A stretch of 64,000 nt of DNA from contig NZ_LMPD01000002.1 in the NCBI RefSeq assembly GCF_001424305.1, positions 109,531 through 173,530 of the forward strand, written 5' to 3'. Source of the stretch: Pedobacter sp. Leaf176 (lineage in GTDB: Bacteria > Bacteroidota > Bacteroidia > Sphingobacteriales > Sphingobacteriaceae). Of the stretch, positions 1 to 64,000 are shown one piece after another. The notes beneath the pieces were generated by a model that saw nothing but the letters and a program-made list of their open reading frames with translations, was not told the origin of the DNA and ran no database searches. The position numbers were made by a program, and so were the translations under genes. How positions within the stretch are numbered: the stretch's first letter is position 1; every line of letters begins with the position of its first letter.

Positions 1-163
1 TGTGCTTTGATGACAGTAATTTCCAACTCAAATTCGGAGAAACAAAATCGATCCCGATTGGGTTAATCCGGTACCCGCAACTTAAATAAGCAACCTTAAT
101 GTCCAGTGCAAAAATTGGAAAACTGAATAAAGAAAGCCAGAAAAAGACTAATATTTTGCTCAT
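1..163 (-). CDS. GH78 alpha-L-rhamnosidase, N-terminal fragment
   Basis: Only the first 54 codons lie in the window; the gene runs off the left edge. Translating down from the ATG at 163 gives a hydrophobic signal peptide ending near residue 19 (FPIFA), then a stretch with NPIGIDFVSPNLSWKL. That is the N-terminal beta-sandwich signature of multidomain GH78 enzymes; the complete GH78 at 13568-16306 has NPLGIDVQKPRFAWHI at the same place. By family it should be an exported enzyme removing alpha-L-rhamnose from pectin side chains. The catalytic domain is out of view, so activity cannot be judged. It is divergent from the IclR gene at 437, with a promoter candidate at 302-309. Confidence 0.72.
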   Translation of the reverse strand, partial: MSKILVFFWLSLFSFPIFALDIKVAYLSCGYRINPIGIDFVSPNLSWKLLSSKH

Positions 164-436
164 TAAATAATTTACACCTTTATGGTATTTTATTTAGATT
201 TATAATTGGTTATCAGCGACAATAGCAATTGAAAGAATCTACTCTTTTCTTCAACCATAAAGCTAAAATTTATGACCAAAGCAAATATTTACCGCTTAAT
301 TCAAATATAAATATTTTTTTTAAATATGAAAACTTTTAATGCTTTAGATTGATATCCAATCTTTCTAAATGGTAAAATGAAAAGCATTTTGTATGTTTGA
401 AATTCTAAAATAAGCTACGACCAAATTTAAACCCGC
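164..436. other. Divergent intergenic region between GH78 and iclR
   Basis: This is AT-rich DNA of 273 bp between two outward-reading genes. It contains no plausible ORF. It holds one minus-strand promoter candidate (302-309) and long A/T runs around 310-330. An IclR operator would be expected here if the regulator controls the divergent GH78 gene, but I see no convincing long palindrome. Confidence 0.5.
302..309 (-). promoter_or_regulatory. Candidate -7 box for the GH78 fragment
   Basis: On the minus strand the bases read TATATTTG, an exact match to the Bacteroidota -7 consensus TAnnTTTG, about 140 bp upstream of the ATG at 163. The same octamer lies upstream of the GH138-like gene at 56430-56437. 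No clean TTG is visible at the -33 position, so this is a weak call. Confidence 0.35.
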
Positions 437-1210
437 ATGCACGAAAAGGAATTGAAATATCAAGCACCTGCCTTAGATAAAGGACTTGATATATTGGAAT
501 ATTTATCAGCACAATCTATTCCCTTATCCCAAACGGAAATTGCGGTTGGCATTGAAAAAACGCCGAATGAAATTTACCGGATGTTAATGAGTTTGGAGAG
601 TCGTGGTTATATTTTACGTGATGAAGTTTCTGGAAAGTACAGACTTTCGTTAAAGCTGTTTTACCTTTCGCACAGGCATTCGCCGATGGACGAGTTGCGC
701 AAAGCAGCTCAATTTCCATTAGAAGAATTGGCCAATACCATTCGCCAATCTTGCCACCTGAGTATCTTATATATGAACCAGGTTATGGTGATTATCCATG
801 CCAAAAGCCCAGGCCCAATTGCGTTATCAATTGAAGAGGGAAATTTGTTTCCGTTACCTTTAACGGCATCAGGAAAGGTTTTATTGGCTTATATGCCCGA
901 AGGTGAACGCAATGTAACCTTAAAAAATAATGCAGTTTTTAAAAAATATTCAAAGCCACAACAGGAAGATTTTATTAACTCTTTAAAAGATATTCAAAAA
1001 AAGGGATCGTATTTCAAAAACAGCGATTCCGTTTCCGGTGTAACCGACATTTCCGTTCCTATCGGAATTGGAGGCAATAACGGTATCATTGCCTGTTTAA
1101 CCATTTCGATGTTAAATGCTTTGAATAACGATAGGGCGATTGGAAATGATACCATTCTTGCGGAAGCTAATAAGTGTGTTAAAAAGATTGAGCAAAGAAT
1201 TGGGGTATAA
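437..1210 (+). CDS. IclR-family transcriptional regulator
   Basis: This 257-residue protein has the usual IclR layout. An N-terminal winged helix (about residues 10-65; ALDKGLDILEYL, then SLESRGYILRD) is followed by the effector-binding domain (about 80-250; includes LPLTASGKVLLAYMP and SDSVSGVTDISVPI). IclR proteins bind a small metabolite and repress or activate nearby catabolic genes, often for sugar acids. It is divergent from the GH78 fragment and faces the 1273-3438 GH78 gene across a hairpin. Its effector cannot be read from sequence; a sugar or sugar acid from the pectin enzymes is an inference from context. Confidence 0.88.
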   Translation: MHEKELKYQAPALDKGLDILEYLSAQSIPLSQTEIAVGIEKTPNEIYRMLMSLESRGYILRDEVSGKYRLSLKLFYLSHRHSPMDELRKAAQFPLEELANTIRQSCHLSILYMNQVMVIIHAKSPGPIALSIEEGNLFPLPLTASGKVLLAYMPEGERNVTLKNNAVFKKYSKPQQEDFINSLKDIQKKGSYFKNSDSVSGVTDISVPIGIGGNNGIIACLTISMLNALNNDRAIGNDTILAEANKCVKKIEQRIGV

Positions 1211-1221
1211 ACTGTTCTTAT

Positions 1222-1260
1222 TGTCGTTGCTTGCCTGCCGCAGGGAAGCAAATAACGACC
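1222..1260. terminator. Hairpin between convergent iclR and GH78
   Basis: Two arms, about 1223-1237 and 1241-1259, pair imperfectly: GTCGTTGCTTGCCTG against CAGGGAAGCAAATAACGAC. The hairpin lies 12 bp after the iclR stop and just before the GH78 stop, so it could end transcription from both sides. The sequence resembles the REP-like element at 6411-6454, so it may be a repeat used as a terminator. Confidence 0.5.
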
Positions 1261-1272
1261 GAACACAGTAAG

Positions 1273-3438
1273 TTATCCCGAATATTTCAAATTGTAATCT
1301 CTGCCTTTCTCAATCGTTATTTCATAAACGCCTTTCGAAACTTCCTTAACTTCTGCACCTTTTACCACAGGCATGGTTTTGCTACCTATTCTTAATTTTC
1401 CTGTTCCCACGGCAGACGAAATTTTAATTTCTTTTTTACTGCAGTACAAGGAGACATCGCCATTAGCAGTCGGTACCTTTCCCTCCATCCATTCTAAGCC
1501 ACCCAAATTTGGCGTAATGGTATAGGTTTCATAACCTGGCGCAGTTGGCTCTACACCTAAATAATATTTACCCAACAAGTAAATCGGACTCGCACCCCAG
1601 GCATGGCAAAGGCTTTTTCCAAATGGCCTGCCATACATTTCTAAATGCGCTGCTCCTTTTTTATCTGGATTATATTCTTCCCAGAAAGATGTTGCGCCGA
1701 GTTTTAACATTCCACCCCAATAGTTTTTCATTTCTTTTAAAACATAAGGTTGTTCGCCCATAGCACATAATGCCTCCAACTCATAGAAACGCATGTAAGG
1801 CGTTGTAATCTTTGCGACTTCATTGTTCAAAAGCACATCTTTTTTCACGGCTAACTTTTGTTCAGGGGTAAAATAATCAAAAAAAATTCCGAACATATTG
1901 GCGTAACGCGTTACATTATCCGTTTGCTTACCATCTATCCTACTGTGAACCAACGCGTTTTTATTTTGGTTCCAATACAAATCGAATATTTTGGCTTTTA
2001 ACTCTTTTGCTTGTTTGTCGTATTTTGCAGCACCTTCAGTATCATTTGCAAGTTTGGCGCACAAAGCCATGGTTTCTAAGCTTCGGGCATACAGTAACTG
2101 CTCGAAACTGACTTCACCATCTTTGCTCAGTTTATCTGCCCAATCGATAAAAATCCAATCACCCGGCATCCATTCCAACAAACCATCTTTATTTTTTCTT
2201 CCATCAATATAGGTCATTAAAGACTGCATACGAGGATAAATATCCTGTACAAATTTTTGATCGCCTGTAAACTTGTAGTAATCATAAATCCCTAAAAACC
2301 AATAGAAAGAGTAATCCATTATGGTATTGATATGGGCCGTAACCGGATCTTTTCCTCGTTGTGCCCATAAGGTTTTTTTTACAGTTGGTGCATCAAAAAA
2401 CGAATAATAATTCATCAAATAACTCTGGTAAGCATCACCACTCCAAACCCAACGGTCGCGTTTAATGCCATCGATAAAAAATTCACGGGTATTTAAGTGA
2501 AAGGTGTATTTAGCTACATCGTAAATTTTATTTAGTTCGGCATCAGATGATTTAAAACTTCCTCTTTCGGTTAATGGCGCATATTCGTAAAGCATGGAGA
2601 TGGAATCAACTGTTACATTTCCACTGCTTTGACGATTTACATATCTAAAAGCTTTCGAAAGCGGCATTACCGAATCTTTCTTTTGGGCGAGATCAATATC
2701 TAAATAATCTAAGGTTTCGCATTTTTCTTCTGATGAAGCCTCTTCAGGCGATTCGCCATAGTATAAACTTAAACGGCCCTTGCCTTTCAACCCGTGTACT
2801 TTTATGAAACCAAATGTTTCCCGACCGAAATCGAGCAATTCGCCGCCATCGTTTTTCTTTCGCGAAACTGCGGCCATTGGTTTAACCGGCAATTTAAATT
2901 GCGATGGCAACTGATTGGGATCATTCAAATTCCATGAACCTGCCGAAACGAATGTCGTTCCGGATTTGTCTGAAACCTTTCCGCTTTGATCAATCCATTC
3001 TTTATCCTCAAAAGTTGAAAGCCATGTGTCGTCTGAGCCAATTGTTTTACCCTGCACAAAAATCGCCGGAACATGTGCCTGATTGTAAACTTTAAGGCTT
3101 AATTTATGCTTCCCTGCCGGGATTTGGATCGTTTTAGGGAAACCGGAAATGGCCTGACCATCAATCTTCACATTATAAGTTCCTTCTACAAAAAGCTTAA
3201 CTTCTTCTGGTTGAGAAAGATTAAATTCTTTATGAAAATCTACCAGAACATAGTGGCTATCCATTTTCCAAAAGACTGGAAAAAACGATCCCCGCTCGGT
3301 TCTACGGTTCTGCATCACATTGCTCATGTAGATATCAAAATCACCCGGATACCAAATCCATGAGGCTTTTTGGGCTAAAGCTGGCATAATAAAACAGCTC
3401 AAAAATCCCACAATAATTATTTTTTTAAAGGTTTTCAT
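1273..3438 (-). CDS. GH78-type alpha-L-rhamnosidase (DGIKRDR branch)
   Basis: 721 residues with a signal peptide ending ALAQ (about residue 23). An N-terminal jelly-roll with a PxTIQIPAGKHKLSLKV stretch precedes an (alpha/alpha)6 barrel from about residue 290. The GH78 motif appears at residues 323-335 as DGIKRDRWVWSGD, and the second acidic site is in TSFWEEY (about E587). In the commoner DCPQRxER form the general acid is Glu; here the aligned residue appears to be Asp328, which is usual for this branch. It should release terminal L-rhamnose or a related residue in the periplasm. A symporter gene follows 55 bp downstream, suggesting uptake of the released sugar. Exact linkage is unknown. Confidence 0.82.
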   Translation of the reverse strand: MKTFKKIIIVGFLSCFIMPALAQKASWIWYPGDFDIYMSNVMQNRRTERGSFFPVFWKMDSHYVLVDFHKEFNLSQPEEVKLFVEGTYNVKIDGQAISGFPKTIQIPAGKHKLSLKVYNQAHVPAIFVQGKTIGSDDTWLSTFEDKEWIDQSGKVSDKSGTTFVSAGSWNLNDPNQLPSQFKLPVKPMAAVSRKKNDGGELLDFGRETFGFIKVHGLKGKGRLSLYYGESPEEASSEEKCETLDYLDIDLAQKKDSVMPLSKAFRYVNRQSSGNVTVDSISMLYEYAPLTERGSFKSSDAELNKIYDVAKYTFHLNTREFFIDGIKRDRWVWSGDAYQSYLMNYYSFFDAPTVKKTLWAQRGKDPVTAHINTIMDYSFYWFLGIYDYYKFTGDQKFVQDIYPRMQSLMTYIDGRKNKDGLLEWMPGDWIFIDWADKLSKDGEVSFEQLLYARSLETMALCAKLANDTEGAAKYDKQAKELKAKIFDLYWNQNKNALVHSRIDGKQTDNVTRYANMFGIFFDYFTPEQKLAVKKDVLLNNEVAKITTPYMRFYELEALCAMGEQPYVLKEMKNYWGGMLKLGATSFWEEYNPDKKGAAHLEMYGRPFGKSLCHAWGASPIYLLGKYYLGVEPTAPGYETYTITPNLGGLEWMEGKVPTANGDVSLYCSKKEIKISSAVGTGKLRIGSKTMPVVKGAEVKEVSKGVYEITIEKGRDYNLKYSG

Positions 3439-3493
3439 AACATGTATTTTTGCGTGTTATTAGTTGTTGTTATCATCGGACCTCAGACTTCTT

Positions 3494-5083
3494 TTAATGT
3501 CCGTTAAAGAAAATATAAAGTATGACCATGACAATGGCCAATGCACCAAAGGATATCCACACCCTTCGACTTGGCTTTTCGATATTTGCCTTATGTGATT
3601 CATTTACGATGTAAACAGATGGTGAACGATCTGCAAGAGAAATAACAATCGACAAAATCATCAGCAAGGCAAAAATCAGGAAGGACAAAACCAGATAATG
3701 TGGCCAGAATGTATATTCAGACGATGGCAAGATCCACAGGTAACAAACGCCTATACCTAAACTTATGATTGACCCAATTGAAAGTGTGAAATTAACAGCT
3801 TTTCTAGTGGTTCTTTTCCAAAATACCGTTGATAAAAACACGACAGACAATGGTGGAGCAATGAAACCTAAAACGGCCTGAAAAACATCGAACAATTTCA
3901 AGCCCTGAATATTATCTATTGCTAATGCAACCAGGATGGCGAAAACACAACCTGCAACAACCGTCAACCTGCCGGTTTTGATAATTTCTTTTGTCGTTGC
4001 ATTGGGGTTAATTTTTTTCACATACACATCCATGGTGAAAACAGTACTTAAAGAATTAAGGCAAGATCCGATCGTACCCACCAGCACTGCAATTAATACC
4101 ACGATTACCAGGCCGTTCATTCCAGGAGGAAACAAATTGGTAACCATCGTCATGTATGCCATATCTGCGTTGCCCAGATTGGGATATAAGACGTAACACA
4201 AAATCCCGGTCACAATGAAAAGTGGCAAAGAGAGTATCTTAAGCCATCCAATAAAACTGACGCCCAACTGCCCCTGTTCTAAATTCTTGGCTCCAAGCAC
4301 CGATTGAACCATCGATTGATCGGTGCAGAAGAAAGCTACAGCAGAAACCGGATAACCCAGCAGAATGGCATACCACGGATATTGCGGATCGCTTCCAGGC
4401 TGAACGAGGTTCCAGAAGTTTTTTGGTGTTTTTTGATATAGTGCACTTATTCCTCCAACCTTTTCCAGGCCTAAATAGGTAAGTGCGAATGAAACGCAGA
4501 TCAGTAAAATCATTTGAAAAACGTTGACTTTAGCGATAGCTTTAAGTCCGCCGAAAAATGCGAACAGGCCAGCAAAAGCCACTAAAACGGTAACCGATTG
4601 CCACATCGGAACGCCCAAGATCTGCCTCACCAAAACACCACCTGCAAACAAACCCAATGATAGCCATGAAATTAAAATTTTAATCAGGGCATACCACGCA
4701 AGTATATTTTGTGTTGAATCGCCGTAACGGTTGCCCATAAATTCGGGCATGGTACTCACTTTAGCCGCCAGATATTTTGGGGCAAATACAATGGCAAGCA
4801 AGAATAAGAAGATAAAGGCATACCACTCGAAATTAACCGCCACAATGCCGGTAGAATAACCAATACTTGCAAACGCAACCAACATGGATGGACCAACATT
4901 CGTTCCCCACATATTGAAACCAATGCTCGACCAATTAAGTGATTTGTTGGCCAGGAACAGGTTTTCATCTTCGTTTTTCTTCTTCGAGAAACTTGCCCTG
5001 TACCCGATAATAATTAAAATTACGAGGTAAGCGGCGACGATAAAGTAATCTAAATTGGTTAAACGTTCTACAATATTTCCCAT
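3494..5083 (-). CDS. Sodium:solute symporter (SSS family)
   Basis: This 529-residue integral membrane protein has about 13-14 hydrophobic segments. It has the family start (LDYFIVAAYLVILIIIGY, then a LANKSLNWSSIGFNMWGTNVG loop) and the conserved core GTIGSCLNSLSTVFTMDVY. SSS proteins of this SGLT-like branch import sugars with sodium through the inner membrane. It lies between a GH78 enzyme and a Gfo/Idh/MocA oxidoreductase, so its cargo is probably a monosaccharide released in the periplasm, perhaps L-rhamnose or an oxidised derivative (inference). A second SSS gene is at 42440-44008. Confidence 0.88.
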   Translation of the reverse strand: MGNIVERLTNLDYFIVAAYLVILIIIGYRASFSKKKNEDENLFLANKSLNWSSIGFNMWGTNVGPSMLVAFASIGYSTGIVAVNFEWYAFIFLFLLAIVFAPKYLAAKVSTMPEFMGNRYGDSTQNILAWYALIKILISWLSLGLFAGGVLVRQILGVPMWQSVTVLVAFAGLFAFFGGLKAIAKVNVFQMILLICVSFALTYLGLEKVGGISALYQKTPKNFWNLVQPGSDPQYPWYAILLGYPVSAVAFFCTDQSMVQSVLGAKNLEQGQLGVSFIGWLKILSLPLFIVTGILCYVLYPNLGNADMAYMTMVTNLFPPGMNGLVIVVLIAVLVGTIGSCLNSLSTVFTMDVYVKKINPNATTKEIIKTGRLTVVAGCVFAILVALAIDNIQGLKLFDVFQAVLGFIAPPLSVVFLSTVFWKRTTRKAVNFTLSIGSIISLGIGVCYLWILPSSEYTFWPHYLVLSFLIFALLMILSIVISLADRSPSVYIVNESHKANIEKPSRRVWISFGALAIVMVILYIFFNGH

Positions 5084-5110
5084 TAATTTATTTGGTTAGT
5101 TTGGTTATCT

Positions 5111-5299
5111 TTTGCCACGGAATCAAGGAATTCACGGAGCTTGTTTCTTAGTTAGGCTTTCATGGTTAATGTAGGAAGGGATCATAATAAGGTGGCAGTC
5201 CGATTGGTTTTAGGATTGCTTCGTACCTCCCAATGACGACCATCTTGACTACTTTCTTATTTCAAATCCATTCCGTGTTTTCTTTGTCTCCATGGCAAA
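5111..5299. repeat. Nested inverted repeats in an intergenic gap
   Basis: Almost the whole gap between the oxidoreductase and symporter genes is repeat. An outer pair, 5111-5139 and 5268-5299, is inverted (TTTGCCACGGAAT against the complement of CTCCATGGCAAA). Inside, 5212-5242 carries the REP-like core GGATTGCTTCGTACCTCCCA followed by ATGACGA. No ORF is present. Confidence 0.6.
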
Positions 5300-5301
5300 T
5301 A

Positions 5302-6387
5302 CTACAAGCCAATCGATTCTCTTGTCATATTGTTAGCTTTTAAGATTTCATCAATCTTAACAGGCAAACCAATTTCCATGGATTTATCCATCGCCTGCAA
5401 TAAGGCAACAGTTCCAATTCCCTCTTTTAAATCCGGATAGGCTGTGAATTTGTTATTAATACTGTCTGCAAAATAATCGAGATAATTCTGATATTCGCCT
5501 GCATGATGACTTTGCCCCTCGAAACGGAAATAATGCTTCAATGTAGCATCACCCCAGGTAATGATTTTTTCTTCACCGGTTTTGGTGGTGACAGAATAGC
5601 GTAATTCGTGGTAATCGGCCTGGCTTGCTCCTTCTGTTCCGCGGAGAATGCAACTCATTCCACTATCGCGACTTGCCGGTTGTGTAGGCCCAGTATATGC
5701 ACCGCTTACCCGTGCAATACGGCCATCTTTTGCCTTGAATATAAAATGCATGGTATCAACATTTCTCAATCCGGCTTTAAGGCCGTTGCTGCTCAACATG
5801 CCATAACCCATTACTTCTTCAATATCGGGCATATACCAGCGAATAAAATCAACCGGATGACTTAAGCCGCCGTATAACCATTTAAACGATTGTTTTAACG
5901 ACCAACCTTTTTCCAAAAACCAACGGTGATCGGCATGGTAATGACTTTCGATGGTGATTAGTTCTCCGATTAATCCTTTATCAAAATCCTTTTTCTGACG
6001 CATTGCAGGTTCGAAAAAACGAGAACTTTGTCCGACAAAAATTTTTCTTCTTGATTTTTTAGCTAATTCTAACAGCTCATTAGCCTGAGAAAGATCATCA
6101 ATAAAAGGCTTTGTGCACACCACATGTTTTCCATGTTGCAAAGCCAGCTTGATGTGTTCAAAATGCAAATGATCTGGTGTGTAAATTGCGATCATATCGA
6201 TTTTATCGCTTGTTAACATATCCTCGTAATTGGTAGTCCAATTTTGAAAATCAAACTCCAATGAGCGTTCCTCGCAAAGCTTTTTATTCGCATCGCAAAT
6301 TTGAATGAGCTTAAATTTTTTGCTCGCTAATGATGCAGAAATTGTACTTCTGCCCTCTCCTAAACCTAAAATCCCTAATCTTAACAT
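5302..6387 (-). CDS. Gfo/Idh/MocA-family oxidoreductase
   Basis: 361 residues without a signal peptide, so cytosolic. The N-terminal Rossmann fold begins LRLGILGLGEGRSTISA. The usual EKP motif is present as CTKPF (about residue 115). The C-terminal alpha/beta domain includes HPVDFIRWYMPDIEEVMGYG. Family members oxidise or reduce sugars, sugar acids or inositols using NAD(P). The neighbours (sugar symporter on one side, beta-helix/mutarotase and sugar isomerase-like TIM barrel on the other) suggest it processes an imported pectin sugar. Substrate is unknown. Confidence 0.83.
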   Translation of the reverse strand: MLRLGILGLGEGRSTISASLASKKFKLIQICDANKKLCEERSLEFDFQNWTTNYEDMLTSDKIDMIAIYTPDHLHFEHIKLALQHGKHVVCTKPFIDDLSQANELLELAKKSRRKIFVGQSSRFFEPAMRQKKDFDKGLIGELITIESHYHADHRWFLEKGWSLKQSFKWLYGGLSHPVDFIRWYMPDIEEVMGYGMLSSNGLKAGLRNVDTMHFIFKAKDGRIARVSGAYTGPTQPASRDSGMSCILRGTEGASQADYHELRYSVTTKTGEEKIITWGDATLKHYFRFEGQSHHAGEYQNYLDYFADSINNKFTAYPDLKEGIGTVALLQAMDKSMEIGLPVKIDEILKANNMTRESIGL

Positions 6388-6410
6388 CTTGTTATTTTTT
6401 TATTTCTTCA

Positions 6411-6454
6411 GTCGCCATTGCTCCTACATGCCAGCCGCAAGCAAAAAATGACGG
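6411..6454. repeat. REP-like palindromic element
   Basis: This short imperfect palindrome reads GTCGCCATTGCTCC at one end and GCAAAAAATGACGG at the other. It lies just upstream of the oxidoreductase gene and downstream of the GH141-like gene. Its ends and centre resemble the hairpin at 1222-1260. Confidence 0.45.
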
Positions 6455-6462
6455 TTACTTAT

Positions 6463-8967
6463 CTATTCAATCGGTTTAAAAAATACCCAAACCTCCCCGG
6501 GTTTTGTTCCTGCTATACCTTCCTGGTATTTTTTCATAATGGTATTCCATTCCTCAACCTTCGGATTATTTAATGTCGTTTTCGGATTTAAATCTTCTAG
6601 TTTTTTGCCTTTGGGAATACTGATAATTAACATCAGTTGCCTACCATTTTTAAAAATTGCCAGGCGCTGAAACTCGGCATTGCAAAATCCTTTGGATATC
6701 TCCGGCCATTTTTCAAATTGCGTTTTATGGTAATCCAAATATTCTTTTTGCATCTTTTCATCCTCAACCAAACTGGCCGACAGCATCACGTTATCCCATT
6801 CGGCAACCGGTTTGTCCCCACAGCTTTTCTCTCTGTTAAAATCGTAAAAAATATCGTTGTAGAGCTTAATTTCCGCTGCATTTAAGCGTTTCAAAGTTTG
6901 CTGCAAACTTTCTACTTTTAAGCTTGACGTATGAATTACCAATCTGTTATTCCATTTATAGATAGCGCTAGTTAACAGGTTATTTTCTTGTGCAAAATTA
7001 TCCAAAGTTTGGTTTCCCGGTAACTGATCACTTTTAAATATCAATTCAAAAACAACTGTTTTATCTTCCGCCTGATTGATACCGCGATTTGAATAAGTGC
7101 CTTTCTCTTTAAGCAGATACCTGAAGGGCAACTCTAAACCTGCATTTTGTTTGATGTTCTCGGCAACCTTAGGCCCATTGTTTTCCCATACATTACCCGG
7201 ACCGTTCGCATTTTGAAGATATTTTTCGGTCGGCGTCCAGTTGTTTTTAATGGTAAAATCAGAAGAACCCTCATCCGTATACAAATAAAACCAGTGATCA
7301 GGAAGATGAGCAAAAGGTGCCTTGTAAATACTATCGACTACATTTTCGGTAATGAAAGATTCGGGTTGAGCAGAGAGTGTGTAAATCCCTGCAACATCAT
7401 ACATGTGTTTGCCATAGTGATGAATTTTGTTTGCGCTGATGGTGTTATTCTTCATCGCATTTTGCATTTTAGTCCAGCCCCAGCCCATGCTGATCCCTGA
7501 ATAGGAGACATCACTAATCTCATTATGGAGAATTTTAATGCCTTTCACATAACCTGCACCAATGCCAACAGCACCCCAATCCTCATTGGTAACATCCGTA
7601 ATCAAATTATTTTCTATCCTTTCATTTGTTGAAATCTCCCGTTTATCTTTAGGATTATAAGGCAAATGAACTTCTGTTGCTTCATCAGAAAACGTGCCCA
7701 CTAAGATCGCTGAGCCGCCAATATCTTTAAACAGATTGCCTCGAATTAAATTATCTGAGGTTCCTTTCTTGAAGTCTAAACCGGTAGAGGCAAGATGTTG
7801 GAAACGGCATTTTTCGAAGCTGATCTGATTGGCAAAATTTACCTCAACAGCGGCTGCCGGCCTACCAACCCAAGCCTGATTTTCCAAACTTGGCTTATCT
7901 GGAGTTCCGGGTGTTGCAAGCTTATAAGCATCGAGCATATACATCCCTGCCTGGTGCGGAACGTGGCCTTCCATAGATGGCCTTAACCAGGTAGTGTGTT
8001 CAAAAGAAATGCCTTCAAAACGTACAAATGAAACCGGATGATCGATTGTTCCTTCGATTTTCAGCAGGTTTTCTATTGCAGGAGCAATCACCTCTGCCCT
8101 TTGCATATTTTCTGATGCCTTTGGCCAATAATAAATTTTATGGTTTTTCAGGTCTTCGAACCATTCGCCTGGCTCATCTAAAAACTGGATGGCATTGGAT
8201 AAATAGAATGCAGAGTTTCCTGTTTTTTCAGAAATCCAGGGTGCTGGCCAGGGGTGTTCGGATTGAATTCTACTTTCAGGCTGCATGAAAGAAAGCTCTG
8301 CAGCATTACCGATTACTTTAACCGATTTTACCCGAAGATTAGCGATTGCCCACCATTGATGTATTAACATTTCCATCCCGGCAAGTTTGCTTAAATCTGT
8401 GTTTGGCTGAAGCGGTATTCTACAGGTTTGGTTTTTTTTATCCCAGGATAAAATTCTACCCATGGCCTCTCCATTATAGTTTTTTGCCCGGATCGCCTTA
8501 GTTCCATTTACCCAAAGCTGGCGAAATAGCAAATCGCTGACACCATGGTTAGGAAGATCAGCAGCCCATATTTTCTCCAGAGACTTTTTTGGTAATCCTG
8601 GAACCGCTCCATTGACCTTTTTCCAACCCTCGATTTTAACCCCACCACTTAAAACAACTTTTTCAGTGGATAAAATCTCTGTTGGGCTATCTTTAGTTCC
8701 AGCGTCCTCGGGGCGAAGAACGAGGGGCTCATGTAATTGATAAATGCCTGCACCAACCAAAATTCTTATTCCATCTTTCGTTGACGGATCTTTTAAACGC
8801 CTTAATTCACGGGCTTTCCTTATGGCTGCATGAAGTGTTGCAAGAGGTTGTTCCTTATTTCCATTGTTAGTATCAGCACCATTTTTTGCAACATAAATTT
8901 CCACTGCAGCAACTTGAAAGTGCAGAAAAATAAATATCAATAAAAAGCATATCCTAATTTGTTTCAT
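6463..8967 (-). CDS. GH141-like beta-helix enzyme fused to L-rhamnose/L-fucose mutarotase domain
   Basis: 834 residues, signal peptide ending near residue 21. The N-terminal part has the GH141-type opening (IYVAKNGADTNNG, then PLATLHAAIRKAREL, and VLRPEDAGTKDSP) and a long right-handed parallel beta-helix to about residue 635. GH141 includes the RG-II alpha-L-fucosidase of Bacteroides thetaiotaomicron and a xylanase. Residues about 739-834 look like a RhaM/DUF718 mutarotase: YLDYHKTQFEKWPEI with the Tyr-xxx-His pair at 743/747, then EEWNTIMKKYQ and PGEVWVFF. Residues about 637-738 look like a second, degenerate copy of the same fold. The fusion suggests cleavage and anomer interconversion of a 6-deoxysugar in one exported protein. 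GH141 assignment is likely but unproven; the mutarotase domain is clear. Confidence 0.68.
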   Translation of the reverse strand: MKQIRICFLLIFIFLHFQVAAVEIYVAKNGADTNNGNKEQPLATLHAAIRKARELRRLKDPSTKDGIRILVGAGIYQLHEPLVLRPEDAGTKDSPTEILSTEKVVLSGGVKIEGWKKVNGAVPGLPKKSLEKIWAADLPNHGVSDLLFRQLWVNGTKAIRAKNYNGEAMGRILSWDKKNQTCRIPLQPNTDLSKLAGMEMLIHQWWAIANLRVKSVKVIGNAAELSFMQPESRIQSEHPWPAPWISEKTGNSAFYLSNAIQFLDEPGEWFEDLKNHKIYYWPKASENMQRAEVIAPAIENLLKIEGTIDHPVSFVRFEGISFEHTTWLRPSMEGHVPHQAGMYMLDAYKLATPGTPDKPSLENQAWVGRPAAAVEVNFANQISFEKCRFQHLASTGLDFKKGTSDNLIRGNLFKDIGGSAILVGTFSDEATEVHLPYNPKDKREISTNERIENNLITDVTNEDWGAVGIGAGYVKGIKILHNEISDVSYSGISMGWGWTKMQNAMKNNTISANKIHHYGKHMYDVAGIYTLSAQPESFITENVVDSIYKAPFAHLPDHWFYLYTDEGSSDFTIKNNWTPTEKYLQNANGPGNVWENNGPKVAENIKQNAGLELPFRYLLKEKGTYSNRGINQAEDKTVVFELIFKSDQLPGNQTLDNFAQENNLLTSAIYKWNNRLVIHTSSLKVESLQQTLKRLNAAEIKLYNDIFYDFNREKSCGDKPVAEWDNVMLSASLVEDEKMQKEYLDYHKTQFEKWPEISKGFCNAEFQRLAIFKNGRQLMLIISIPKGKKLEDLNPKTTLNNPKVEEWNTIMKKYQEGIAGTKPGEVWVFFKPIE

Positions 8968-8970
8968 AAA

Positions 8971-9867
8971 TTATTTCGCTTGAAAAACGGACTTAAGATA
9001 AGTTGTATTGGCACTAAAATTATACTTCACATTTGTGGGTTGGCTTGCATCTCTACTTCTTTCAACAACCAGCCATCCGCTCCAACCCATATCATCCAGC
9101 GTTGCCCTTACCTCAGGTAAATTAATCTTCGAATCGTTTTGTAACCAAACTCCATCATCATTTGTAGCGTGAATTTGTATGATATTTTTTCTGCCCAATG
9201 TTCTCAATTCCTGCTGTAAATCTCTTCCATTTTTAATCGGATTAGAAAAGTTGAAGTAACTTTTGATGTGTTTGCACCCAATATCTTTGAGTAACTTGAG
9301 TTCTCCTTTGGCATCAAGAGCTGTTTCAATGCCGATCACAATACCCGCTTTTGCAGCCATCTTTCCGGCAACTTTTAGTCTTTTTACGATAGGTTCACGC
9401 AGTTCAGGGTTTTTAACAAGGTCGCCCTGGACTCCCAGTGGTAAGAAAACCACTTTTACGTTCATCGCCTTTGCTGTGTCCAAACAATCTTGAATCATTT
9501 TGTGATAAGTTGGACGTGTAGCGAAGGATTGTGCATAAAAACCCGTCATTGCTAAAGAACAAATTTCCAGATTCAATTCTTTCGCTTGATCAAGGTACTC
9601 CTGACGCACTTTCGGGTCGGCCAATTTGTTATCAAAGGTCTCTCTATTTCCCAAACCGCCCATATCGATTTCAAGTCCATCTGCACCCAGCTCTTTGGCA
9701 AGCGGCAAGGCACTAATTTTCTGACGTTTCAAAATCATTAAATCAATTACGGCAACCTTGTATCGATCCTTTTTTTCAAAGGCAAACAGCAGTTGATTTG
9801 GGATCATCAAAGCGCCGGCTAGCAAAGCAGTGTTATTAATAAAAGTTCGCCTGTTTTGATGTTGCAT
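8971..9867 (-). CDS. Exported sugar isomerase/epimerase-like TIM-barrel protein
   Basis: The chosen ATG at 9867 gives 298 residues starting MQHQNRRTFINNTALLAGAL, a twin-arginine-like or Sec leader; an in-frame ATG at 9915 adds 16 charged residues before the leader and is unlikely. The body is the AP-endonuclease-2/xylose-isomerase-like TIM barrel (Pfam AP_endonuc_2): ELGADGLEIDMGGLG, GIVIGIETALD, IIQIHATNDDGVW, GWSGWLVVERSRD. Such proteins isomerise or epimerise sugars using a metal bound by Glu/Asp/His. It lies 3 bp upstream of the GH141-like gene. Gfo/Idh/MocA genes are often paired with this family. Substrate is unknown. Confidence 0.78.
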   Translation of the reverse strand: MQHQNRRTFINNTALLAGALMIPNQLLFAFEKKDRYKVAVIDLMILKRQKISALPLAKELGADGLEIDMGGLGNRETFDNKLADPKVRQEYLDQAKELNLEICSLAMTGFYAQSFATRPTYHKMIQDCLDTAKAMNVKVVFLPLGVQGDLVKNPELREPIVKRLKVAGKMAAKAGIVIGIETALDAKGELKLLKDIGCKHIKSYFNFSNPIKNGRDLQQELRTLGRKNIIQIHATNDDGVWLQNDSKINLPEVRATLDDMGWSGWLVVERSRDASQPTNVKYNFSANTTYLKSVFQAK

Positions 9868-9924
9868 ATTTAATTTATTGTTTAATGATTCTTTGTATTT
9901 CAGTTTAAGCATCAACTATGACCG

Positions 9925-10006
9925 GTCGTCATACTCAGTTTGACTGAGCATCTTCTTGGCAAGGTTTGCCCATGCCTTAAGATTCCCACCTGCGTGGGAA
10001 TGACGG
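9925..10006. repeat. Two REP-like palindromes
   Basis: The first element (9925-9955) contains ACTCAGTTTGACTGAG, a perfect 7-bp arm hairpin. The second (9978-10006) contains TTCCCACCTGCGTGGGAA, and is flanked by AAGA and TGACGG. Both occupy the gap between the esterase and the TIM-barrel gene. The second type recurs at 23811-23900. Confidence 0.6.
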
Positions 10007-10023
10007 TAAGGGTAAAGCATTAT

Positions 10024-11403
10024 TTAATTGCTAAATGGAAATAATCTTTCCAGATTCTCAAATCCTATCACCGCATTTTTGGGTAACTTTTCCCCTTTAT
10101 CTCCAAAAACATAAAGGGCATTTTCTTTTTCGATGGTTACTTCACTTTCGTCATATTTTCCTGCTTTATCTTTTACTAAACTGCCATTTAGTTTGAAGTT
10201 TTTAATCAGAAAATCGTAGAGCGCAATACGTTTATTTATCCCAAAATCGTGTTTCTCTGTAGGAAGATGAACATTCTCCACATTACTGCTCACGCCATAA
10301 TATCCATACATTTTTTGAAGGTAAGGGAAATCATGTTCTGGTGTGTGGGCCGTCCAATCACTACCGTCCGAAACTAAAAGTTGTGGTCGTGGTGCTGCCA
10401 TTGCGGCCAATTCTACATTGTCCGTACCACCACCGCATTGATGAATAGGCATTCCACTTTCGCAAGGACAACCACCGTAAAAATAGGATGACATCGCCAC
10501 CACCGGTGCACTCAGTTTAATTCGATCGTCCATTGCAGTCATTAAGATGGAATGACTTCCAGCTCCTGAACCACCACTAATTCCAATTCTGTCGGTGTCG
10601 GTTTCTTTAAGCGAAGAGAAATAATCTAAAATTCTTATCCCCCCCAAAGTTTGTACTGTTTGGGCTAAACTCCGGCGGTGATCTTCGTACTTAAACTGCA
10701 GCATGGATTCGCCCCACGCAAATAAATCATAGCTGAAAGCCATTGCTCCCATCCTGGCAATCGTGGCGCAACGGAGCTGACAATCGGCTCTGTAGCGCTG
10801 TTTTTCCCAATGCCCATCAGGACTGAGAATTACAGGAATTTTGCCTTTAACATTTAGCGGTTTATAAAGCGATCCATTGATCCAAACACCCGGCAAGATT
10901 TCCAAAGCAATATTTTCTACCGAATAACCGTTAAAAACCCGTTTCGTCGTAGTGATTGGTTTTGAATTCAGTTTTGCCGGCAAAGGTGACAGTAACAAAG
11001 CTTTGTAAAGCTCGGGCTTTATCTCCGCCTTCCGTTTTTCCCAGCTGCTTTTATCGGTATATTTTGTAGCCAGGGTATCCAGATAGGCCCAGCCATCTTT
11101 CGGCTCCCATCGGTAGTATTCGTATTCTTTTAACTTGTAAACGCCGGGTTTTTCCTTGTTTACCTTCATATCTAAAGGAGCAAGAACATTTTTTAGTGTT
11201 TCATCTACATCGGCACGAAAACGCCATTCAGCGTAGTTGAGCCATTTGTCTTTCACCTGCGGTTCTGAATATTTAATCTGAACATTGAACCGCGTCTGGA
11301 TTTCTTTTAAAACGTCGACTAATGGTTTTTTGTAAAGATTGTCGGTATTCTGGGTTTGGGCGGATAACCTTGTAAACAACGATAAAAAAACAACAATTCC
11401 CAT
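10024..11403 (-). CDS. Alpha/beta-hydrolase carbohydrate esterase with STN-like N-terminal domain
   Basis: 459 residues from the ATG at 11403 (MGIVVFLSLFTRLSAQ leader). The in-frame ATG at 11505 overlaps the upstream stop as ATGA but adds 34 residues translated from a REP-like element, so I prefer 11403. Residues about 22-91 (PLVDVLKEIQTRFNVQIKYS, then ETLKNVLAPLDMKV) resemble the STN/DUF4974 fold found in TonB-dependent receptors. The rest is an alpha/beta hydrolase of the acetyl-xylan-esterase-like group: GISGGSGAG with Ser276, APRPQLLVSDGSDW, and the catalytic-type His385 in EKHDFG. It should remove acetyl or methyl esters from pectic sugars; which ester is not readable. Confidence 0.74.
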   Translation of the reverse strand: MGIVVFLSLFTRLSAQTQNTDNLYKKPLVDVLKEIQTRFNVQIKYSEPQVKDKWLNYAEWRFRADVDETLKNVLAPLDMKVNKEKPGVYKLKEYEYYRWEPKDGWAYLDTLATKYTDKSSWEKRKAEIKPELYKALLLSPLPAKLNSKPITTTKRVFNGYSVENIALEILPGVWINGSLYKPLNVKGKIPVILSPDGHWEKQRYRADCQLRCATIARMGAMAFSYDLFAWGESMLQFKYEDHRRSLAQTVQTLGGIRILDYFSSLKETDTDRIGISGGSGAGSHSILMTAMDDRIKLSAPVVAMSSYFYGGCPCESGMPIHQCGGGTDNVELAAMAAPRPQLLVSDGSDWTAHTPEHDFPYLQKMYGYYGVSSNVENVHLPTEKHDFGINKRIALYDFLIKNFKLNGSLVKDKAGKYDESEVTIEKENALYVFGDKGEKLPKNAVIGFENLERLFPFSN

Positions 11404-11442
11404 TATTCTCGGCAATAGTAGAAAAGACTGTGAAACTAATTT

Positions 11443-11475
11443 AAAAGATTTCTCTACTACGGTCGAAATGACGGT
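11443..11475. repeat. REP-like element inside the esterase leader
   Basis: The sequence AAAAGATTTCTCTACTACGG followed by TCGAAATGACGG belongs to the same repeat type as 22717-22827. Read in frame it encodes VISTVVEKSF, the false N-terminal extension of the esterase ORF. Confidence 0.6.
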
Positions 11476-11501
11476 TGGAATAAATGCAAAACTGCCTTCT
11501 C

Positions 11502-12638
11502 TCATGGTTCTTCGTTTTTCGTTTCTGTAATCACCGGTGCTGCATAGCCTTTAAGCTCAGGCCAAACGCCATTCTTGATTTTTTTTAGTTTCAACTTGGA
11601 CGGATCCACAACCACATGTTTTATTTTCTGCCTTCTCCAGGTATAAATGAAATGAAGCATTCCATCCGATGTTTGAATTACGGCAGGATATGAATATTGA
11701 CTAATTGGTGAATCTTCCAAAATCAAAGCTGCAGACCAGTTTTCTCCATCTTTAGAAACCGAAACATTTAAGGGAGTTCTTGGTCCTTTTGCTAAATCGC
11801 CGGGAGGCAAAACATGATTGTAAACCAAAACATGACGCCCATCTTTCATCGTTACTGCATCTGTGCCAGAATTGTTATTCGGCAATGAGGTTTTTGTTAA
11901 AGGAGACCAGCTTTCGCCATTGTCTTCCGACCATGATTCGACAATAGCCCTGTTGGCTGTTCTGGCCAAAATTTGCAACTTGCCGTTTCCATGCTGTAAA
12001 ATACTGGGCTGAATGGCTTTGATGCCATTTTCCGGTAGCGGTCCAACCGTTCTCCATGTTTTGCCATTATCTTTAGTTACCTCAAAATGGATCTTCCAGC
12101 CGTCACCTTCTCTACTGGAAGGCGCAAACAGATTTCCATTACTTAATAAAACCGGCTTGTTTTTTACAGGGCCGATATAACCATCTGGAAGCTTTGCAGC
12201 ATCCGACCAGGTAATTCCACCGTCTTTCGAAGTTTTCATTAATCCCCACCATTCAGATGGTTTCGGACCGATTTTATAAAATAGAATTAAATCTCCTTCT
12301 GGAATTTGATATAGAACCGGGTTCCATGTTGGTAACCTTTTCCCGTCAGGCTGAACGCCATTGGCTACTAATACCGGAGCAAGCCATTTTCCATCCACAA
12401 AACGACTGATGTAAATTTCAACATCTGGGTTGCGCTCTTTTGTTCCGCCGAAATAGGATGCCACCAAACCTGTTGGTGTTTCTACAATAGTTGCTGAATG
12501 ACAAGACGGAAATGGTGCCTGATCGTAAAGAAATTCTTGCTTTACTACGCCTTTTTGCCATTTTTCAACTTGCGCATTGGCACTCAATCCTAATGCTAAT
12601 GCAATTACAAGTGTGATGTATATTTTTCTTTTTAACAT
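11502..12638 (-). CDS. Sialidase-fold (BNR/Asp-box) exo-hydrolase, substrate unknown
   Basis: 378 residues, signal peptide ending SANAQ (about residue 23). The protein is a BNR_2-type six-bladed propeller with Asp-box-like loops (SKDGGITWSD, TKDNGKTWRTV, SEDNGESWSP, SKDGENWSA). A sialidase label would be the default. Inside a pectin locus a 2-keto-3-deoxy sugar acid of RG-II (Kdo or Dha) is a more sensible ligand, but this is inference. It ends 4 bp inside the ORF of the next gene and lies 57 bp below the DUF3826 gene. Confidence 0.72.
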   Translation of the reverse strand: MLKRKIYITLVIALALGLSANAQVEKWQKGVVKQEFLYDQAPFPSCHSATIVETPTGLVASYFGGTKERNPDVEIYISRFVDGKWLAPVLVANGVQPDGKRLPTWNPVLYQIPEGDLILFYKIGPKPSEWWGLMKTSKDGGITWSDAAKLPDGYIGPVKNKPVLLSNGNLFAPSSREGDGWKIHFEVTKDNGKTWRTVGPLPENGIKAIQPSILQHGNGKLQILARTANRAIVESWSEDNGESWSPLTKTSLPNNNSGTDAVTMKDGRHVLVYNHVLPPGDLAKGPRTPLNVSVSKDGENWSAALILEDSPISQYSYPAVIQTSDGMLHFIYTWRRQKIKHVVVDPSKLKLKKIKNGVWPELKGYAAPVITETKNEEP

Positions 12639-12695
12639 AGGTTTTTTATATGAGGTAAATAGAGAATAGAAAATTGTAATAGATTCGAATCCTTT

Positions 12696-13373
12696 CTATT
12701 CCTTATTCCCTGCTTTTCTCTTATTCGCTTTCTCTTCTTTTATCCTTTTGGTATAGGCGCTGTATAGTGCTCTCCAACTGCGACCATTATTGTTTAACAT
12801 TTGCTCTGACTTGGTTTTGTAAATCTCGAAAATGGCAGAAATCTGTTTCATATTTTTATAATCGACTGCCTGCTCTCTTGCCTGTTTCATAAAAGCCAAA
12901 ATTTTAGCTTCTTCATCAGCAGTCAAATCCGGAACGATGGATTTGTAACCTTTCATGGTAAAATCGACTTTACCAATGGTGTATTTGTCCAGGATTACCT
13001 CTACTTGGTCTGCAGATAGATTTTTATTTAAGCCATCCATTAAAGATTGATGAATGGTTGAGGGCATAGCAGAATCGGCGATAATTTGCTTATCAAGATC
13101 AGTCAATTTGCTTCCCGTAACCGGATTAATTCCGTCCGGAACGGTGGATGAAGGATGGCTGTTATGCCAATCTCTCACGGCCGTTAAATGAACGGCAATC
13201 ACATTCTCTACGGCTGTTTTTTTAGCAACATCTGTCAAATTTAATGCTGAAACCCACTCCTTCGCTTTAGTTAGAATTTCTGCATTTGCACTAGCATCCT
13301 GAGCTTGACTGAAGGAAATTGCTGTGGTTAACAGCATCAACGCCATCATTATTGGTTTTAAAATCTTTCTCAT
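12696..13373 (-). CDS. DUF3826-type exported protein, copy 1
   Basis: 225 residues with a signal peptide ending SQAQ (about residue 25); periplasmic or surface. I recognise it as the same family as the protein at 37973-38662, probably DUF3826. The shared part is LSADQVEVILDKY, GYKSIVPDLTADEEAKIL, then MKQAREQAVD and a charged tail (KRIKEEKANKRK). LSADQ and LTADE resemble the LTxxQ motifs of Spy/CpxP periplasmic chaperones, and the protein is predicted all-helical. No catalytic motif is evident. It lies just downstream of a GH78 gene. Function is unknown. Confidence 0.7.
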   Translation of the reverse strand: MRKILKPIMMALMLLTTAISFSQAQDASANAEILTKAKEWVSALNLTDVAKKTAVENVIAVHLTAVRDWHNSHPSSTVPDGINPVTGSKLTDLDKQIIADSAMPSTIHQSLMDGLNKNLSADQVEVILDKYTIGKVDFTMKGYKSIVPDLTADEEAKILAFMKQAREQAVDYKNMKQISAIFEIYKTKSEQMLNNNGRSWRALYSAYTKRIKEEKANKRKAGNKE

Positions 13374-13460
13374 AATTTTATTTAACTATAGGTTCTATTT
13401 TTAAGTTGTACTATCAATTTTGGTAATGAAGTCCTGGTTCCTTTTTTATTCTCTTTCTTC

Positions 13461-13568
13461 CTATTTTCCACTCTCTATTTCCCATTGCCTTTTCCCCTAT
13501 TTTCCACTCTCTATTTCCCATTGCCTTTTCCCCTATTCTCCACTCTCTAGTTCCCATTAACTTTTCCC
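13461..13568. repeat. Three tandem 36-bp units after the GH78 stop
   Basis: Units are 13461-13496, 13497-13532 and 13533-13568. The first two appear identical, starting CTATTTTCCACTCTCTATTT; the third has several changes. The last base abuts the TAG of the GH78 gene. On the minus strand the units are purine-rich, and related GAGAATAGA-type strings flank the same gene at 16320-16350 and 16398-16425. A 66-codon reading frame over it is made of repeats of GNREWKIGEKAM and is not a credible gene. Confidence 0.85.
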
Positions 13569-16306
13569 TACCTTCCTTCCACAACAAATTCATAATCACC
13601 CGAACCAAGTTCATAAATCGCCCGGTTATTTTCCATTTTTATAAATATCAAATCTTTAATTGATTTGATCTTTTCAGACACCTCACTTTTGCTTTTTGCA
13701 GGAATATAAACTGTTGCCGTAGTGTTTGGCGGGACGCTTAAATTCCAGTTAAAGGTGTTGCCAGTTTTGCTATAATTGCTTTTGATCATGCCATGAATCG
13801 AATTATAACTGGCATTTACAGTATTAAGTCCTTCAATCATTTCAGGCTTCATCGTGATTTGTTTAAAAGCAGCGTTTTCAGATTTAATTCCAGCAAGATT
13901 TTCATAATACCAAATCAGTAAATCGCCAAGCATCATCACATGGTTTTGGGAATTCATTTTGGGATCTGCCGTATTACCATTCCATAATTCCCAAATGGTA
14001 GTGGCGCCATTTTCTACCATGTAACCCCAACTTGGATAGCTTTTTTGAGTCGCAACCGTATAGGCAAGATCTGGTCTGCCATAATCATTTAAACAACGCA
14101 TTAACCATTGAATCCCAACCAAGCCATTACTTAAATGCCCTTTATTGGTCACTTCGACGGTGTGGGTAATATTTTTAAAAACAGTCTCTACCTTATCTTT
14201 CGGAACCATGCCAAAGTAAAGCGGAATAATATTATCTGTTAAAGCGTTTGTAGCATAATATCCTTGCTGATTATAATACTTTTCATTGAATGCATTTTTG
14301 ATTTTCTCTCCCAAAACTCCGTAAGCTTTTACATCTGACTCATTGCCAATGGCTTTTCCAAATTGTATCATCAGGTTTGTAAAATGATAATAATAAGCCG
14401 TTGAAATTAATTCAGAAGGATATTTTTTATCAGCACTTTTGCCTCGTCCAAATTCAATTGTAATGGGCGGCATACACCAATCGCCATAACTATCTTTTGT
14501 TAAAATATAATCCTTCATGTAGCGATCTTGCATATAAGAAAGCCATTTTTTCATTGCCGGATAATTATCGCGAACCGACGATACATCGCCCGTTTGCTTG
14601 TAAAGCATCTCTGTTACCAAAAGCATTGCTCCTGGCCAGGTCATGTTATCGCTGTAATAACGCCAGAAAGCAGGCGCAACATCAGGAATTGCGCCATCTT
14701 CTTTTTGCGAATTTCTAATATCCTGAAGCCATTTAGCATAAAACCTGCCATTATCAAATAAGAAATTCTCACCATAAGCTACTGCGCCTCTATCGCCCAA
14801 CCATGGCATACGCTCGTTACGTTGCGGGCAATCAACCGGAATGCCCTTATAACTTCCTGCAATTCCCCACCAGGCATTTTTAAAAATCTGATTGGTTAAG
14901 GCGTTCGAAGTTTCAAAAGTTCCAACCGTTTTCATGTTATCGTAAACCATTTTCCCAACGAAATCATTTACTGATGGCTGGTAACTATAGCCCGAAAGTT
15001 CTACAAACCTAAAACCCCTGTAAGTGAACGTGGGCTCCCAGATTTCAGTTTCTCCACCCTTTAAAGTATACAAATCTGTACATTTCGCATTGCGAAGATT
15101 AGCCGTAAAGAGTTCTCCGTTATCTTGCAGCGATTCAGCGAAACGCATTTTAATTTGCTTCCCTCTTGCTCCCTCAACCTTTATTTGCAACCAACCAACC
15201 ATGTTTTGCCCCATATCGAGAATGTATCTTCCACCTGAAAGTTTCGAAATTGAAACCGGCTTCAAGGTATTCATCACTTTCATATTCTCATTCATTTGAG
15301 CCTTAATCACTCCGCTAGGTTCCTGCACAAATTCCGCTTTCAGCCACTTGCTATCATCAAAGCCTACCGCATTCCAGCCGGACTCTTCTTTTGTTGCATC
15401 ATATTCCTCACCATCGTATTCGTTATTCGTTCTAATCGGTCCATCTGCAGTACCTTTCCAGCTATTATCAGTATCAATATTTGCCGTGCTACCGTCTGTA
15501 TAAACAATGTTGATATTCATCAGCATCTTCGGAAAACCAAACGTCTTTATTTTATAAGGCTTTTCATTCTGGCGCATGGCGAAAAAACGACCGTTACCTA
15601 AGATGGCACCAACGGCATTTTTTCCATTTTTGATGTAACTGGTAACATCGTAGGTATTGTACTTTACATTTTTGGTGTAATCAGTTGGGGATGGGGATAA
15701 TACATCGTTTCCCACTTTTTTTCCGTTGATAAAAAGCTCGTACAAACCCAAACCAATGATAGAGGCGGTGGCTGTTCTAACTTGCTTTGTACTTTGAAAT
15801 TCCTTCCTAAAATATCTTGCCGATAAGCGTGAGTCAGTTTTGATATTATCCCACGGAAATGCCCTGTCGAAGCCAATCCAACCTTTTGGCCAGTCTTTGT
15901 AGTACAGTAAGCCCATGGAAAAATAATTTGGTGCTGACCATTCGCTTTGACCTGCGCTTGTCCAGACTTTTACCTTCCAAAACGCCTTCAATCTACTTTT
16001 CAATGGCACTCCATTATACCTTATGTGAATTGATTCGGCCGTATTTACTTTTTGCGAATCCCATAGATCACCTTCATTTGCATTTAGTTTTTCTGCGGTT
16101 GATGAAACCAATATTTGATAAGCGGTTTGCATCACGTTTCGCTCTTTCGAAATGATATGCCATGCAAAACGCGGCTTTTGAACATCGATTCCAAGTGGGT
16201 TTTCGAGCATCTCGCAGGTGGTATTTTGCAAAGAAACTTGAGCCGCCACTTTTGTTAATGGTAGTAACGAAATGCTGATTATCGCTATGTAGATTTTAAT
16301 GTTCAT
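13568..16306 (-). CDS. GH78 alpha-L-rhamnosidase, full length
   Basis: 912 residues, signal peptide ending VAAQ (about residue 23). Layout: N-terminal Bac_rhamnosid_N region (ENPLGIDVQKPRFAWHI), a carbohydrate-binding beta-sandwich (about 150-330; GLYELFINGKKVGN), a concanavalin-like domain (DMGQNMVGWLQIKVEG), then the (alpha/alpha)6 catalytic barrel. The catalytic motif DCPQRNERMPWLGD is at 492-505 with Glu498 as the expected general acid, and GATTIWELWNG places Glu773 at the base position. It removes terminal alpha-L-rhamnosyl residues, consistent with RG-I or RG-II side chains. All key residues are present. Confidence 0.92.
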   Translation of the reverse strand: MNIKIYIAIISISLLPLTKVAAQVSLQNTTCEMLENPLGIDVQKPRFAWHIISKERNVMQTAYQILVSSTAEKLNANEGDLWDSQKVNTAESIHIRYNGVPLKSRLKAFWKVKVWTSAGQSEWSAPNYFSMGLLYYKDWPKGWIGFDRAFPWDNIKTDSRLSARYFRKEFQSTKQVRTATASIIGLGLYELFINGKKVGNDVLSPSPTDYTKNVKYNTYDVTSYIKNGKNAVGAILGNGRFFAMRQNEKPYKIKTFGFPKMLMNINIVYTDGSTANIDTDNSWKGTADGPIRTNNEYDGEEYDATKEESGWNAVGFDDSKWLKAEFVQEPSGVIKAQMNENMKVMNTLKPVSISKLSGGRYILDMGQNMVGWLQIKVEGARGKQIKMRFAESLQDNGELFTANLRNAKCTDLYTLKGGETEIWEPTFTYRGFRFVELSGYSYQPSVNDFVGKMVYDNMKTVGTFETSNALTNQIFKNAWWGIAGSYKGIPVDCPQRNERMPWLGDRGAVAYGENFLFDNGRFYAKWLQDIRNSQKEDGAIPDVAPAFWRYYSDNMTWPGAMLLVTEMLYKQTGDVSSVRDNYPAMKKWLSYMQDRYMKDYILTKDSYGDWCMPPITIEFGRGKSADKKYPSELISTAYYYHFTNLMIQFGKAIGNESDVKAYGVLGEKIKNAFNEKYYNQQGYYATNALTDNIIPLYFGMVPKDKVETVFKNITHTVEVTNKGHLSNGLVGIQWLMRCLNDYGRPDLAYTVATQKSYPSWGYMVENGATTIWELWNGNTADPKMNSQNHVMMLGDLLIWYYENLAGIKSENAAFKQITMKPEMIEGLNTVNASYNSIHGMIKSNYSKTGNTFNWNLSVPPNTTATVYIPAKSKSEVSEKIKSIKDLIFIKMENNRAIYELGSGDYEFVVEGR

Positions 16307-16413
16307 TTATGTTTAATTGGGAGAATAGAGCGTAGGAAATAGGAAATTGATATAAATAATACTTATTTGCAAACTCACCACAAACCATTCGTTATCTTGC
16401 CTATTCTCTATTG

Positions 16414-19203
16414 TCAGTTTCCTAAATCCTTCTTTAATGAAAAATCAAAATACAAAATCATGTCCAATGCTCTGCTCTGATCCTTATCGAAATCGTAAAA
16501 TACATGTTTCATTCCCATTGGTCCGGTGGTTTCTGGTTTCTGCGTCTTTGTTCCAATCGCCGAGATTCCATTCATAAAAGAAATGTCGCCGTTTGGAAAA
16601 GTCGGGCTCATATTATCCCACTCAGTATCTTTCGATTTTTTTGGTGTAAACAACCTTAAAAATACGTCTTCTCTATCTGTTACCACTTTAAAAGATTGTT
16701 GTTTTCCAACAAATTCACACCAATACATGTTGGAATAATAACCTTTAAATTCGGGATATTGCCAACCTGGCTCGCCGGTTGCGGAATTATTATAATCCTT
16801 TTTCCAAATGCCAAACTGCTGTCCTTTCATCCTGTTCTTCCAAACCCGGTAAGGCCCATTGCCTTTAAATTCGACACTTTTCATCTCTGTTTCAGGATAA
16901 GAAAAGTTTAGTCCGACAAAGGTGGTGAAATAGGCTGAAGGAAAATATTTAACTTCCATCTTTAACCATCCAGATGGGTAGATCGTCCATTGTAAAGTAT
17001 TCCAGCTTTCTTTCTTATCGAATTTAGATGAAATTATCAGATTTTGACCATCCATTTTAGTGGTAAAATTTTTGAAGTTATTTTCAGCTTCCTGCAATAC
17101 AGGCCCGTTTGAAAACGGAACGGTACCATTTGCGTTTTTAGCCTGTTGCAATAATCCTGTAGTTTTATTGAAAGTGAAGTCGATACCATTTGCCGACACC
17201 TGATACGATTTTGCATCTTCTATTAAACTTACCTTGGATGGCCCAGTGGTGACCACTATTTTGTCTGCGTCGGCTTTTGGTAAGGCAATTGGAAAACTCC
17301 AGGTAAATAACTCTTTACCATAAAAATCCTTTATAGTGAGGTAAAGCGCATCAAAACCTCTCCAATCTGCAGGAAGATTGATTTGTAATTTTCCTTTTTC
17401 AAAAGGCTTAATGTTTGGCGCATCTACTTTACCAGCCTTAAATTCCGCATCATCACCAAACTTTAGCTTCTTCAATTTCCATTCGTAAGTACATTGATTC
17501 AAGTTCGTGAAAGCATAACGGTTCTCCAATAAAAAGGAGCCATCAAAACCTGCGGTCATTTGTCTTTTTTCTACAAAAACTGGGCTCCAAACTTCCTTAA
17601 TGGTAAAGAAACTGCCCTCCTTTTCATGGTAAGGACCAACAATACCATCGGGACCGTGGTTTCCATCTGTATCCAGTTCCCCATTTTTATCTGTACGAAC
17701 AACGGCCTGGTCGGCAAAATCCCAAAGAAACCCTCCCGCTGAAAGCGGGTTGTTCCACATCGCATTCCAGTAATCTTCTATCCCAGCACCGTGACCGCCA
17801 TCCCACATACCATGCAAAAATTCTGTTGGCATTAAAATATTATGTCCATGATCGTAATTTCCTATTCCGTAATTAAATTCCCGATAGTGTGTGGTTTCAA
17901 ATCCATTAAATACTTCCCATGGATGGATTAACGGACGCTTTTGGATGTCTTCTTCACCAAAAAGATGATCGAGTTCACGGTTGTGTCCACCCTCGTTTCC
18001 ATTTGCCCAAAATATAATTGATGGATGATTTTCGTCGTTCAGCATCATCTCTTTCATCAATTTCGTGCCGGTTGGCGTATCGTAAGTACCGTGCCAGCCA
18101 GCCAATTCATCCATCACAAATAAACCGAGAGAATCGCAAACCTCTAAAAAGTGTGCATCTGGCGGGTAATGCGACATCCGCACTGCGTTCATGTTCATTT
18201 CTTTCATAAGCTCAACATCAGCAATGCTGATTTTTTTACTTGTTGTTCTGCCAGATGTAGGATAAAATGAATGCCTGTTTACTCCTTTGAATTTTATTTT
18301 AACTCCGTTTACATAAACCCCGTCACGCTCTTTTACTTCGACTGTTCTAAAACCAATTTTTTTAGAAAGCTGATGGATGACTTTACCTTTTTTAATGAGC
18401 GAAAAGGTGGCTGTATAAAGGTTTGGAAATTCTGAAGACCAAAGTTGGGGCTGAGGAAACTGCTGGTTTAACGTCAATTTTTGGGTTCCTTTTCTAATCG
18501 AAGAAGTAAATTTTTCTCCAAAACGTTTTCCACCTGTGGAAACAAGCTCTACTTCGACTTTGTCAGCATCACCAGTGAAGGCCACTTGAGCGTTTAAATT
18601 TCCATCAGCTTTGGCATCGATTTGTATTCTTTCGAGATGTGTTTGCGGCAAAGCTTCGAGATAAACAGGCCTGAAAATCCCGCCGAAAATCCAGAAATCG
18701 GCTTTACGCTCTGCTTCATTTACTGATTTATTTGCCGAATGTTTTGAAACCTTCACTTCCAGTAAATTCTCAGCATCAAGTTTCAACAGGTTCGAAATAT
18801 TATATTTAAACACATAAAAAGATCCCTGGTGCACAGTTCCGGCTAATTTTCCATTTATTTTGACTTCAGTATCCGTCATCGAACCCTCAAAAACAATATT
18901 GATTTGCTGGTTTTTCCAGTTGCCTGGAACTTTAAATTTATACTTATAAAGGCCTTCTTCCTTTCCTTTATTTTCCTCCTTGTTAAAACCGTAGTTGTAT
19001 TTACCAAAACCCTGTAATTCCCAGTTGGAAGGCACCGGAATGCTTGTCCACTTCCCCGAATTTGCACCGGCCGTGCAGAAGAAATCCCAATTTACCGTAT
19101 TATCATTTCCGGTTCCAGAAAGATATAGCTTTTGCGTTTGCTGCGCATTTGTAGCACCAAACAACATAATCGAAAAAAAGAAAAGTATAGATCTAAGTTT
19201 CAT
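16414..19203 (-). CDS. GH2 beta-glycosidase (beta-galactosidase-like)
   Basis: 929 residues, signal peptide ending NAQQ (about residue 21). Order: sugar-binding jelly-roll, immunoglobulin-like domain, TIM barrel from about residue 290, then C-terminal beta domains. The acid/base is Glu404 in WANGNEGG and the nucleophile is Glu461 in PTEFLHG. GH2 covers beta-galactosidases, beta-glucuronidases and alpha-L-arabinopyranosidases, all relevant to RG-II, and the sequence alone does not choose among them. Its ATG overlaps the stop of the upstream SGNH esterase by one base, so the two are probably translated together. Confidence 0.87.
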   Translation of the reverse strand: MKLRSILFFFSIMLFGATNAQQTQKLYLSGTGNDNTVNWDFFCTAGANSGKWTSIPVPSNWELQGFGKYNYGFNKEENKGKEEGLYKYKFKVPGNWKNQQINIVFEGSMTDTEVKINGKLAGTVHQGSFYVFKYNISNLLKLDAENLLEVKVSKHSANKSVNEAERKADFWIFGGIFRPVYLEALPQTHLERIQIDAKADGNLNAQVAFTGDADKVEVELVSTGGKRFGEKFTSSIRKGTQKLTLNQQFPQPQLWSSEFPNLYTATFSLIKKGKVIHQLSKKIGFRTVEVKERDGVYVNGVKIKFKGVNRHSFYPTSGRTTSKKISIADVELMKEMNMNAVRMSHYPPDAHFLEVCDSLGLFVMDELAGWHGTYDTPTGTKLMKEMMLNDENHPSIIFWANGNEGGHNRELDHLFGEEDIQKRPLIHPWEVFNGFETTHYREFNYGIGNYDHGHNILMPTEFLHGMWDGGHGAGIEDYWNAMWNNPLSAGGFLWDFADQAVVRTDKNGELDTDGNHGPDGIVGPYHEKEGSFFTIKEVWSPVFVEKRQMTAGFDGSFLLENRYAFTNLNQCTYEWKLKKLKFGDDAEFKAGKVDAPNIKPFEKGKLQINLPADWRGFDALYLTIKDFYGKELFTWSFPIALPKADADKIVVTTGPSKVSLIEDAKSYQVSANGIDFTFNKTTGLLQQAKNANGTVPFSNGPVLQEAENNFKNFTTKMDGQNLIISSKFDKKESWNTLQWTIYPSGWLKMEVKYFPSAYFTTFVGLNFSYPETEMKSVEFKGNGPYRVWKNRMKGQQFGIWKKDYNNSATGEPGWQYPEFKGYYSNMYWCEFVGKQQSFKVVTDREDVFLRLFTPKKSKDTEWDNMSPTFPNGDISFMNGISAIGTKTQKPETTGPMGMKHVFYDFDKDQSRALDMILYFDFSLKKDLGN

Positions 19204-20636
19204 TAATTGGTTTTAAATTGACTAGTTAAAGGGTTATCAGTTCTGAATGGCAATGCAGGTAAACCATTACTGTATAAATTACCAGTAGGGTTTTCTGTCC
19301 AATTGTAGCGCACTGTTTTTGGATTAGGAATTTCTTTCGAAGAAACGATGATGTCGGTTCCTTTCTGGAATGCTAGTGCCTTTACAAATTTTCCATCTTT
19401 ACCTGCAATTTCAAATCCTGTGAATTGATCAGAATTACGGGACACAAAATATTTCAAGTGATCAAAACTTAAAACAACGTATGGCATGTAAATTCTTTTT
19501 TTCTTTAAAACCGGACCGGAATATTCGATTTTCTGGTTGTATGTTCTGCCTAAAGCTAAAATTGCCAGGCGTCTTCCTACCTCCCATTTGTAGGTAGGAT
19601 GCAAATCTGCTCCGTTGTCATTTAAATCAGATGTTGCAATCATCCCTGTATTGTGCAAACGTAAAACCTGCTGTTGAGCCTCCCAAAAATTAGGTTCCGT
19701 ATCTGGTGTGAGCACAACTTTATCGCTCTTTTGCTTGCTATAATCATAAGGTGCAATTTGGACGTAGTAAAACGGCAGTTGTTCGCCCCAGGCCTTTCTC
19801 CACAAATTAATTAGTGTTTTAAGTTTGTAGGAATAACTAATCGTTTCATTTAAAAAGCAGTTGGTTTCTCCCTGGTACCACAAAAATCCGCGGACTTTAA
19901 ACTTGGTTAATGGCTCAATCATTGGTGTATAAAACTTACCGGGGTCGTTCCTTACCTTTTGATTTTTGAAATAGGCTTCCTGCGCAAAAGCTTCTGGAGA
20001 AATCCAGGGCTCAATGGCACTGCCAGAAACAGCAGAAGAAATCATGCCAACCGGAATACCCAATTTCTCCTGGATCTCTTTGGCGAAAAAATAACCTACC
20101 GCTGAAAATGCCCGTAAAGCAGAATCTTCTGCAACTGCCCAACTTTTATGAATTGAATCGGGTTTTGCTAACTGCTTGCGGTTAACCAGGAAGATCCTGA
20201 TCTGTTGATTTTTAGCCCTTTCTACCGCATCTGCGGGAAAGCCAAGTTTTTCGTTTTTTGGTTTAGTAATTTTTGCCAGTTTACGCATTTGATATTCCAT
20301 GTTCGACTGACCAGAACATAGCCAAACCTCACCGACTAAAATATTCGTCAATTCAATTTTGTTAGTGCCTGAAATCGTCATCGTTTGTGGTTGCGCTGAG
20401 GTTTTTAATGGCGATAATAACAGAGACCAATTTCCATTTTTATCAGTCAAGGTTTGTTTTGTTTGTCCTGCAAAATTAACCTCCACTTTTTCGTCAGGCG
20501 AAGCAAATCCCCAAACGTTGATGGGCTTCTCTCGCTGCAGAACCATATTGCTTGATAAAATTTGCGGCAAAAGAATTTTGGCGTTGGCGGAAAAGGAAAG
20601 CACGAGGAGACCTAACACCATGAGAGATTGCTTCAT
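19203..20636 (-). CDS. Sialate O-acetylesterase-like SGNH carbohydrate esterase
   Basis: From the ATG at 20636 the protein has 477 residues, opening MKQSLMVLGLLVLSFSANAK, a good signal peptide. The ORF is open to 20867 but the extra 77 residues are translated REP-like DNA. The catalytic Ser is Ser111 in SGQSNMEYQ. WYQGETN (block III) and the DLHPTYKWEVGRR region (Asp/His) complete the SASA family pattern. Such enzymes remove acetyl groups from sugars; here acetylated aceric acid or methylfucose of RG-II, or acetyl-galacturonate, are possible targets (inference). The start codon itself lies inside the repeat; ATG at 20621 is a fallback start that keeps a shorter leader. Confidence 0.82.
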   Translation of the reverse strand: MKQSLMVLGLLVLSFSANAKILLPQILSSNMVLQREKPINVWGFASPDEKVEVNFAGQTKQTLTDKNGNWSLLLSPLKTSAQPQTMTISGTNKIELTNILVGEVWLCSGQSNMEYQMRKLAKITKPKNEKLGFPADAVERAKNQQIRIFLVNRKQLAKPDSIHKSWAVAEDSALRAFSAVGYFFAKEIQEKLGIPVGMISSAVSGSAIEPWISPEAFAQEAYFKNQKVRNDPGKFYTPMIEPLTKFKVRGFLWYQGETNCFLNETISYSYKLKTLINLWRKAWGEQLPFYYVQIAPYDYSKQKSDKVVLTPDTEPNFWEAQQQVLRLHNTGMIATSDLNDNGADLHPTYKWEVGRRLAILALGRTYNQKIEYSGPVLKKKRIYMPYVVLSFDHLKYFVSRNSDQFTGFEIAGKDGKFVKALAFQKGTDIIVSSKEIPNPKTVRYNWTENPTGNLYSNGLPALPFRTDNPLTSQFKTN

Positions 20637-20767
20637 ACCTCGCAAGGACGATGTGATAAATCCCAATATTTGTAAGGCGGTCGTCATTGCGAAGCTGGGC
20701 TGGTGCGAGCTGAAGCAATCTGATTGATCTAGTGAGATTGCTTTGTCGTTTCTCCTCGCAATTACGG
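20623..20767. repeat. Compound REP-like cluster at the esterase start
   Basis: Three related pieces occur: 20623-20652 (GAGATTGCTTCATACCTCGC), 20680-20722 (CGTCATTGCGAAGCTGGGC to TGAAGCAATCTG) and 20734-20767 (GAGATTGCTTTGTCGTTTCTC to CAATTACGG). The second and third are inverted relative to each other. The first overlaps the esterase start codon. Confidence 0.7.
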
Positions 20768-20868
20768 TGTTTGTGGACGAAATGACGGATAATGGAACTA
20801 AGCTTTTTCTTCTCCGTGAGGGGGAAGCCCCAAACCCTAAACTCCAAACGCTAAACTTTACTCCCATC

Positions 20869-22701
20869 CTAAAACCCTTCCGTTCTTAAATATTTGATCA
20901 AATAAACAGCTTCTTTCTTCTCAGATTCGCCAGCATTTTTCAAATCGTAAGTTTGATCTGCCGGTGTATCTACGTTTGGGAAGCGACGAACGTCTCCAGT
21001 ACGGAAAACAATACGCGAAACATCAGGAACGGGTTGAAAAGCTAAACTTAGCGACAATTCCTTTCCATTAACAGTGAGCGAATAGAACCTCGTATGTGCA
21101 TCTAGTTTCAACTTGATATCGTAGCTTTTTCCAGCTTCATATTTCATGAAGTTTTTGTAGCGAGCACCAGCTTTTCCACTTAAATTTCCGGCGGTATCAA
21201 ATGTCAAGCGAACACTTGCCGTTCCTTTTGCATCCTGTAATTCAATCTCTAATAAACCGAAGTCGTTTTGCTTCGGTGTAACTGAAAATGAAGTGATTAT
21301 TTTTTTCGATGCAGGAAATAACCGTTCGGCTTTTGCATAATCAAAGGGATCTTTATCTTTTAATATCAAAGCACCATCTTGCACTTTAACTGGTGCCCAA
21401 AGCGGACTATAAATATTCCAGTTTTCGAGCAATTTTGCGCTGCCAACTTTAGCGAAATCATCATCTGCGTTTTCCATAGCCCTATCTTTTACAGGGAGTG
21501 GCACCGAAGAGACCCAAATATCTTCTTTGTTCATACTATAAGTTACCCATAATTTGCCATCGGCAGGTTTACCATTGCCTTCGATAATCCCACGAACATA
21601 CTGTGGACCATAAGATTTGTAATTCCCACCGTATCGCATTGGAGTAATTTCCCCATTAATCAAAAGCAGATTGGTATATTCCAAACCATTTTTGCTGGTT
21701 GATATGGCTAAGGGCCACCGGTATTCCGAAGGATTATAAACAGTTGCGTAGTTACCATCAGCAGTTTTCTGACCCCAGATTTTGGCGTTACTGTTTACAA
21801 AACCTGGCGCTCGAAAGGCACTTTCAGGCCAGCTTTTTCCGTTGTCAGTGCTAATCGCGGTCAACGCGTTTTTCCATAAACCAACCACTCTTCCGTCAGG
21901 TAAATGATAATAACTAAACGCCTTATACTGTTTTTGCAAAGTGATAAGGGGATCTTTCCTATCAGCTTCTTCATTCCATTGCTGCGTCATTAGCTTATTG
22001 GCTAACAACTCATTACAAGCGGCAACAAAAGCTTTATTTTTACTCTTTGTGAAGTATGGATATTTGGTGTTTTTCTCCGTGTAACCAGGATTGTAGTGAA
22101 TAAAATAAATGGGGCCATATTTCCCATCGGCCTGAATTTCGCGAACAGCTCTACCAATTCCATGGCCATCGTTGGGATCATCTTTAGCATCAAAACTGAT
22201 TGCATAAAAACCAAGAACCAGAAATACATTTTTGCTAGAAACGTAAAAACCCATGCGCTGATGCATTACCGCATCTAAATCTTTAGCCACATCGGTTCTG
22301 CCTTCTTTGGTCGTCCCATCGGCAATTCTGTAAATAGGAAAAATTACATCGGGTTTGGTCCAGGTATAACCATCAGAAGAAGATTGCAAAAAAGTTTGCC
22401 CTGGCGGAATACTTTCGCCAACCTTATCGCTTAGATATTCTACATAAAATTTATTGTTCCAATAGGCCAACATTGGCGCATGGTTGTACGTCCAGCCAAA
22501 ATTTTCGGCCAATTCCGGATGCTCTCTATTTGCCCTGAAAGTTTGGATATTGTGAATGCCCATAACCGGCGAAAGTTGCCCATGGTGATAATCGGCATTC
22601 ACTAAAGTCTTTCCTGTGTAACGTACTGTATCCTGCGCCTGCAATGTTGATGATGCAAGTGCAAATGGCAGTGTTAAACAAAGTATTTTAAATATTTTCA
22701 T
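20869..22701 (-). CDS. Beta-propeller plus C-terminal jelly-roll protein, possible GH143-like hydrolase
   Basis: The ATG at 22701 gives 610 residues with signal peptide MKIFKILCLTLPFALASSTLQAQ. The ORF extends to 22755, but those 18 codons are repeat DNA. Residues about 40-430 look like a propeller with Asp-box-like strands (SSSDGYTWTKP, STDNGKSWPE, STSKNGLEYTN). Residues about 470-590 resemble a concanavalin-like jelly-roll (TFDTAGNLSGKAGARYKNFM, FYSLTVNGKEL). I do not recognise the family with certainty. In B. thetaiotaomicron a propeller hydrolase for the RG-II sugar Dha (GH143) is fused to GH142; this protein could be a free-standing counterpart. That is a guess to be tested by a profile search. 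Confidence 0.6.
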   Translation of the reverse strand: MKIFKILCLTLPFALASSTLQAQDTVRYTGKTLVNADYHHGQLSPVMGIHNIQTFRANREHPELAENFGWTYNHAPMLAYWNNKFYVEYLSDKVGESIPPGQTFLQSSSDGYTWTKPDVIFPIYRIADGTTKEGRTDVAKDLDAVMHQRMGFYVSSKNVFLVLGFYAISFDAKDDPNDGHGIGRAVREIQADGKYGPIYFIHYNPGYTEKNTKYPYFTKSKNKAFVAACNELLANKLMTQQWNEEADRKDPLITLQKQYKAFSYYHLPDGRVVGLWKNALTAISTDNGKSWPESAFRAPGFVNSNAKIWGQKTADGNYATVYNPSEYRWPLAISTSKNGLEYTNLLLINGEITPMRYGGNYKSYGPQYVRGIIEGNGKPADGKLWVTYSMNKEDIWVSSVPLPVKDRAMENADDDFAKVGSAKLLENWNIYSPLWAPVKVQDGALILKDKDPFDYAKAERLFPASKKIITSFSVTPKQNDFGLLEIELQDAKGTASVRLTFDTAGNLSGKAGARYKNFMKYEAGKSYDIKLKLDAHTRFYSLTVNGKELSLSLAFQPVPDVSRIVFRTGDVRRFPNVDTPADQTYDLKNAGESEKKEAVYLIKYLRTEGF

Positions 22702-22716
22702 TTCTACTTCAATTAT

Positions 22717-22827
22717 GTCGTCATCTCGACCGTAGTCGAGAGATCTTCTAAACAAGGTCCAAAGATTTCTCTCCGAAATTTCGGGACTACGCTCTGGTCT
22801 AAATCACGACCTCAAACCAAATGACGA
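22717..22827. repeat. REP-like pair upstream of the propeller gene
   Basis: 22717-22749 (GTCGTCATCTCGACCGTAGT then CGAGAGATCTTCT) and 22761-22827 (AAAGATTTCTCTCCGAAATT, ending AAATGACGA) are inverted relative to each other, forming one large imperfect palindrome. Its left edge is translated in the false N-terminal extension of the adjacent ORF. Confidence 0.68.
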
Positions 22828-22862
22828 ATCTTTTTCTTGGTGCTATTATGTCTTTGCGTTTA

Positions 22863-23789
22863 CTATTTCTTCAATCCTTCAATCACTTTCCTTTTTACTT
22901 TAATAATGGTGCCGTGTTTATGTCCTTCTGGTACCGATACCTCCGAAGTCACGTCTTTAAAGTTTTTAAAATCTGATGTTTTGTAAGCCGAATAAATTTT
23001 TTGGCCGTAAGCGTCAAAATAAATCAACCAATCATTTTTCGCTTTAACTACTGTTGGCCCTTCTGTTAACTTCGGACTAAAAGTTTCTGAAACATCTCTA
23101 TACGGACCTAAAGCATCCTGCCCAAAAGCTACTTTTAAATTCCTGTTGGGTCGAGTATTATCCTTCAACACCAAAACATAATCCTTTACAGCCCGTTTCA
23201 CAATTACGGCATCAATTACACTAAAACCAGGATCTAAAAACAATTTAGGTTTTGAGAAATTGATAAAGTCTTTGGTAGTAATGCTATACATCCGGTGGTT
23301 ATTCTCTTCGTCCTCAATACCTTTAGCAAAACGGAATGGAATGGTTGATGCCCAGATGATTACAAATTCGGCTTTTTCGTCATCATAAAAAATTTCTGGT
23401 GCCCAAACATTTACCGTTTTAGGCTCACTTTCCATTACCGGGAGGAATTTTTGTTCGCTCCAGTTAATCAAATCTTTTGAGCTGGCATAACCAAAACCTT
23501 TGTCGCCTTTCCAGCTGCATGTCCATACCAAATGAAAAGTTCCATCTGGTCCTTGTGCAATGGATGGGTCTCGTAAAACTTTCTGTGTACCAACTTCCGG
23601 TTTTAAGAAAGTTTTATTTAAATCTGTCCAATGGTAAGCATCGTAACTATATAAAAAACGTAAACCATCGGTTGCGGGCTCATGGAACGAGGTAAATAAA
23701 TACCCTTGTTTCGAACAAGACGTTACTACGCACAACGAGAGTCCGATGATGGCTAAACGTAATGTTGATATGAACTTTGCTTTAAACAT
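22863..23789 (-). CDS. GH43-type five-bladed propeller glycosidase, lipoprotein
   Basis: 308 residues. A lipobox (VVTSC, Cys25) predicts membrane anchoring. GH43 signatures: LRDPSIAQGPDG with Asp74 as possible base, VWAPEIFYDD, Asp193 in SVIDAVIV as possible pKa modulator, and Glu243 in LTEGPTVV as possible general acid. GH43 enzymes are usually alpha-L-arabinofuranosidases, beta-xylosidases or galactosidases. The compact length (no accessory domain) and the pectin context favour removal of an arabinosyl or galactosyl side unit. Specific linkage is unknown. Confidence 0.78.
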   Translation of the reverse strand: MFKAKFISTLRLAIIGLSLCVVTSCSKQGYLFTSFHEPATDGLRFLYSYDAYHWTDLNKTFLKPEVGTQKVLRDPSIAQGPDGTFHLVWTCSWKGDKGFGYASSKDLINWSEQKFLPVMESEPKTVNVWAPEIFYDDEKAEFVIIWASTIPFRFAKGIEDEENNHRMYSITTKDFINFSKPKLFLDPGFSVIDAVIVKRAVKDYVLVLKDNTRPNRNLKVAFGQDALGPYRDVSETFSPKLTEGPTVVKAKNDWLIYFDAYGQKIYSAYKTSDFKNFKDVTSEVSVPEGHKHGTIIKVKRKVIEGLKK

Positions 23790-23810
23790 TTATTATTTTT
23801 TATTTTAACT

Positions 23811-23900
23811 CCGTCTTTCCCGCGTAGGCGGGAATCTTAATGCAATAGCCAAGTAATGGTTGCAATCGTTTTAAGATTCCCAACTAAATTGGGAATGACG
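23811..23900. repeat. REP-like inverted pair
   Basis: 23811-23839 (CCCGCGTAGGCGGGAATCTTA core) and 23872-23900 (TAAGATTCCCAACTAAATTG then GGAATGACG) face each other between the GH140 and GH43 genes. Each arm is itself a hairpin of the type seen at 9978-10006. Confidence 0.65.
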
Positions 23901-23962
23901 AACGCTCTAACAAACCATTTAAGGCTTTGCCTTGAACCTCGCACTAGCGACAAACCTAACTC

Positions 23963-25363
23963 CTACACCTTATCCAAAACTAAAACCCAATCATTACCAT
24001 TTGCAGGTTCTCCTGGTGGATTGAATTCTTTTACTCCCTTATTCTCAAACTCACCAATTGTGGTAAATTTTCCGGTTCGTGGATCGTACCATGAAGCCTT
24101 CACCTCATCTCCATCTATTTTGCCAAGCTGTACGCTAAAAGTTTTACCCGTGTAGATGTAAAACATTGCGTACTCCTCGCCCCTTGTGGCTAAAACTTTG
24201 TCGTATTTTTCACCATTGCTTCCTGCAATCATCGTTTGATCGGGTATCCGATCAAAATAAGAACGAGATAACATTAAGTTTTTCAGAAATTTCATTTGCT
24301 GCGCTCCCGGAGCGTTTATCGCCGTAATCCATTGATCTTTCGGACCGTACGCAGGTTTCAAATCGGTTTTTTTGTACATCTGCATCACCGAATTATGGCC
24401 ATAGGTGTAGCCGAAAGCTCCGGCAAAAACCGACCAATAGCCATATCTTCTTACATCAGCATCGTTCCAGCGTGGCTGGGTAACATCGTGCAATCCTTGC
24501 GGAATATCCTCGTACGAGGGTTCACCATCAATGGTAGGCTTTGCTGGCTTCAGTTTATAATCGCTTTCAATGTATTTCCAGTTATCTTCCCCGTAATGTA
24601 ATTTTTCCTTTGCTGAGGTATCTTGCTCATAACGGCGGTGACCAGATTGAATCATATCAAAATCGTTCCATTTTGCATCGTGAAACCATGCAGAAGAAGC
24701 GGTTCTTCCCCTTGGATGGAAAGTGATCAAATGATTTGGATCATTTGCTCTTAACGTTTCGCCAATCGCATTCCAAACTTTCAATCCGTCAGTTCCCTTT
24801 ATGTCACCACCATTTAACCAGATAATATTCCACTTTTCGCGGTATCTTTTTGCGAGGAATTCAGCATACTTTTTCGCCTGATCCTCATTTACTTTTTTCT
24901 CTTTCACATTTGTTCCCCAAACCGGAACAAGCGCCATGTAAAGTCCTTTTTCAGCAGCTTTGTCAACCACATAATCAATGTGATCCCAATAATCGTAAGC
25001 AGAAGAATCCCTGTAATCGTTTTGGTCGGTTAACACCGGTTTGGAAACATCTTTGTTCACCAGAGCAGAATCACCATAAATATTTTTAGCGGCCACATCA
25101 TGCAAAACCATTACCTGAATTACATTGAAACCCTTTTGTTTTCTATCTTCCAGGTAAGTATTGGTTTCTTCGCGATTTAAGCGGCTAAATAACAACCAAC
25201 CCGTATCGCCTAGCCAGAAAAAGGGTTTTCCATCTCCTGTAGAAAAATATCTACCATTTTCAGAAATTAATAAACTTTTATCACCAAAATGTGGCTTATC
25301 CTTGCATCCAAATGTTATGATTGATACTAAGAAAACCAGAAATAGTTTAAATTTTAAATTCAT
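23963..25363 (-). CDS. GH140 apiosidase-like enzyme (DUF4038), lipoprotein
   Basis: 466 residues, lipobox TFGC with Cys20. The DUF4038 TIM barrel opens with GRYFSTGDGKPFFWLGDTGW and is followed by a C-terminal beta domain (putative collagen-binding type; ASWYDPRTGKFT). Candidate catalytic residues are Asp187 in WLNGGD and Glu281 in TIDGEPSYED. From memory these correspond to the Asp187/Glu284 pair reported for the B. thetaiotaomicron RG-II apiosidase BT1012. The enzyme should cleave the apiose-galacturonate link that anchors RG-II chains A and B. It lies 3 bp below the 25367-28519 gene. This is one of the strongest markers of RG-II use here. Confidence 0.85.
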   Translation of the reverse strand: MNLKFKLFLVFLVSIITFGCKDKPHFGDKSLLISENGRYFSTGDGKPFFWLGDTGWLLFSRLNREETNTYLEDRKQKGFNVIQVMVLHDVAAKNIYGDSALVNKDVSKPVLTDQNDYRDSSAYDYWDHIDYVVDKAAEKGLYMALVPVWGTNVKEKKVNEDQAKKYAEFLAKRYREKWNIIWLNGGDIKGTDGLKVWNAIGETLRANDPNHLITFHPRGRTASSAWFHDAKWNDFDMIQSGHRRYEQDTSAKEKLHYGEDNWKYIESDYKLKPAKPTIDGEPSYEDIPQGLHDVTQPRWNDADVRRYGYWSVFAGAFGYTYGHNSVMQMYKKTDLKPAYGPKDQWITAINAPGAQQMKFLKNLMLSRSYFDRIPDQTMIAGSNGEKYDKVLATRGEEYAMFYIYTGKTFSVQLGKIDGDEVKASWYDPRTGKFTTIGEFENKGVKEFNPPGEPANGNDWVLVLDKV

Positions 25364-25366
25364 GTA

Positions 25367-28300
25367 TTAAATTTTATTGATGATGATTACCTCATCGCCC
25401 GTTCCGACCTTATTTAGTTTTACTATTGCTCCTGCGTTGATTTTTTCTACTTTCAGGATCTTTCCATTCCGGGTATTTAAAACTTTCAAACTGAATCTTC
25501 CAGCTACTTTGCTGAGATCGAGATTGATTGATTCGTCTGATGCATTGTACAAAATATAGGCTTTACCTGTATCTTCCAAGCCATACTGCCCGGCAGATTT
25601 GCCGTTAGGAAGGAATGCTTTCATGGAAGAAGCAGTACTTAAAAAATTTTTGTCAAACCCTTGAATATTGGAAAGTGAACCGCCGGCCATGAAAGTGGCC
25701 CAAGCAAAAGAATCGTAATTATCACCTGAATAGATGACGGCTTTGGCTGGGAATTTTTCCTTATATTCTGAAACCGCATGGTAAACTTCTTCAAACGAAG
25801 TTTTCTTTGGTTTCAACAAGCGGGCATGTTGCCTTGGCGCCAAATTGAGGCCGCCTTTAGGGGCATAAGCAGTTCCATCTGCCTGGTAATGCCAATATCT
25901 GATATCGATTAAATCGACCACATCTGCCCTTGCCTTATCGGCCAGGATGGCATCTTGAACATCCTTAGTTACACTTAAACCAATAATCGGATGCTTGCCG
26001 GTTTCCTTTTCCCACTCTTTAATGGTATCAATCCAGAATTGTACAAAATGTAGAGGACCGGTAAATTCTGCACCAATAAGTTGAATCACGCCAGAATTTC
26101 CATCAAAGTTTTCCAGACATTTTCTGATGTATGCTTTGTGGATCGCTTTGCGATTTTCATTGCTGATATCATAAAACTGTTCAGCCATAAAAATCCGTTT
26201 ATCTCCGGCATAAGGTACAGGTTCTGGAAAACCGGTATTGTTAATGTTGTTGGCTGTACGCCATGGAAAATCGGCATAATGGGCACCTGCTTCTATAATA
26301 TTATGCTGAAAATAGTTTTGATGAATCAAGACCAGACTTTTTTGATCGGCAAGATTTGCAAAAGTTTTTAGCCTATCCCAATACCAAAGATTATACTTCG
26401 TAATGTCATACTTACTCAAACCGTCCCAAGCCTTTTCCTGTCCGCTACGGGCGAAAGGCAACTCATAAAATGGCGCCCAAACTTCACCGTCCATCCTGCG
26501 AATGCGTTCGTGATCATCTCTCCTTCTATCGTACCATAGTCCATAATTATGATCTAATACTTTAACAGAACCATTTTGCATAGAGTCGGTAATTTCATTC
26601 AAATCATCTGTAAGGCCATTTCCTTCACGACCGGGAACGAAACGGGTAGCGTGGAATTTAGTTTTCTTCAAACCATACGGACGGGCACTTCCATTCCACC
26701 AGGGTACATCCTGGCGATTGCCCACTATCACTTCGCTACCACGAACCAGCCAACCATTTTTAATAGTCATCGCCGCTGCAAGGGAAGGTTGAATCACTTT
26801 CTCCACGCCAATTCTATCGATGCTTTTTGCCTGATTTATGTCTGTAGAGATTTTATTTCTTTCTGTTGCCGAATCAATATATTCGGAAATAGTTAGTGCA
26901 GGTTTATAGGCTAACTTGGTTAATTTTTGCGCTACGTCAACAGGTGGGCTGCTCGAAGCCTCTGTTTCTACCGGAAGTAAAAATGTCCTTCCCTCAACTT
27001 CATTCCCTATTCTATCTTTGAGTTGTGCATAATACAAACTCCTTGGCTGGATTTGTTCGTTCGACATGTCCCAATAACCATTTCCAGAAAATTGTGCCCA
27101 TGTTCCAAACGCCCAGTTTTGAGCCGTTGGTGGCTGAGGATTATCAACCCTTGCTGCGCTGCACTGCCAAAAAACACTATTGGCAGCGCTCCAACCAGCA
27201 CCCTGCCCATCCTGACCTCTGTTTAAATAACTTAATGCTTGCCCATCGATGTTTACGATATCAAACAAAACACCGGATGCCCAGCTATCAATCGTACCGC
27301 TGAAACTAAAAGGCAGATACGATTGGCATTGTACAAAAACATTTGGTCCAGGTGCACAGAAGCCTACGGCAAAATCATGGTAACCAAACTCCGCATACAA
27401 TCTTTGAAAAAGCGTTTGCTGTCCTGTAGTAAAAAAGGTATTTCTTCTCTCTCCACCGATCTCTGAAATCGGTGCAAAAGATTTGCAATCTTCGACAGTA
27501 ATCCGTTTTGAAGTTTCTAAAACGTTTACCGCTGAGCCCGCGAAGTGTTCAAAAACAACTTTTCGCACCCAGGCATCTTGCGCATTCTCCAAAGAAATGG
27601 CCGTCCAGCGATGGTATTCATCTTTAATATTTTCTTTGTGATAATCGGATTCTATTTTTAAATTTTCAACTCCTGCATTGTTGATTCTTCCATTCCATTC
27701 ATACTTTGAAACGGTTGCACCACCAAATTTCGCATCTAATGCAGTGGTAAGCGGCGCATCAAGCGTAATTGTAGAACCATTTATTGCCGTGATCTTTCTC
27801 TCCCAGCGGATATCTCTTGTCCCCGGTTTCCAACCCAAAGCACTCTCACCACCGCCAAACTCAGTCGTTTTTAAGGTTTCAATCCATTCTTTTGTGGATG
27901 GACGATTAATCAGGATTTGATCACCAACTTTAAAACCATTAATACTGGATAAAGTGAGCTGATTTGCATTTACAGGAACATAGTTATTGGTGATGGCAAC
28001 TGGGTTTTGTTCTGACTGATCATTCTTGCCTAATATTCTAATTACTCCGATCCGATCTAAGCCAGTTGCAAAAATTTTCGTGCCACCAGTGCCAAAGCCA
28101 CTACCACGAAGAACCACACCTGAAGCAGAAATTTTTAGTGTTCCTGCCACTTCATAAGTTCCTTTCTCGAGTAAAATAGCACCACGCAAACCATCTTTTC
28201 CGATAGGTAACTTTGAAACATAATTAATGGCAGATTGAATTCTTATTGTGGCATCTCCTTTCGAAACGGGAACCACCACTCTTATTGTGGCATCTGGAAT

Positions 28301-28519
28301 CGCTTTTTCACCAGCCATGTAACCTGCGTAAGAAAAATCAGGAATGCGATTTCCCTCGGCATCAGGCGTATAAGCCAATTTGCCATCCTTGCTTCTGTAA
28401 AGCGGTTTGGGTGGTTCTACTGGTTTTGTTTTTTGAGCAAAAGAAAAACTAGTCAACAGAAAAAGTAAAGCCAGTATAGACAGTACTTTAGAATGATATA
28501 TGTGGTTAGTTTTTGCCAT
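25367..28519 (-). CDS. Pectate-lyase-like beta-helix fused to GH140-like TIM-barrel domain
   Basis: 1050 residues, signal peptide ending SFAQ (about residue 29). Residues about 75-480 form a right-handed beta-helix of the pectate-lyase superfamily (IRIQSAINYVSKLP, GAILLEKGTYEVAG, ASGVVLRGSGFGTGGT). Residues about 585-960 look like a TIM-barrel glycosidase domain (LDHNYGLWYDRRRDDHERIR, FMAEQFYDIS, Glu818 in QLIGAEFTGP). A small C-terminal beta-sandwich ends the protein. I associate the C-terminal part with DUF6298 but am not sure. It probably acts on pectin near the apiosidase, whose gene follows at once. No characterised activity comes to mind; the two-domain build suggests two active sites or one site plus a binding helix. 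Confidence 0.66.
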   Translation of the reverse strand: MAKTNHIYHSKVLSILALLFLLTSFSFAQKTKPVEPPKPLYRSKDGKLAYTPDAEGNRIPDFSYAGYMAGEKAIPDATIRVVVPVSKGDATIRIQSAINYVSKLPIGKDGLRGAILLEKGTYEVAGTLKISASGVVLRGSGFGTGGTKIFATGLDRIGVIRILGKNDQSEQNPVAITNNYVPVNANQLTLSSINGFKVGDQILINRPSTKEWIETLKTTEFGGGESALGWKPGTRDIRWERKITAINGSTITLDAPLTTALDAKFGGATVSKYEWNGRINNAGVENLKIESDYHKENIKDEYHRWTAISLENAQDAWVRKVVFEHFAGSAVNVLETSKRITVEDCKSFAPISEIGGERRNTFFTTGQQTLFQRLYAEFGYHDFAVGFCAPGPNVFVQCQSYLPFSFSGTIDSWASGVLFDIVNIDGQALSYLNRGQDGQGAGWSAANSVFWQCSAARVDNPQPPTAQNWAFGTWAQFSGNGYWDMSNEQIQPRSLYYAQLKDRIGNEVEGRTFLLPVETEASSSPPVDVAQKLTKLAYKPALTISEYIDSATERNKISTDINQAKSIDRIGVEKVIQPSLAAAMTIKNGWLVRGSEVIVGNRQDVPWWNGSARPYGLKKTKFHATRFVPGREGNGLTDDLNEITDSMQNGSVKVLDHNYGLWYDRRRDDHERIRRMDGEVWAPFYELPFARSGQEKAWDGLSKYDITKYNLWYWDRLKTFANLADQKSLVLIHQNYFQHNIIEAGAHYADFPWRTANNINNTGFPEPVPYAGDKRIFMAEQFYDISNENRKAIHKAYIRKCLENFDGNSGVIQLIGAEFTGPLHFVQFWIDTIKEWEKETGKHPIIGLSVTKDVQDAILADKARADVVDLIDIRYWHYQADGTAYAPKGGLNLAPRQHARLLKPKKTSFEEVYHAVSEYKEKFPAKAVIYSGDNYDSFAWATFMAGGSLSNIQGFDKNFLSTASSMKAFLPNGKSAGQYGLEDTGKAYILYNASDESINLDLSKVAGRFSLKVLNTRNGKILKVEKINAGAIVKLNKVGTGDEVIIINKI

Positions 28520-28580
28520 AATTTAATTTTTGACCGCTAAGGCACGAAGACGCAAGGATGCATTTCTTTTAATGTTTCCA

Positions 28581-28660
28581 TCATTGCGAGAAACGAAGTA
28601 ATCCTACTACTTTCGCTATTGAACCCATAGCTTTAAGATTGCTTCGTGCCTCGCAATGAC
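28581..28660. repeat. Long REP-like palindrome
   Basis: TCATTGCGAGAAACGAAGTA (from 28581) pairs with its near-complement GCTTCGTGCCTCGCAATGA (ending 28659). The loop of about 35 bp lies between the PL1 stop and the start of the 28519 gene. Transcribed, it could form a stable stem that tunes the operon. Confidence 0.68.
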
Positions 28661-28667
28661 GATTTCC

Positions 28668-30299
28668 CTATGGTCTCACTTTATTGATATCAACCAAACT
28701 ATTTAAATACACCTCGATATTGGCATAGCCTGATTTCGAGATTTTTGCTGCGTCACTGGCATCATTAGGGTTCAAACCATTTTTAGTTTCCCAGGCATCC
28801 GGAATCCCATCTTTATCCAAATCAAGGTAAGCTTTACCTTTGTATTCGGGATAACCGCCAACTTGTGCAATATCAGAAATAATTCCTTTTTTGTATGAAT
28901 CAGCTGGCAAGCGGCGTTTAACATAATTCTGTGTAGCCGGAAGCTTTCCATCTTCTACATGCTCAATTTTACCTGTTGATACCTGTTTAACGATACGCTT
29001 GTCTACCGCATCACGTACGGGTAAAGATGCACCAGCATTTGCCAAAACATAATCATATGCTTTTTTGGTATCGATGATCGAAATTTTAGCCATTGGAAGT
29101 GGTTTGTCGCTTCGAATAGAATCTAACAACTTTTGCGTTTCACGCTTGCTTTCAGGCTGAACGCCACCATCCCAATTGTTTTTGGTTACTTTTTCATTGC
29201 CTTCCACAATATTTCCTGTTACGTAAGCCTTGCCAAACTCATTTTTAAACCTGATATCTCTTCCCGATTCTGGCTTTAAAATGCGATAAGAAATTGGCTG
29301 ACCGGCAGGCGTAATCGGACCTGGTTTATAATAGTTGTTTACGAAACTATAAAATGAAGCGTTATCGCCACCATCGGCACTTCTATTCCACCAGTTAAAA
29401 ATTACGTTATTCGCGAAACCAAAATCGCCGTACATCCCAACAGAAGGGTTTCTTGCAATGTTCGAAGCCCAAAGGTTACGCATGAAGGTAGAATTCAAAC
29501 CGCCAATAGTACTTCCGAAGGCATGGTTATAAGTATCTAAAGCTTCAGAAAAGATAGAATTTTGAATGGTCACATTCACTGTTGGTAATTTTTCTGGCTT
29601 AGAACCGTCTTTGGCATCATAAACATGGCGGTAAATCGACATGTTTTCATCTAATCCCCAACTTGCTGAAACGTGGTCGATCATGATGTTTCCAACAGGA
29701 TTGCCGCCGATAGCATCATCTCTACGAGTAACATCAGTCGCACCGCGGCGGAAACGCATGTAACGAATGACCACATCGTGCGTATTTATCCAAACCGATT
29801 CGCCCGCTATACAAACTCCATCTCCAGGTGCACTTTGACCAGCAATGGTGATGTATGGGGCCCGAATAATCAGGGGTGTTTTTAATTTGATAATTCCAGC
29901 TACGTTAAACACAATGATGCGGGCACCACCTTGCTCGCAAGCTTCACGTAAAGTTCCTTTACCTGAATCTTCCAGACTAGTTACTACATAAACCTTTCCC
30001 CCGCGGCCGCCAAATGCATAGGCTCCACCACCTTCAGCACCTGGAAAAGCAACCATTTTTGCCTGAGGTAAATCACTTGGTTTTGCAGCCCAGGGAATGT
30101 AAGGTTTTCCTTGCTTAGCCTGGGCATCTACGATAGGTTTTACTTTTAGAAACTGTCGTTCCGATTGCTCTTCAATACTTTTCAAAAGTGAATCGGCTCT
30201 TTTTTCCATTGCATCGGGTATAACCGGATATTGCGCAAAAGCAACATTTCCGATACCACATAACACAGCAATGCTAAAAATAGAATTCCACTTACGCAT
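28668..30299 (-). CDS. PL1 pectate lyase, copy 1
   Basis: 543 residues, signal peptide ending AFAQ (about residue 23). The PL1 beta-helix starts AFPGAEGGGAYAFGGRGG and contains the conserved GNIMIDHVSASWGLDEN (calcium/active-site strand) and VVIRYMRFRRG. A C-terminal EF-hand-like segment reads DLDKDGIPDAWETKNGLNPND. The enzyme should cleave homogalacturonan by beta-elimination, needing calcium. It begins 1 bp after the stop of its paralogue at 30301-31956. Confidence 0.87.
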   Translation of the reverse strand: MRKWNSIFSIAVLCGIGNVAFAQYPVIPDAMEKRADSLLKSIEEQSERQFLKVKPIVDAQAKQGKPYIPWAAKPSDLPQAKMVAFPGAEGGGAYAFGGRGGKVYVVTSLEDSGKGTLREACEQGGARIIVFNVAGIIKLKTPLIIRAPYITIAGQSAPGDGVCIAGESVWINTHDVVIRYMRFRRGATDVTRRDDAIGGNPVGNIMIDHVSASWGLDENMSIYRHVYDAKDGSKPEKLPTVNVTIQNSIFSEALDTYNHAFGSTIGGLNSTFMRNLWASNIARNPSVGMYGDFGFANNVIFNWWNRSADGGDNASFYSFVNNYYKPGPITPAGQPISYRILKPESGRDIRFKNEFGKAYVTGNIVEGNEKVTKNNWDGGVQPESKRETQKLLDSIRSDKPLPMAKISIIDTKKAYDYVLANAGASLPVRDAVDKRIVKQVSTGKIEHVEDGKLPATQNYVKRRLPADSYKKGIISDIAQVGGYPEYKGKAYLDLDKDGIPDAWETKNGLNPNDASDAAKISKSGYANIEVYLNSLVDINKVRP

Positions 30300-30300
30300 A

Positions 30301-31956
30301 TTAGTTAGGTTTTACAGTTGAAACGTTTACAACGCTGTTTAAATAAACTTCGATGTTTGAATAGCCACTTTTCGAAATTTTTGCAGCATCAGATGCATCT
30401 TTAGGATTTAATCCGTTTTTCAATTCGTATGCATCTGGCATGCCATCATTATCAGCATCTTTGTAAGGTGTACCTTTATATTCCGGATAACCACCCACTT
30501 GACTCACGTCGGTAATAATACCCATTTTGTAAGAGTCTTTTGGTAAGCGACGGTGCTCGAAATCTTTCTCTGGCAACTTCACACCCTCAATAAAATCAAT
30601 TTTACCAGTTGTAACCTGTTTGATTACCCGTGTATCCACCGGATCTCTTTTTGGTAAATTAGCCCCAACATGGGTAAGTACATAATCTTTGGCCTGTAAA
30701 GTTGGTAAAATGGTAATTTTTGCCATTGGGAAGGGTTTTTTAACCCTCATTGCTGCGAAGTATGGAGAAGCCTGCTCAAATGTCATTAACTCCCCTTTTT
30801 TGTCTTCAAGCTGCACACCACCATCCCAGTTATTTTTAGTTACTTTATCATTTCCTTCGATAATATTTCCTTCTACGTAAGCACGGCCGAAAACCACATA
30901 AGGCAATTTACTACGACCGCTTTCTGGTTTTAAAATCCGGTAACTGATTGGTTCTTTTAAGTTGGTAACCGGTCCGGGTTTGTAATAGTTGTTTACGATA
31001 TTGAATAAGGCAGTATAATCTCCCCCATCTGTAGAGCGGTTATTCCAGTTGAAAACCACATTGTTGGCAAAATTGAATATTCCATTCCAACCAATTGAAG
31101 GGTTTCTGGCACCATTATCGGCCCAAAGGTTACGCATAAAAGTACAATTTTCACCACCTAACGTGCTACCGAAAGCGTGATTCCAGGTATCTAAAGCTTC
31201 AGAGAAGATGGAGTTTTGAATGGTGATGTTTACCGTTGCTAATTTGTCTTCGATTTTACCAGTGCTATCGTTATACATGTGGCGGTACATCGACATATTC
31301 TCGTCTAAACCCCAACTTGCAGAAACATGGTCGATCATGATGTTACCTACCGGATTTCCACCAATCGCATCATCGCGGCGACCGACAAAAGTCTCGCCCC
31401 TTCTGAAACGCATGAACCGAACAATTACATCGTGTGTGTTTAACCACACCGATTCTCCAGCCACACAAACCCCATCACCAGGAGCGGTTTGCCCCGCAAT
31501 AGTGATATAAGGTGCACGAATAATTAATGGCGTTTTTAACCGAATGATACCAGCAACGTTGAAAACAACGATACGGGCTCCACCTTGTTCACAAGCATCG
31601 CGTAACGAACCCGGACCACTGTCGTTCAGGTTTTTAACTACAATAACTTTTCCACCGCGACCACCAAAACTGTAAGCGCCGCCACCTTCAGCACCTGGGA
31701 AGGCGATAATTTCTGATTGAGGCAAGTCAGTTGGACGACCAGCCCAGGGAACATAGGGTTTGCCTTGCTTAGCTTCCTGCTCGATAATGGGCTTAGCTTT
31801 CTCCCAAGCAACATCTGATTGATGATAAGCAGCTTTCATCATCGAATCTGATGCTTTTTTAACATCAGCAGGAATGTTGGGGTATTGCGCAAAAGAAGAA
31901 TTTGCGGAGAGCATTAATGCTGTTGAAACCAACAGATTTAAAAAGTTCTTTTTCAT
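30301..31956 (-). CDS. PL1 pectate lyase, copy 2
   Basis: 551 residues, signal peptide ending SFAQ (about residue 24). It is strongly similar along its whole length to the next gene, with the same start (AFPGAEGGGAYSFGGRGG), active-site strand (GNIMIDHVSASWGLDEN) and EF-hand-like tail (DADNDGMPDAYELKNGLNPKD). It is clearly a tandem duplication. Differences cluster near residues 395-450, where copy 2 has an extra FEQASPYFAAMRVKKPF segment. It is the first gene of its transcription unit, preceded by a 366-bp region carrying the repeated promoter element. Confidence 0.87.
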   Translation of the reverse strand: MKKNFLNLLVSTALMLSANSSFAQYPNIPADVKKASDSMMKAAYHQSDVAWEKAKPIIEQEAKQGKPYVPWAGRPTDLPQSEIIAFPGAEGGGAYSFGGRGGKVIVVKNLNDSGPGSLRDACEQGGARIVVFNVAGIIRLKTPLIIRAPYITIAGQTAPGDGVCVAGESVWLNTHDVIVRFMRFRRGETFVGRRDDAIGGNPVGNIMIDHVSASWGLDENMSMYRHMYNDSTGKIEDKLATVNITIQNSIFSEALDTWNHAFGSTLGGENCTFMRNLWADNGARNPSIGWNGIFNFANNVVFNWNNRSTDGGDYTALFNIVNNYYKPGPVTNLKEPISYRILKPESGRSKLPYVVFGRAYVEGNIIEGNDKVTKNNWDGGVQLEDKKGELMTFEQASPYFAAMRVKKPFPMAKITILPTLQAKDYVLTHVGANLPKRDPVDTRVIKQVTTGKIDFIEGVKLPEKDFEHRRLPKDSYKMGIITDVSQVGGYPEYKGTPYKDADNDGMPDAYELKNGLNPKDASDAAKISKSGYSNIEVYLNSVVNVSTVKPN

Positions 31957-32215
31957 TTGTGTTTTGCTCGTTGAGGCACCGGGAAATTACGCCGTTTGTA
32001 GATTTCGAAAGCTGCTAAAGATTTCAAAATGCTTGGCTCTATATTCGTTAGCACCTTCGGTTATAAATATTGGTTAGATAGATAATTTAAAATTTGCAAT
32101 CAAACAAAGGTTTTCAGTGCACTAAGCTAATTAAAAATTGATGTTTCTCAGATCAGTAAGCACATTTCAAAATAGCTTCAATTTGCCCCGAAAGCCACGC
32201 TACAAGATAGCGATT

Positions 32216-32252
32216 AAATTCATATATAAATGTAACATTCTTAAATAAAAAA
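32216..32252 (-). promoter_or_regulatory. 37-bp element shared with susC, copy 1
   Basis: Positions 32216-32252 match 37901-37937 at 35 of 37 bases by my count, in the same orientation to the downstream gene. The core on the plus strand is TTCATATATAAATG, then TTCTTAAATAAA. Both copies lie 260-345 bp upstream of the first gene of a unit (PL1, SusC). A promoter or operator for a co-ordinating regulator is the simplest reading. Confidence 0.6.
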
Positions 32253-32278
32253 GGAAGCAATTAAAAAATTGCTTCCTT
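32245..32278 (-). terminator. Rho-independent terminator of susC-susD
   Basis: The arms 32251-32262 and 32267-32278 are perfect complements (AAGGAAGCAATT with AATTGCTTCCTT) around an AAAA loop. On the minus strand the stem is followed by a T tract (32250 down to 32245). It lies 45 bp after the susD stop. Confidence 0.88.
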
Positions 32279-32322
32279 AAACCAAATATAAAAAACGTTC
32301 GATGCTAATAAAACGTGCCTGC

Positions 32323-34335
32323 CTATTTTAGCGGGTCGAAAGTACCTGCACCTTTTAAGCTATTCCAACCTATTGTTTGCTCCAAGTATGGCGAAGCGCT
32401 CAACATATTTTCGTTGATACCAAAAAAGTAATATTGTGGATACCAGGTAAATTTCCAGTCGGCCGGATTTGTTCTATCCAAATCATCTTTTACTGTAATC
32501 ACAAAAACATTATCGTAAAGATAGTCTAGATACGCGGCGTAGTTCGCGCTACCATTTGCGGTTGGGTAAGTAGCCGGATCCCGATCAATTACTGGAGCAT
32601 TACCGGTTGCCGGCTTGATAAGCGGATCGGTAGTACCAACATACTTAACGCCGGCAACAGATTTAACTGTAATGAAATATCCGGTTCTACGGGTTCCGTT
32701 TAAAGGTTTTATTCCTAATCTGGCCGCTGTAGGCGAATTCTCTTCAAATAACATCCAACGTCTTAAATCAAAGAATCTTTTGCCTTCATAGGCAAATTCA
32801 ATATTCCGCTCTTTTAGAACAGCACCAAACAATTGATCTCTGCCGGTTAAACCTGACAAACCATAAGCGCCATCTAAATTTTCCACGCCAGCACGCTCTC
32901 TTATGGCTTTAATACCATCTAAACCTTCAGCCAGTTTGTTTGCGCCAATGGCCGATTCGGCAAGATTCAATATCACTTCTGCGAAACGCATTTCCATAAA
33001 ATCAGTGCCGCTTTGTTGAAAATTACCATTGGTGTTTGATGCCCCCGGGTCAGTTGCTTTACTAATGTAAACAGCGCTGGCATTTGCACCCTTGGTTTCG
33101 GTTGTTAAACTAGGTATAGTTTCTGCAGCAGTTCTATACCATTTATAAGTCCATTGTTTAAAATTCGTATTTCCCGCATATGGCCAAATTGCACCATTGT
33201 ATACAAATGTTTTGTAAAATCGTGGGTCTCTGTTTTTGTAAAATTTCTTTGTATCATAAGCGTATGCAGTGGAAACTCCCGGCATTTTTCCATCCCTCAT
33301 TGGGAAAGCATCTACAATCTCCCTAGTAGGTGATAGTGATCCATTACCGTTGATTTCCCTGGAACGGGCTGCCTGCTCCCATCCGTTGTTTTTTGTTGTA
33401 TTACCACCGATAGCGAGGTTATTGAAACCATAAACAATAACTGCCTCCGGATTATTAACTTCAGAAAACCACATATTACCCCATGCAACACCATTGGCTG
33501 TACCGCCAGTTTTAAAAAGACCACCTCCATTTGCTTCTAATAATGTTTTGGCAGCTAAGTTAGCCTGGTATGCGGCTTCCCAACGGGTAACATCATCTGT
33601 GCGGTTAAAAAGCGGGCTGGCCCAGGTTAATAACACCCGCCCTTTTAATGCAGCACAAGCGCCACTGGTAATGCGACCCCAATCCGAGTTAGACCATTTT
33701 CCAGGAAGTAATGATTGTGCCAAATCAAGGTCGGCAACGATTTGTTTAATACATGCCGAAGTAGAACTGCGGGGAATCTGTAATTCTGTGCCATCACCAC
33801 TAATTGGATCCTGAGGGGTCAATGCCAGCGGCACACCACCATATAGACGAACTAAATCAAAATACTGCCATGCTCTCCAGAAATACATCTGACCTTTCAG
33901 TTTATTTCTTACATCCTCCGGCAAGCCGTATTTGTCTATTTCGGCAATAAAAATATTGATTTGCTTAAGCCTGGTGTAAGGATTATTAACAATACTTGTG
34001 GTTAACCTGGCACCAAGGTAATTCAATGCATGTGCATTAGTGTAGCTTATAGACGCCCAAACTTTGTTAAAATCTGTCTCTCCAGCAAATTCATCCGTAG
34101 TCCTAGCAAAATTGTCGTTATTGGTTGCAATGTTCCAGGATAGGGATTGCGCATTATTCGCCGGAAGAAATAACCCGTACACATAATCAACATAGCCCTG
34201 GGCAAGTGCTGCATCTTTAAAAACTTCTTCATTATAACCAGCTAAGTCTCTTTTCTCTTCAAGAAAAGCATCTTTACAGCTGCTGGCAAGAATAATTACA
34301 ACTGTAATTAAACCTAATATCTTATTTCTTTTCAT
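32323..34335 (-). CDS. susD-like: SusD-like outer-membrane glycan-binding lipoprotein
   Basis: 670 residues, lipobox LASSC (Cys20). SusD/RagB features: the N-terminal SusD-like domain with helical repeats (LKGQMYFWRAWQYFDLVRLYGGVPL), and a C-terminal RagB part with LKERNIEFAYEGKRFFDLRRW. It caps the SusC channel and captures oligosaccharides at the cell surface. It is 36 bp downstream of susC. Length is somewhat above the common 500-600, from surface loops. No SusE/F-like binding protein follows. Confidence 0.93.
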   Translation of the reverse strand: MKRNKILGLITVVIILASSCKDAFLEEKRDLAGYNEEVFKDAALAQGYVDYVYGLFLPANNAQSLSWNIATNNDNFARTTDEFAGETDFNKVWASISYTNAHALNYLGARLTTSIVNNPYTRLKQINIFIAEIDKYGLPEDVRNKLKGQMYFWRAWQYFDLVRLYGGVPLALTPQDPISGDGTELQIPRSSTSACIKQIVADLDLAQSLLPGKWSNSDWGRITSGACAALKGRVLLTWASPLFNRTDDVTRWEAAYQANLAAKTLLEANGGGLFKTGGTANGVAWGNMWFSEVNNPEAVIVYGFNNLAIGGNTTKNNGWEQAARSREINGNGSLSPTREIVDAFPMRDGKMPGVSTAYAYDTKKFYKNRDPRFYKTFVYNGAIWPYAGNTNFKQWTYKWYRTAAETIPSLTTETKGANASAVYISKATDPGASNTNGNFQQSGTDFMEMRFAEVILNLAESAIGANKLAEGLDGIKAIRERAGVENLDGAYGLSGLTGRDQLFGAVLKERNIEFAYEGKRFFDLRRWMLFEENSPTAARLGIKPLNGTRRTGYFITVKSVAGVKYVGTTDPLIKPATGNAPVIDRDPATYPTANGSANYAAYLDYLYDNVFVITVKDDLDRTNPADWKFTWYPQYYFFGINENMLSASPYLEQTIGWNSLKGAGTFDPLK

Positions 34336-34371
34336 CTTAATAGATTATTGAATTTTAAAATTTTAATGTGC

Positions 34372-37300
34372 TTACAAAGTCAAGTTAAGACCAAATGAGA
34401 AAGTTCTTAAGTTTGGATAAGCATCCCAGGCGCCATCCGGTCCTTTATAAGTGTATGGATTGTAAAGATTTGCAGGGTTTAAAGCGGATACGAATACCCT
34501 TGCATTGTTAATTTTAAGTTTTTCTACAATGGTTTTTGGTAATGTATAATTTACGTTAAAACTAGGAATACGTACCCTGAAGGCGCTCACTTTATAAAAA
34601 TTAGAAGTAGGCGTTAAGTTTATATCTGCAAAATTCGGATTTGGCATTGTCCCTTGCGGATTGATTTGGGGATCATAAATATTACCCCAGATATTTGGCA
34701 AACTCGTAAAATTTCTGGCGATTGACGTGTTTAAAGCTTTCCTTTCGTCAATTTCAGCCCATCCACCAAACGAACCCGCTATCACCGCGTCTACGCTGAA
34801 ACCTTTGTAGCCAGCTTTTAAAGTAATACCGAATCCGTAATGATTGCTGGCTTTACGTGATAACTGAATTTGATCATTCTCGTCAATTATTCCATCAGGA
34901 CCTGCAAAAGAACCATCTGACTGAAGTTGACCTCTTACATCTCTGTAATATAAAGTTCCTGGTCTGAGCTGCGCAGAAGGCGTACCAAAAACCTGGGTAA
35001 TTTTATACTGATTTACGTAATTGGTTACCTCATCCTGGCTTTTAAACATGCCTAGATAATCATAACCCCATTTACCATTATCAGATGATTCGCCTGGTTT
35101 AGCAAGCCATGGTTTTAAGTTATCATTTGCATTAAAATTACCAATTTTCACCTTATCATCACTCCAGCCAAAGCGTGCACTCACACCATAGTTAAAGTCC
35201 GAACCAATTTTGTCGTCCCAGGATATTCCAAGTTCATAACCAAAATAATTTGCGGAACCGAAGTTAACCGAAGCAACTGTACCACCAATAGTAAAAGGCA
35301 AACTTGCAGTTGGTTCAATTAAGATATTTCTAGCCATATTATAATAGCCCTCTATATTTACGCCAAGGCGATTTTTAAGCAATTTTGCATCAATACCAAC
35401 ATTATTCTTGTATTCTGTACTCCATGTTGCGTCTCTGTTTGGAGCAGCTTCCATTTTGAACCCGGTTGTTGCGGCGCTATTTCCACCAAAAACACCACCT
35501 TTTCCATCCTGAAAGGTATAACGCTGACGCCATAACCATGCTTTAGTCTGGTCATTTCCCAATACACCTACAGCATATCTCAGTTTCAAATAATTTATAG
35601 CGGGTACTTTAAAGAAGCTTTCTTCCGATATAACCCAACCAACAGAACCTGAATAAAATTTGCCCCAATAATTCTCAGGAGCAAATTTAGTAGACGCGTC
35701 AGTTCTAAATAAAAATTCTGCCAGGTATTTATTTGCGTAAGCATAGTTTGCTCTACCCACGTAAGATAATGTACCCGCTTCGTTTGCTGAAGTAGAACCA
35801 TCAATTGCACCTGTTGCCGAATTAAACTGACCATTTGTTGCCGCAATAGGGCTTGCTTTAAAAACCACTTGCTGACTATTCTCGGATTCAGATTTCTCAA
35901 CGGTGAATAATCCACTTACTGAATGCTTACCAAAATCGCGGGCATAATTAAGTACAAAGTTAGTTTGTTCACTTTCTTGGTTTGTATTTGAATAATATAA
36001 ACGATCGCCGTTTGTAACGCGAAGCGAACTCAAAACTGTGGAACCTTCGTAGATATGTTTATTCTCCCCCAACCTGTTAAACTCATAAAGCGTATAAAAA
36101 GTACCGATTTGATCGCCAACTGAGTTTCCTGTGTTTCTGGCATAGGCCAACCTGGCTTTCAACCCTTTAACAAATGGCAATTCATACTCTGCATAACCAT
36201 TTATCGTGAACAAATTGCTCTTAGTTGTAGCTAGATTATTTAAACGTTGAATTTCCCCGAAATGATACCTCGATAAATCGTTTGCTCCCGGCAGTCTTAC
36301 CGGTAAACCATTGATATAATCCGGCACGTATCTTGGCGCCAGAAGCAAGTTTTTGTAATCATCTTCCCCGCCTTCCCCAGAAACCTTATTAAATGTTTTT
36401 ACCAAATCGCCGCTGTTTCCTGAAACCTGTAACCCGACTTTAAAATTTGTGGCAACACTAACATCAGTCCCCGCACGAAAATTCCATCTGTCATAGTTCA
36501 ATGTCGCCAGGTTTCCGGTTTGTTTATTGTAAGAAACATTGGCAAAATAAGTTGCCCTGTCTGCACCTCCGCTAACACTCAACGTATGCCTCATGTCATA
36601 TGCTGATTTCCATGCATCTTCAAGACGATCGTAATCGATGTTTCTAAAATGATTCAGTTCGTCTTGGGTAAAAAAGTTATCGACTCCGGGTTGCTTATTA
36701 CCACCATTTGGACCATTCATAATGTTCATATATTGTGCAAACTCGTAGGCGCTCATCATTTTCGTGCGATAGGCCTCATCGTTAACAGCGTATGAGCCAC
36801 TATAGCTGATACGCGGCTTACCAATTTTACCACGTTTTGTAGTCACTAAAACAACACCATTACCACCTCTTGTTCCGTAAATTGCTGCCGATGCATCTTT
36901 AAGAAACGACATGCTTTCAATTTCTGATGCATCAAGGTTTCCAAAGTTTGTCGGATCTGGTTTTCCCTGACCATCAATTTGAATAACCCCATCGATTACG
37001 TATAATGGATCAGTACTTCCTCCATCTTTCGAAAAAATTGTATTTGGATTTCTAATGGTTATTTTTGCTGGCGTACCCGGACGTGCAATACCACCACTTA
37101 CACCTACGCCTAATAGCCTGCCACTCAATGCAGCAGCAACGTTTGTTCCTGGTAAATCCTCAATTTCAGCAGCTTTAATATCGACCACTGAACCCGTTAA
37201 AGTTGTCCTTTTTTGAGTTCCGTAACCTACCACCACGACATCATCTAGACTTTTATTATCTGATGTCAACCGTACGGTGATGTTCGTTTGCGTCCCAACG

Positions 37301-37566
37301 GTTAACTGTTGCCTTACGTAACCAATATAAGAAAAAACCAATACATCAGCATTGGATTTCACCTGAATTGTGTAAACTCCGTCGGCATTTGTACTAACAT
37401 TACTAGGAATGCCTTTCAGACTCACGTTTACCCCAGGTATTGGCGAGCCATCTGCAGCATCGACAACTTTCCCCGTAACCCTTCGGTCCTGGGCAAATAA
37501 TATTGTGCTTGCCAGCAGCGTGAACAGCAAGGACAACGAAAGTTTGCGTAAAAATTTTAAGTTCAT
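34372..37566 (-). CDS. susC-like: SusC-like TonB-dependent outer-membrane receptor
   Basis: The ATG at 37566 gives 1064 residues with a signal peptide (MNLKFLRKLSLSLLFTLLASTILFAQ); an upstream ATG at 37608 adds 14 polar residues and is less likely. Next come a carboxypeptidase-regulatory-like domain (VTGKVVDAADGSPIPGVNVSLKG), the TonB-dependent plug (DDVVVVGYGTQKRTTLTGSV) and a beta barrel ending in an aromatic-rich strand (FSFGLNLTL). No STN domain is present, so direct anti-sigma signalling is unlikely. It should import pectic oligosaccharides. Confidence 0.93.
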   Translation of the reverse strand: MNLKFLRKLSLSLLFTLLASTILFAQDRRVTGKVVDAADGSPIPGVNVSLKGIPSNVSTNADGVYTIQVKSNADVLVFSYIGYVRQQLTVGTQTNITVRLTSDNKSLDDVVVVGYGTQKRTTLTGSVVDIKAAEIEDLPGTNVAAALSGRLLGVGVSGGIARPGTPAKITIRNPNTIFSKDGGSTDPLYVIDGVIQIDGQGKPDPTNFGNLDASEIESMSFLKDASAAIYGTRGGNGVVLVTTKRGKIGKPRISYSGSYAVNDEAYRTKMMSAYEFAQYMNIMNGPNGGNKQPGVDNFFTQDELNHFRNIDYDRLEDAWKSAYDMRHTLSVSGGADRATYFANVSYNKQTGNLATLNYDRWNFRAGTDVSVATNFKVGLQVSGNSGDLVKTFNKVSGEGGEDDYKNLLLAPRYVPDYINGLPVRLPGANDLSRYHFGEIQRLNNLATTKSNLFTINGYAEYELPFVKGLKARLAYARNTGNSVGDQIGTFYTLYEFNRLGENKHIYEGSTVLSSLRVTNGDRLYYSNTNQESEQTNFVLNYARDFGKHSVSGLFTVEKSESENSQQVVFKASPIAATNGQFNSATGAIDGSTSANEAGTLSYVGRANYAYANKYLAEFLFRTDASTKFAPENYWGKFYSGSVGWVISEESFFKVPAINYLKLRYAVGVLGNDQTKAWLWRQRYTFQDGKGGVFGGNSAATTGFKMEAAPNRDATWSTEYKNNVGIDAKLLKNRLGVNIEGYYNMARNILIEPTASLPFTIGGTVASVNFGSANYFGYELGISWDDKIGSDFNYGVSARFGWSDDKVKIGNFNANDNLKPWLAKPGESSDNGKWGYDYLGMFKSQDEVTNYVNQYKITQVFGTPSAQLRPGTLYYRDVRGQLQSDGSFAGPDGIIDENDQIQLSRKASNHYGFGITLKAGYKGFSVDAVIAGSFGGWAEIDERKALNTSIARNFTSLPNIWGNIYDPQINPQGTMPNPNFADINLTPTSNFYKVSAFRVRIPSFNVNYTLPKTIVEKLKINNARVFVSALNPANLYNPYTYKGPDGAWDAYPNLRTFSFGLNLTL

Positions 37567-37972
37567 ATTTATTATTTGGTTAGTTTTAAATGCTGTCTTT
37601 TTACCCAAAGCATTTATCCGGTTATCAATGATTTATGGTTTTTGCTATTTCTGAATGTTATTGAGGATCGTTTTTCGCGGGCATAAGATAAGCTAAATGT
37701 ATATCAGCAATGTATGCAGCAATTGTTATGCGAACAGCTCATTTATTGGTTACGTTTATATGTTGGTTAGAAAAGTAAAATACTTTTAAAATTAATTATG
37801 GGTAATAATTTTCAAAATTTAATCAGCAATAAGTATCAGTCTTTCAGGGTGTAACTCAGCGCCAGATTTTCGACAATTAATTTTAATCCAAGATAAAACA
37901 AAATTCATATATAAATGAAATATTCTTAAATAAAAAATTATATTTTTTTTCCGCACACATAATTCCTTTAAT
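37567..37972. other. Upstream region of susC
   Basis: 406 bp without a credible gene. It carries the second copy of the 37-bp element (37901-37937), a CTAACCAA box on the minus strand at 37763-37770 and another at 37576-37583 next to the start codon, and AT-rich DNA between. The element is about 335 bp from the start, so the mRNA leader is probably long. Confidence 0.6.
37901..37937 (-). promoter_or_regulatory. 37-bp element shared with PL1 operon, copy 2
   Basis: This is the partner of 32216-32252, with two base differences near its middle. On the minus strand it contains CATTTATATATGAA, one base from a TAnnTTTG-type -7 box, preceded by TTTATTTAAGAATA. Confidence 0.6.
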
Positions 37973-38662
37973 TTAATGGTTTACAGGCTTCTCCGAATTT
38001 GCTTTTTCTTTGCGTCTTTTCTCCCATTCCACGCCCTCTTTTTTCAAATCATAGCCGGCCGCCGACAGGTAGTTGTTAATACGACCCTTATACTTACCAA
38101 ACCATGCATGTTTTTTATCTGACGATTCTGCATCAATAGCGTGTTCCCTGGCCTCAGTTAACCAAATTAGAATTTGTTTCTTTTGATCTTCAGTTAGGGT
38201 CAAAATTTCTTCCTGATAAGCCTTATATGTTATTGGAAGTACGTTGTAAGTCATACCGTTTTTTACACCCTCAATTTGCTCTGGCGTTAAATATTTAGAA
38301 AGTTTGCTCAGGTATTTTTTGTGTAACTTCGTTAAAGCAGCTTCGGTACTTCGATTCTCTTTAGCAATAGCGGTGTCTCTGACAGCTTTATCATCCTTAT
38401 TTTTCTGTTTGATGTCTTTCAACTTAGAGTCACGGCCAGCATAAATATCATTCAGATTACTATACTGATCTCTTATCACATTCCTGACTTTCTGCAATTT
38501 AGAAGTGTCTGTTATAGATAAAGTCGCAACAATTTTATCTGCACGCTCCGTTATTGTTTTAATATACTTTGCTTTATCATCCTCAGAAACAGTGTTTTGC
38601 CCAAAAGTGCCGGCAAAATTTGAGAGCATTATAAACAAAATCAGAATCGATAATTTCATCAC
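37973..38662 (-). CDS. DUF3826-type exported protein, copy 2
   Basis: 229 residues, signal peptide ending TFGQ (about residue 22). Homologous to 12696-13373: LTPEQIEGVKNGM aligns with LSADQVEVILDKY, and LTEDQKKQILIWLTEAREHAID with LTADEEAKILAFMKQAREQAVD. The centre is a charged predicted coiled coil (DSKLKDIKQKNKDDKAVRD). It lies 17 bp below the fucose-isomerase-like gene and upstream of susC. Two LTxxQ-like motifs suggest a Spy/CpxP-like helical periplasmic protein, but the function is unknown. Confidence 0.7.
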   Translation of the reverse strand: MMKLSILILFIMLSNFAGTFGQNTVSEDDKAKYIKTITERADKIVATLSITDTSKLQKVRNVIRDQYSNLNDIYAGRDSKLKDIKQKNKDDKAVRDTAIAKENRSTEAALTKLHKKYLSKLSKYLTPEQIEGVKNGMTYNVLPITYKAYQEEILTLTEDQKKQILIWLTEAREHAIDAESSDKKHAWFGKYKGRINNYLSAAGYDLKKEGVEWEKRRKEKANSEKPVNH

Positions 38663-38679
38663 TTTATATATTTCAATTA

Positions 38680-40299
38680 TTAATCAATAAGATGTACATC
38701 ACCACAAAAATGAACTTTTAAGCCAAGTTCATCTAAGGCCGCCGCTTTAATTCTGCAGGCTTGGTGGGCACTTGCTTCGTCATTTGTATAAACAACCTGT
38801 ATGTGATTTGCTTTGTGCCTGGCCATAAGTTGATCTCTGCTAACCCCTTTCAAAACAGCATGCATAATCGGCCATTCGGGAGTTGTATTATTCCAGCGTC
38901 TTTGAGTTTCTTCTGCGGGCAAAGCAACCACCTCACCAACTCCTAAGTCGCAATGCAACTCGTTATTTGAAACGTAAACACGACTCCAAACGATAAAACC
39001 GGGCTTACTAATTCCTTTCAAGGTACCCCCGCCCAGCCTGAAATACATAGGGGGCTGCCTGTCGCTGCTCGCACCCTCATAACCACCGATAAAATGTGCT
39101 GCAGGCACGGCACCTGAAATTAAGAAAAGCCATACAAAATCGTCAATACCTTCTCCTGTATAATGTTCGCCCCAGCGGATATCGTGTAATGTATTTTCGC
39201 CGGTCATTCCCAGTTCTTTCCATAACTCATAAGTCAATAAAGAGTCAAGTCCGGCGCATTCATCCACTTCATTAAAATGGGGAAGTGCCCGTTTTGGATA
39301 AAGTTCTTTACCACTTTTCGAAAATGCCGGCGGACGGTCTCCATTATTTAATAAGCCTTCTACCAAATCGCTGGCCACGGTCAAATCTTTTAACCCTTGC
39401 TGGTATTGAATTCCAATTGTATCGCAGCTAAATTCATCGGCTATACGCAAGGCTGCAATGTACATTTTGCATTGCAATAAAGTTTGCGACCGGGTTAATT
39501 CGGTTTCTTCATCAGTACCCCAGTTAAAAGTCATTCCTTTAGCAAGCAACCAATCTAAAACGCTATTGGCTTCTTCATTGGTAACCTCTAGCATCGCGGC
39601 ATAAAGTGCCGACTGACTTAGTCTTTCTTTAAAAAATCCGGTTTTATGCAACAGTTCATCGGGCACAATGGCATTATACATACCCATGCAACCTTCATCA
39701 AAAACGCCCATTATCACTTTGCGTTCTTTTAAAGCAGATGCGAACGCCTTACCTTTTTTTTCATCAGCCGATGGAATGTTAGAATTGCTATAGCGCTTAA
39801 CATGTTCTTGATTATGGCTAACCTTCCCGGTTGCCAACCATTCGCGCAAGCCTTTGGCAAAAAAATCATCTGTAAAATCCAGGCTCCAAAGTGTGCTGTA
39901 GTTGATATCTGCTTTAGTTAAGCAACCGTTCAAATTCAGCATACCAACTAAGCCTGGCCATTGCCCACTCCAGTTTGCAACAGTAAGTATCGGACCCTTA
40001 TGAGTTGTTAAACCTGCAAAAACATGGTGAGAGTACTGCCAAACACTTTCGGCTACTATTATTGGCTTGTTGGGATCAATACTTCGAAAGATGTCCATAC
40101 CCATTCTTTGCGAATCTATAAAACCATGTTTCTTTGTTGAGTTATATTGATGAGCACGTTTCACAGTCCAACCGGATTGTTCAATCGCATCTGTCAATTT
40201 ACTTTCCATTTCCACCTGGGCTGCCCAGCAATTTTGATTTGCCGAAAGCCTTAAATCGCCACTGGAAACTAATAGAATTTCGCTTTGTTTAGCTGGCAT
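38680..40299 (-). CDS. L-fucose isomerase-like protein
   Basis: 539 residues with no signal peptide, so cytosolic. The sequence resembles the L-fucose/L-arabinose isomerase superfamily: N-terminal alpha/beta domains (PIIVAESVWQYSHHVFAGL), a central metal-site region (FNEVDECAGLDSLLTYELWKELG, CDTIGIQYQQGLKD) and a C-terminal barrel with AAHFIGGYEGAS. The family converts L-fucose, D-arabinose or related aldoses to ketoses with a divalent metal. In this locus L-fucose or L-galactose are plausible substrates (inference). It heads a short unit with the DUF3826 gene and is divergent from an AraC regulator. Confidence 0.74.
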   Translation of the reverse strand: MPAKQSEILLVSSGDLRLSANQNCWAAQVEMESKLTDAIEQSGWTVKRAHQYNSTKKHGFIDSQRMGMDIFRSIDPNKPIIVAESVWQYSHHVFAGLTTHKGPILTVANWSGQWPGLVGMLNLNGCLTKADINYSTLWSLDFTDDFFAKGLREWLATGKVSHNQEHVKRYSNSNIPSADEKKGKAFASALKERKVIMGVFDEGCMGMYNAIVPDELLHKTGFFKERLSQSALYAAMLEVTNEEANSVLDWLLAKGMTFNWGTDEETELTRSQTLLQCKMYIAALRIADEFSCDTIGIQYQQGLKDLTVASDLVEGLLNNGDRPPAFSKSGKELYPKRALPHFNEVDECAGLDSLLTYELWKELGMTGENTLHDIRWGEHYTGEGIDDFVWLFLISGAVPAAHFIGGYEGASSDRQPPMYFRLGGGTLKGISKPGFIVWSRVYVSNNELHCDLGVGEVVALPAEETQRRWNNTTPEWPIMHAVLKGVSRDQLMARHKANHIQVVYTNDEASAHQACRIKAAALDELGLKVHFCGDVHLID

Positions 40300-40431
40300 T
40301 ATAATTCATTAATAAACAAACTATTTGTATAAAAAAATTTGTTGGTCTATATTTTGGTCGTCGCCTAAGTGGCTATATACAAAACTCTGCAATCAATATT
40401 GGTATTTAATGAAACTTTTTATCAAATTAAT

Positions 40432-40454
40432 ATAGGATATTATCATAATACAAG
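40432..40454. promoter_or_regulatory. Candidate AraC operator, copy 1
   Basis: The string ATAGGATATTATCATA in the divergent gap upstream of the AraC gene matches, at 14 of 16 bases, the minus strand of 44094-44109 upstream of the symporter gene. The surrounding DNA is AT-rich, so chance is not excluded. Confidence 0.3.
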
Positions 40455-40527
40455 CTAACTTTAGTACTTTATGCTTATGATGTGCTAAACATTGTATTTT
40501 TAACACTAACCAATATTCCGATAATTA

Positions 40528-41397
40528 ATGAAACCTCATTTTCATAAAGTCCCTGTTACACTTCAAAGCTCTTTCAGTATTCGTCATGATATAAAACCAG
40601 ACTTCGGCAACATCTGGCATTACCATCCGGAGTTGGAATTACACTATGTCATAAAGGGTGAAGGTGTTCGTTTTATCGGAGATAACATCAGCAATTTCGT
40701 TCCCGATGAAATGGTACTTTTGGGTGAAAATTTACCGCATACCTGGCGTTGTAAAGATGAGTATTTCCAGGGAAATCCTGATTTAAAGACTGAAGCGATG
40801 GTTGTCCATTTTTTACCAGATTGCCTCGGAAAATACCTGGTTAATTTACCTGAGGCCTACCTTATTCCTAAACTGTTCGAAAAAGCTAAAAGTGGTATGG
40901 TAATAAAAGGCGTCGCTAAAGAAAAACTAATTAATTTGATGAAATCTGCAGTAGATGCGACGAATCTCGACAGGATTATAATTTTGCTTTCCATTTTAAA
41001 AACCCTGGCTGAAACAGACGAATATGAAACGATTGTAACCAGCAAAAACACTTTCTATCAATCTAACGAATCGGAAACACTACGAATCAATAAAATCTGC
41101 ACCTACACGCTAAGCAATTACAAGAAAGATATTACGCTCGAAGAGGTTGCTTCACTCAGTAATTTGAGCGTCACTTCGTTTTGCAGGTATTTTAAACTTA
41201 TGACAAAGAAAACTTACTATGATTTTCTTATTGAAATCAGGGTTAGCCATGCTTGCCGGTTTTTGATTGAAAACAAATTGCCTACCGAAATGATATGTTT
41301 TGATTGTGGATTTAACAATGTATCAAACTTTTACCGACACTTCAAGAAAGTTACCGGAATGACTCCTTTAGATTATAAAAGGAAGTATTTAAATTAA
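40528..41397 (+). CDS. AraC-family regulator with cupin sensor domain
   Basis: 289 residues. The N-terminal cupin (residues about 20-100; WHYHPELELHYVIKGEG, ENLPHTW) should bind a sugar. The C-terminal pair of helix-turn-helix motifs (about 190-289; ITLEEVASLSNLSVTSFCRYFKL, then ICFDCGFNNVSNFYRHFKKVTGMTPLDYK) is typical AraC/XylS. It is divergent from the fucose-isomerase-like gene and convergent with the aldolase-symporter pair, the likely targets. It is the only sugar-type regulator in the middle of the locus. Confidence 0.9.
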   Translation: MKPHFHKVPVTLQSSFSIRHDIKPDFGNIWHYHPELELHYVIKGEGVRFIGDNISNFVPDEMVLLGENLPHTWRCKDEYFQGNPDLKTEAMVVHFLPDCLGKYLVNLPEAYLIPKLFEKAKSGMVIKGVAKEKLINLMKSAVDATNLDRIIILLSILKTLAETDEYETIVTSKNTFYQSNESETLRINKICTYTLSNYKKDITLEEVASLSNLSVTSFCRYFKLMTKKTYYDFLIEIRVSHACRFLIENKLPTEMICFDCGFNNVSNFYRHFKKVTGMTPLDYKRKYLN

Positions 41398-41406
41398 ATA
41401 ATTGTT

Positions 41407-41440
41407 GTAAACCTCATATGTTTTCTGGTATGAGGTTTAC
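41407..41440. terminator. Bidirectional hairpin between convergent genes
   Basis: GTAAACCTCAT at 41407-41417 is the exact complement of ATGAGGTTTAC at 41430-41440, with a 12-base loop. It lies 10 bp after the AraC stop and 11 bp before the aldolase stop. T tracts are poor on both sides, so termination efficiency is uncertain. Confidence 0.72.
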
Positions 41441-41450
41441 TTCCATTACT

Positions 41451-42383
41451 TTAAATATAAACCTCTATATTTAATTCGTTCCTTAATGCCGTATAATCAT
41501 CAAATAATTTTTCAACACCTTTTATCACGTCGGGCGTAAAACTACCCACATCCCTTCTGGTAAAGGTAGAAATATCCAAGCCTCTTTTTTGAAGAAAATA
41601 TTTTGACACAACCGGATAAACGTTGTGCATCACATCCATATTATCGATAAGAAACTGTTGAACAATTTGAACTTCTTCAGTTAATGAGGAATCATCATAA
41701 TGATCGCAAAGCCAAACAATTAATTCAGGAAAATAATTCCCCTGTATGCAGGATAATCCGGCAGAACCTGCTTTTAGAGATGCTACTGCATGAACGATGT
41801 AGGCATCATATAAGCCAAACTTGTGGCCTTTTGTAAGTTTCAACTTTTCCTCAATTTGTGATAAATCTAGACAAGTATCTTTGTGATAAATTATCCTGCC
41901 TGTATTGACGAAACTACTCAATTGCTGAGGTTTAAGTACGCGTTTGTAAGGAACAGGGCATTCATAAAATCCTATTGGAATCTTATTTGTTTGATTGAGC
42001 AAGTCGAAAACACGCTCATCAAAAATTTCGTCTGGTTCATTTTCATCTGCCAGTAATCCAGTAATTGCAATTACAGCTTCAACACCCAAATCACTAACTT
42101 CTTTAACAAAATCTGCCTGCTTTACAATTGGACCGCCGAAAGTTCCCGTTGCCACAACCGGAACAGCTCCATCAACAACTTTTATAACATGTTTTATGGC
42201 CTGAATCCTTTCTCTATCAGTCAATTCAAACATTTCGCTGGAGAGGCAATTCGCAAATAACCCTGAGGATCCAGCCTGCAAATAGATTTCAGTAAGTTGA
42301 GTGAGTGCAGTATAATCGATATTTCCGTTGCCTAAAAAAGGTGTGAGCATTACCGGGATGAACCCTTTCTGTGAGTTTTCCAT
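41451..42383 (-). CDS. DapA/NanA-family aldolase (sugar-acid aldolase or lyase)
   Basis: 310 residues, cytosolic TIM barrel. Class I aldolase residues: Lys168 in IIYHKDTC (Schiff base) and Tyr140 in IGFYECP. The family GxTGE motif is changed to LSSE (CLSSEMFEL). Relatives include dihydrodipicolinate synthase, N-acetylneuraminate lyase and 2-keto-3-deoxy-sugar-acid aldolases. Here a 2-keto-3-deoxy acid from pectin sugars is the likely substrate, or a Kdo/Dha-type ulosonic acid (inference). It follows the symporter gene by 56 bp, so transport and cleavage are probably co-expressed. Confidence 0.82.
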   Translation of the reverse strand: MENSQKGFIPVMLTPFLGNGNIDYTALTQLTEIYLQAGSSGLFANCLSSEMFELTDRERIQAIKHVIKVVDGAVPVVATGTFGGPIVKQADFVKEVSDLGVEAVIAITGLLADENEPDEIFDERVFDLLNQTNKIPIGFYECPVPYKRVLKPQQLSSFVNTGRIIYHKDTCLDLSQIEEKLKLTKGHKFGLYDAYIVHAVASLKAGSAGLSCIQGNYFPELIVWLCDHYDDSSLTEEVQIVQQFLIDNMDVMHNVYPVVSKYFLQKRGLDISTFTRRDVGSFTPDVIKGVEKLFDDYTALRNELNIEVYI

Positions 42384-42439
42384 TATTCTAAATTGAAATT
42401 TTTTATTTTAATATTTTGAATGCTGTTAGTTAAGTGGCG

Positions 42440-44008
42440 CTAGCCGACAGATTTTAATTTTCTATTTTTAATTTTCGTCAGGATGATACCCATTAAAAAA
42501 ATGGTCAGTGTGCCAACCACGATTATCATATTTTTATGCAATGGATTCCTCAGCAATTCATATTGCGCTGGCAACAATGAAGACAATGTCATCCAGATTA
42601 TGACTACAATTCCAATCATCGTAGCGATTATCGCCTCATGGTTTTTGGTTTTCCGGCTTACAATGCCCAATAAAAACAAGCCTAACATACCCGCAGCAAA
42701 AATCCCTGATAGCTCCCACCATACATCAAGAATGCTTTTAACTCCAATCATTGCAATTCCTGCAATCATCCCTAGTAAACCAAAACCAACAGTTGCAAAG
42801 TGCAAAAGCGAAAGATTTTGCTTTTCGGTGACACCAGGCTTGATGTAGCGCTTGTAAATATCAACCGAAAAAACGGTTGCCGAGGCATTCATTCCAGAAC
42901 TTATGGTACTCATCGCCGCAGATAAAATTGCCGAAACAATTAAACCAACCAAGCCAATTGGGATTTTGGTAACCATAAAATGAGGCATAATTTTATCGCC
43001 ATAATCTGCCGGCTGCAAAGAACTTTCCATTCTCAAAATCTCGTCTGCCGATGAATGAATTGGCAACCTTTCCAAAGCAACCTGATGTTTAATTGATTGA
43101 ACTAAATCCGGGTTAACTTCATAATAAGCATACAAGCAAGATCCTATAACAAAAAATAATAGGGACGCCGGAATGTACAGCCATACACATAACCAGATAG
43201 ATTTTGATGCTTCCTTACTCGATGAGGCCGTATGGTAACGCTGAATATAATTTTGGTCCATTCCGAAATTATTCAGATTGATAAAAAAGCCATAAAGTAA
43301 AACTACCCAGAACGAAGAATTAACAAAATCGGGACTGAAACTGCCCAAGCTAAATTTACTTGCTGAATTGCCAATTTCTACGATTTTAGAAACGCCGCCC
43401 GGCATGTTTGTGATAATGAGATACAAAATGAGCAGTGCGCCAAAAGTCTTTACAACAGCCTGCACAACTTCTGTCCAGATTACCGCCTCTATCCCACCTA
43501 AAACAGTGTAAAAAATGATACAAATGCCCATAACTATCATAATCATTTGCATGGAATAACCTGTTAGGGCTTGCAGGCTTAAAGCAATTCCGAAGAATAT
43601 TGAACCCATTCTGGCGAGCTGAGTAAGTAAAAAACAAACTACAGCATAAAGCCTTGCCCAGGCACCAAAACGGTTTTCTAAATGTGTGTATGCAGATATC
43701 TCTCCGGTGTTACGATAGAAAGGAACGAAATATTTCGAAGCAATCCAAGCTGCAAGCGGCATAGAAATACTAAATACAAAGGCATTCCAGTTGCCACCAA
43801 AAGCTTTACCCGGCACACCTAAAAAGGTATTGCTGCTTAGAAATGTCGCATAAATTGATAAACCTATTGCCCATCCGGGAATGAGGCCCGAAGCCTTTGT
43901 AAACTGCTCGGAATTTTTATTTTTTCGCGAAAAATAAACCCCAACCAATATCATTCCAACAAGATAGATGAAGATTATAGCAAGATCGAAAATAGGTAGA
44001 CCCCTCAT
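42440..44008 (-). CDS. Sodium:solute symporter (SSS family), second copy
   Basis: 522 residues with about 13 membrane segments, starting LPIFDLAIIFIYLVGMILVGVYFSRKN. The conserved sodium-site region is present (SAILSAAMSTISSGMNASATVFSVDIY). It is not closely similar to the 3494-5083 symporter, so the two likely carry different sugars. Its gene lies 97 bp below the GH95-GH2 genes and 56 bp above the aldolase gene, so it may be the outlet for L-galactose, L-fucose or a sugar acid released by them. Confidence 0.88.
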   Translation of the reverse strand: MRGLPIFDLAIIFIYLVGMILVGVYFSRKNKNSEQFTKASGLIPGWAIGLSIYATFLSSNTFLGVPGKAFGGNWNAFVFSISMPLAAWIASKYFVPFYRNTGEISAYTHLENRFGAWARLYAVVCFLLTQLARMGSIFFGIALSLQALTGYSMQMIMIVMGICIIFYTVLGGIEAVIWTEVVQAVVKTFGALLILYLIITNMPGGVSKIVEIGNSASKFSLGSFSPDFVNSSFWVVLLYGFFINLNNFGMDQNYIQRYHTASSSKEASKSIWLCVWLYIPASLLFFVIGSCLYAYYEVNPDLVQSIKHQVALERLPIHSSADEILRMESSLQPADYGDKIMPHFMVTKIPIGLVGLIVSAILSAAMSTISSGMNASATVFSVDIYKRYIKPGVTEKQNLSLLHFATVGFGLLGMIAGIAMIGVKSILDVWWELSGIFAAGMLGLFLLGIVSRKTKNHEAIIATMIGIVVIIWMTLSSLLPAQYELLRNPLHKNMIIVVGTLTIFLMGIILTKIKNRKLKSVG

Positions 44009-44086
44009 TATCAGTTGGCTCGTTTATTAATTTGGTAAAACAAATATCCTTTACTAAGTACAGCTATTAATATAAGATTTTGACCA

Positions 44087-44109
44087 TATATTGTATCATA
44101 TTATCCTAT
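44087..44109. promoter_or_regulatory. Candidate AraC operator, copy 2
   Basis: On the minus strand the bases begin ATAGGATAATATGATA, similar to 40432-40447. The site straddles the GH2 stop codon and precedes the symporter start by about 80 bp. Confidence 0.28.
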
Positions 44110-47100
44110 TGAACATCCAAAGCGTCGATATAAAGGCCTTTACTTTCAGTAGCTATAATGCGCAACTTGTAACTTCCTGCATTTATCATGCTCCCGGTGC
44201 TGGTATTATAATAATTCCATTTGCCTTGTTTTGTAGGTGCGAATTCGGCTTTTTCGATTTTCATAACCGTTCCATCTGCAGATAAAAATTCCAGCTTTGC
44301 TTTCAAAGATTCATTAAAAGGATTGTGATATTTAATGGTGAGCGAGTAAGTATCAGCCACACCAACTCCCATTGAAAACTCTAAAATTCCTCCCTCTGGA
44401 GATTTAAAAACAACCCTTTGTTTGCCAATAAAATCTTCTTTTACGATTTCCTTTCCTTTTAAAACAGCGTCGACTGCCTTATAGCTGGTCAGAGTTTTTA
44501 GATCGTAAGCTGGCTCTAAATTACTTGGGGGAACAAAGGCAACAACTGAAGCATCACCTTTTATTTCAATGCCAGAACCTTTCGAAAAACGTTTTCTGAA
44601 TATTTTGAATACCTCTCTGTTACTATTTTCGATGATGGTCTTAGTATCTTCAAAGCCTGAGTATACGATTGAATCGGCATTTTTTAAACCGACGAAAACA
44701 TCGGCTTGCTGATTCATTTTAAAACGAAAATCAGAATGCTTCTCTGACATTTTTATCCATTCTACACCAAATAAATTTGCTGGCAGATACATAAACTCAG
44801 CTTCATTTTTCAGGTACTGTTTATCGCCGATATCCAGCCAACTTGATAAAATATGATCATTGTTAGAAAGAAGTTCAACAAGCGAAGTAACTTTTGGAGC
44901 AACTTTAATTGTTTTATTCAGACTTGCTACGGCAATAGCCGAGATAAGCGCTTGCCCCGCCTTGACTTGTGGAAAAGACACCGTTAACTTCCCTCCTTTA
45001 ACGAAAACTTTAACCGTTTTTTTTAGCAGTGAATTTGTTCCGGCTTCTCTCCAGATGTCTAAATCTTTTAATACCGTTTTATTATTAATGGCTACATCAA
45101 AAAGACGCATTTTCTCTGAATTAATTCCTCCACCAACACCTAACCAAGGTTCTATGAAATACATTTCAATAAGGTATTCTCCATCTTCTGGAATATTGAA
45201 ACTGAAAGTCAACTGATCTCTCCCATATCTAAAAGTTTGAAAAAGTTTCCAATCTTGAGTTCCTTTTATTGGTGAAAACGTTCTTCTTTGACTTGCAAAA
45301 AAATCTGGAATACCTGGAAAGGCTGCCGTCCAGGATGATGAGCCGTAGTTTGTATTTTTAGTAACTTGCTGGTCTTTTAACCAGAGATTTCCGTGCACAT
45401 CTTTATATTCTGAACCGCCACAATTTAAACGATACAGGTAATTATAGTTTTCGACAGGTTTTAAGATTTTAGTATCCGTAACCAGCTTACTAAAATTGGG
45501 CGATTTGGGCAGGCTGTTTAAAACGATGTAATCTTTTGCCACCGCTTTTCCATCAACATAACCAACTGCGTAAAGTAGATTATATTGAACATCAGGTTTA
45601 TTCCACTGAAAATGCGTACCGACTTTTCCACGGCTTATTTTTCCTAAAGATTTATTATCAACATCATTAAACAACTCCACTTCATCACAATTTGAATACA
45701 CAACTATGCTGTCTTTTACACCCGGCTTCGACCATCGATTTGGCCAGGTGTGCGAAACGATGTAAGCCATCGGATCGGTTTGCTTTGGTGCATAATTCGA
45801 CCTAAACAGGTAATAAATGTCGGTTGGCTCTTCCCAGGGTGTAAACATCCCTTTGTAATTCACCGGGCCTATTCTATCTAAATCCCGAAGACCTTCTCCA
45901 CCCTGAACCCGACCCGGATTATCATGCGAGCTATAAAGCCAAAAAAAATGACCTGCTGTTTTATCTTTTACAGAATCGGCCAGCCTGACTTTTGTTTCCA
46001 TAAGGCTCGCCATGCCGTTTTCGGTATATCCCTTTTCGCTTGCGTTTAAGCTGTGTAAATCAATTGTCCGCCAGGCGCCATACTCTCCTATTAAAAGTTG
46101 TCTTTGCAAATCGTCCCCATAGGTTAAAGGATTGCCTCCATAGGTTCCTGTCCAGTTTTGCGGTACATCCCAATCCGTTCCTTTACCACCATTACAAGTG
46201 GTTACCTTTCGTTGAGATGACGCCGTTGGATCTAATTTTCTTATCAATTCGGTACATTCTTTGGCGAAATCTTCGGGAAGTGTGCTCTCATTTTCTAATC
46301 CCCACAAAACTACTGCCGGACTATTTCTTCGTTCCCTTACCCAGTCGGTTAAAAGCGTTTTGAAATTTTTTCTGAATTCAGGTGTATCGTACCAGATGTG
46401 TGCAGCCATTTGGGTCCAGCATAAAACACCAAGTTTATCCCAATAATCGGAATACAGTAAATTATGAGGTTGATGCGCATCGCGAAAGGCATTAAAGCCC
46501 GCCGATTTTATTTGCGTCACACGCGATTTTATTTGTTCAGGGCTAAAAGCATGACTTTGCCCAATCAAATGTTCGTATTCGGCAATTCCATTGATAAAAA
46601 CCGGCTTTCCATTCAAAAGAAATACTTTTTGATTTGCCTTATCTCCAATCGGCCAACTTACCCAACGAATTCCATAAGGGGTTTTTACTTCGTCAATTAC
46701 TTTTCTATCTTCTAAAATGGTTGTTTTCAAAGTGTAGAGATATGGATTTTCTAACGACCAGAGTTTAGGATTTTGGATTGCATCGGTCTTCATAGAAAAT
46801 GTAATTTCCTTACCCGGAGCAAGGTTTTCTGAATGTTTAACTTCTTTTACAACCTTCCCGTCATTATCTAAAAGCTGATTTAAAATCACCAGTGATTTTT
46901 GCTTGTTGCTATAATTCTTTAAAGTGTTTTCGATGTTTATAATGGCAGATTTCTCAGAGATTTTATCATCATTCCAGATATGGATTCCGAACGGCTGAAT
47001 TCTACTTTCGTTAGTTACGATTAAGTGAACGGGACGAAAAATACCCATCGGCTGAGAACCTTCAGAAAAACCTCGTTCTGTAGAACAACCGCCATCCACC

Positions 47101-47588
47101 CATGGTAAATCCTGAATATTTGCAGGGTGGTCCGCCCTCACAGCTAAAATATTACGCTGGTTATTAAGCTTGATAAACGGCGTTATATCTAAAGTAAAAG
47201 TAGTTCTTCCACCAGCGTGGTAGCCTACTTTCTTGCCATTAAGCCAAATGGTTGCATACGAACCAACACCTTCGAAATAAAGGAAGAATCGCTTACCTTG
47301 TTTAATTTCATTGCTTTTAAAAATTTTACGGTACCAGGCGTAGCCATGTTTATTGCCATGTAGCTTTCTTTGATAACCTTCATACTGGTCCCAATTATGC
47401 GGAACGTTTACGCTTTTCCAACCATTGATTTCATAACTGGAGGCCTGGAATCCATCATATGCTCTGATGTTTTTCTCATCTGCAACAGTTTCCCAATCGG
47501 AGTTTAAGGGGATATCTTTTCTGACGGAAACTTGTGCGTGTACGCGAATCGCTAAAAAACAAAAAATTAAAAGAAAACACCTCATCAT
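44106..47588 (-). CDS. GH2 beta-glycosidase with malectin-like and C-terminal binding domains
   Basis: 1160 residues, signal peptide ending VHAQ (about residue 19). The GH2 core spans about 20-600: acid/base Glu434 in WGLENEST and nucleophile Glu502 in LIGEYGAW. A malectin-like domain follows (about 720-880; LNCGGSEYKDVHGN, DGEYLIEMYFIEPW). The end (about 1030-1160) resembles a CBM6/35-type module (YSLTIKYHNPFNESLKA). It should hydrolyse a beta-linked galactose, glucuronate or similar residue. Its start overlaps the GH95 stop as ATGA, indicating translational coupling. Confidence 0.86.
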   Translation of the reverse strand: MMRCFLLIFCFLAIRVHAQVSVRKDIPLNSDWETVADEKNIRAYDGFQASSYEINGWKSVNVPHNWDQYEGYQRKLHGNKHGYAWYRKIFKSNEIKQGKRFFLYFEGVGSYATIWLNGKKVGYHAGGRTTFTLDITPFIKLNNQRNILAVRADHPANIQDLPWVDGGCSTERGFSEGSQPMGIFRPVHLIVTNESRIQPFGIHIWNDDKISEKSAIINIENTLKNYSNKQKSLVILNQLLDNDGKVVKEVKHSENLAPGKEITFSMKTDAIQNPKLWSLENPYLYTLKTTILEDRKVIDEVKTPYGIRWVSWPIGDKANQKVFLLNGKPVFINGIAEYEHLIGQSHAFSPEQIKSRVTQIKSAGFNAFRDAHQPHNLLYSDYWDKLGVLCWTQMAAHIWYDTPEFRKNFKTLLTDWVRERRNSPAVVLWGLENESTLPEDFAKECTELIRKLDPTASSQRKVTTCNGGKGTDWDVPQNWTGTYGGNPLTYGDDLQRQLLIGEYGAWRTIDLHSLNASEKGYTENGMASLMETKVRLADSVKDKTAGHFFWLYSSHDNPGRVQGGEGLRDLDRIGPVNYKGMFTPWEEPTDIYYLFRSNYAPKQTDPMAYIVSHTWPNRWSKPGVKDSIVVYSNCDEVELFNDVDNKSLGKISRGKVGTHFQWNKPDVQYNLLYAVGYVDGKAVAKDYIVLNSLPKSPNFSKLVTDTKILKPVENYNYLYRLNCGGSEYKDVHGNLWLKDQQVTKNTNYGSSSWTAAFPGIPDFFASQRRTFSPIKGTQDWKLFQTFRYGRDQLTFSFNIPEDGEYLIEMYFIEPWLGVGGGINSEKMRLFDVAINNKTVLKDLDIWREAGTNSLLKKTVKVFVKGGKLTVSFPQVKAGQALISAIAVASLNKTIKVAPKVTSLVELLSNNDHILSSWLDIGDKQYLKNEAEFMYLPANLFGVEWIKMSEKHSDFRFKMNQQADVFVGLKNADSIVYSGFEDTKTIIENSNREVFKIFRKRFSKGSGIEIKGDASVVAFVPPSNLEPAYDLKTLTSYKAVDAVLKGKEIVKEDFIGKQRVVFKSPEGGILEFSMGVGVADTYSLTIKYHNPFNESLKAKLEFLSADGTVMKIEKAEFAPTKQGKWNYYNTSTGSMINAGSYKLRIIATESKGLYIDALDVQ

Positions 47589-50416
47589 AACATTTTTAAA
47601 TCTCCATTAAGTTTATAAATGCCGCCAACTCTTGTATCGAAGCTAATCGTTTGATTTTTATACACCATTTTACACCGGCCTCCTGAATTTGATATTATGG
47701 TAAGCCCATTCAATTTACCATTCTCCCATCTAATGTTAAGTTCAAAACCACCTCTTGCACATAACCCTTTCACGTCCCCGAAAGGTAATGCAGCTGGTAA
47801 AGCAGGCAAAATATCGAGATAGCCTTCATGACTTTGAGCTATCATTTCGGCAATCCCTGCGGCGCCACCAAAATTTCCATCAATTTGAAATGGCGGATGG
47901 GCATCGAAAAGATTTACATAAGAACCGGAACCGTTGCCCGCAGGTTTTATCAGCATTTTAATCAATTTCATGGCATGGTCGCCATCTTTGAATCGAGCCC
48001 AGAAATTAATCTTCCATGCAAGGCTCCAACCTGTTGCATCATCACCACGGTACAATAATGACTGCTTTGCCGCTTCCATCATTTTTCTATCCTGACTCCA
48101 GGTAATATCATCTCCGGGAAAAACACCCCATAAGTGCGAAACGTGTCTGTGTTTATTCGTAGTATCGTCCTTATCTTGAAGCCACTCTTGCAATTGTCCA
48201 AATTTGCCGATCTGATTAGGTGCAATTTGCCCAACTTTTTCTTCCAATGATTTTCTTAAAGCATCATCGGTACCTAAAACTTTTGATGCTTCAATGCAAT
48301 TTCTGAATAATGTTCTGATAATCTGGTGATCCATGGTTGGCCCTGCAACCAATCCCCCATTTTCCGGCGAATTAGATGGCGTGCTTATCAGCCAACCGGT
48401 TTGAGGGTCTTTTACTAAGAAATCTTCAAAAAATAAGGCGGCAGCTTTCATCAATGGGAAAGCTTGGGTTTCCAGAAATTTTTTATCGCTGGTAAATAAA
48501 TAGTGTTCCCATAAATGCTGACTTAACCAACCTCCTCCTGAAACCCAAATACCATGATTTGAGGCATTTATTGGTGCAGTGCCATTCCATAAATCTGTAT
48601 TGTGATGCAAAACCCAACCTCTGGCGCCGTAATATTCCTTTGCAGTCGCTTTGCCAGCAAGCGATAGACCTTCAATTTTTCTGAACAAGGGCTCATTTAA
48701 AGCTGATAAATTTAATATTTCTGTGGGCCAGTAATTCATTTCCAAATTAATATTGGTCGTGTATTTACTATCCCAAGGAGGTGTTAATAAATCGTTCCAG
48801 ATTCCCTGCAGATTTGCAGGCTGCGTTCCTGGCCTGGAACTGGAGATTAGCAAATACCTGCCGTACTGCATATAAAGACCTGCAAATGAAGCATCATTTG
48901 AGTTGGCAAATTTTTCAAGTCTTTCATCAGTAGGCAAGTTTTCATTAGCTGATGAACCAAAATCGACGCTGAACTTATTAAAATAAGATTGGTATTCTTT
49001 TAAATGTTTTGCTTTAATATTTCCAAAATTATCTTTTTGAACAGCCAGCTGATGAGCTGAATTCTTAAGTCCGGGATTTCCTGAAACATCATTTGCATTG
49101 CTGAAGTTAGTCGCCGCAGTAAGGCAAAATGTTATTTCATCTGCATCGCTTATTCTAATTTTATTGTCTATTATTTTAACCGACCCATTTTTAACCTCTA
49201 CAGTTAACCAACTTTCACCCTTTAGCACCCCATCTTTTACCTGAACATTAAGCGCAATCGAATTTTTGCTTAACGTTTTAACTACCGTTTTTCGGTGAAC
49301 GCTTGATAGATCTGCTTCCAAACTCAATGCACCTGATTTACTGGTAGTTAAATGTATAAAAATTGCCTGATTTGGTTGACTGGCGAAATATTCCCGTTGA
49401 TAGTTTATTCCGTTTGATGTATAACTGGTTTTGGCAATCGCTGTTTCCAAGTCAAGCGAACGCCTATAATTTGTTATTGGTGTTTTACCATGATTAAAAG
49501 CCAGATTTATATCGCCAAAAGGCTGATAGCTTGCCTGATATTTTGGCACTGCCGGTGGGTCTTCATTCTGAACTTTGTACCTCCATTTCTTAACTAACGA
49601 AACGCCATTTTCAATTGTTGAGCCTTGCGGATAAATTCCAATATGTCTTTTAGTATCTTTAAAACCGGCTATCCCACCTTTATCGTAATAATTTAGAACC
49701 TGGACGGCGATGGTATTTTCTCCCGCTTTAATCAGTTTAGCCGGAATGGTATATTTTCTTGGTTCAAGGTTATCGGTATTTCCAACCAATGCTCCATTTA
49801 TGTAGGTAAAATCCTGATCGCGAATTCGGTTTAAATCCAATACTAAATCTTTTCCAATCCAATCGTTGGGCACATTAAAAGTAGTTCTAAACCAAACCGC
49901 ACCATCGAGGTTAGCTAAACCAACAAGTTCCCACCCTTCATAAGATGGAACCTGAATGGTTTTCCAGCTCTTATCATCATAATTTTCGAGCGCAGGATTT
50001 CCCTGGATTCCTTTACCGGAACGCATTTCATTGACCCACTTTGCCCTATAGCCTGCTTCACTTTGAAGCCCCATAAATTGGGCTTGCGCTAAGTCTTCGG
50101 CTTCTTTTTGTTTTCCTTCAAAAAGCAATTTTCTTATTTTCGGTAAATAAGCTGAAGCACTTTTTTTATTGTAATTTCTTGGTTTCCCGGTCCAGAGTGT
50201 TTCTTCATTGAACTGAATGTGGTCATTTTCTACGCCGCCAAAAATCATTGCACCCAATCGGCCATTACCGATTGGCAGCGCATCAGTCCACTTTTCTGCA
50301 GGTTTGTTGTACCAAAGCGTTGTATTATTTTGTGCAAAACCGTAGAATGAGGCCAGCATCATTACCAAGAGTAATGTTACTTTTTGTAAACCAGATTTTA
50401 AACTTCTAACAATCAT
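47585..50416 (-). CDS. GH95 alpha-L-fucosidase/alpha-L-galactosidase with inserted binding domain
   Basis: 943 residues, signal peptide ending GFAQ (about residue 29). GH95 signatures: LWYNKPAEKWTDALPIGNGRLGAM, FNEETLWTGKPR, NINLEMNYWPTE and DGNFGGAAGIAEM. A galactose-binding-like beta-sandwich (about 143-265; SWKTIQVPSYEGWELV, YDKGGIAGF) is inserted into the N-terminal domain between AQFMGLQSEAG and YQPFGDINL, which plain GH95 enzymes lack. GH95 inverts alpha-L-fucose or, in RG-II chain A, alpha-L-galactose; the latter fits this locus. It is 18 bp below the GH28 gene. Confidence 0.88.
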   Translation of the reverse strand: MIVRSLKSGLQKVTLLLVMMLASFYGFAQNNTTLWYNKPAEKWTDALPIGNGRLGAMIFGGVENDHIQFNEETLWTGKPRNYNKKSASAYLPKIRKLLFEGKQKEAEDLAQAQFMGLQSEAGYRAKWVNEMRSGKGIQGNPALENYDDKSWKTIQVPSYEGWELVGLANLDGAVWFRTTFNVPNDWIGKDLVLDLNRIRDQDFTYINGALVGNTDNLEPRKYTIPAKLIKAGENTIAVQVLNYYDKGGIAGFKDTKRHIGIYPQGSTIENGVSLVKKWRYKVQNEDPPAVPKYQASYQPFGDINLAFNHGKTPITNYRRSLDLETAIAKTSYTSNGINYQREYFASQPNQAIFIHLTTSKSGALSLEADLSSVHRKTVVKTLSKNSIALNVQVKDGVLKGESWLTVEVKNGSVKIIDNKIRISDADEITFCLTAATNFSNANDVSGNPGLKNSAHQLAVQKDNFGNIKAKHLKEYQSYFNKFSVDFGSSANENLPTDERLEKFANSNDASFAGLYMQYGRYLLISSSRPGTQPANLQGIWNDLLTPPWDSKYTTNINLEMNYWPTEILNLSALNEPLFRKIEGLSLAGKATAKEYYGARGWVLHHNTDLWNGTAPINASNHGIWVSGGGWLSQHLWEHYLFTSDKKFLETQAFPLMKAAALFFEDFLVKDPQTGWLISTPSNSPENGGLVAGPTMDHQIIRTLFRNCIEASKVLGTDDALRKSLEEKVGQIAPNQIGKFGQLQEWLQDKDDTTNKHRHVSHLWGVFPGDDITWSQDRKMMEAAKQSLLYRGDDATGWSLAWKINFWARFKDGDHAMKLIKMLIKPAGNGSGSYVNLFDAHPPFQIDGNFGGAAGIAEMIAQSHEGYLDILPALPAALPFGDVKGLCARGGFELNIRWENGKLNGLTIISNSGGRCKMVYKNQTISFDTRVGGIYKLNGDLKML

Positions 50417-50434
50417 AATATCATCGATGAATGA

Positions 50435-52021
50435 TTACTGACCTTTATCGCCAGAAATTACGTTAACGTCGCCACTTACTTCTTTCTCTTTAATAACACC
50501 ATTCTGAGCATTTTTGAAATTATTATTCCCTATAGAAATGCCTTTAGTTTTGTCGCCGCTTAGCCTTAGAAAAGTTGTTGTACCGACAACAGGGAATGAA
50601 TTGTATACAAAAACTTCATTTACATTTTTTAAGTCAATTACCGCAGATTTTGCGATTGGCGTGTAGGTTTTGACATTATCGATTGTAAGATAATTTACGT
50701 TTGAGGCATAAACAGCTGATCCGATTTCTGTATTAACCTGAACATTATGAAACTCAATTTTATTGGAATTCGTGATACTGAAGCCTGTTTTGGCTTCCAT
50801 ATTGATATCACTGAAAGTAACATTTTCTATCGGCATTTCTTCAAGGCCATTTAGATAAGCAGCCTGATTTACCTGGCCAGTAATATTACTGAAATGAATG
50901 TTTTTAAACTTTGGAGTACGTTCCGAAACCGGCTCAGGATTAGTTTTAGCGTACTGCATATCTAAAACAATTGCTTGCTGACCAATATTTTTCATAACGA
51001 TGTTGCTGACTCTGATTTCTTCCACAACACCCCCACGTCCTCTGGCGGTTTTGATTCTTATGCCGCGGTCTGTTCCATCGAATACACAATTAGAAATTGC
51101 GATTTTCCGAACATCGCCAGACATTTCGCTACCAATAACTACACCACCATGCCCTGACAACATCGTACAATTGGTAATGGTGTAGTTTTCTGCCGGAACA
51201 GCCATCTTTCTACCCGGCGCATCCTTACCAGATTTTATGGTTATGCAATCGTCACCAACGCTAATGTGACTGTCTGAAATGTGTACATTTTTGCAAGATT
51301 CCGGATTGATACCATCTGTATTCGGAGAGTAAGGATTGTTAATTGTAACTGCATGAATTTTCACGTTTTCGCAAAACTCAGGGTTGATGGTCCAAAAAGG
51401 TGAATTTCGAATTGTTATTCCATCTATAATTATGTTTTTACAAAACATGGGTTGTATAAACGGCGGACGAAGGAAACCTCGTTTCATCTGCTTTGCATCG
51501 TCAGGTAAAATAATATCTTTATTAAGCTCATCAAAAGTATGTTGCCACTTAGAACGAGTCTGCCCTTCTTTATAACCTTCAACAAAATCCCACCATTTTT
51601 TACCGTGTCCATCTATTAAACCCCGGCCGATTATTGAAATATTTTCTACTTTATAAGCATAAAAAAGAGGTGAAAATGAAGTTACATCGACGCCCTCATA
51701 CCGGCTTTTGACCATAGGCAAATAATCATCAAAATTATCACTGAAATGAAGCTCGGCACCTGCATCTATAAAAATAGTAATGTTACTTTTTAAGTGAATA
51801 GAACCTGTTAAATATTTTCCGGCAGGGAAATAAACCGTACCGCCACCAGCTTTTGAAGCCGCGTCAATTGCATTTTTTATTGCTGTTGTGGCTAATTTGC
51901 TACTATCATTTTTTGCGCCGTACTTTAAAACGTTATAAAAAGATTGGGCGTTGGTTCTTAAACCGAAACTAATCGCCAGGACTAAAATTAATGCCTTTAT
52001 AATCTTGATGGAATACTTCAT
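50435..52021 (-). CDS. GH28 polygalacturonase-family hydrolase
   Basis: 528 residues, signal peptide ending NAQ (about residue 26). All GH28 motifs are visible: NTDGI at 234-238 (Asp236), GDDC with Asp257/Asp258, GHG at 290-292 and RIK at 322-324. The beta-helix covers most of the chain. GH28 inverts at alpha-1,4-galacturonosyl or alpha-galacturonosyl-rhamnose bonds; exo or endo mode is not obvious. It shares a unit with the GH95 and (alpha/alpha)6 genes. Confidence 0.9.
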   Translation of the reverse strand: MKYSIKIIKALILVLAISFGLRTNAQSFYNVLKYGAKNDSSKLATTAIKNAIDAASKAGGGTVYFPAGKYLTGSIHLKSNITIFIDAGAELHFSDNFDDYLPMVKSRYEGVDVTSFSPLFYAYKVENISIIGRGLIDGHGKKWWDFVEGYKEGQTRSKWQHTFDELNKDIILPDDAKQMKRGFLRPPFIQPMFCKNIIIDGITIRNSPFWTINPEFCENVKIHAVTINNPYSPNTDGINPESCKNVHISDSHISVGDDCITIKSGKDAPGRKMAVPAENYTITNCTMLSGHGGVVIGSEMSGDVRKIAISNCVFDGTDRGIRIKTARGRGGVVEEIRVSNIVMKNIGQQAIVLDMQYAKTNPEPVSERTPKFKNIHFSNITGQVNQAAYLNGLEEMPIENVTFSDINMEAKTGFSITNSNKIEFHNVQVNTEIGSAVYASNVNYLTIDNVKTYTPIAKSAVIDLKNVNEVFVYNSFPVVGTTTFLRLSGDKTKGISIGNNNFKNAQNGVIKEKEVSGDVNVISGDKGQ

Positions 52022-52042
52022 TAACTATTAATTTATCTTAGT

Positions 52043-53593
52043 TTATCTCAATTTAACTTTTAAGGGCTTCAAATCCTTGCCTTTGTAAATCTCTTTTCCA
52101 TCAGCATAAATAAAAAATCCTTTGCCCTTTTTATACTTATCGCCGGTTTTATCCCAAATAAGTGTTATTGTTTTGCCATGATAAGAAACATTATCCAGTG
52201 TAAACCAATCCCATTTTCCTGGCGGGATAAGCGGAAAAACCTCCAAAACATTATCCATTCTAGGCTTTAATCCGATTAGATCGCTGATAACCAAATCGCA
52301 AAAAGTTGAATGGTTGTAGAAGCTGCTTCTGGGGTTATCACCTTTCAGCCATACGCCATTTTTTTCATCCTGATATTCACCAATATATGGTTTTCCGTTT
52401 TTTTGATGCGATAAAGCATATTGGTGAAGTTCATCATAGAAAACCCCTGCGGTCATTTTACCATGATTTTTGTAATTTACCAATAAGTTTGAAAGACCTT
52501 TAAGTGTTTGCGAACTTGCAAAAGGCCATAAAGCGCCATCCCATTCGCAGCTGTGGCCTGTTCCACGCGTTCTAAACGTTGGGTTTCTACGCTCCGCTGT
52601 AGTTAATCCCCAGGGCGCTTTAAATCCTGCTGTATCTAACAATTGGTCCCAGGCTTTAGCGTAGATACTTTTATCATCAGGCAGATTGAAATCCCATGGT
52701 GTAAAGCCAATTGCTTCGCGAACATTTGCCAGGCCTTTTTTTGCAAGTTTAGTTTCAAAAAAAGAGGATTTTGAATTCCACAGACTATCCTGAACCAGTT
52801 TTTTTAGTTCTGCGGCTTTTTGCTGATACTTTACTTTTAAAGCTTGTTCTTTTAATAAATCTGAAATGCTCACTAACGCTTTGGCATTACCGTACATATA
52901 ACTATTTATGGTCGGCCGACTGTTCTGGTCCTTTCTCGAACCACTAATTGATTCTTCCATTCCATCTTTAACATCGTGCTGCCAGAACAAACCGCTTTTC
53001 AGCCGTCGTTCTTTCTCCCATTTGTCATAATCGGCATCAAGCGCCGGCAAAATATCTTTCAAAAAACCTGCGTCGGGTTTTACCATATAATTTGCCAAAA
53101 CGGCATCATCAACCCAGCTGCTAAACTGATGAAAACGTTGTTTAGTTTGACCTACATCAGCCTTGTATAACCAAAAGTTAATGTATTCTTTGAGGTATTC
53201 GTTATTTTTCAACCAACGTCCTTCGTAAATATGATGACCTAAAGCACAACTAATGGAATTGTATTTCCCGGCATGTTTTACGGGCTCGATAAATTCTGTA
53301 AAAATAAAACCCTCCGGAGTTTTAACCAGATGCTTACGAAACGACCACCAACGGTAATAATAGTTTTTTTCAATTACCTCATCCGGACAGTCAAGTAATG
53401 GAACATTCTCAGATAACCAATGGTACGATTGCACATTCGGAACAAAATTTTTGACCGCTTCAGTGTCTATTGAATTAAAATATTCAACGTAATTTTTCAG
53501 TTTCGCTTTAAGCGGAACCGGTTTTTGCTGTGCAAAGCCTGTCGCAGTAACCAACAAACAAATTGCAGTTATAAATTTTTTCTTACTCACCAT
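52043..53593 (-). CDS. (alpha/alpha)6-barrel glycosidase, possibly GH142-like
   Basis: 516 residues, signal peptide ending FAQQ (about residue 22). Alpha-helical toroid features include YYYRWWSFRKHL, SCALGHHIYEGRWL, SYMYGNAKALVSIS, GHSCEWDGALWPFAS and a C-terminal beta-sandwich with PLIPPGKWDWFTLDNVSYHG. This is the MGH1/GH142-type arrangement. GH142 is a beta-L-arabinofuranosidase of RG-II, fused to GH143 in B. thetaiotaomicron; here it stands alone. Family placement is tentative; glycosidase function is likely. Its start overlaps the stop of the 53593-56346 gene by one base. Confidence 0.62.
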   Translation of the reverse strand: MVSKKKFITAICLLVTATGFAQQKPVPLKAKLKNYVEYFNSIDTEAVKNFVPNVQSYHWLSENVPLLDCPDEVIEKNYYYRWWSFRKHLVKTPEGFIFTEFIEPVKHAGKYNSISCALGHHIYEGRWLKNNEYLKEYINFWLYKADVGQTKQRFHQFSSWVDDAVLANYMVKPDAGFLKDILPALDADYDKWEKERRLKSGLFWQHDVKDGMEESISGSRKDQNSRPTINSYMYGNAKALVSISDLLKEQALKVKYQQKAAELKKLVQDSLWNSKSSFFETKLAKKGLANVREAIGFTPWDFNLPDDKSIYAKAWDQLLDTAGFKAPWGLTTAERRNPTFRTRGTGHSCEWDGALWPFASSQTLKGLSNLLVNYKNHGKMTAGVFYDELHQYALSHQKNGKPYIGEYQDEKNGVWLKGDNPRSSFYNHSTFCDLVISDLIGLKPRMDNVLEVFPLIPPGKWDWFTLDNVSYHGKTITLIWDKTGDKYKKGKGFFIYADGKEIYKGKDLKPLKVKLR

Positions 53594-56346
53594 TATTCAA
53601 ATAACCAATCAATATCTTTCCCACGACCATCTAATCCCGCATTAAAAATTCTCAATTCCTGCTTATCATCAATAAATCCCAATACCAAACAGGCGCCCTT
53701 TCCCAATGTTAGCGTGTGCGATCCTTCGGCGAATGAATAAGCATGGATATTTACCGGAGCAAAACCATTTACAACCAATGCATTCGAAATTTTTATTTCA
53801 GATTGACCGTAGTTATTTGCGCTGGCATCTATCTCCAATTGCGGAGGCAGTAACGTTTTATTATCTTTTTGATTAAAATAGCCAACCAAAAGTTTAACAG
53901 GAATTTTCGTACTGAACTTGATTTCCGTTCCATTTTTAATTTGCTTCTCTCTTGATAACTTTAGTCCTTTCAAGCCGATTAATTGCTCAGCTACTTCTTT
54001 AATCTGAGAGGTGGTATCAACAAATACCCGAACGTTTTTATCGACAATGTAGCTTTCTATAGCAGTAGATAATATTTTTACATCGGCATTTTTATAAGGA
54101 ATAACCTTTTCGATAGTGGTTTTTTTGATGGATTTCAACGAGTCTATGCTATGCTTAAAATGATTAAGTTCATTCGTAAACACTGGCATCATTTCTTTCC
54201 AGTGGATAAATGTTTTATCAACACCACGCATCGGAATTTTACGCTGCTTGGTTTGCATACTGTTGGCGTACAGGTATTCGTTTTCTGTTAATTTGGTTAG
54301 CTTACTGTAGTAATCCAGACTTTTTTGCAAAAAAGGCAGGGCCTTTTCCAAATCAGAAACATCGTTGGAGTATTTAAATCTTAAAATCCAAAGTGCCGCT
54401 TTTACCTTTTCTGCGTAAGAATTCGCCAATGCATCGTAGCAATACATGTCGTTTTTTAACCTTCTAAATTCTGCAGTATCTTTCTTTACCGATGCTGAAG
54501 CCTCATTAATTGATGCAATTGCTTTTTTTCCATGGTCGATAACCTCTTTTGCAATTTGCAGAGGCGTTTCACCGATGTGGCCTTGTTTTTTCCACTCCTT
54601 TTCAGCGTAATCGATTATCATTTCTCCTTCCGGAGCTTCGGATTCATACATCAAGGTAAACAAGCCATAACGAAACGGATTAATCAGTTGTGTCATTAGC
54701 ATACCTAAAGTAAGCGTTTGCCTGTTACCATCTGTAATTCCATACCTACGCAAAAGCTTTGGTGCAATTTCTCCTGATTCCTCGTAAGCGTTTAAAATTG
54801 CTTTTCCTGCTGACAAGTCAGTTCCATACTTGCTGGCCAATTCGTTCCCCCAATAATTAATTTCACCTGCCCTGTCACGTTGGCTATTCCAGGAATAACG
54901 CGCCCATTCTTTGTACCAAATCCAGTCCCTGTCGATTTGCAATTCACGGTTTCTAGTTTTGTCAGCCGTATAAGGCCAGTCCCAATAACTCGCCTGCGGA
55001 TATAAATGCAGGCCTTTTGCACCGTAAATTTTATTCATCGCCTGCACCGATTTTTGAATAAAATCTGCCGAACCATACCGAAAAGGTTCGAGGTTTGCCA
55101 GGATATGCACGTTAGAAATGTTAACCGTACCTATTGTAGCCAGTTTTCTATTCAGTTCGGCCCATGCGCCACGCGGTTCATAAGTTGTGAGTGCCTCGCC
55201 ATTAAATTTATTCTCAGTGTATAGATTTTTATAAAGTGGTAACGCAGCTTTCATAACTGCAGGCGCATCCGTATCGTGAGCCCGCAAAACAATTGGCGGT
55301 TCATTTTTTATGCCTGCAGCTTTTAAGCCATCTTTAACACCCGGGATAATTGTTTTCGTAAACCATTCTATATCATCTTGTCCAACGCCTTCCATAGCTT
55401 CACCAAGTGCAACCATCAAACCAACGTTTGGATATTTTTCTACAAAGGCAGCTATCGATTTTCGTGTATAATCAGCTATTATGGGGATAATTGGGCGGTT
55501 TCTGTCCTGGGTTTTCAGTCCGTGTTTATCTGCGAAAGGTTTTGGAATGATGATATTGTAAAACATTTGTATCACCCAAATTCCCCTTTTATCTGCTTCA
55601 GCAGTCAAAAACCTAAAAATCTCTTCATTCTTTTTAAAAGTGGCATCATCAACCTCAACCGCATAAGGATAATCTTTCAATTTAATCAGCGATGAGAATG
55701 GGTGCCCATTCCACAAGTAAAGAGAATTGAAACGGTTCTCAACCATCATATCCAGGTATTTGATCCAAAGTTGTTTATCATACAGCCATGGAAAACTTTC
55801 TGGTGTATAGGGATATTCATAAACATCATGACCAGGCAAATAATCGGTTTTTTGTAAACCTATGCAAGTTCCCCTCATGACCATTTCCGGACGGTCAGCT
55901 AATTCGATTTTATCAGGAATTTTTCCTTTTGCTTTTATTTGTTCAATTAATTCCAAGCAAGCATACAAAGTGCCGGAGGCATCAAAGCCGATAACAAAAA
56001 GTTTATCATTTGTGTAAGAAATCACAAATCCTTCTTTACCTGAATTTTGAACTTGTTTTTTAACAGACTCCGGAAGGCTTTTCGCAATAGAATTATCCTG
56101 AAGCTGACCAATTATTATCGAACCCTTTTTAGCAGTGAATGGTAGCTTTGGATTCATTTTTTTTAATGAAGCCTGAAGGCCAAGCTTTTTTAAGGCTTTC
56201 AAAACCTTCTCCGTTCCAAAACCTACACGCGGGTTAGTAACAGCAGAAACAATAACAGTTTTTTCATCTTTAATTCCGCTCATCGACGCAACTGAGACAA
56301 ATGGAAAAATTAAAGTACAGAAAATAAAAATCAGATAGCTTTTCAT
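53593..56346 (-). CDS. GH138-like exo-alpha-D-galacturonidase
   Basis: 917 residues, signal peptide ending SVAS (about residue 21). An N-terminal GH20b/GH67N-like alpha/beta domain (GTLYACLELIEQI) leads into a TIM barrel (about 150-520). Candidate catalytic acids are Glu316 in VALGEAMEG and Glu384 in FNGEALTTYE. Their spacing of 68 is close to the Glu294/Glu361 pair I recall for a characterised GH138. A helical domain and a beta domain follow. GH138 removes galacturonic acid in RG-II chain A. It is the first gene of a unit running to the GH2 gene at 44106. Confidence 0.68.
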   Translation of the reverse strand: MKSYLIFIFCTLIFPFVSVASMSGIKDEKTVIVSAVTNPRVGFGTEKVLKALKKLGLQASLKKMNPKLPFTAKKGSIIIGQLQDNSIAKSLPESVKKQVQNSGKEGFVISYTNDKLFVIGFDASGTLYACLELIEQIKAKGKIPDKIELADRPEMVMRGTCIGLQKTDYLPGHDVYEYPYTPESFPWLYDKQLWIKYLDMMVENRFNSLYLWNGHPFSSLIKLKDYPYAVEVDDATFKKNEEIFRFLTAEADKRGIWVIQMFYNIIIPKPFADKHGLKTQDRNRPIIPIIADYTRKSIAAFVEKYPNVGLMVALGEAMEGVGQDDIEWFTKTIIPGVKDGLKAAGIKNEPPIVLRAHDTDAPAVMKAALPLYKNLYTENKFNGEALTTYEPRGAWAELNRKLATIGTVNISNVHILANLEPFRYGSADFIQKSVQAMNKIYGAKGLHLYPQASYWDWPYTADKTRNRELQIDRDWIWYKEWARYSWNSQRDRAGEINYWGNELASKYGTDLSAGKAILNAYEESGEIAPKLLRRYGITDGNRQTLTLGMLMTQLINPFRYGLFTLMYESEAPEGEMIIDYAEKEWKKQGHIGETPLQIAKEVIDHGKKAIASINEASASVKKDTAEFRRLKNDMYCYDALANSYAEKVKAALWILRFKYSNDVSDLEKALPFLQKSLDYYSKLTKLTENEYLYANSMQTKQRKIPMRGVDKTFIHWKEMMPVFTNELNHFKHSIDSLKSIKKTTIEKVIPYKNADVKILSTAIESYIVDKNVRVFVDTTSQIKEVAEQLIGLKGLKLSREKQIKNGTEIKFSTKIPVKLLVGYFNQKDNKTLLPPQLEIDASANNYGQSEIKISNALVVNGFAPVNIHAYSFAEGSHTLTLGKGACLVLGFIDDKQELRIFNAGLDGRGKDIDWLFE

Positions 56347-56681
56347 TTAATTGGCTCTAGAACAAACCTTTTAGTAAAGGTTGTGAATTACATTTGGTTA
56401 AAGTATTATTTAAATATAAAAATATTATTCAAATATAAGTAATATCGCAGGTTGATTTTGTAAAATTTCTGCAAGGTAAAGCCGTATACAGGCTCTAAAC
56501 AGCCAATGACAATATCAGCTACTATTTTGATAAAAAGTTAAAATGTTTATTCAACAATAAACATTTTATTTGTAAACGAATCCATCAATAAGTGATTAGC
56601 AAACCAGCCTAACCAGATATTTCATCAATAAAATATGTACACATTTATAAATAATATTTACTTTAAGGCAAAATATAAAAT
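56347..56681. other. Divergent regulatory region
   Basis: 335 bp of AT-rich DNA with no gene separates the leftward GH138 unit from the rightward deoxysugar operon. A minus-strand -7 candidate is at 56430-56437. No clear box was found for the plus-strand operon; 56640-56675 is very AT-rich. A shared operator for both units would be sensible but was not identified. Confidence 0.5.
56430..56437 (-). promoter_or_regulatory. Candidate -7 box for the GH138 unit
   Basis: The minus strand reads TATATTTG, an exact TAnnTTTG match, 84 bp upstream of the ATG at 56346. The flanking TTCAAATATAA is the same as at 300-310. Confidence 0.42.
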
Positions 56682-57446
56682 ATGTTTTCACTACAAAACA
56701 AACGAGCAGTAGTTACAGGTGGCGGAAGCGGGATTGGTAAAGCAATTGCAACCATTCTTGCAAAACAAGGCGCTGAAGTTCATGTAATTGAATTAGGGAC
56801 TGAACAGGCCGATAATACTTTAACTGAAATTGAGACATCGGGTGGCAAAGGTTATAGCTACGCATGTGATGTATCTGATCATGACGCCGTTAAAAAGGTA
56901 TTTGACATGATTGGAAAAATAGATATTTTAGTTAACAACGCAGGCATTGCCCATATTGGTAAGGCAGACACCACAGAAGAATCAGATTTCGACCGGGTGA
57001 TGCGTGTTAACGTGAAAGGGGTTTATAATTGTTTATATTCTGCCATCCCTAAGTTAAGGTTATCAGGTGGCGGCGTTATCATTAACATGGCTTCAATTGC
57101 ATCATTAATCGGATTGCCAGACCGCTTTGTCTATAGCGCTGCAAAAGGGGCAGTAAAAGCAATGACCATGAGCGTTGCGAAAGATTATATTGGTGAAAAT
57201 ATCAGGTGCAACTCAATTTCTCCTGCAAGGGTTCACACACCTTTTGTTGATGGATTTTTGCAAAAAAACTATCCTGACAATATTCCTGAAATGTTCGAGA
57301 AACTTTCAAAAACGCAACCAATAGGCAGAATGGCAAAACCAGAAGAAGTTGGTGCCCTTGCTTTATATTTATGCAGCGATGAAGCTTCATTTATAACAGG
57401 TTGCGACTACCCTATCGACGGTGGTTTTACAACATTAAACAACTAA
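56682..57446 (+). CDS. SDR dehydrogenase, probable 2-keto-3-deoxy-L-fuconate dehydrogenase
   Basis: 254 residues, classical short-chain dehydrogenase. GGGSGIG at 13-19 binds NAD(P); the catalytic Ser138, Tyr151 and Lys155 are in place (NMASIAS, YSAAK). The loop ISPARVHTPFVDGFL is one I associate with the Bacteroidota L-fucose/L-rhamnose-pathway enzyme. It should oxidise the 4-OH of 2-keto-3-deoxy-L-fuconate or -rhamnonate. It opens the operon and is followed at 25 bp by the hydrolase that would cleave its product. A direct L-fucose dehydrogenase is an alternative. Confidence 0.78.
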   Translation: MFSLQNKRAVVTGGGSGIGKAIATILAKQGAEVHVIELGTEQADNTLTEIETSGGKGYSYACDVSDHDAVKKVFDMIGKIDILVNNAGIAHIGKADTTEESDFDRVMRVNVKGVYNCLYSAIPKLRLSGGGVIINMASIASLIGLPDRFVYSAAKGAVKAMTMSVAKDYIGENIRCNSISPARVHTPFVDGFLQKNYPDNIPEMFEKLSKTQPIGRMAKPEEVGALALYLCSDEASFITGCDYPIDGGFTTLNN

Positions 57447-57471
57447 ATATAAAAACGATAAAAAATTTAAA

Positions 57472-58326
57472 ATGAAATTAATACGATTCGGCGAGGCAGG
57501 TTTTGAAAAACCAGGAGTTATCATAAATGATAAATATTATGATGTTTCTTCACTGGTTACCGATTATAACGAGGCATTTTTTGCAGGCAATGCAATTGAA
57601 ACGTTAGCTTCTGATATTAAAACTGCAAATCTTCCTGAAGTGGATAAAAATGTACGTTTAGGTGCTGCGCTTGCCCGTCCATCGAAAATAGTTTGTGTAG
57701 GATTAAATTATAAGGATCATGCTGCTGAAACCAACGCACCAATTCCTGTGGAACCCATTTTATTTTTCAAAGCTACTTCGGCGATTGTTGGTCCGAATGA
57801 TGATTTAATTATTCCTAAAAATAGTAAGAAAACCGACTGGGAGGTGGAACTTGCAATTGTTATCGGCAAAAAAGCGAGTTATGTAAGCGAAGAAAAAGCT
57901 TTGCAGCATGTCGCCGGATATGTTTTGCACAATGATTACAGCGAGCGTGCATTTCAAATAGAAAGAAACGGACAATGGGTTAAGGGAAAAAGCTGCGATA
58001 CTTTTGCGCCAATAGGGCCATTTATTGCAACACCTGATGAAATCAGCGATGTGCATAACTTGCGCCTTTGGTTAACGGTTAACGGCAAGACATTGCAAGA
58101 TGGCAATACTTCAAACCTGATTTTTAACGTGCCTTTCATGGTTTCATACATCAGTCAGTTTATGACACTTTTACCTGGCGATGTAATTACTACCGGAACG
58201 CCGGCAGGTGTTGGTTTAGGTCAAAAGCCTGAACCTTGGTATTTAAAAGCAGGAGATGTTGTTGAATTAGGAATTGATGGCTTAGGGAGCAGCAAACAGG
58301 TGGTTAAGGATTATAGCGGAAATTAA
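57472..58326 (+). CDS. FAH-family hydrolase, probable 2,4-diketo-3-deoxy-L-fuconate/rhamnonate hydrolase
   Basis: 284 residues. Fumarylacetoacetate-hydrolase fold: VCVGLNYKDHAAET, DWEVELAIVIGK (metal-binding acidic residues), DYSERAFQ, GKSCDTFAPIGPF and the C-terminal TTGTPAGVG. In the non-phosphorylating deoxysugar pathway it splits the 2,4-diketo-3-deoxy acid into pyruvate and lactate. The preceding SDR and following mutarotase and lactonase support this role. It is often mislabelled ureidoglycolate lyase. Confidence 0.83.
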   Translation: MKLIRFGEAGFEKPGVIINDKYYDVSSLVTDYNEAFFAGNAIETLASDIKTANLPEVDKNVRLGAALARPSKIVCVGLNYKDHAAETNAPIPVEPILFFKATSAIVGPNDDLIIPKNSKKTDWEVELAIVIGKKASYVSEEKALQHVAGYVLHNDYSERAFQIERNGQWVKGKSCDTFAPIGPFIATPDEISDVHNLRLWLTVNGKTLQDGNTSNLIFNVPFMVSYISQFMTLLPGDVITTGTPAGVGLGQKPEPWYLKAGDVVELGIDGLGSSKQVVKDYSGN

Positions 58327-58327
58327 A

Positions 58328-58657
58328 ATGAAAAGGCATTGCTTTACGCTTGATTTAATTGATGATGAAAAACTGATTAAAACTTACAAAAAGTTCCATG
58401 AATCTGTTTGGCCCGAAATTAAAGAAAGCATCACATCTGCCGGCGTAAAAGAATTAGAAATCTATCTTTTAGGTACGCGTTTATTCATGATCATGGACGT
58501 GGATGATTTCTTTTCCTTTGAAGCAAAAGCACAATCAGATTTGGAAAACGAAAAGGTTCAGGAGTGGGAAAAACTGATGTGGAACTACCAAAAAGCATTA
58601 CCGGGTGCAAAACCAGACGAGAAGTGGATGTTAATGGAAAATATTTTTAAACTCTAA
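58328..58657 (+). CDS. L-rhamnose/L-fucose mutarotase (RhaM/DUF718 type)
   Basis: 109 residues, a normal single-domain length. TYKKFHESVWPEI places the Tyr20-xxx-His24 active-site pair and Trp28; the end EKWMLMENIFKL matches the family close. It interconverts alpha and beta anomers of the deoxysugar before the first dehydrogenase. It starts one base after the upstream stop. Its sequence parallels the C-terminal domain of the exported 6463-8967 protein, so the locus has a cytosolic and a secreted version. Confidence 0.86.
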   Translation: MKRHCFTLDLIDDEKLIKTYKKFHESVWPEIKESITSAGVKELEIYLLGTRLFMIMDVDDFFSFEAKAQSDLENEKVQEWEKLMWNYQKALPGAKPDEKWMLMENIFKL

Positions 58658-58667
58658 ATACGTACTT

Positions 58668-59507
58668 ATGATTGATGCGCACGTACATTTTTGGAATTTT
58701 GACCCTGTAAGAGATTCATGGATTACGGAACACATGAATGCCATTCGTAAGGATTTTACCCCCAAAAATCTTATTAGACCGTATAATGATTTACAGATTA
58801 CTGGTTGTGTCGCTGTTCAGGCTAATCAGTCTGAATCGGAAAATGACTTCTTGTTAAGCCTGTCCGAGCAAAATGAAATTATAAAAGGCATTGTTGGCTG
58901 GGTCGATTTGAAAAGCGAGAATTTAGAGGAACGTTTAAAATATTGGTCGGCATTTAAAAAGATAAAAGGCTGGCGCCATGTGCTTCAGGCAGAAAAGTCA
59001 GATTTTATCCTCTCTAAAGACTTATCCGAAGGCATAAAAGCTTTAAAAAAATACAATTACACTTACGACCTTTTATGCTATCACAATCAGCTTCCTGACA
59101 TCATTAAACTTGTAGATAAAGTAGCCGACCAACTCTATGTTTTAGATCATTGTGGCAAGCCCGATGTTAAAAGTCAGGATTTAAAAACATGGCGTAAAAA
59201 CATTAAAATCCTCTCCCAAAACCCAAATGTATATTGCAAACTTTCCGCGCTTTTAGTGGAAGCAGATTGGAAAAACTGGAAAGAAGTAGAGATTTTTAAT
59301 TGCTTCGATGTAATATTTGAGCATTTCGGAACGAATCGAATTATGTATGGTAGCGATTGGCCAGTAGTTTTACTAAGCAGGCCTTATCCCGTTTGGTTTA
59401 ATTTGGTCAATAAATATGCATCAAAGTTCAGTATTCAGGAAAAAGAAAATATTTTCCTGAATACTGCTTCTTCATTTTATAAATTAGAAAACAAGATTTT
59501 ACTTTAA
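58668..59507 (+). CDS. Amidohydrolase-family lactonase, probable L-fuconolactonase
   Basis: 279 residues, amidohydrolase_2 TIM barrel. Metal-site signatures: DAHVHFW (His5, His7), VLDHCGKP and MYGSDWP. The family includes L-fucono-1,5-lactonase and L-rhamnono-lactonase. It would open the lactone made by an L-fucose/L-rhamnose dehydrogenase. Ten bases separate it from the mutarotase. The last nine bases overlap the convergent aldose epimerase gene. Confidence 0.83.
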   Translation: MIDAHVHFWNFDPVRDSWITEHMNAIRKDFTPKNLIRPYNDLQITGCVAVQANQSESENDFLLSLSEQNEIIKGIVGWVDLKSENLEERLKYWSAFKKIKGWRHVLQAEKSDFILSKDLSEGIKALKKYNYTYDLLCYHNQLPDIIKLVDKVADQLYVLDHCGKPDVKSQDLKTWRKNIKILSQNPNVYCKLSALLVEADWKNWKEVEIFNCFDVIFEHFGTNRIMYGSDWPVVLLSRPYPVWFNLVNKYASKFSIQEKENIFLNTASSFYKLENKILL

Positions 59508-60650
59508 GAATTTATAAGTTGTTGTCGTTTTGTAAACATCACCCGGCTTTAGCACTGTGGAAGCAAAATTCGTGTGGTTAGGCGCATCTGGAAAATGTTG
59601 TGTTTCTAAACAAATTGCCGAACGATGTGGATAAGATTTACCCCCTTTTCCATCTTTATCTTTACCTGTTAAAAAATTACCACTATAAAATTGAAGTCCT
59701 GGTTCGCTGGTGTAAATTTCCATGATAATTCCCGTTACCGTACTTTTAACTTTCGCAATTACCTTATTATCATCATGTTCATTCAAAGCGAAATTGTGGT
59801 CGTAACCTTTTCCATAAGTTAACTGCTGATCTTTATCTTCAATGTTTTTTCCAATTGTTTTTGCTGTGGTAAAATCAAAAGCCGTACCAGCAACTGGCTG
59901 CAATTTACCAGTGGGGATCAGTGTTGAATCAACCGGAGTGTAAGCATTTGCATCAATATACAGTTCATGATCAAGGATTGTTGAATTTCCTTCCCCATTT
60001 AAATTGAAATAAGCATGATTGGTTAGGTTAACAACCGTTACTTTATCTGTTGTTGCCATATAGTCAATTTTCAAAGCATTATCATCCGTTAATGTATAAA
60101 TCACTTTAACATCGAGTTTTCCCGGATAGCCAGCCTCACCATCTTTTGAAGTATACATTAATTCCAAATGCTGTGCATCGGTTTGCTTTGCATCCCACAC
60201 TTTAGAAAAGAAGCCATCGTTACCTCCGTGCAATGTATTTACCCCGTCATTCAATTGGAGTTGATATTCCTTGCCCTCAAGTTCAAATTTACCCTTTGCA
60301 ATCCTGTTTCCATAACGGCCGATTAGCGCACCAAAAAAAGGCTCTCCTTTTTTACGGTAAGCGCCAACACTGTCATAACCCAAAACGACATCAGTTAACT
60401 TATTATTTTTGTCAGGCACTAAAAGGGATACCACTCTTCCCCCATAATTTGTTATAGAAACTGAAGCCCCCTGTTTGTTTTTTAAAGTATAAAGTAAAAC
60501 TGACTTACCTTCTATTGTAGCTGTATAACTTGACGAATCTGTTTTGACTACGTCCGACGAATTTTTTTCTGCGGCTGGATTACAGGAAAATAAAAAAGCA
60601 GATATACATAATGTAGTTAAGGATATTGCAGAAAGACATTGTTTTTTCAT
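59499..60650 (-). CDS. Aldose 1-epimerase (galactose mutarotase family), lipoprotein
   Basis: 383 residues, lipobox AFLFSC with Cys23, so exported and anchored. GalM features: GRYGNRIAKGKF, VNTLHGGNDGFFSKVW, VVNLTNHAYFNLNGEGN (catalytic His) and GLQFYSGNF, plus CLETQHFPDAPN near the end. It equilibrates anomers of aldohexoses in the periplasm. It may serve the galactose or arabinose released by the GH2/GH43 enzymes, but it lies outside the main enzyme run. It is a third epimerase type in the window. Confidence 0.9.
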   Translation of the reverse strand: MKKQCLSAISLTTLCISAFLFSCNPAAEKNSSDVVKTDSSSYTATIEGKSVLLYTLKNKQGASVSITNYGGRVVSLLVPDKNNKLTDVVLGYDSVGAYRKKGEPFFGALIGRYGNRIAKGKFELEGKEYQLQLNDGVNTLHGGNDGFFSKVWDAKQTDAQHLELMYTSKDGEAGYPGKLDVKVIYTLTDDNALKIDYMATTDKVTVVNLTNHAYFNLNGEGNSTILDHELYIDANAYTPVDSTLIPTGKLQPVAGTAFDFTTAKTIGKNIEDKDQQLTYGKGYDHNFALNEHDDNKVIAKVKSTVTGIIMEIYTSEPGLQFYSGNFLTGKDKDGKGGKSYPHRSAICLETQHFPDAPNHTNFASTVLKPGDVYKTTTTYKFLK

Positions 60651-60782
60651 AAAAAGATTTAATTTGGTTGAAGCTAAATTAAGAAATAATTAACGTTATT
60701 AAAACGAATATTGTGGTTATTTAATTATACTTGATAAAGAGTCTTACAACATTCCAAAAAATCACATATTTTAGCCAGCGAT

Positions 60783-61463
60783 ATGCAAATTTCAGATTTT
60801 AGGCCCAAAGCATTTATTTTTGACTTAAATGGCACCATGATAAATGACATGGAATACCACACTGATGCATGGCATCAAATCATCAATAAGGATTTAAACA
60901 AAAACTTATCTTATGATTATGTTAAAAAAGAAATGTATGGCAAAAATCATGAAGTTTTAGAACGCATATTCGGTAAAGGTTATTTTACAGCGGATGAAAT
61001 AAAAAAACTGTCATTCGATAAAGAAAAACGTTACAGGGAAACTTACTTTCCAAAACTCGCACTAATAGAAGGACTCGGTAATTTTTTGGAAACAGCTAAA
61101 AAACAAGGCATTTTAATGGCTATAGGTTCGGCAGCGATAAGTTCCAATATAGATTTTGTTGTAGACGGATTAAAAATTCGATGTTATTTTGATGCTATTG
61201 TTAGTGCAGACGACGTACAGATGAGCAAGCCGGATGCAGAAACTTTCCTGAAATCCGCGGAAAAGCTTGGTATTAGGCCGGCAGATTGCATAGTTTTTGA
61301 AGATGCACCAAAAGGTGTTGAATGTGCTTTTAATGCCGGAATGAAATGTATTGTACTTTTAACGACCCATGATCAGGAAGAATTTAATGAATATTCAAAT
61401 ATCCTAGGCTTTATCGAAGACTTCAACGAACCAAATTTAAAAAACGTTCTTCTAAAATGGTAA
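60783..61463 (+). CDS. HAD-superfamily phosphatase/phosphomutase with altered DxD motif
   Basis: 226 residues, HAD subfamily I with a helical cap. Motif I reads FIFDLNGTM: Asp14 nucleophile is kept but the second acid is Asn16, where beta-phosphoglucomutase and most phosphatases have Asp. Motif II (AIGSAAISS) and the acidic motif (VFEDAPKGVECAFNAGM) are normal. Substrate is probably a small sugar phosphate. The stop overlaps the next gene by 7 bp, so they are co-translated. Confidence 0.8.
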   Translation: MQISDFRPKAFIFDLNGTMINDMEYHTDAWHQIINKDLNKNLSYDYVKKEMYGKNHEVLERIFGKGYFTADEIKKLSFDKEKRYRETYFPKLALIEGLGNFLETAKKQGILMAIGSAAISSNIDFVVDGLKIRCYFDAIVSADDVQMSKPDAETFLKSAEKLGIRPADCIVFEDAPKGVECAFNAGMKCIVLLTTHDQEEFNEYSNILGFIEDFNEPNLKNVLLKW

Positions 61464-62152
61464 AATATTTTAATCAAAATCCGGTTCTAGTTGCCGTAGA
61501 CTGTATTATTTTTGGTTACGACGGCGAGCACCTGAAACTTTTAGTTATAAAAAGAGCCATAGAGCCCGTCAAAGATCAATGGAGTTTGATGGGCGGTTTT
61601 ATCGGACCAGATGAAGATTTGGATGGTGCCGCTAAACGAATCTTACTTGAATTGACAGGACTTCATGATGTATATCTCGAACAATTACATGCTTATGGGC
61701 AACCCGATAGAGATCCTATTGAAAGGACCATTTCAGTGGTCTATTTTGCTTTAATCGATATCAATAAGTACAGCAAACAAATAAATGATCAGTACCATGC
61801 GGAATGGTTTAAGCTAAAAGAAGTACCCGAATTAATTTTCGATCATACCATGATGGTAAAGGCAGCGATGGATAAGATAAGATATCAAGCTGCCCTTCAT
61901 CCAGTGTTATTTGAATTGTTACCCAAGAAATTCACAATTCCGCAGCTTCAAAACCTGTATGAACAGGTTTATGATTTACCGATAGACAACAGAAATTTTA
62001 TTAGAAAAATTACAGCCAGCGGCTTATTAATTAAACTAGCTGAAAAAGATAAGTCAGGCTCGCGAAGAGGTGCATTTTATTTCAGGCTGGACAAGCAAAA
62101 GCATAAAGCACAGTTCCAATCTTTTCTAAGTTTTATTTCAAAGCCAAAATAG
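61457..62152 (+). CDS. NUDIX-fold transcriptional regulator (NrtR/AraR type)
   Basis: 231 residues. N-terminal NUDIX domain (about 8-150) with a degenerate Nudix box at 46-69: GGFIGPDEDLDGAAKRIL then LELTGL. The usual REUxEExGU is altered to RILLELTGL, so catalysis is unlikely. A C-terminal winged helix follows (about 160-231; FTIPQLQNLYEQVYDLPIDN, FIRKITASGLL). Bacteroidota proteins of this build, such as AraR, bind sugars and regulate sugar genes. It may control the HAD gene or the epimerase. Confidence 0.84.
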   Translation: MVKYFNQNPVLVAVDCIIFGYDGEHLKLLVIKRAIEPVKDQWSLMGGFIGPDEDLDGAAKRILLELTGLHDVYLEQLHAYGQPDRDPIERTISVVYFALIDINKYSKQINDQYHAEWFKLKEVPELIFDHTMMVKAAMDKIRYQAALHPVLFELLPKKFTIPQLQNLYEQVYDLPIDNRNFIRKITASGLLIKLAEKDKSGSRRGAFYFRLDKQKHKAQFQSFLSFISKPK

Positions 62153-62154
62153 CA

Positions 62155-62931
62155 TTAATTTATTCGCCTGAATTCAACTGCAGATATCCCTTTTGTTTTT
62201 TTGAAATTACTAGCAAATGAATTTGCCTGTTCAAAACCAAGTATTTCTGCAATTACGGCCATAGAGTAATCTGTGTGAATCAGCAGTTCTTCGGCTTCGC
62301 GCATGAGTCTTGCATATAACAGTTCAGGCAGATTTTTTTTAAATGCCTTTTTAAGGAAAGCATTTAATTTTCTTGAACTCATTCCCATGCCGGCAGCATA
62401 AAATTCGGTAGACCTTTCCGTCTTAAAATATTGTTCTAAAATAGCCTTAAATCTTAAAACCTGCTGTAATTCATCAACTGTTAAATCCATTAATTCTGCA
62501 TTCAAAACAGCTGAAAAGCCAAGAATTAAAGAAAGATATTGAGCAAGGTAAGAAACATCGCGTTTTGCAAGAATTTCTCTTTTTAGTTGTTCTAATAAAG
62601 TAAATGCCTTTTGGGCCTGAGCATTCGTCAAATCTTTGAAAGATAGAGACATAAACAGATTCCTGGATTGAGCATCTCTGTGTTGCAACAAAAATTCCGA
62701 ATACAAAAGGCTGCTAAAACTAAGCCAGTAGGCAGACGTAATTTCAGCCTCCAAACGAATGATACCTTCTTCGGGAATGAAAAATACGCGACCGGGTGAA
62801 AGTACGTAATCGCCAGAATTCATACACAACAAACCTGAAGCTTCCTTGATGATAAGGAGCCTTATTGGAAATTCTGCACTTAACGCCTTATCCTTTTTGA
62901 ATTTTCCCTTGATATTTTCAAGATGTAACAT
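62155..62931 (-). CDS. AraC-family transcriptional regulator
   Basis: 258 residues. A cupin-like N-terminal part (GDYVLSPGRVFFIPEEGIIRLE) and a C-terminal AraC DNA-binding domain (about 170-258; STEFYAAGMGMSSRKLNAFLKKAF, SMAVIAEILGFEQANSFASNFKKTKGISAVEFR). It is convergent with the NUDIX regulator with a 2-bp gap. Target genes are unknown; nothing ties it to the pectin locus. Confidence 0.85.
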   Translation of the reverse strand: MLHLENIKGKFKKDKALSAEFPIRLLIIKEASGLLCMNSGDYVLSPGRVFFIPEEGIIRLEAEITSAYWLSFSSLLYSEFLLQHRDAQSRNLFMSLSFKDLTNAQAQKAFTLLEQLKREILAKRDVSYLAQYLSLILGFSAVLNAELMDLTVDELQQVLRFKAILEQYFKTERSTEFYAAGMGMSSRKLNAFLKKAFKKNLPELLYARLMREAEELLIHTDYSMAVIAEILGFEQANSFASNFKKTKGISAVEFRRIN

Positions 62932-63194
62932 TATATCAAAGTATCTTATTTATTTAGACATTCTGGATCTTAAAAGAATTACATCTCAATGTACACATTT
63001 TTTTCTAATGTATGAAGCTGCTATTTACATTGACAATAGTCAAATTAATTCGATAATCCTAAACTGCCAGGTGAATAATTCCAATATTTTTTTTTAAAAA
63101 AAACACTTCTTAATCTGTAGTTTTAATATTACAAAAATAGATAAATTATCACAAAATTAAAACTATATCAGTATCATGGCGTTATTAAAGGCTT
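62932..63194. other. AT-rich intergenic region
   Basis: This 263-bp divergent gap has no clear gene. It includes a run of T and A around 63088-63104. A short reading frame over its left half has no start-site or family support. Confidence 0.4.
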
Positions 63195-63557
63195 ATGAGA
63201 AGAATCACAGTTATTCTATTTTGCTTATCTTTAATTTCTTGTAAGAAAGAGATTCCCCTTCCAGATGTCATTAAAATGGACGTTTACAACTCAATAATAA
63301 AGCATGCAAACCATAACGAGCCAAATGTACTTAACTGGTACGTAAGGAAGGCAAATAAAGGCGGCTATTTCTATACCTTCACAACAAAAGATGTTAAGGA
63401 CTTCAGTGACTATAGTTTTTATTATTCAGAAAATTTGCCCAAAGACATTAAAGGAAAATTACCTGTAAAAGAAATAGTAGTATGGATTAATCAGTTAAAT
63501 GGTGATTTACTATTTGATATAATCGGCAAAACCGTTTATCCAATTGTAGAACAATAA
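63195..63557 (+). CDS. Small hypothetical lipoprotein
   Basis: 120 residues. The lipobox SLISC (Cys16) after a short hydrophobic leader predicts a lipoprotein. The rest (LNWYVRKANKGGYFYTFTTKDVKDF, IVVWINQLNGDLLFDIIG) is a mixed alpha/beta sequence I do not recognise. It lies 60 bp upstream of the Hsp70-like gene in the same direction. Function unknown. Confidence 0.62.
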   Translation: MRRITVILFCLSLISCKKEIPLPDVIKMDVYNSIIKHANHNEPNVLNWYVRKANKGGYFYTFTTKDVKDFSDYSFYYSENLPKDIKGKLPVKEIVVWINQLNGDLLFDIIGKTVYPIVEQ

Positions 63558-63617
63558 AACTAATTTCATACTTTCGCAGCCCAATTAAACAATACCACTA
63601 ATTTTTGAACGACTGCG

Positions 63618-64000
63618 ATGAGTAAATTTTTATATGGAATTGATTTTGGCACGACCAATTCCGCACTGTCTATCTTTGATGAAGATAAAAAAGAAATCAT
63701 TTCTACCATCTCCATTCCATCGCTTATCTATTTCAGACACGCCTTAACATCTGCTGATGAAGGAAACTGTGTTGTGGGTGAAAAAGCAATAGAAGAATAC
63801 CTGAATGACGGTATGGAGGGACGGTTCATAAAATCGATTAAACAGATTCTTTCCAGAACTACCTTTACCGAAACCCGGATTCAGAACAAAAGGTATAACG
63901 CCTCAGATTTAGTAACGCTAATTTTAAAAGATTTAAAAGAAACTGCCGACAAGATAATTGGGTTTAATTGCACAAAAGCTGTAATTGGCCGACCTGTTTT
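63618..64000 (+). CDS. Hsp70-family protein, N-terminal fragment
   Basis: The ATG at 63618 opens a frame to the window end, 127 complete codons. It starts MSKFLYGIDFGTTNSALSIF, the phosphate-1 loop of the actin/Hsp70 ATPase, and continues IPSLIYFRH and AVIGRPV. This resembles YegD-like DnaK relatives rather than DnaK itself. The substrate-binding part, if any, is outside the window. Confidence 0.82.
   Translation, partial: MSKFLYGIDFGTTNSALSIFDEDKKEIISTISIPSLIYFRHALTSADEGNCVVGEKAIEEYLNDGMEGRFIKSIKQILSRTTFTETRIQNKRYNASDLVTLILKDLKETADKIIGFNCTKAVIGRPV

Follow-up and report, generated by a model that had tools for sequence, protein, structure and literature searches.

A GH141 Glycosidase Module Joined to a RhaM-Family Didomain in Pedobacter and Its Co-occurrence with a Sodium/Sugar Symporter

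A GH141–RhaM Fusion Gene in a Rhamnogalacturonan II Context

The window, by which we mean the whole 64,000-nucleotide stretch of Pedobacter sp. Leaf176 DNA analyzed here, contains an open reading frame (6463..8967, minus strand) that starts with ATG and encodes a protein of 834 amino acids with Pfam matches to GH141_M, Beta_helix, and rhaM. Its translation begins with a hydrophobic segment that we predict to be a signal peptide without a lipobox (residues 1–21; 8905..8967, minus strand; cleavage site placed by eye), and we predict export of the protein. A GH141 module follows (residues 22–619; 7111..8904, minus strand), and then a didomain composed of an N-half (residues 637–711; 6835..7059, minus strand) and a RhaM/FucM-like C-half (residues 724–834; 6466..6798, minus strand). 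An earlier note on this DNA had described an exported GH141-like enzyme with a mutarotase-family domain, and the profile searches that it proposed bear out this description: GH141_M matches residues 132–283 (E 3.1e-66) and rhaM (PF05336) matches residues 737–828 (E 2.8e-10, 40.8 bits against a curated cut-off of 23.4), which places a significant RhaM match within the region 640–834. The fused protein has no NCBIfam match at E 0.1, the YiiL rhamnose-mutarotase equivalog (TIGR02625 YiiL_rotase) included.

Residues 18–619 match BT_1002 of Bacteroides thetaiotaomicron (PDB 5mqp) with an E of 5.5e-214 in a sequence search of PDB, and a model of the full-length fusion (mean pLDDT of 80, weak in the RhaM region) fits this structure with a TMt of 0.88; the fold-search matches listed for the model are GH141 and other beta-helix-type folds. 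Two aspartates of BT_1002 that are called critical in PMC10154630, D523 and D564, correspond in the PDB alignment to Asp524 (7396..7398, minus strand; chain number 528, an offset of 5) and Asp565 (7273..7275, minus strand; the same 5-residue offset in the chain), both of which are invariant in all 71 rows of our GH141 alignment (A2). The two proteins share the GH141 fold over this region, both catalytic aspartates, and an RG-II (rhamnogalacturonan II) locus; unlike the fusion, the 5mqp chain (624 amino acids) stops at the end of the match and has no mutarotase didomain. According to PMC10154630 and PMC7939467, BT_1002 releases the disaccharide 2-O-methyl-xylosyl-α-1,3-fucose (MeXyl-Fuc) from RG-II, and the latter source reports that B. 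thetaiotaomicron cleaves 21 of the 22 RG-II linkages, with 2-O-Me-Xyl-α1,3-Fuc as the exception and the disaccharide accumulating. The stereochemistry of GH141 is, by PMC10154630, not demonstrated. Given that the characterized homolog releases MeXyl-Fuc, we consider by analogy that the GH141 module of the window probably yields this disaccharide as well; a free 6-deoxy sugar, the product that the earlier note had in mind, is less likely.

The window also encodes an α-D-galacturonidase (53593..56346, minus strand; NF049878, 1550 bits, over the cut-off of 1300), a GH2 β-D-glucuronidase-like enzyme (44106..47588, minus strand; NF049877, 1433 bits, below the cut-off of 1800), an apiosidase-like enzyme (23963..25363, minus strand; PF13204, E 7e-119), a BT_1020-like protein, and a GH95 member, a gene content that fits a context of RG-II degradation. 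Also on the minus strand are an α/β-hydrolase-like protein with weak esterase matches (10024–11505) and two DUF3826 proteins (12696–13373 and 37973–38662), which look like separate proteins here, whereas PMC7939467 describes a methylesterase module and DUF3826 within one B. thetaiotaomicron protein, BT1017. Two neighboring minus-strand reading frames (28668–30299 and 30301–31956) lack a Pfam match and resemble PelZ pectate lyase weakly (137 and 129 bits, cut-off 840).

The gene directly upstream of the fusion, in the same direction, encodes a TIM-barrel protein with a TAT-like signal judged by eye (8971..9915, minus strand; PF01261). The next gene downstream encodes a Gfo/Idh/MocA oxidoreductase (5302..6387, minus strand; assigned by Pfam) in which we see no signal by eye, and beyond it lies a gene for an SGLT-type sodium/sugar symporter, here termed SSF1 (3494..5083, minus strand; PF00474), which matches SGLT1 (E 1.7e-57) and the sodium/glucose cotransporter 2xq2 (E 1.1e-53) in PDB. 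At a distance, the window contains the free cytosolic-type mutarotase that the earlier note had pointed out (58328..58657, plus strand), a genuine family member (PF05336, E 5.1e-30) with L-fucose mutarotase as its best PDB match (7byw/7byu, E 1.4e-4), L-rhamnose mutarotase as the next (6hhn, E 3.7e-4), and a score below threshold against TIGR02625 YiiL_rotase (30.9 bits, cut-off 99.6). Beside it are encoded a lactonase (241 bits to L-fuconolactonase, cut-off 400) and an FAA hydrolase for which the best-fitting model is a rhamnose-pathway model (376 bits to 2,4-didehydro-3-deoxy-L-rhamnonate hydrolase, cut-off 500). A second probably exported mutarotase of the window is a GalM-type aldose 1-epimerase with a lipobox-like N-terminus judged by eye (59499–60650, minus strand); exported enzymes of this type resemble the fusion in that a mutarotase family is probably located outside the cytosol but belong to another Pfam family, PF01263.

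The Two Halves of the Didomain

The C-half contains a presumed catalytic histidine, His747 (6727..6729, minus strand), which the earlier note had numbered correctly, and a presumed substrate-binding tyrosine, Tyr743 (6739..6741, minus strand), aligned with the RhaM histidine and tyrosine, respectively; in Escherichia coli RhaM, we take the catalytic histidine to be His22 and the nearby tyrosine to be Tyr18. Both residues, together with Q750 and W754, are kept in 80 of the 80 loci compared below, at positions outside the patterns used in the locus search. The active-site pattern that this note pointed out is present, with one departure from the usual spacing YxxxHxxxWPE: the stretch from His747 to Trp754 is three residues longer here. 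An hhalign comparison of the C-half with the free mutarotase of the window (probability 99.4, 32% identity, 101 columns) pairs Y743 and H747 with the tyrosine and histidine of the latter, an equivalence that depends on where the 3-residue insertion is placed. Three of 23 free RhaM-family proteins, chosen by similarity to the fusion didomain, have a 2-residue insertion at the same place.

Across the 77 of 80 loci with a close GH141, mean identity to the window is 75.7% for the C-half (74.5% once the residues selected for by the locus search are left out), 70.1% for the GH141 module, and 48.7% for the N-half, so that by this sequence measure the C-half is the most conserved part of the fusion protein. 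A fold search returns L-fucose mutarotase 7byu as the closest fold of the RhaM-type domain. A profile of the C-half scores the free mutarotase of the window at 54 bits and does not match the E. coli-type RhaM copy of the genome at E 1e-3, one such protein having been compared.

The structure prediction that the earlier note called for gives the N-half (taken as residues 637–738) a β-α-β-β-α-β fold with pLDDT mostly above 90; the AlphaFold model is ferredoxin-like and the segment has no catalytic pattern. The suggestion that this segment is a second, degenerate mutarotase copy agrees with the predicted fold and finds no counterpart in detectable sequence relation, as hhalign gives probabilities of 0.5 against the C-half and 12.6 against free RhaM; at the sequence level we therefore reject a true RhaM duplication, with which the fold alone agrees. 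Only the C-half would be catalytic, through His747 and Tyr743; the other half of the α+β barrel, which RhaM enzymes form as dimers, probably comes from the N-half.

Distribution of Fused and Separate Didomains

Region 620–834 has 740 homologs at E up to 0.01, and of the 120 that are listed, 118 (the protein of the window among them) carry PF21231 (GH141_M) together with PF05336, the other two being shorter pieces with Beta_helix and PF05336. A length-limited search for short proteins gave 550 matches, of which the 120 listed show PF05336 alone; some of these are fragments of fused proteins, and 92 of the 120 start with a membrane-type segment by a crude hydrophobicity count. We also searched genome contigs, in which 317 stretches encode a relative, and kept the best 80, a set rich in Pedobacter. 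Of these 80 loci, 62 have the didomain fused to GH141 and 18 have it as a separate protein. The separate gene adjoins that of GH141 in nine of the 18 split loci (from an overlap of 17 to a gap of 3 bp, most overlapping by one base) and lies within 2.4 kb of it in six, where the gap of about 2.3 kb holds a GH78-like gene; the remaining three split loci contain no GH141. Two of the latter genomes have a 51–57% GH141 elsewhere, and the third (that of locus L083) has GH141 matches of 28–36% only and no close GH141. Each of the 18 split didomains contains a hydrophobic, signal-like segment within its first 60 residues, and five also show a lipobox-like motif; in two, the segment starts near residue 48, which probably reflects the choice of start codon. 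Since the separate didomains start with a signal-like segment of their own, a place outside the cytoplasm is likely a selected property.

The fusion occurs in Pedobacter, Mucilaginibacter, Chitinophagaceae, Larkinella, Desertivirga, Arcticibacter, and Flavobacterium, and on this spread, together with the 740 homologs, we reject chance or an annotation artifact. A tree built by a quick method, with many weak forks, requires four changes between the fused and split states, of which the starred branches force only one. Among 395 genomes sampled evenly from the class, the whole didomain is present in eight (fused in seven, separate in one), which represent five genera and are not independent, and single RhaM domains only are listed for 25 more. 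GH141 (E up to 1e-60) is found in the eight didomain genomes and in three others. No fusion of RhaM to another glycosidase was seen in this sample: every listed PF05336 occurrence besides the eight didomain rows lies in a frame of at most 213 amino acids; a long fused PF05336 frame is seen with GH141 only.

Exported glycosidases often carry binding modules, and the didomain might accordingly be one that has lost mutarotation and serves to bind or position sugar for GH141 or for the symporter. The insertion in the active-site helix would suit such a module, as would the weak sequence link to characterized mutarotases (the best single-sequence PDB match of the C-half has an E of only 0.11, and profile A1 gives no PDB match up to an E of 10). 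We nevertheless consider this reading improbable, given the four residues kept in all 80 loci, the conservation of the C-half beyond that of the GH141 module itself and unlike that of the variable N-half, and the existence of the didomain as a separate protein, in one case in a genome that lacks a close GH141.

Conserved Linkage to a Symporter and an Oxidoreductase

The genes follow a conserved order: GH141, didomain, Gfo/Idh, symporter. A homolog of SSF1 is encoded within 3.5 kb downstream of the didomain in 74 of the 80 loci, which amounts to 74 of the 75 untruncated ones: five of the six loci without SSF1 have at most 1,723 bases of downstream sequence left, and in the sixth (L107) the fusion has neither SSF1 nor Gfo/Idh in the 10 kb downstream (9,988 bases). 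Within the sample of 395 genomes, SSF1 (E up to 1e-120, with up to three candidates per genome scored) is found in the same eight genomes as the didomain and in no other, and in the three genomes with GH141 alone, the 19 kb surrounding that gene encode neither such a symporter nor Gfo/Idh. The earlier note had proposed that mutarotation feeds an anomer-selective transporter; these data sustain the link to a transporter. The TIM-barrel protein has a homolog in 47 of the 62 fused and eight of the 18 split loci.

In 73 of the 80 loci, the didomain is followed within 400 bp by the start of a Gfo/Idh homolog, and the best PDB match of the oxidoreductase of the window is DgpA (63 bits, one of 15 of similar strength). 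These observations would accommodate a different reaction of the C-half on the methylated sugar, such as an isomerization or elimination carried out with Gfo/Idh and the TIM-barrel protein. This seems to us very improbable: the oxidoreductase, without a signal peptide by eye, would work in another compartment than the didomain, and clusters of two more distant relatives, G359 and L085, keep the didomain and SSF1 with no Gfo/Idh seen.

GH31 and B12-Dependent Proteins in Distant Relatives

In a second sample, 295 genomes from the order of G359, the didomain is present in four, G359 included. The SSF1 clusters of G359, G458, G608, and the L085 genome (a Paludibacter MAG) encode a GH31 α-xylosidase-like enzyme, which scores 480 (G359) and 508 bits (L085) against PRK10658 (cut-off 606), those of G458 and G608 being 67–68% identical to that of G359. 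All four clusters also encode a 354-amino-acid protein of no known family, whose comparison gave no support for a URO-D-type methyltransferase (hhalign 7.7; no Pfam match for the three scanned and no PDB match for the one searched). The GH31, 354-amino-acid protein, and SSF1 genes lie at L134:5133–12606, L158:8514–16327, L159:4888–15246, and L085:10632–15614. B12 proteins are found in three of the four: G359 has a corrinoid protein, a Met_synt_B12 activation protein, and an MtaA/CmuA-like methyltransferase, G458 has a Met_synt_B12 activation protein and a homocysteine methyltransferase, and G608 has a corrinoid and a Met_synt_B12 activation protein; in L085, a URO-D-family protein alone lies behind the symporter. 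Gfo/Idh is encoded in G458 and G608. GH141 is located inside the cluster in G359, G458, and G608 and on another contig in the L085 genome, and the didomain of G458 and G608 lies outside their GH141/SSF1 cluster. An SSF1 homolog is present in all six genomes queried (G458, G608, G670, and those of L083, L085, and L098).

G670 encodes a divergent didomain (L142:668–5867) next to a 29–32% GH141 (29% at this locus), a DHDPS protein, and a different symporter, its SSF1 being on a small contig; on this basis, the didomain may work with more than a single branch of GH141.

An α-xylosidase combined with methyl transfer fits 2-O-methyl-xylosyl-fucose, the BT_1002 product reported in PMC10154630, and we regard the GH31/B12 clusters as candidates for a pathway that O-demethylates methyl sugars of RG-II. 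The GH31 enzymes beside SSF1 lack a signal peptide as judged by eye. This suggests that a xyloside is imported and speaks against a simpler alternative, namely that free L-fucose (or L-rhamnose) is the sugar on which the didomain acts as a periplasmic mutarotase and that SSF1 imports the monosaccharide for the cytosolic pathway encoded at 56682–59507. That alternative draws on the L-fucose mutarotase 7byu as closest fold, on the C-half profile matching the free mutarotase and not the E. coli-type RhaM copy, and on the lactonase and FAA hydrolase encoded beside the free mutarotase. Against it, the BT_1002 product is a disaccharide and not fucose in both sources cited above, and many other enzymes could yield free fucose or rhamnose, yet the didomain tracks GH141 and SSF1. 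We judge uptake of the monosaccharide possible but unlikely.

A Possible Route for Import of MeXyl-Fuc

From the domains, residues, gene neighborhoods, and co-distribution observed, we infer a route in which export, mutarotation, substrate, transport direction, and every catabolic step would combine as follows. The GH141 module would release MeXyl-Fuc from RG-II as a single anomer with respect to its fucose end, the C-half of the didomain would interconvert the anomers of this end in the periplasm, and the SGLT-type symporter would take the favored anomer and so import the disaccharide. Inside the cell, Gfo/Idh may handle the sugar in Pedobacter-like bacteria, and a GH31 α-xylosidase together with B12-dependent methyl transfer may do so in some distant relatives. 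The Gfo/Idh branch is a guess, as the genome of the window has no GH31 of the α-xylosidase cluster type (the best match has 30% identity). Reducing sugars mutarotate without an enzyme; given this spontaneous reaction, the need for a mutarotase is uncertain. We put the core proposal, that the periplasmic didomain mutarotates the fucose end of GH141-released MeXyl-Fuc for import by the symporter, at about an even chance of being correct. The wider proposal, that GH141, the exported didomain, the symporter, and the cytosolic set constitute the missing route for MeXyl-Fuc, with the didomain as a periplasmic mutarotase acting on a disaccharide, is tentative, and we lean somewhat against its holding in full.

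FucM (7byu/7byw), RhaM (1x8d), RhaU (2qlw), and FA22100 (6hhn) are single domains with chains of 99–108 residues, whereas the RhaM-family domain described here stands apart by its probable export, by the degenerate half with which it is paired, by its 3-residue insertion, and by its association with a glycosidase, either as a fusion or in a shared locus. A mutarotase joined to an enzyme of the same pathway has a precedent in yeast Gal10, in which a GalM-type mutarotase domain is joined to a cytosolic epimerase; the present protein instead links a RhaM-type domain with a glycosidase that is probably exported. Neither the fusion nor a MeXyl-Fuc route is described in the literature searched, which consists mainly of openly accessible text. 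If the proposal is true, other Bacteroidota would deal by import with MeXyl-Fuc, the disaccharide that B. thetaiotaomicron leaves uncut according to PMC7939467, and an exported mutarotase would couple a glycosidase to a symporter. It would then become testable whether sugar uptake is limited by the exchange of anomers outside the cytosol.
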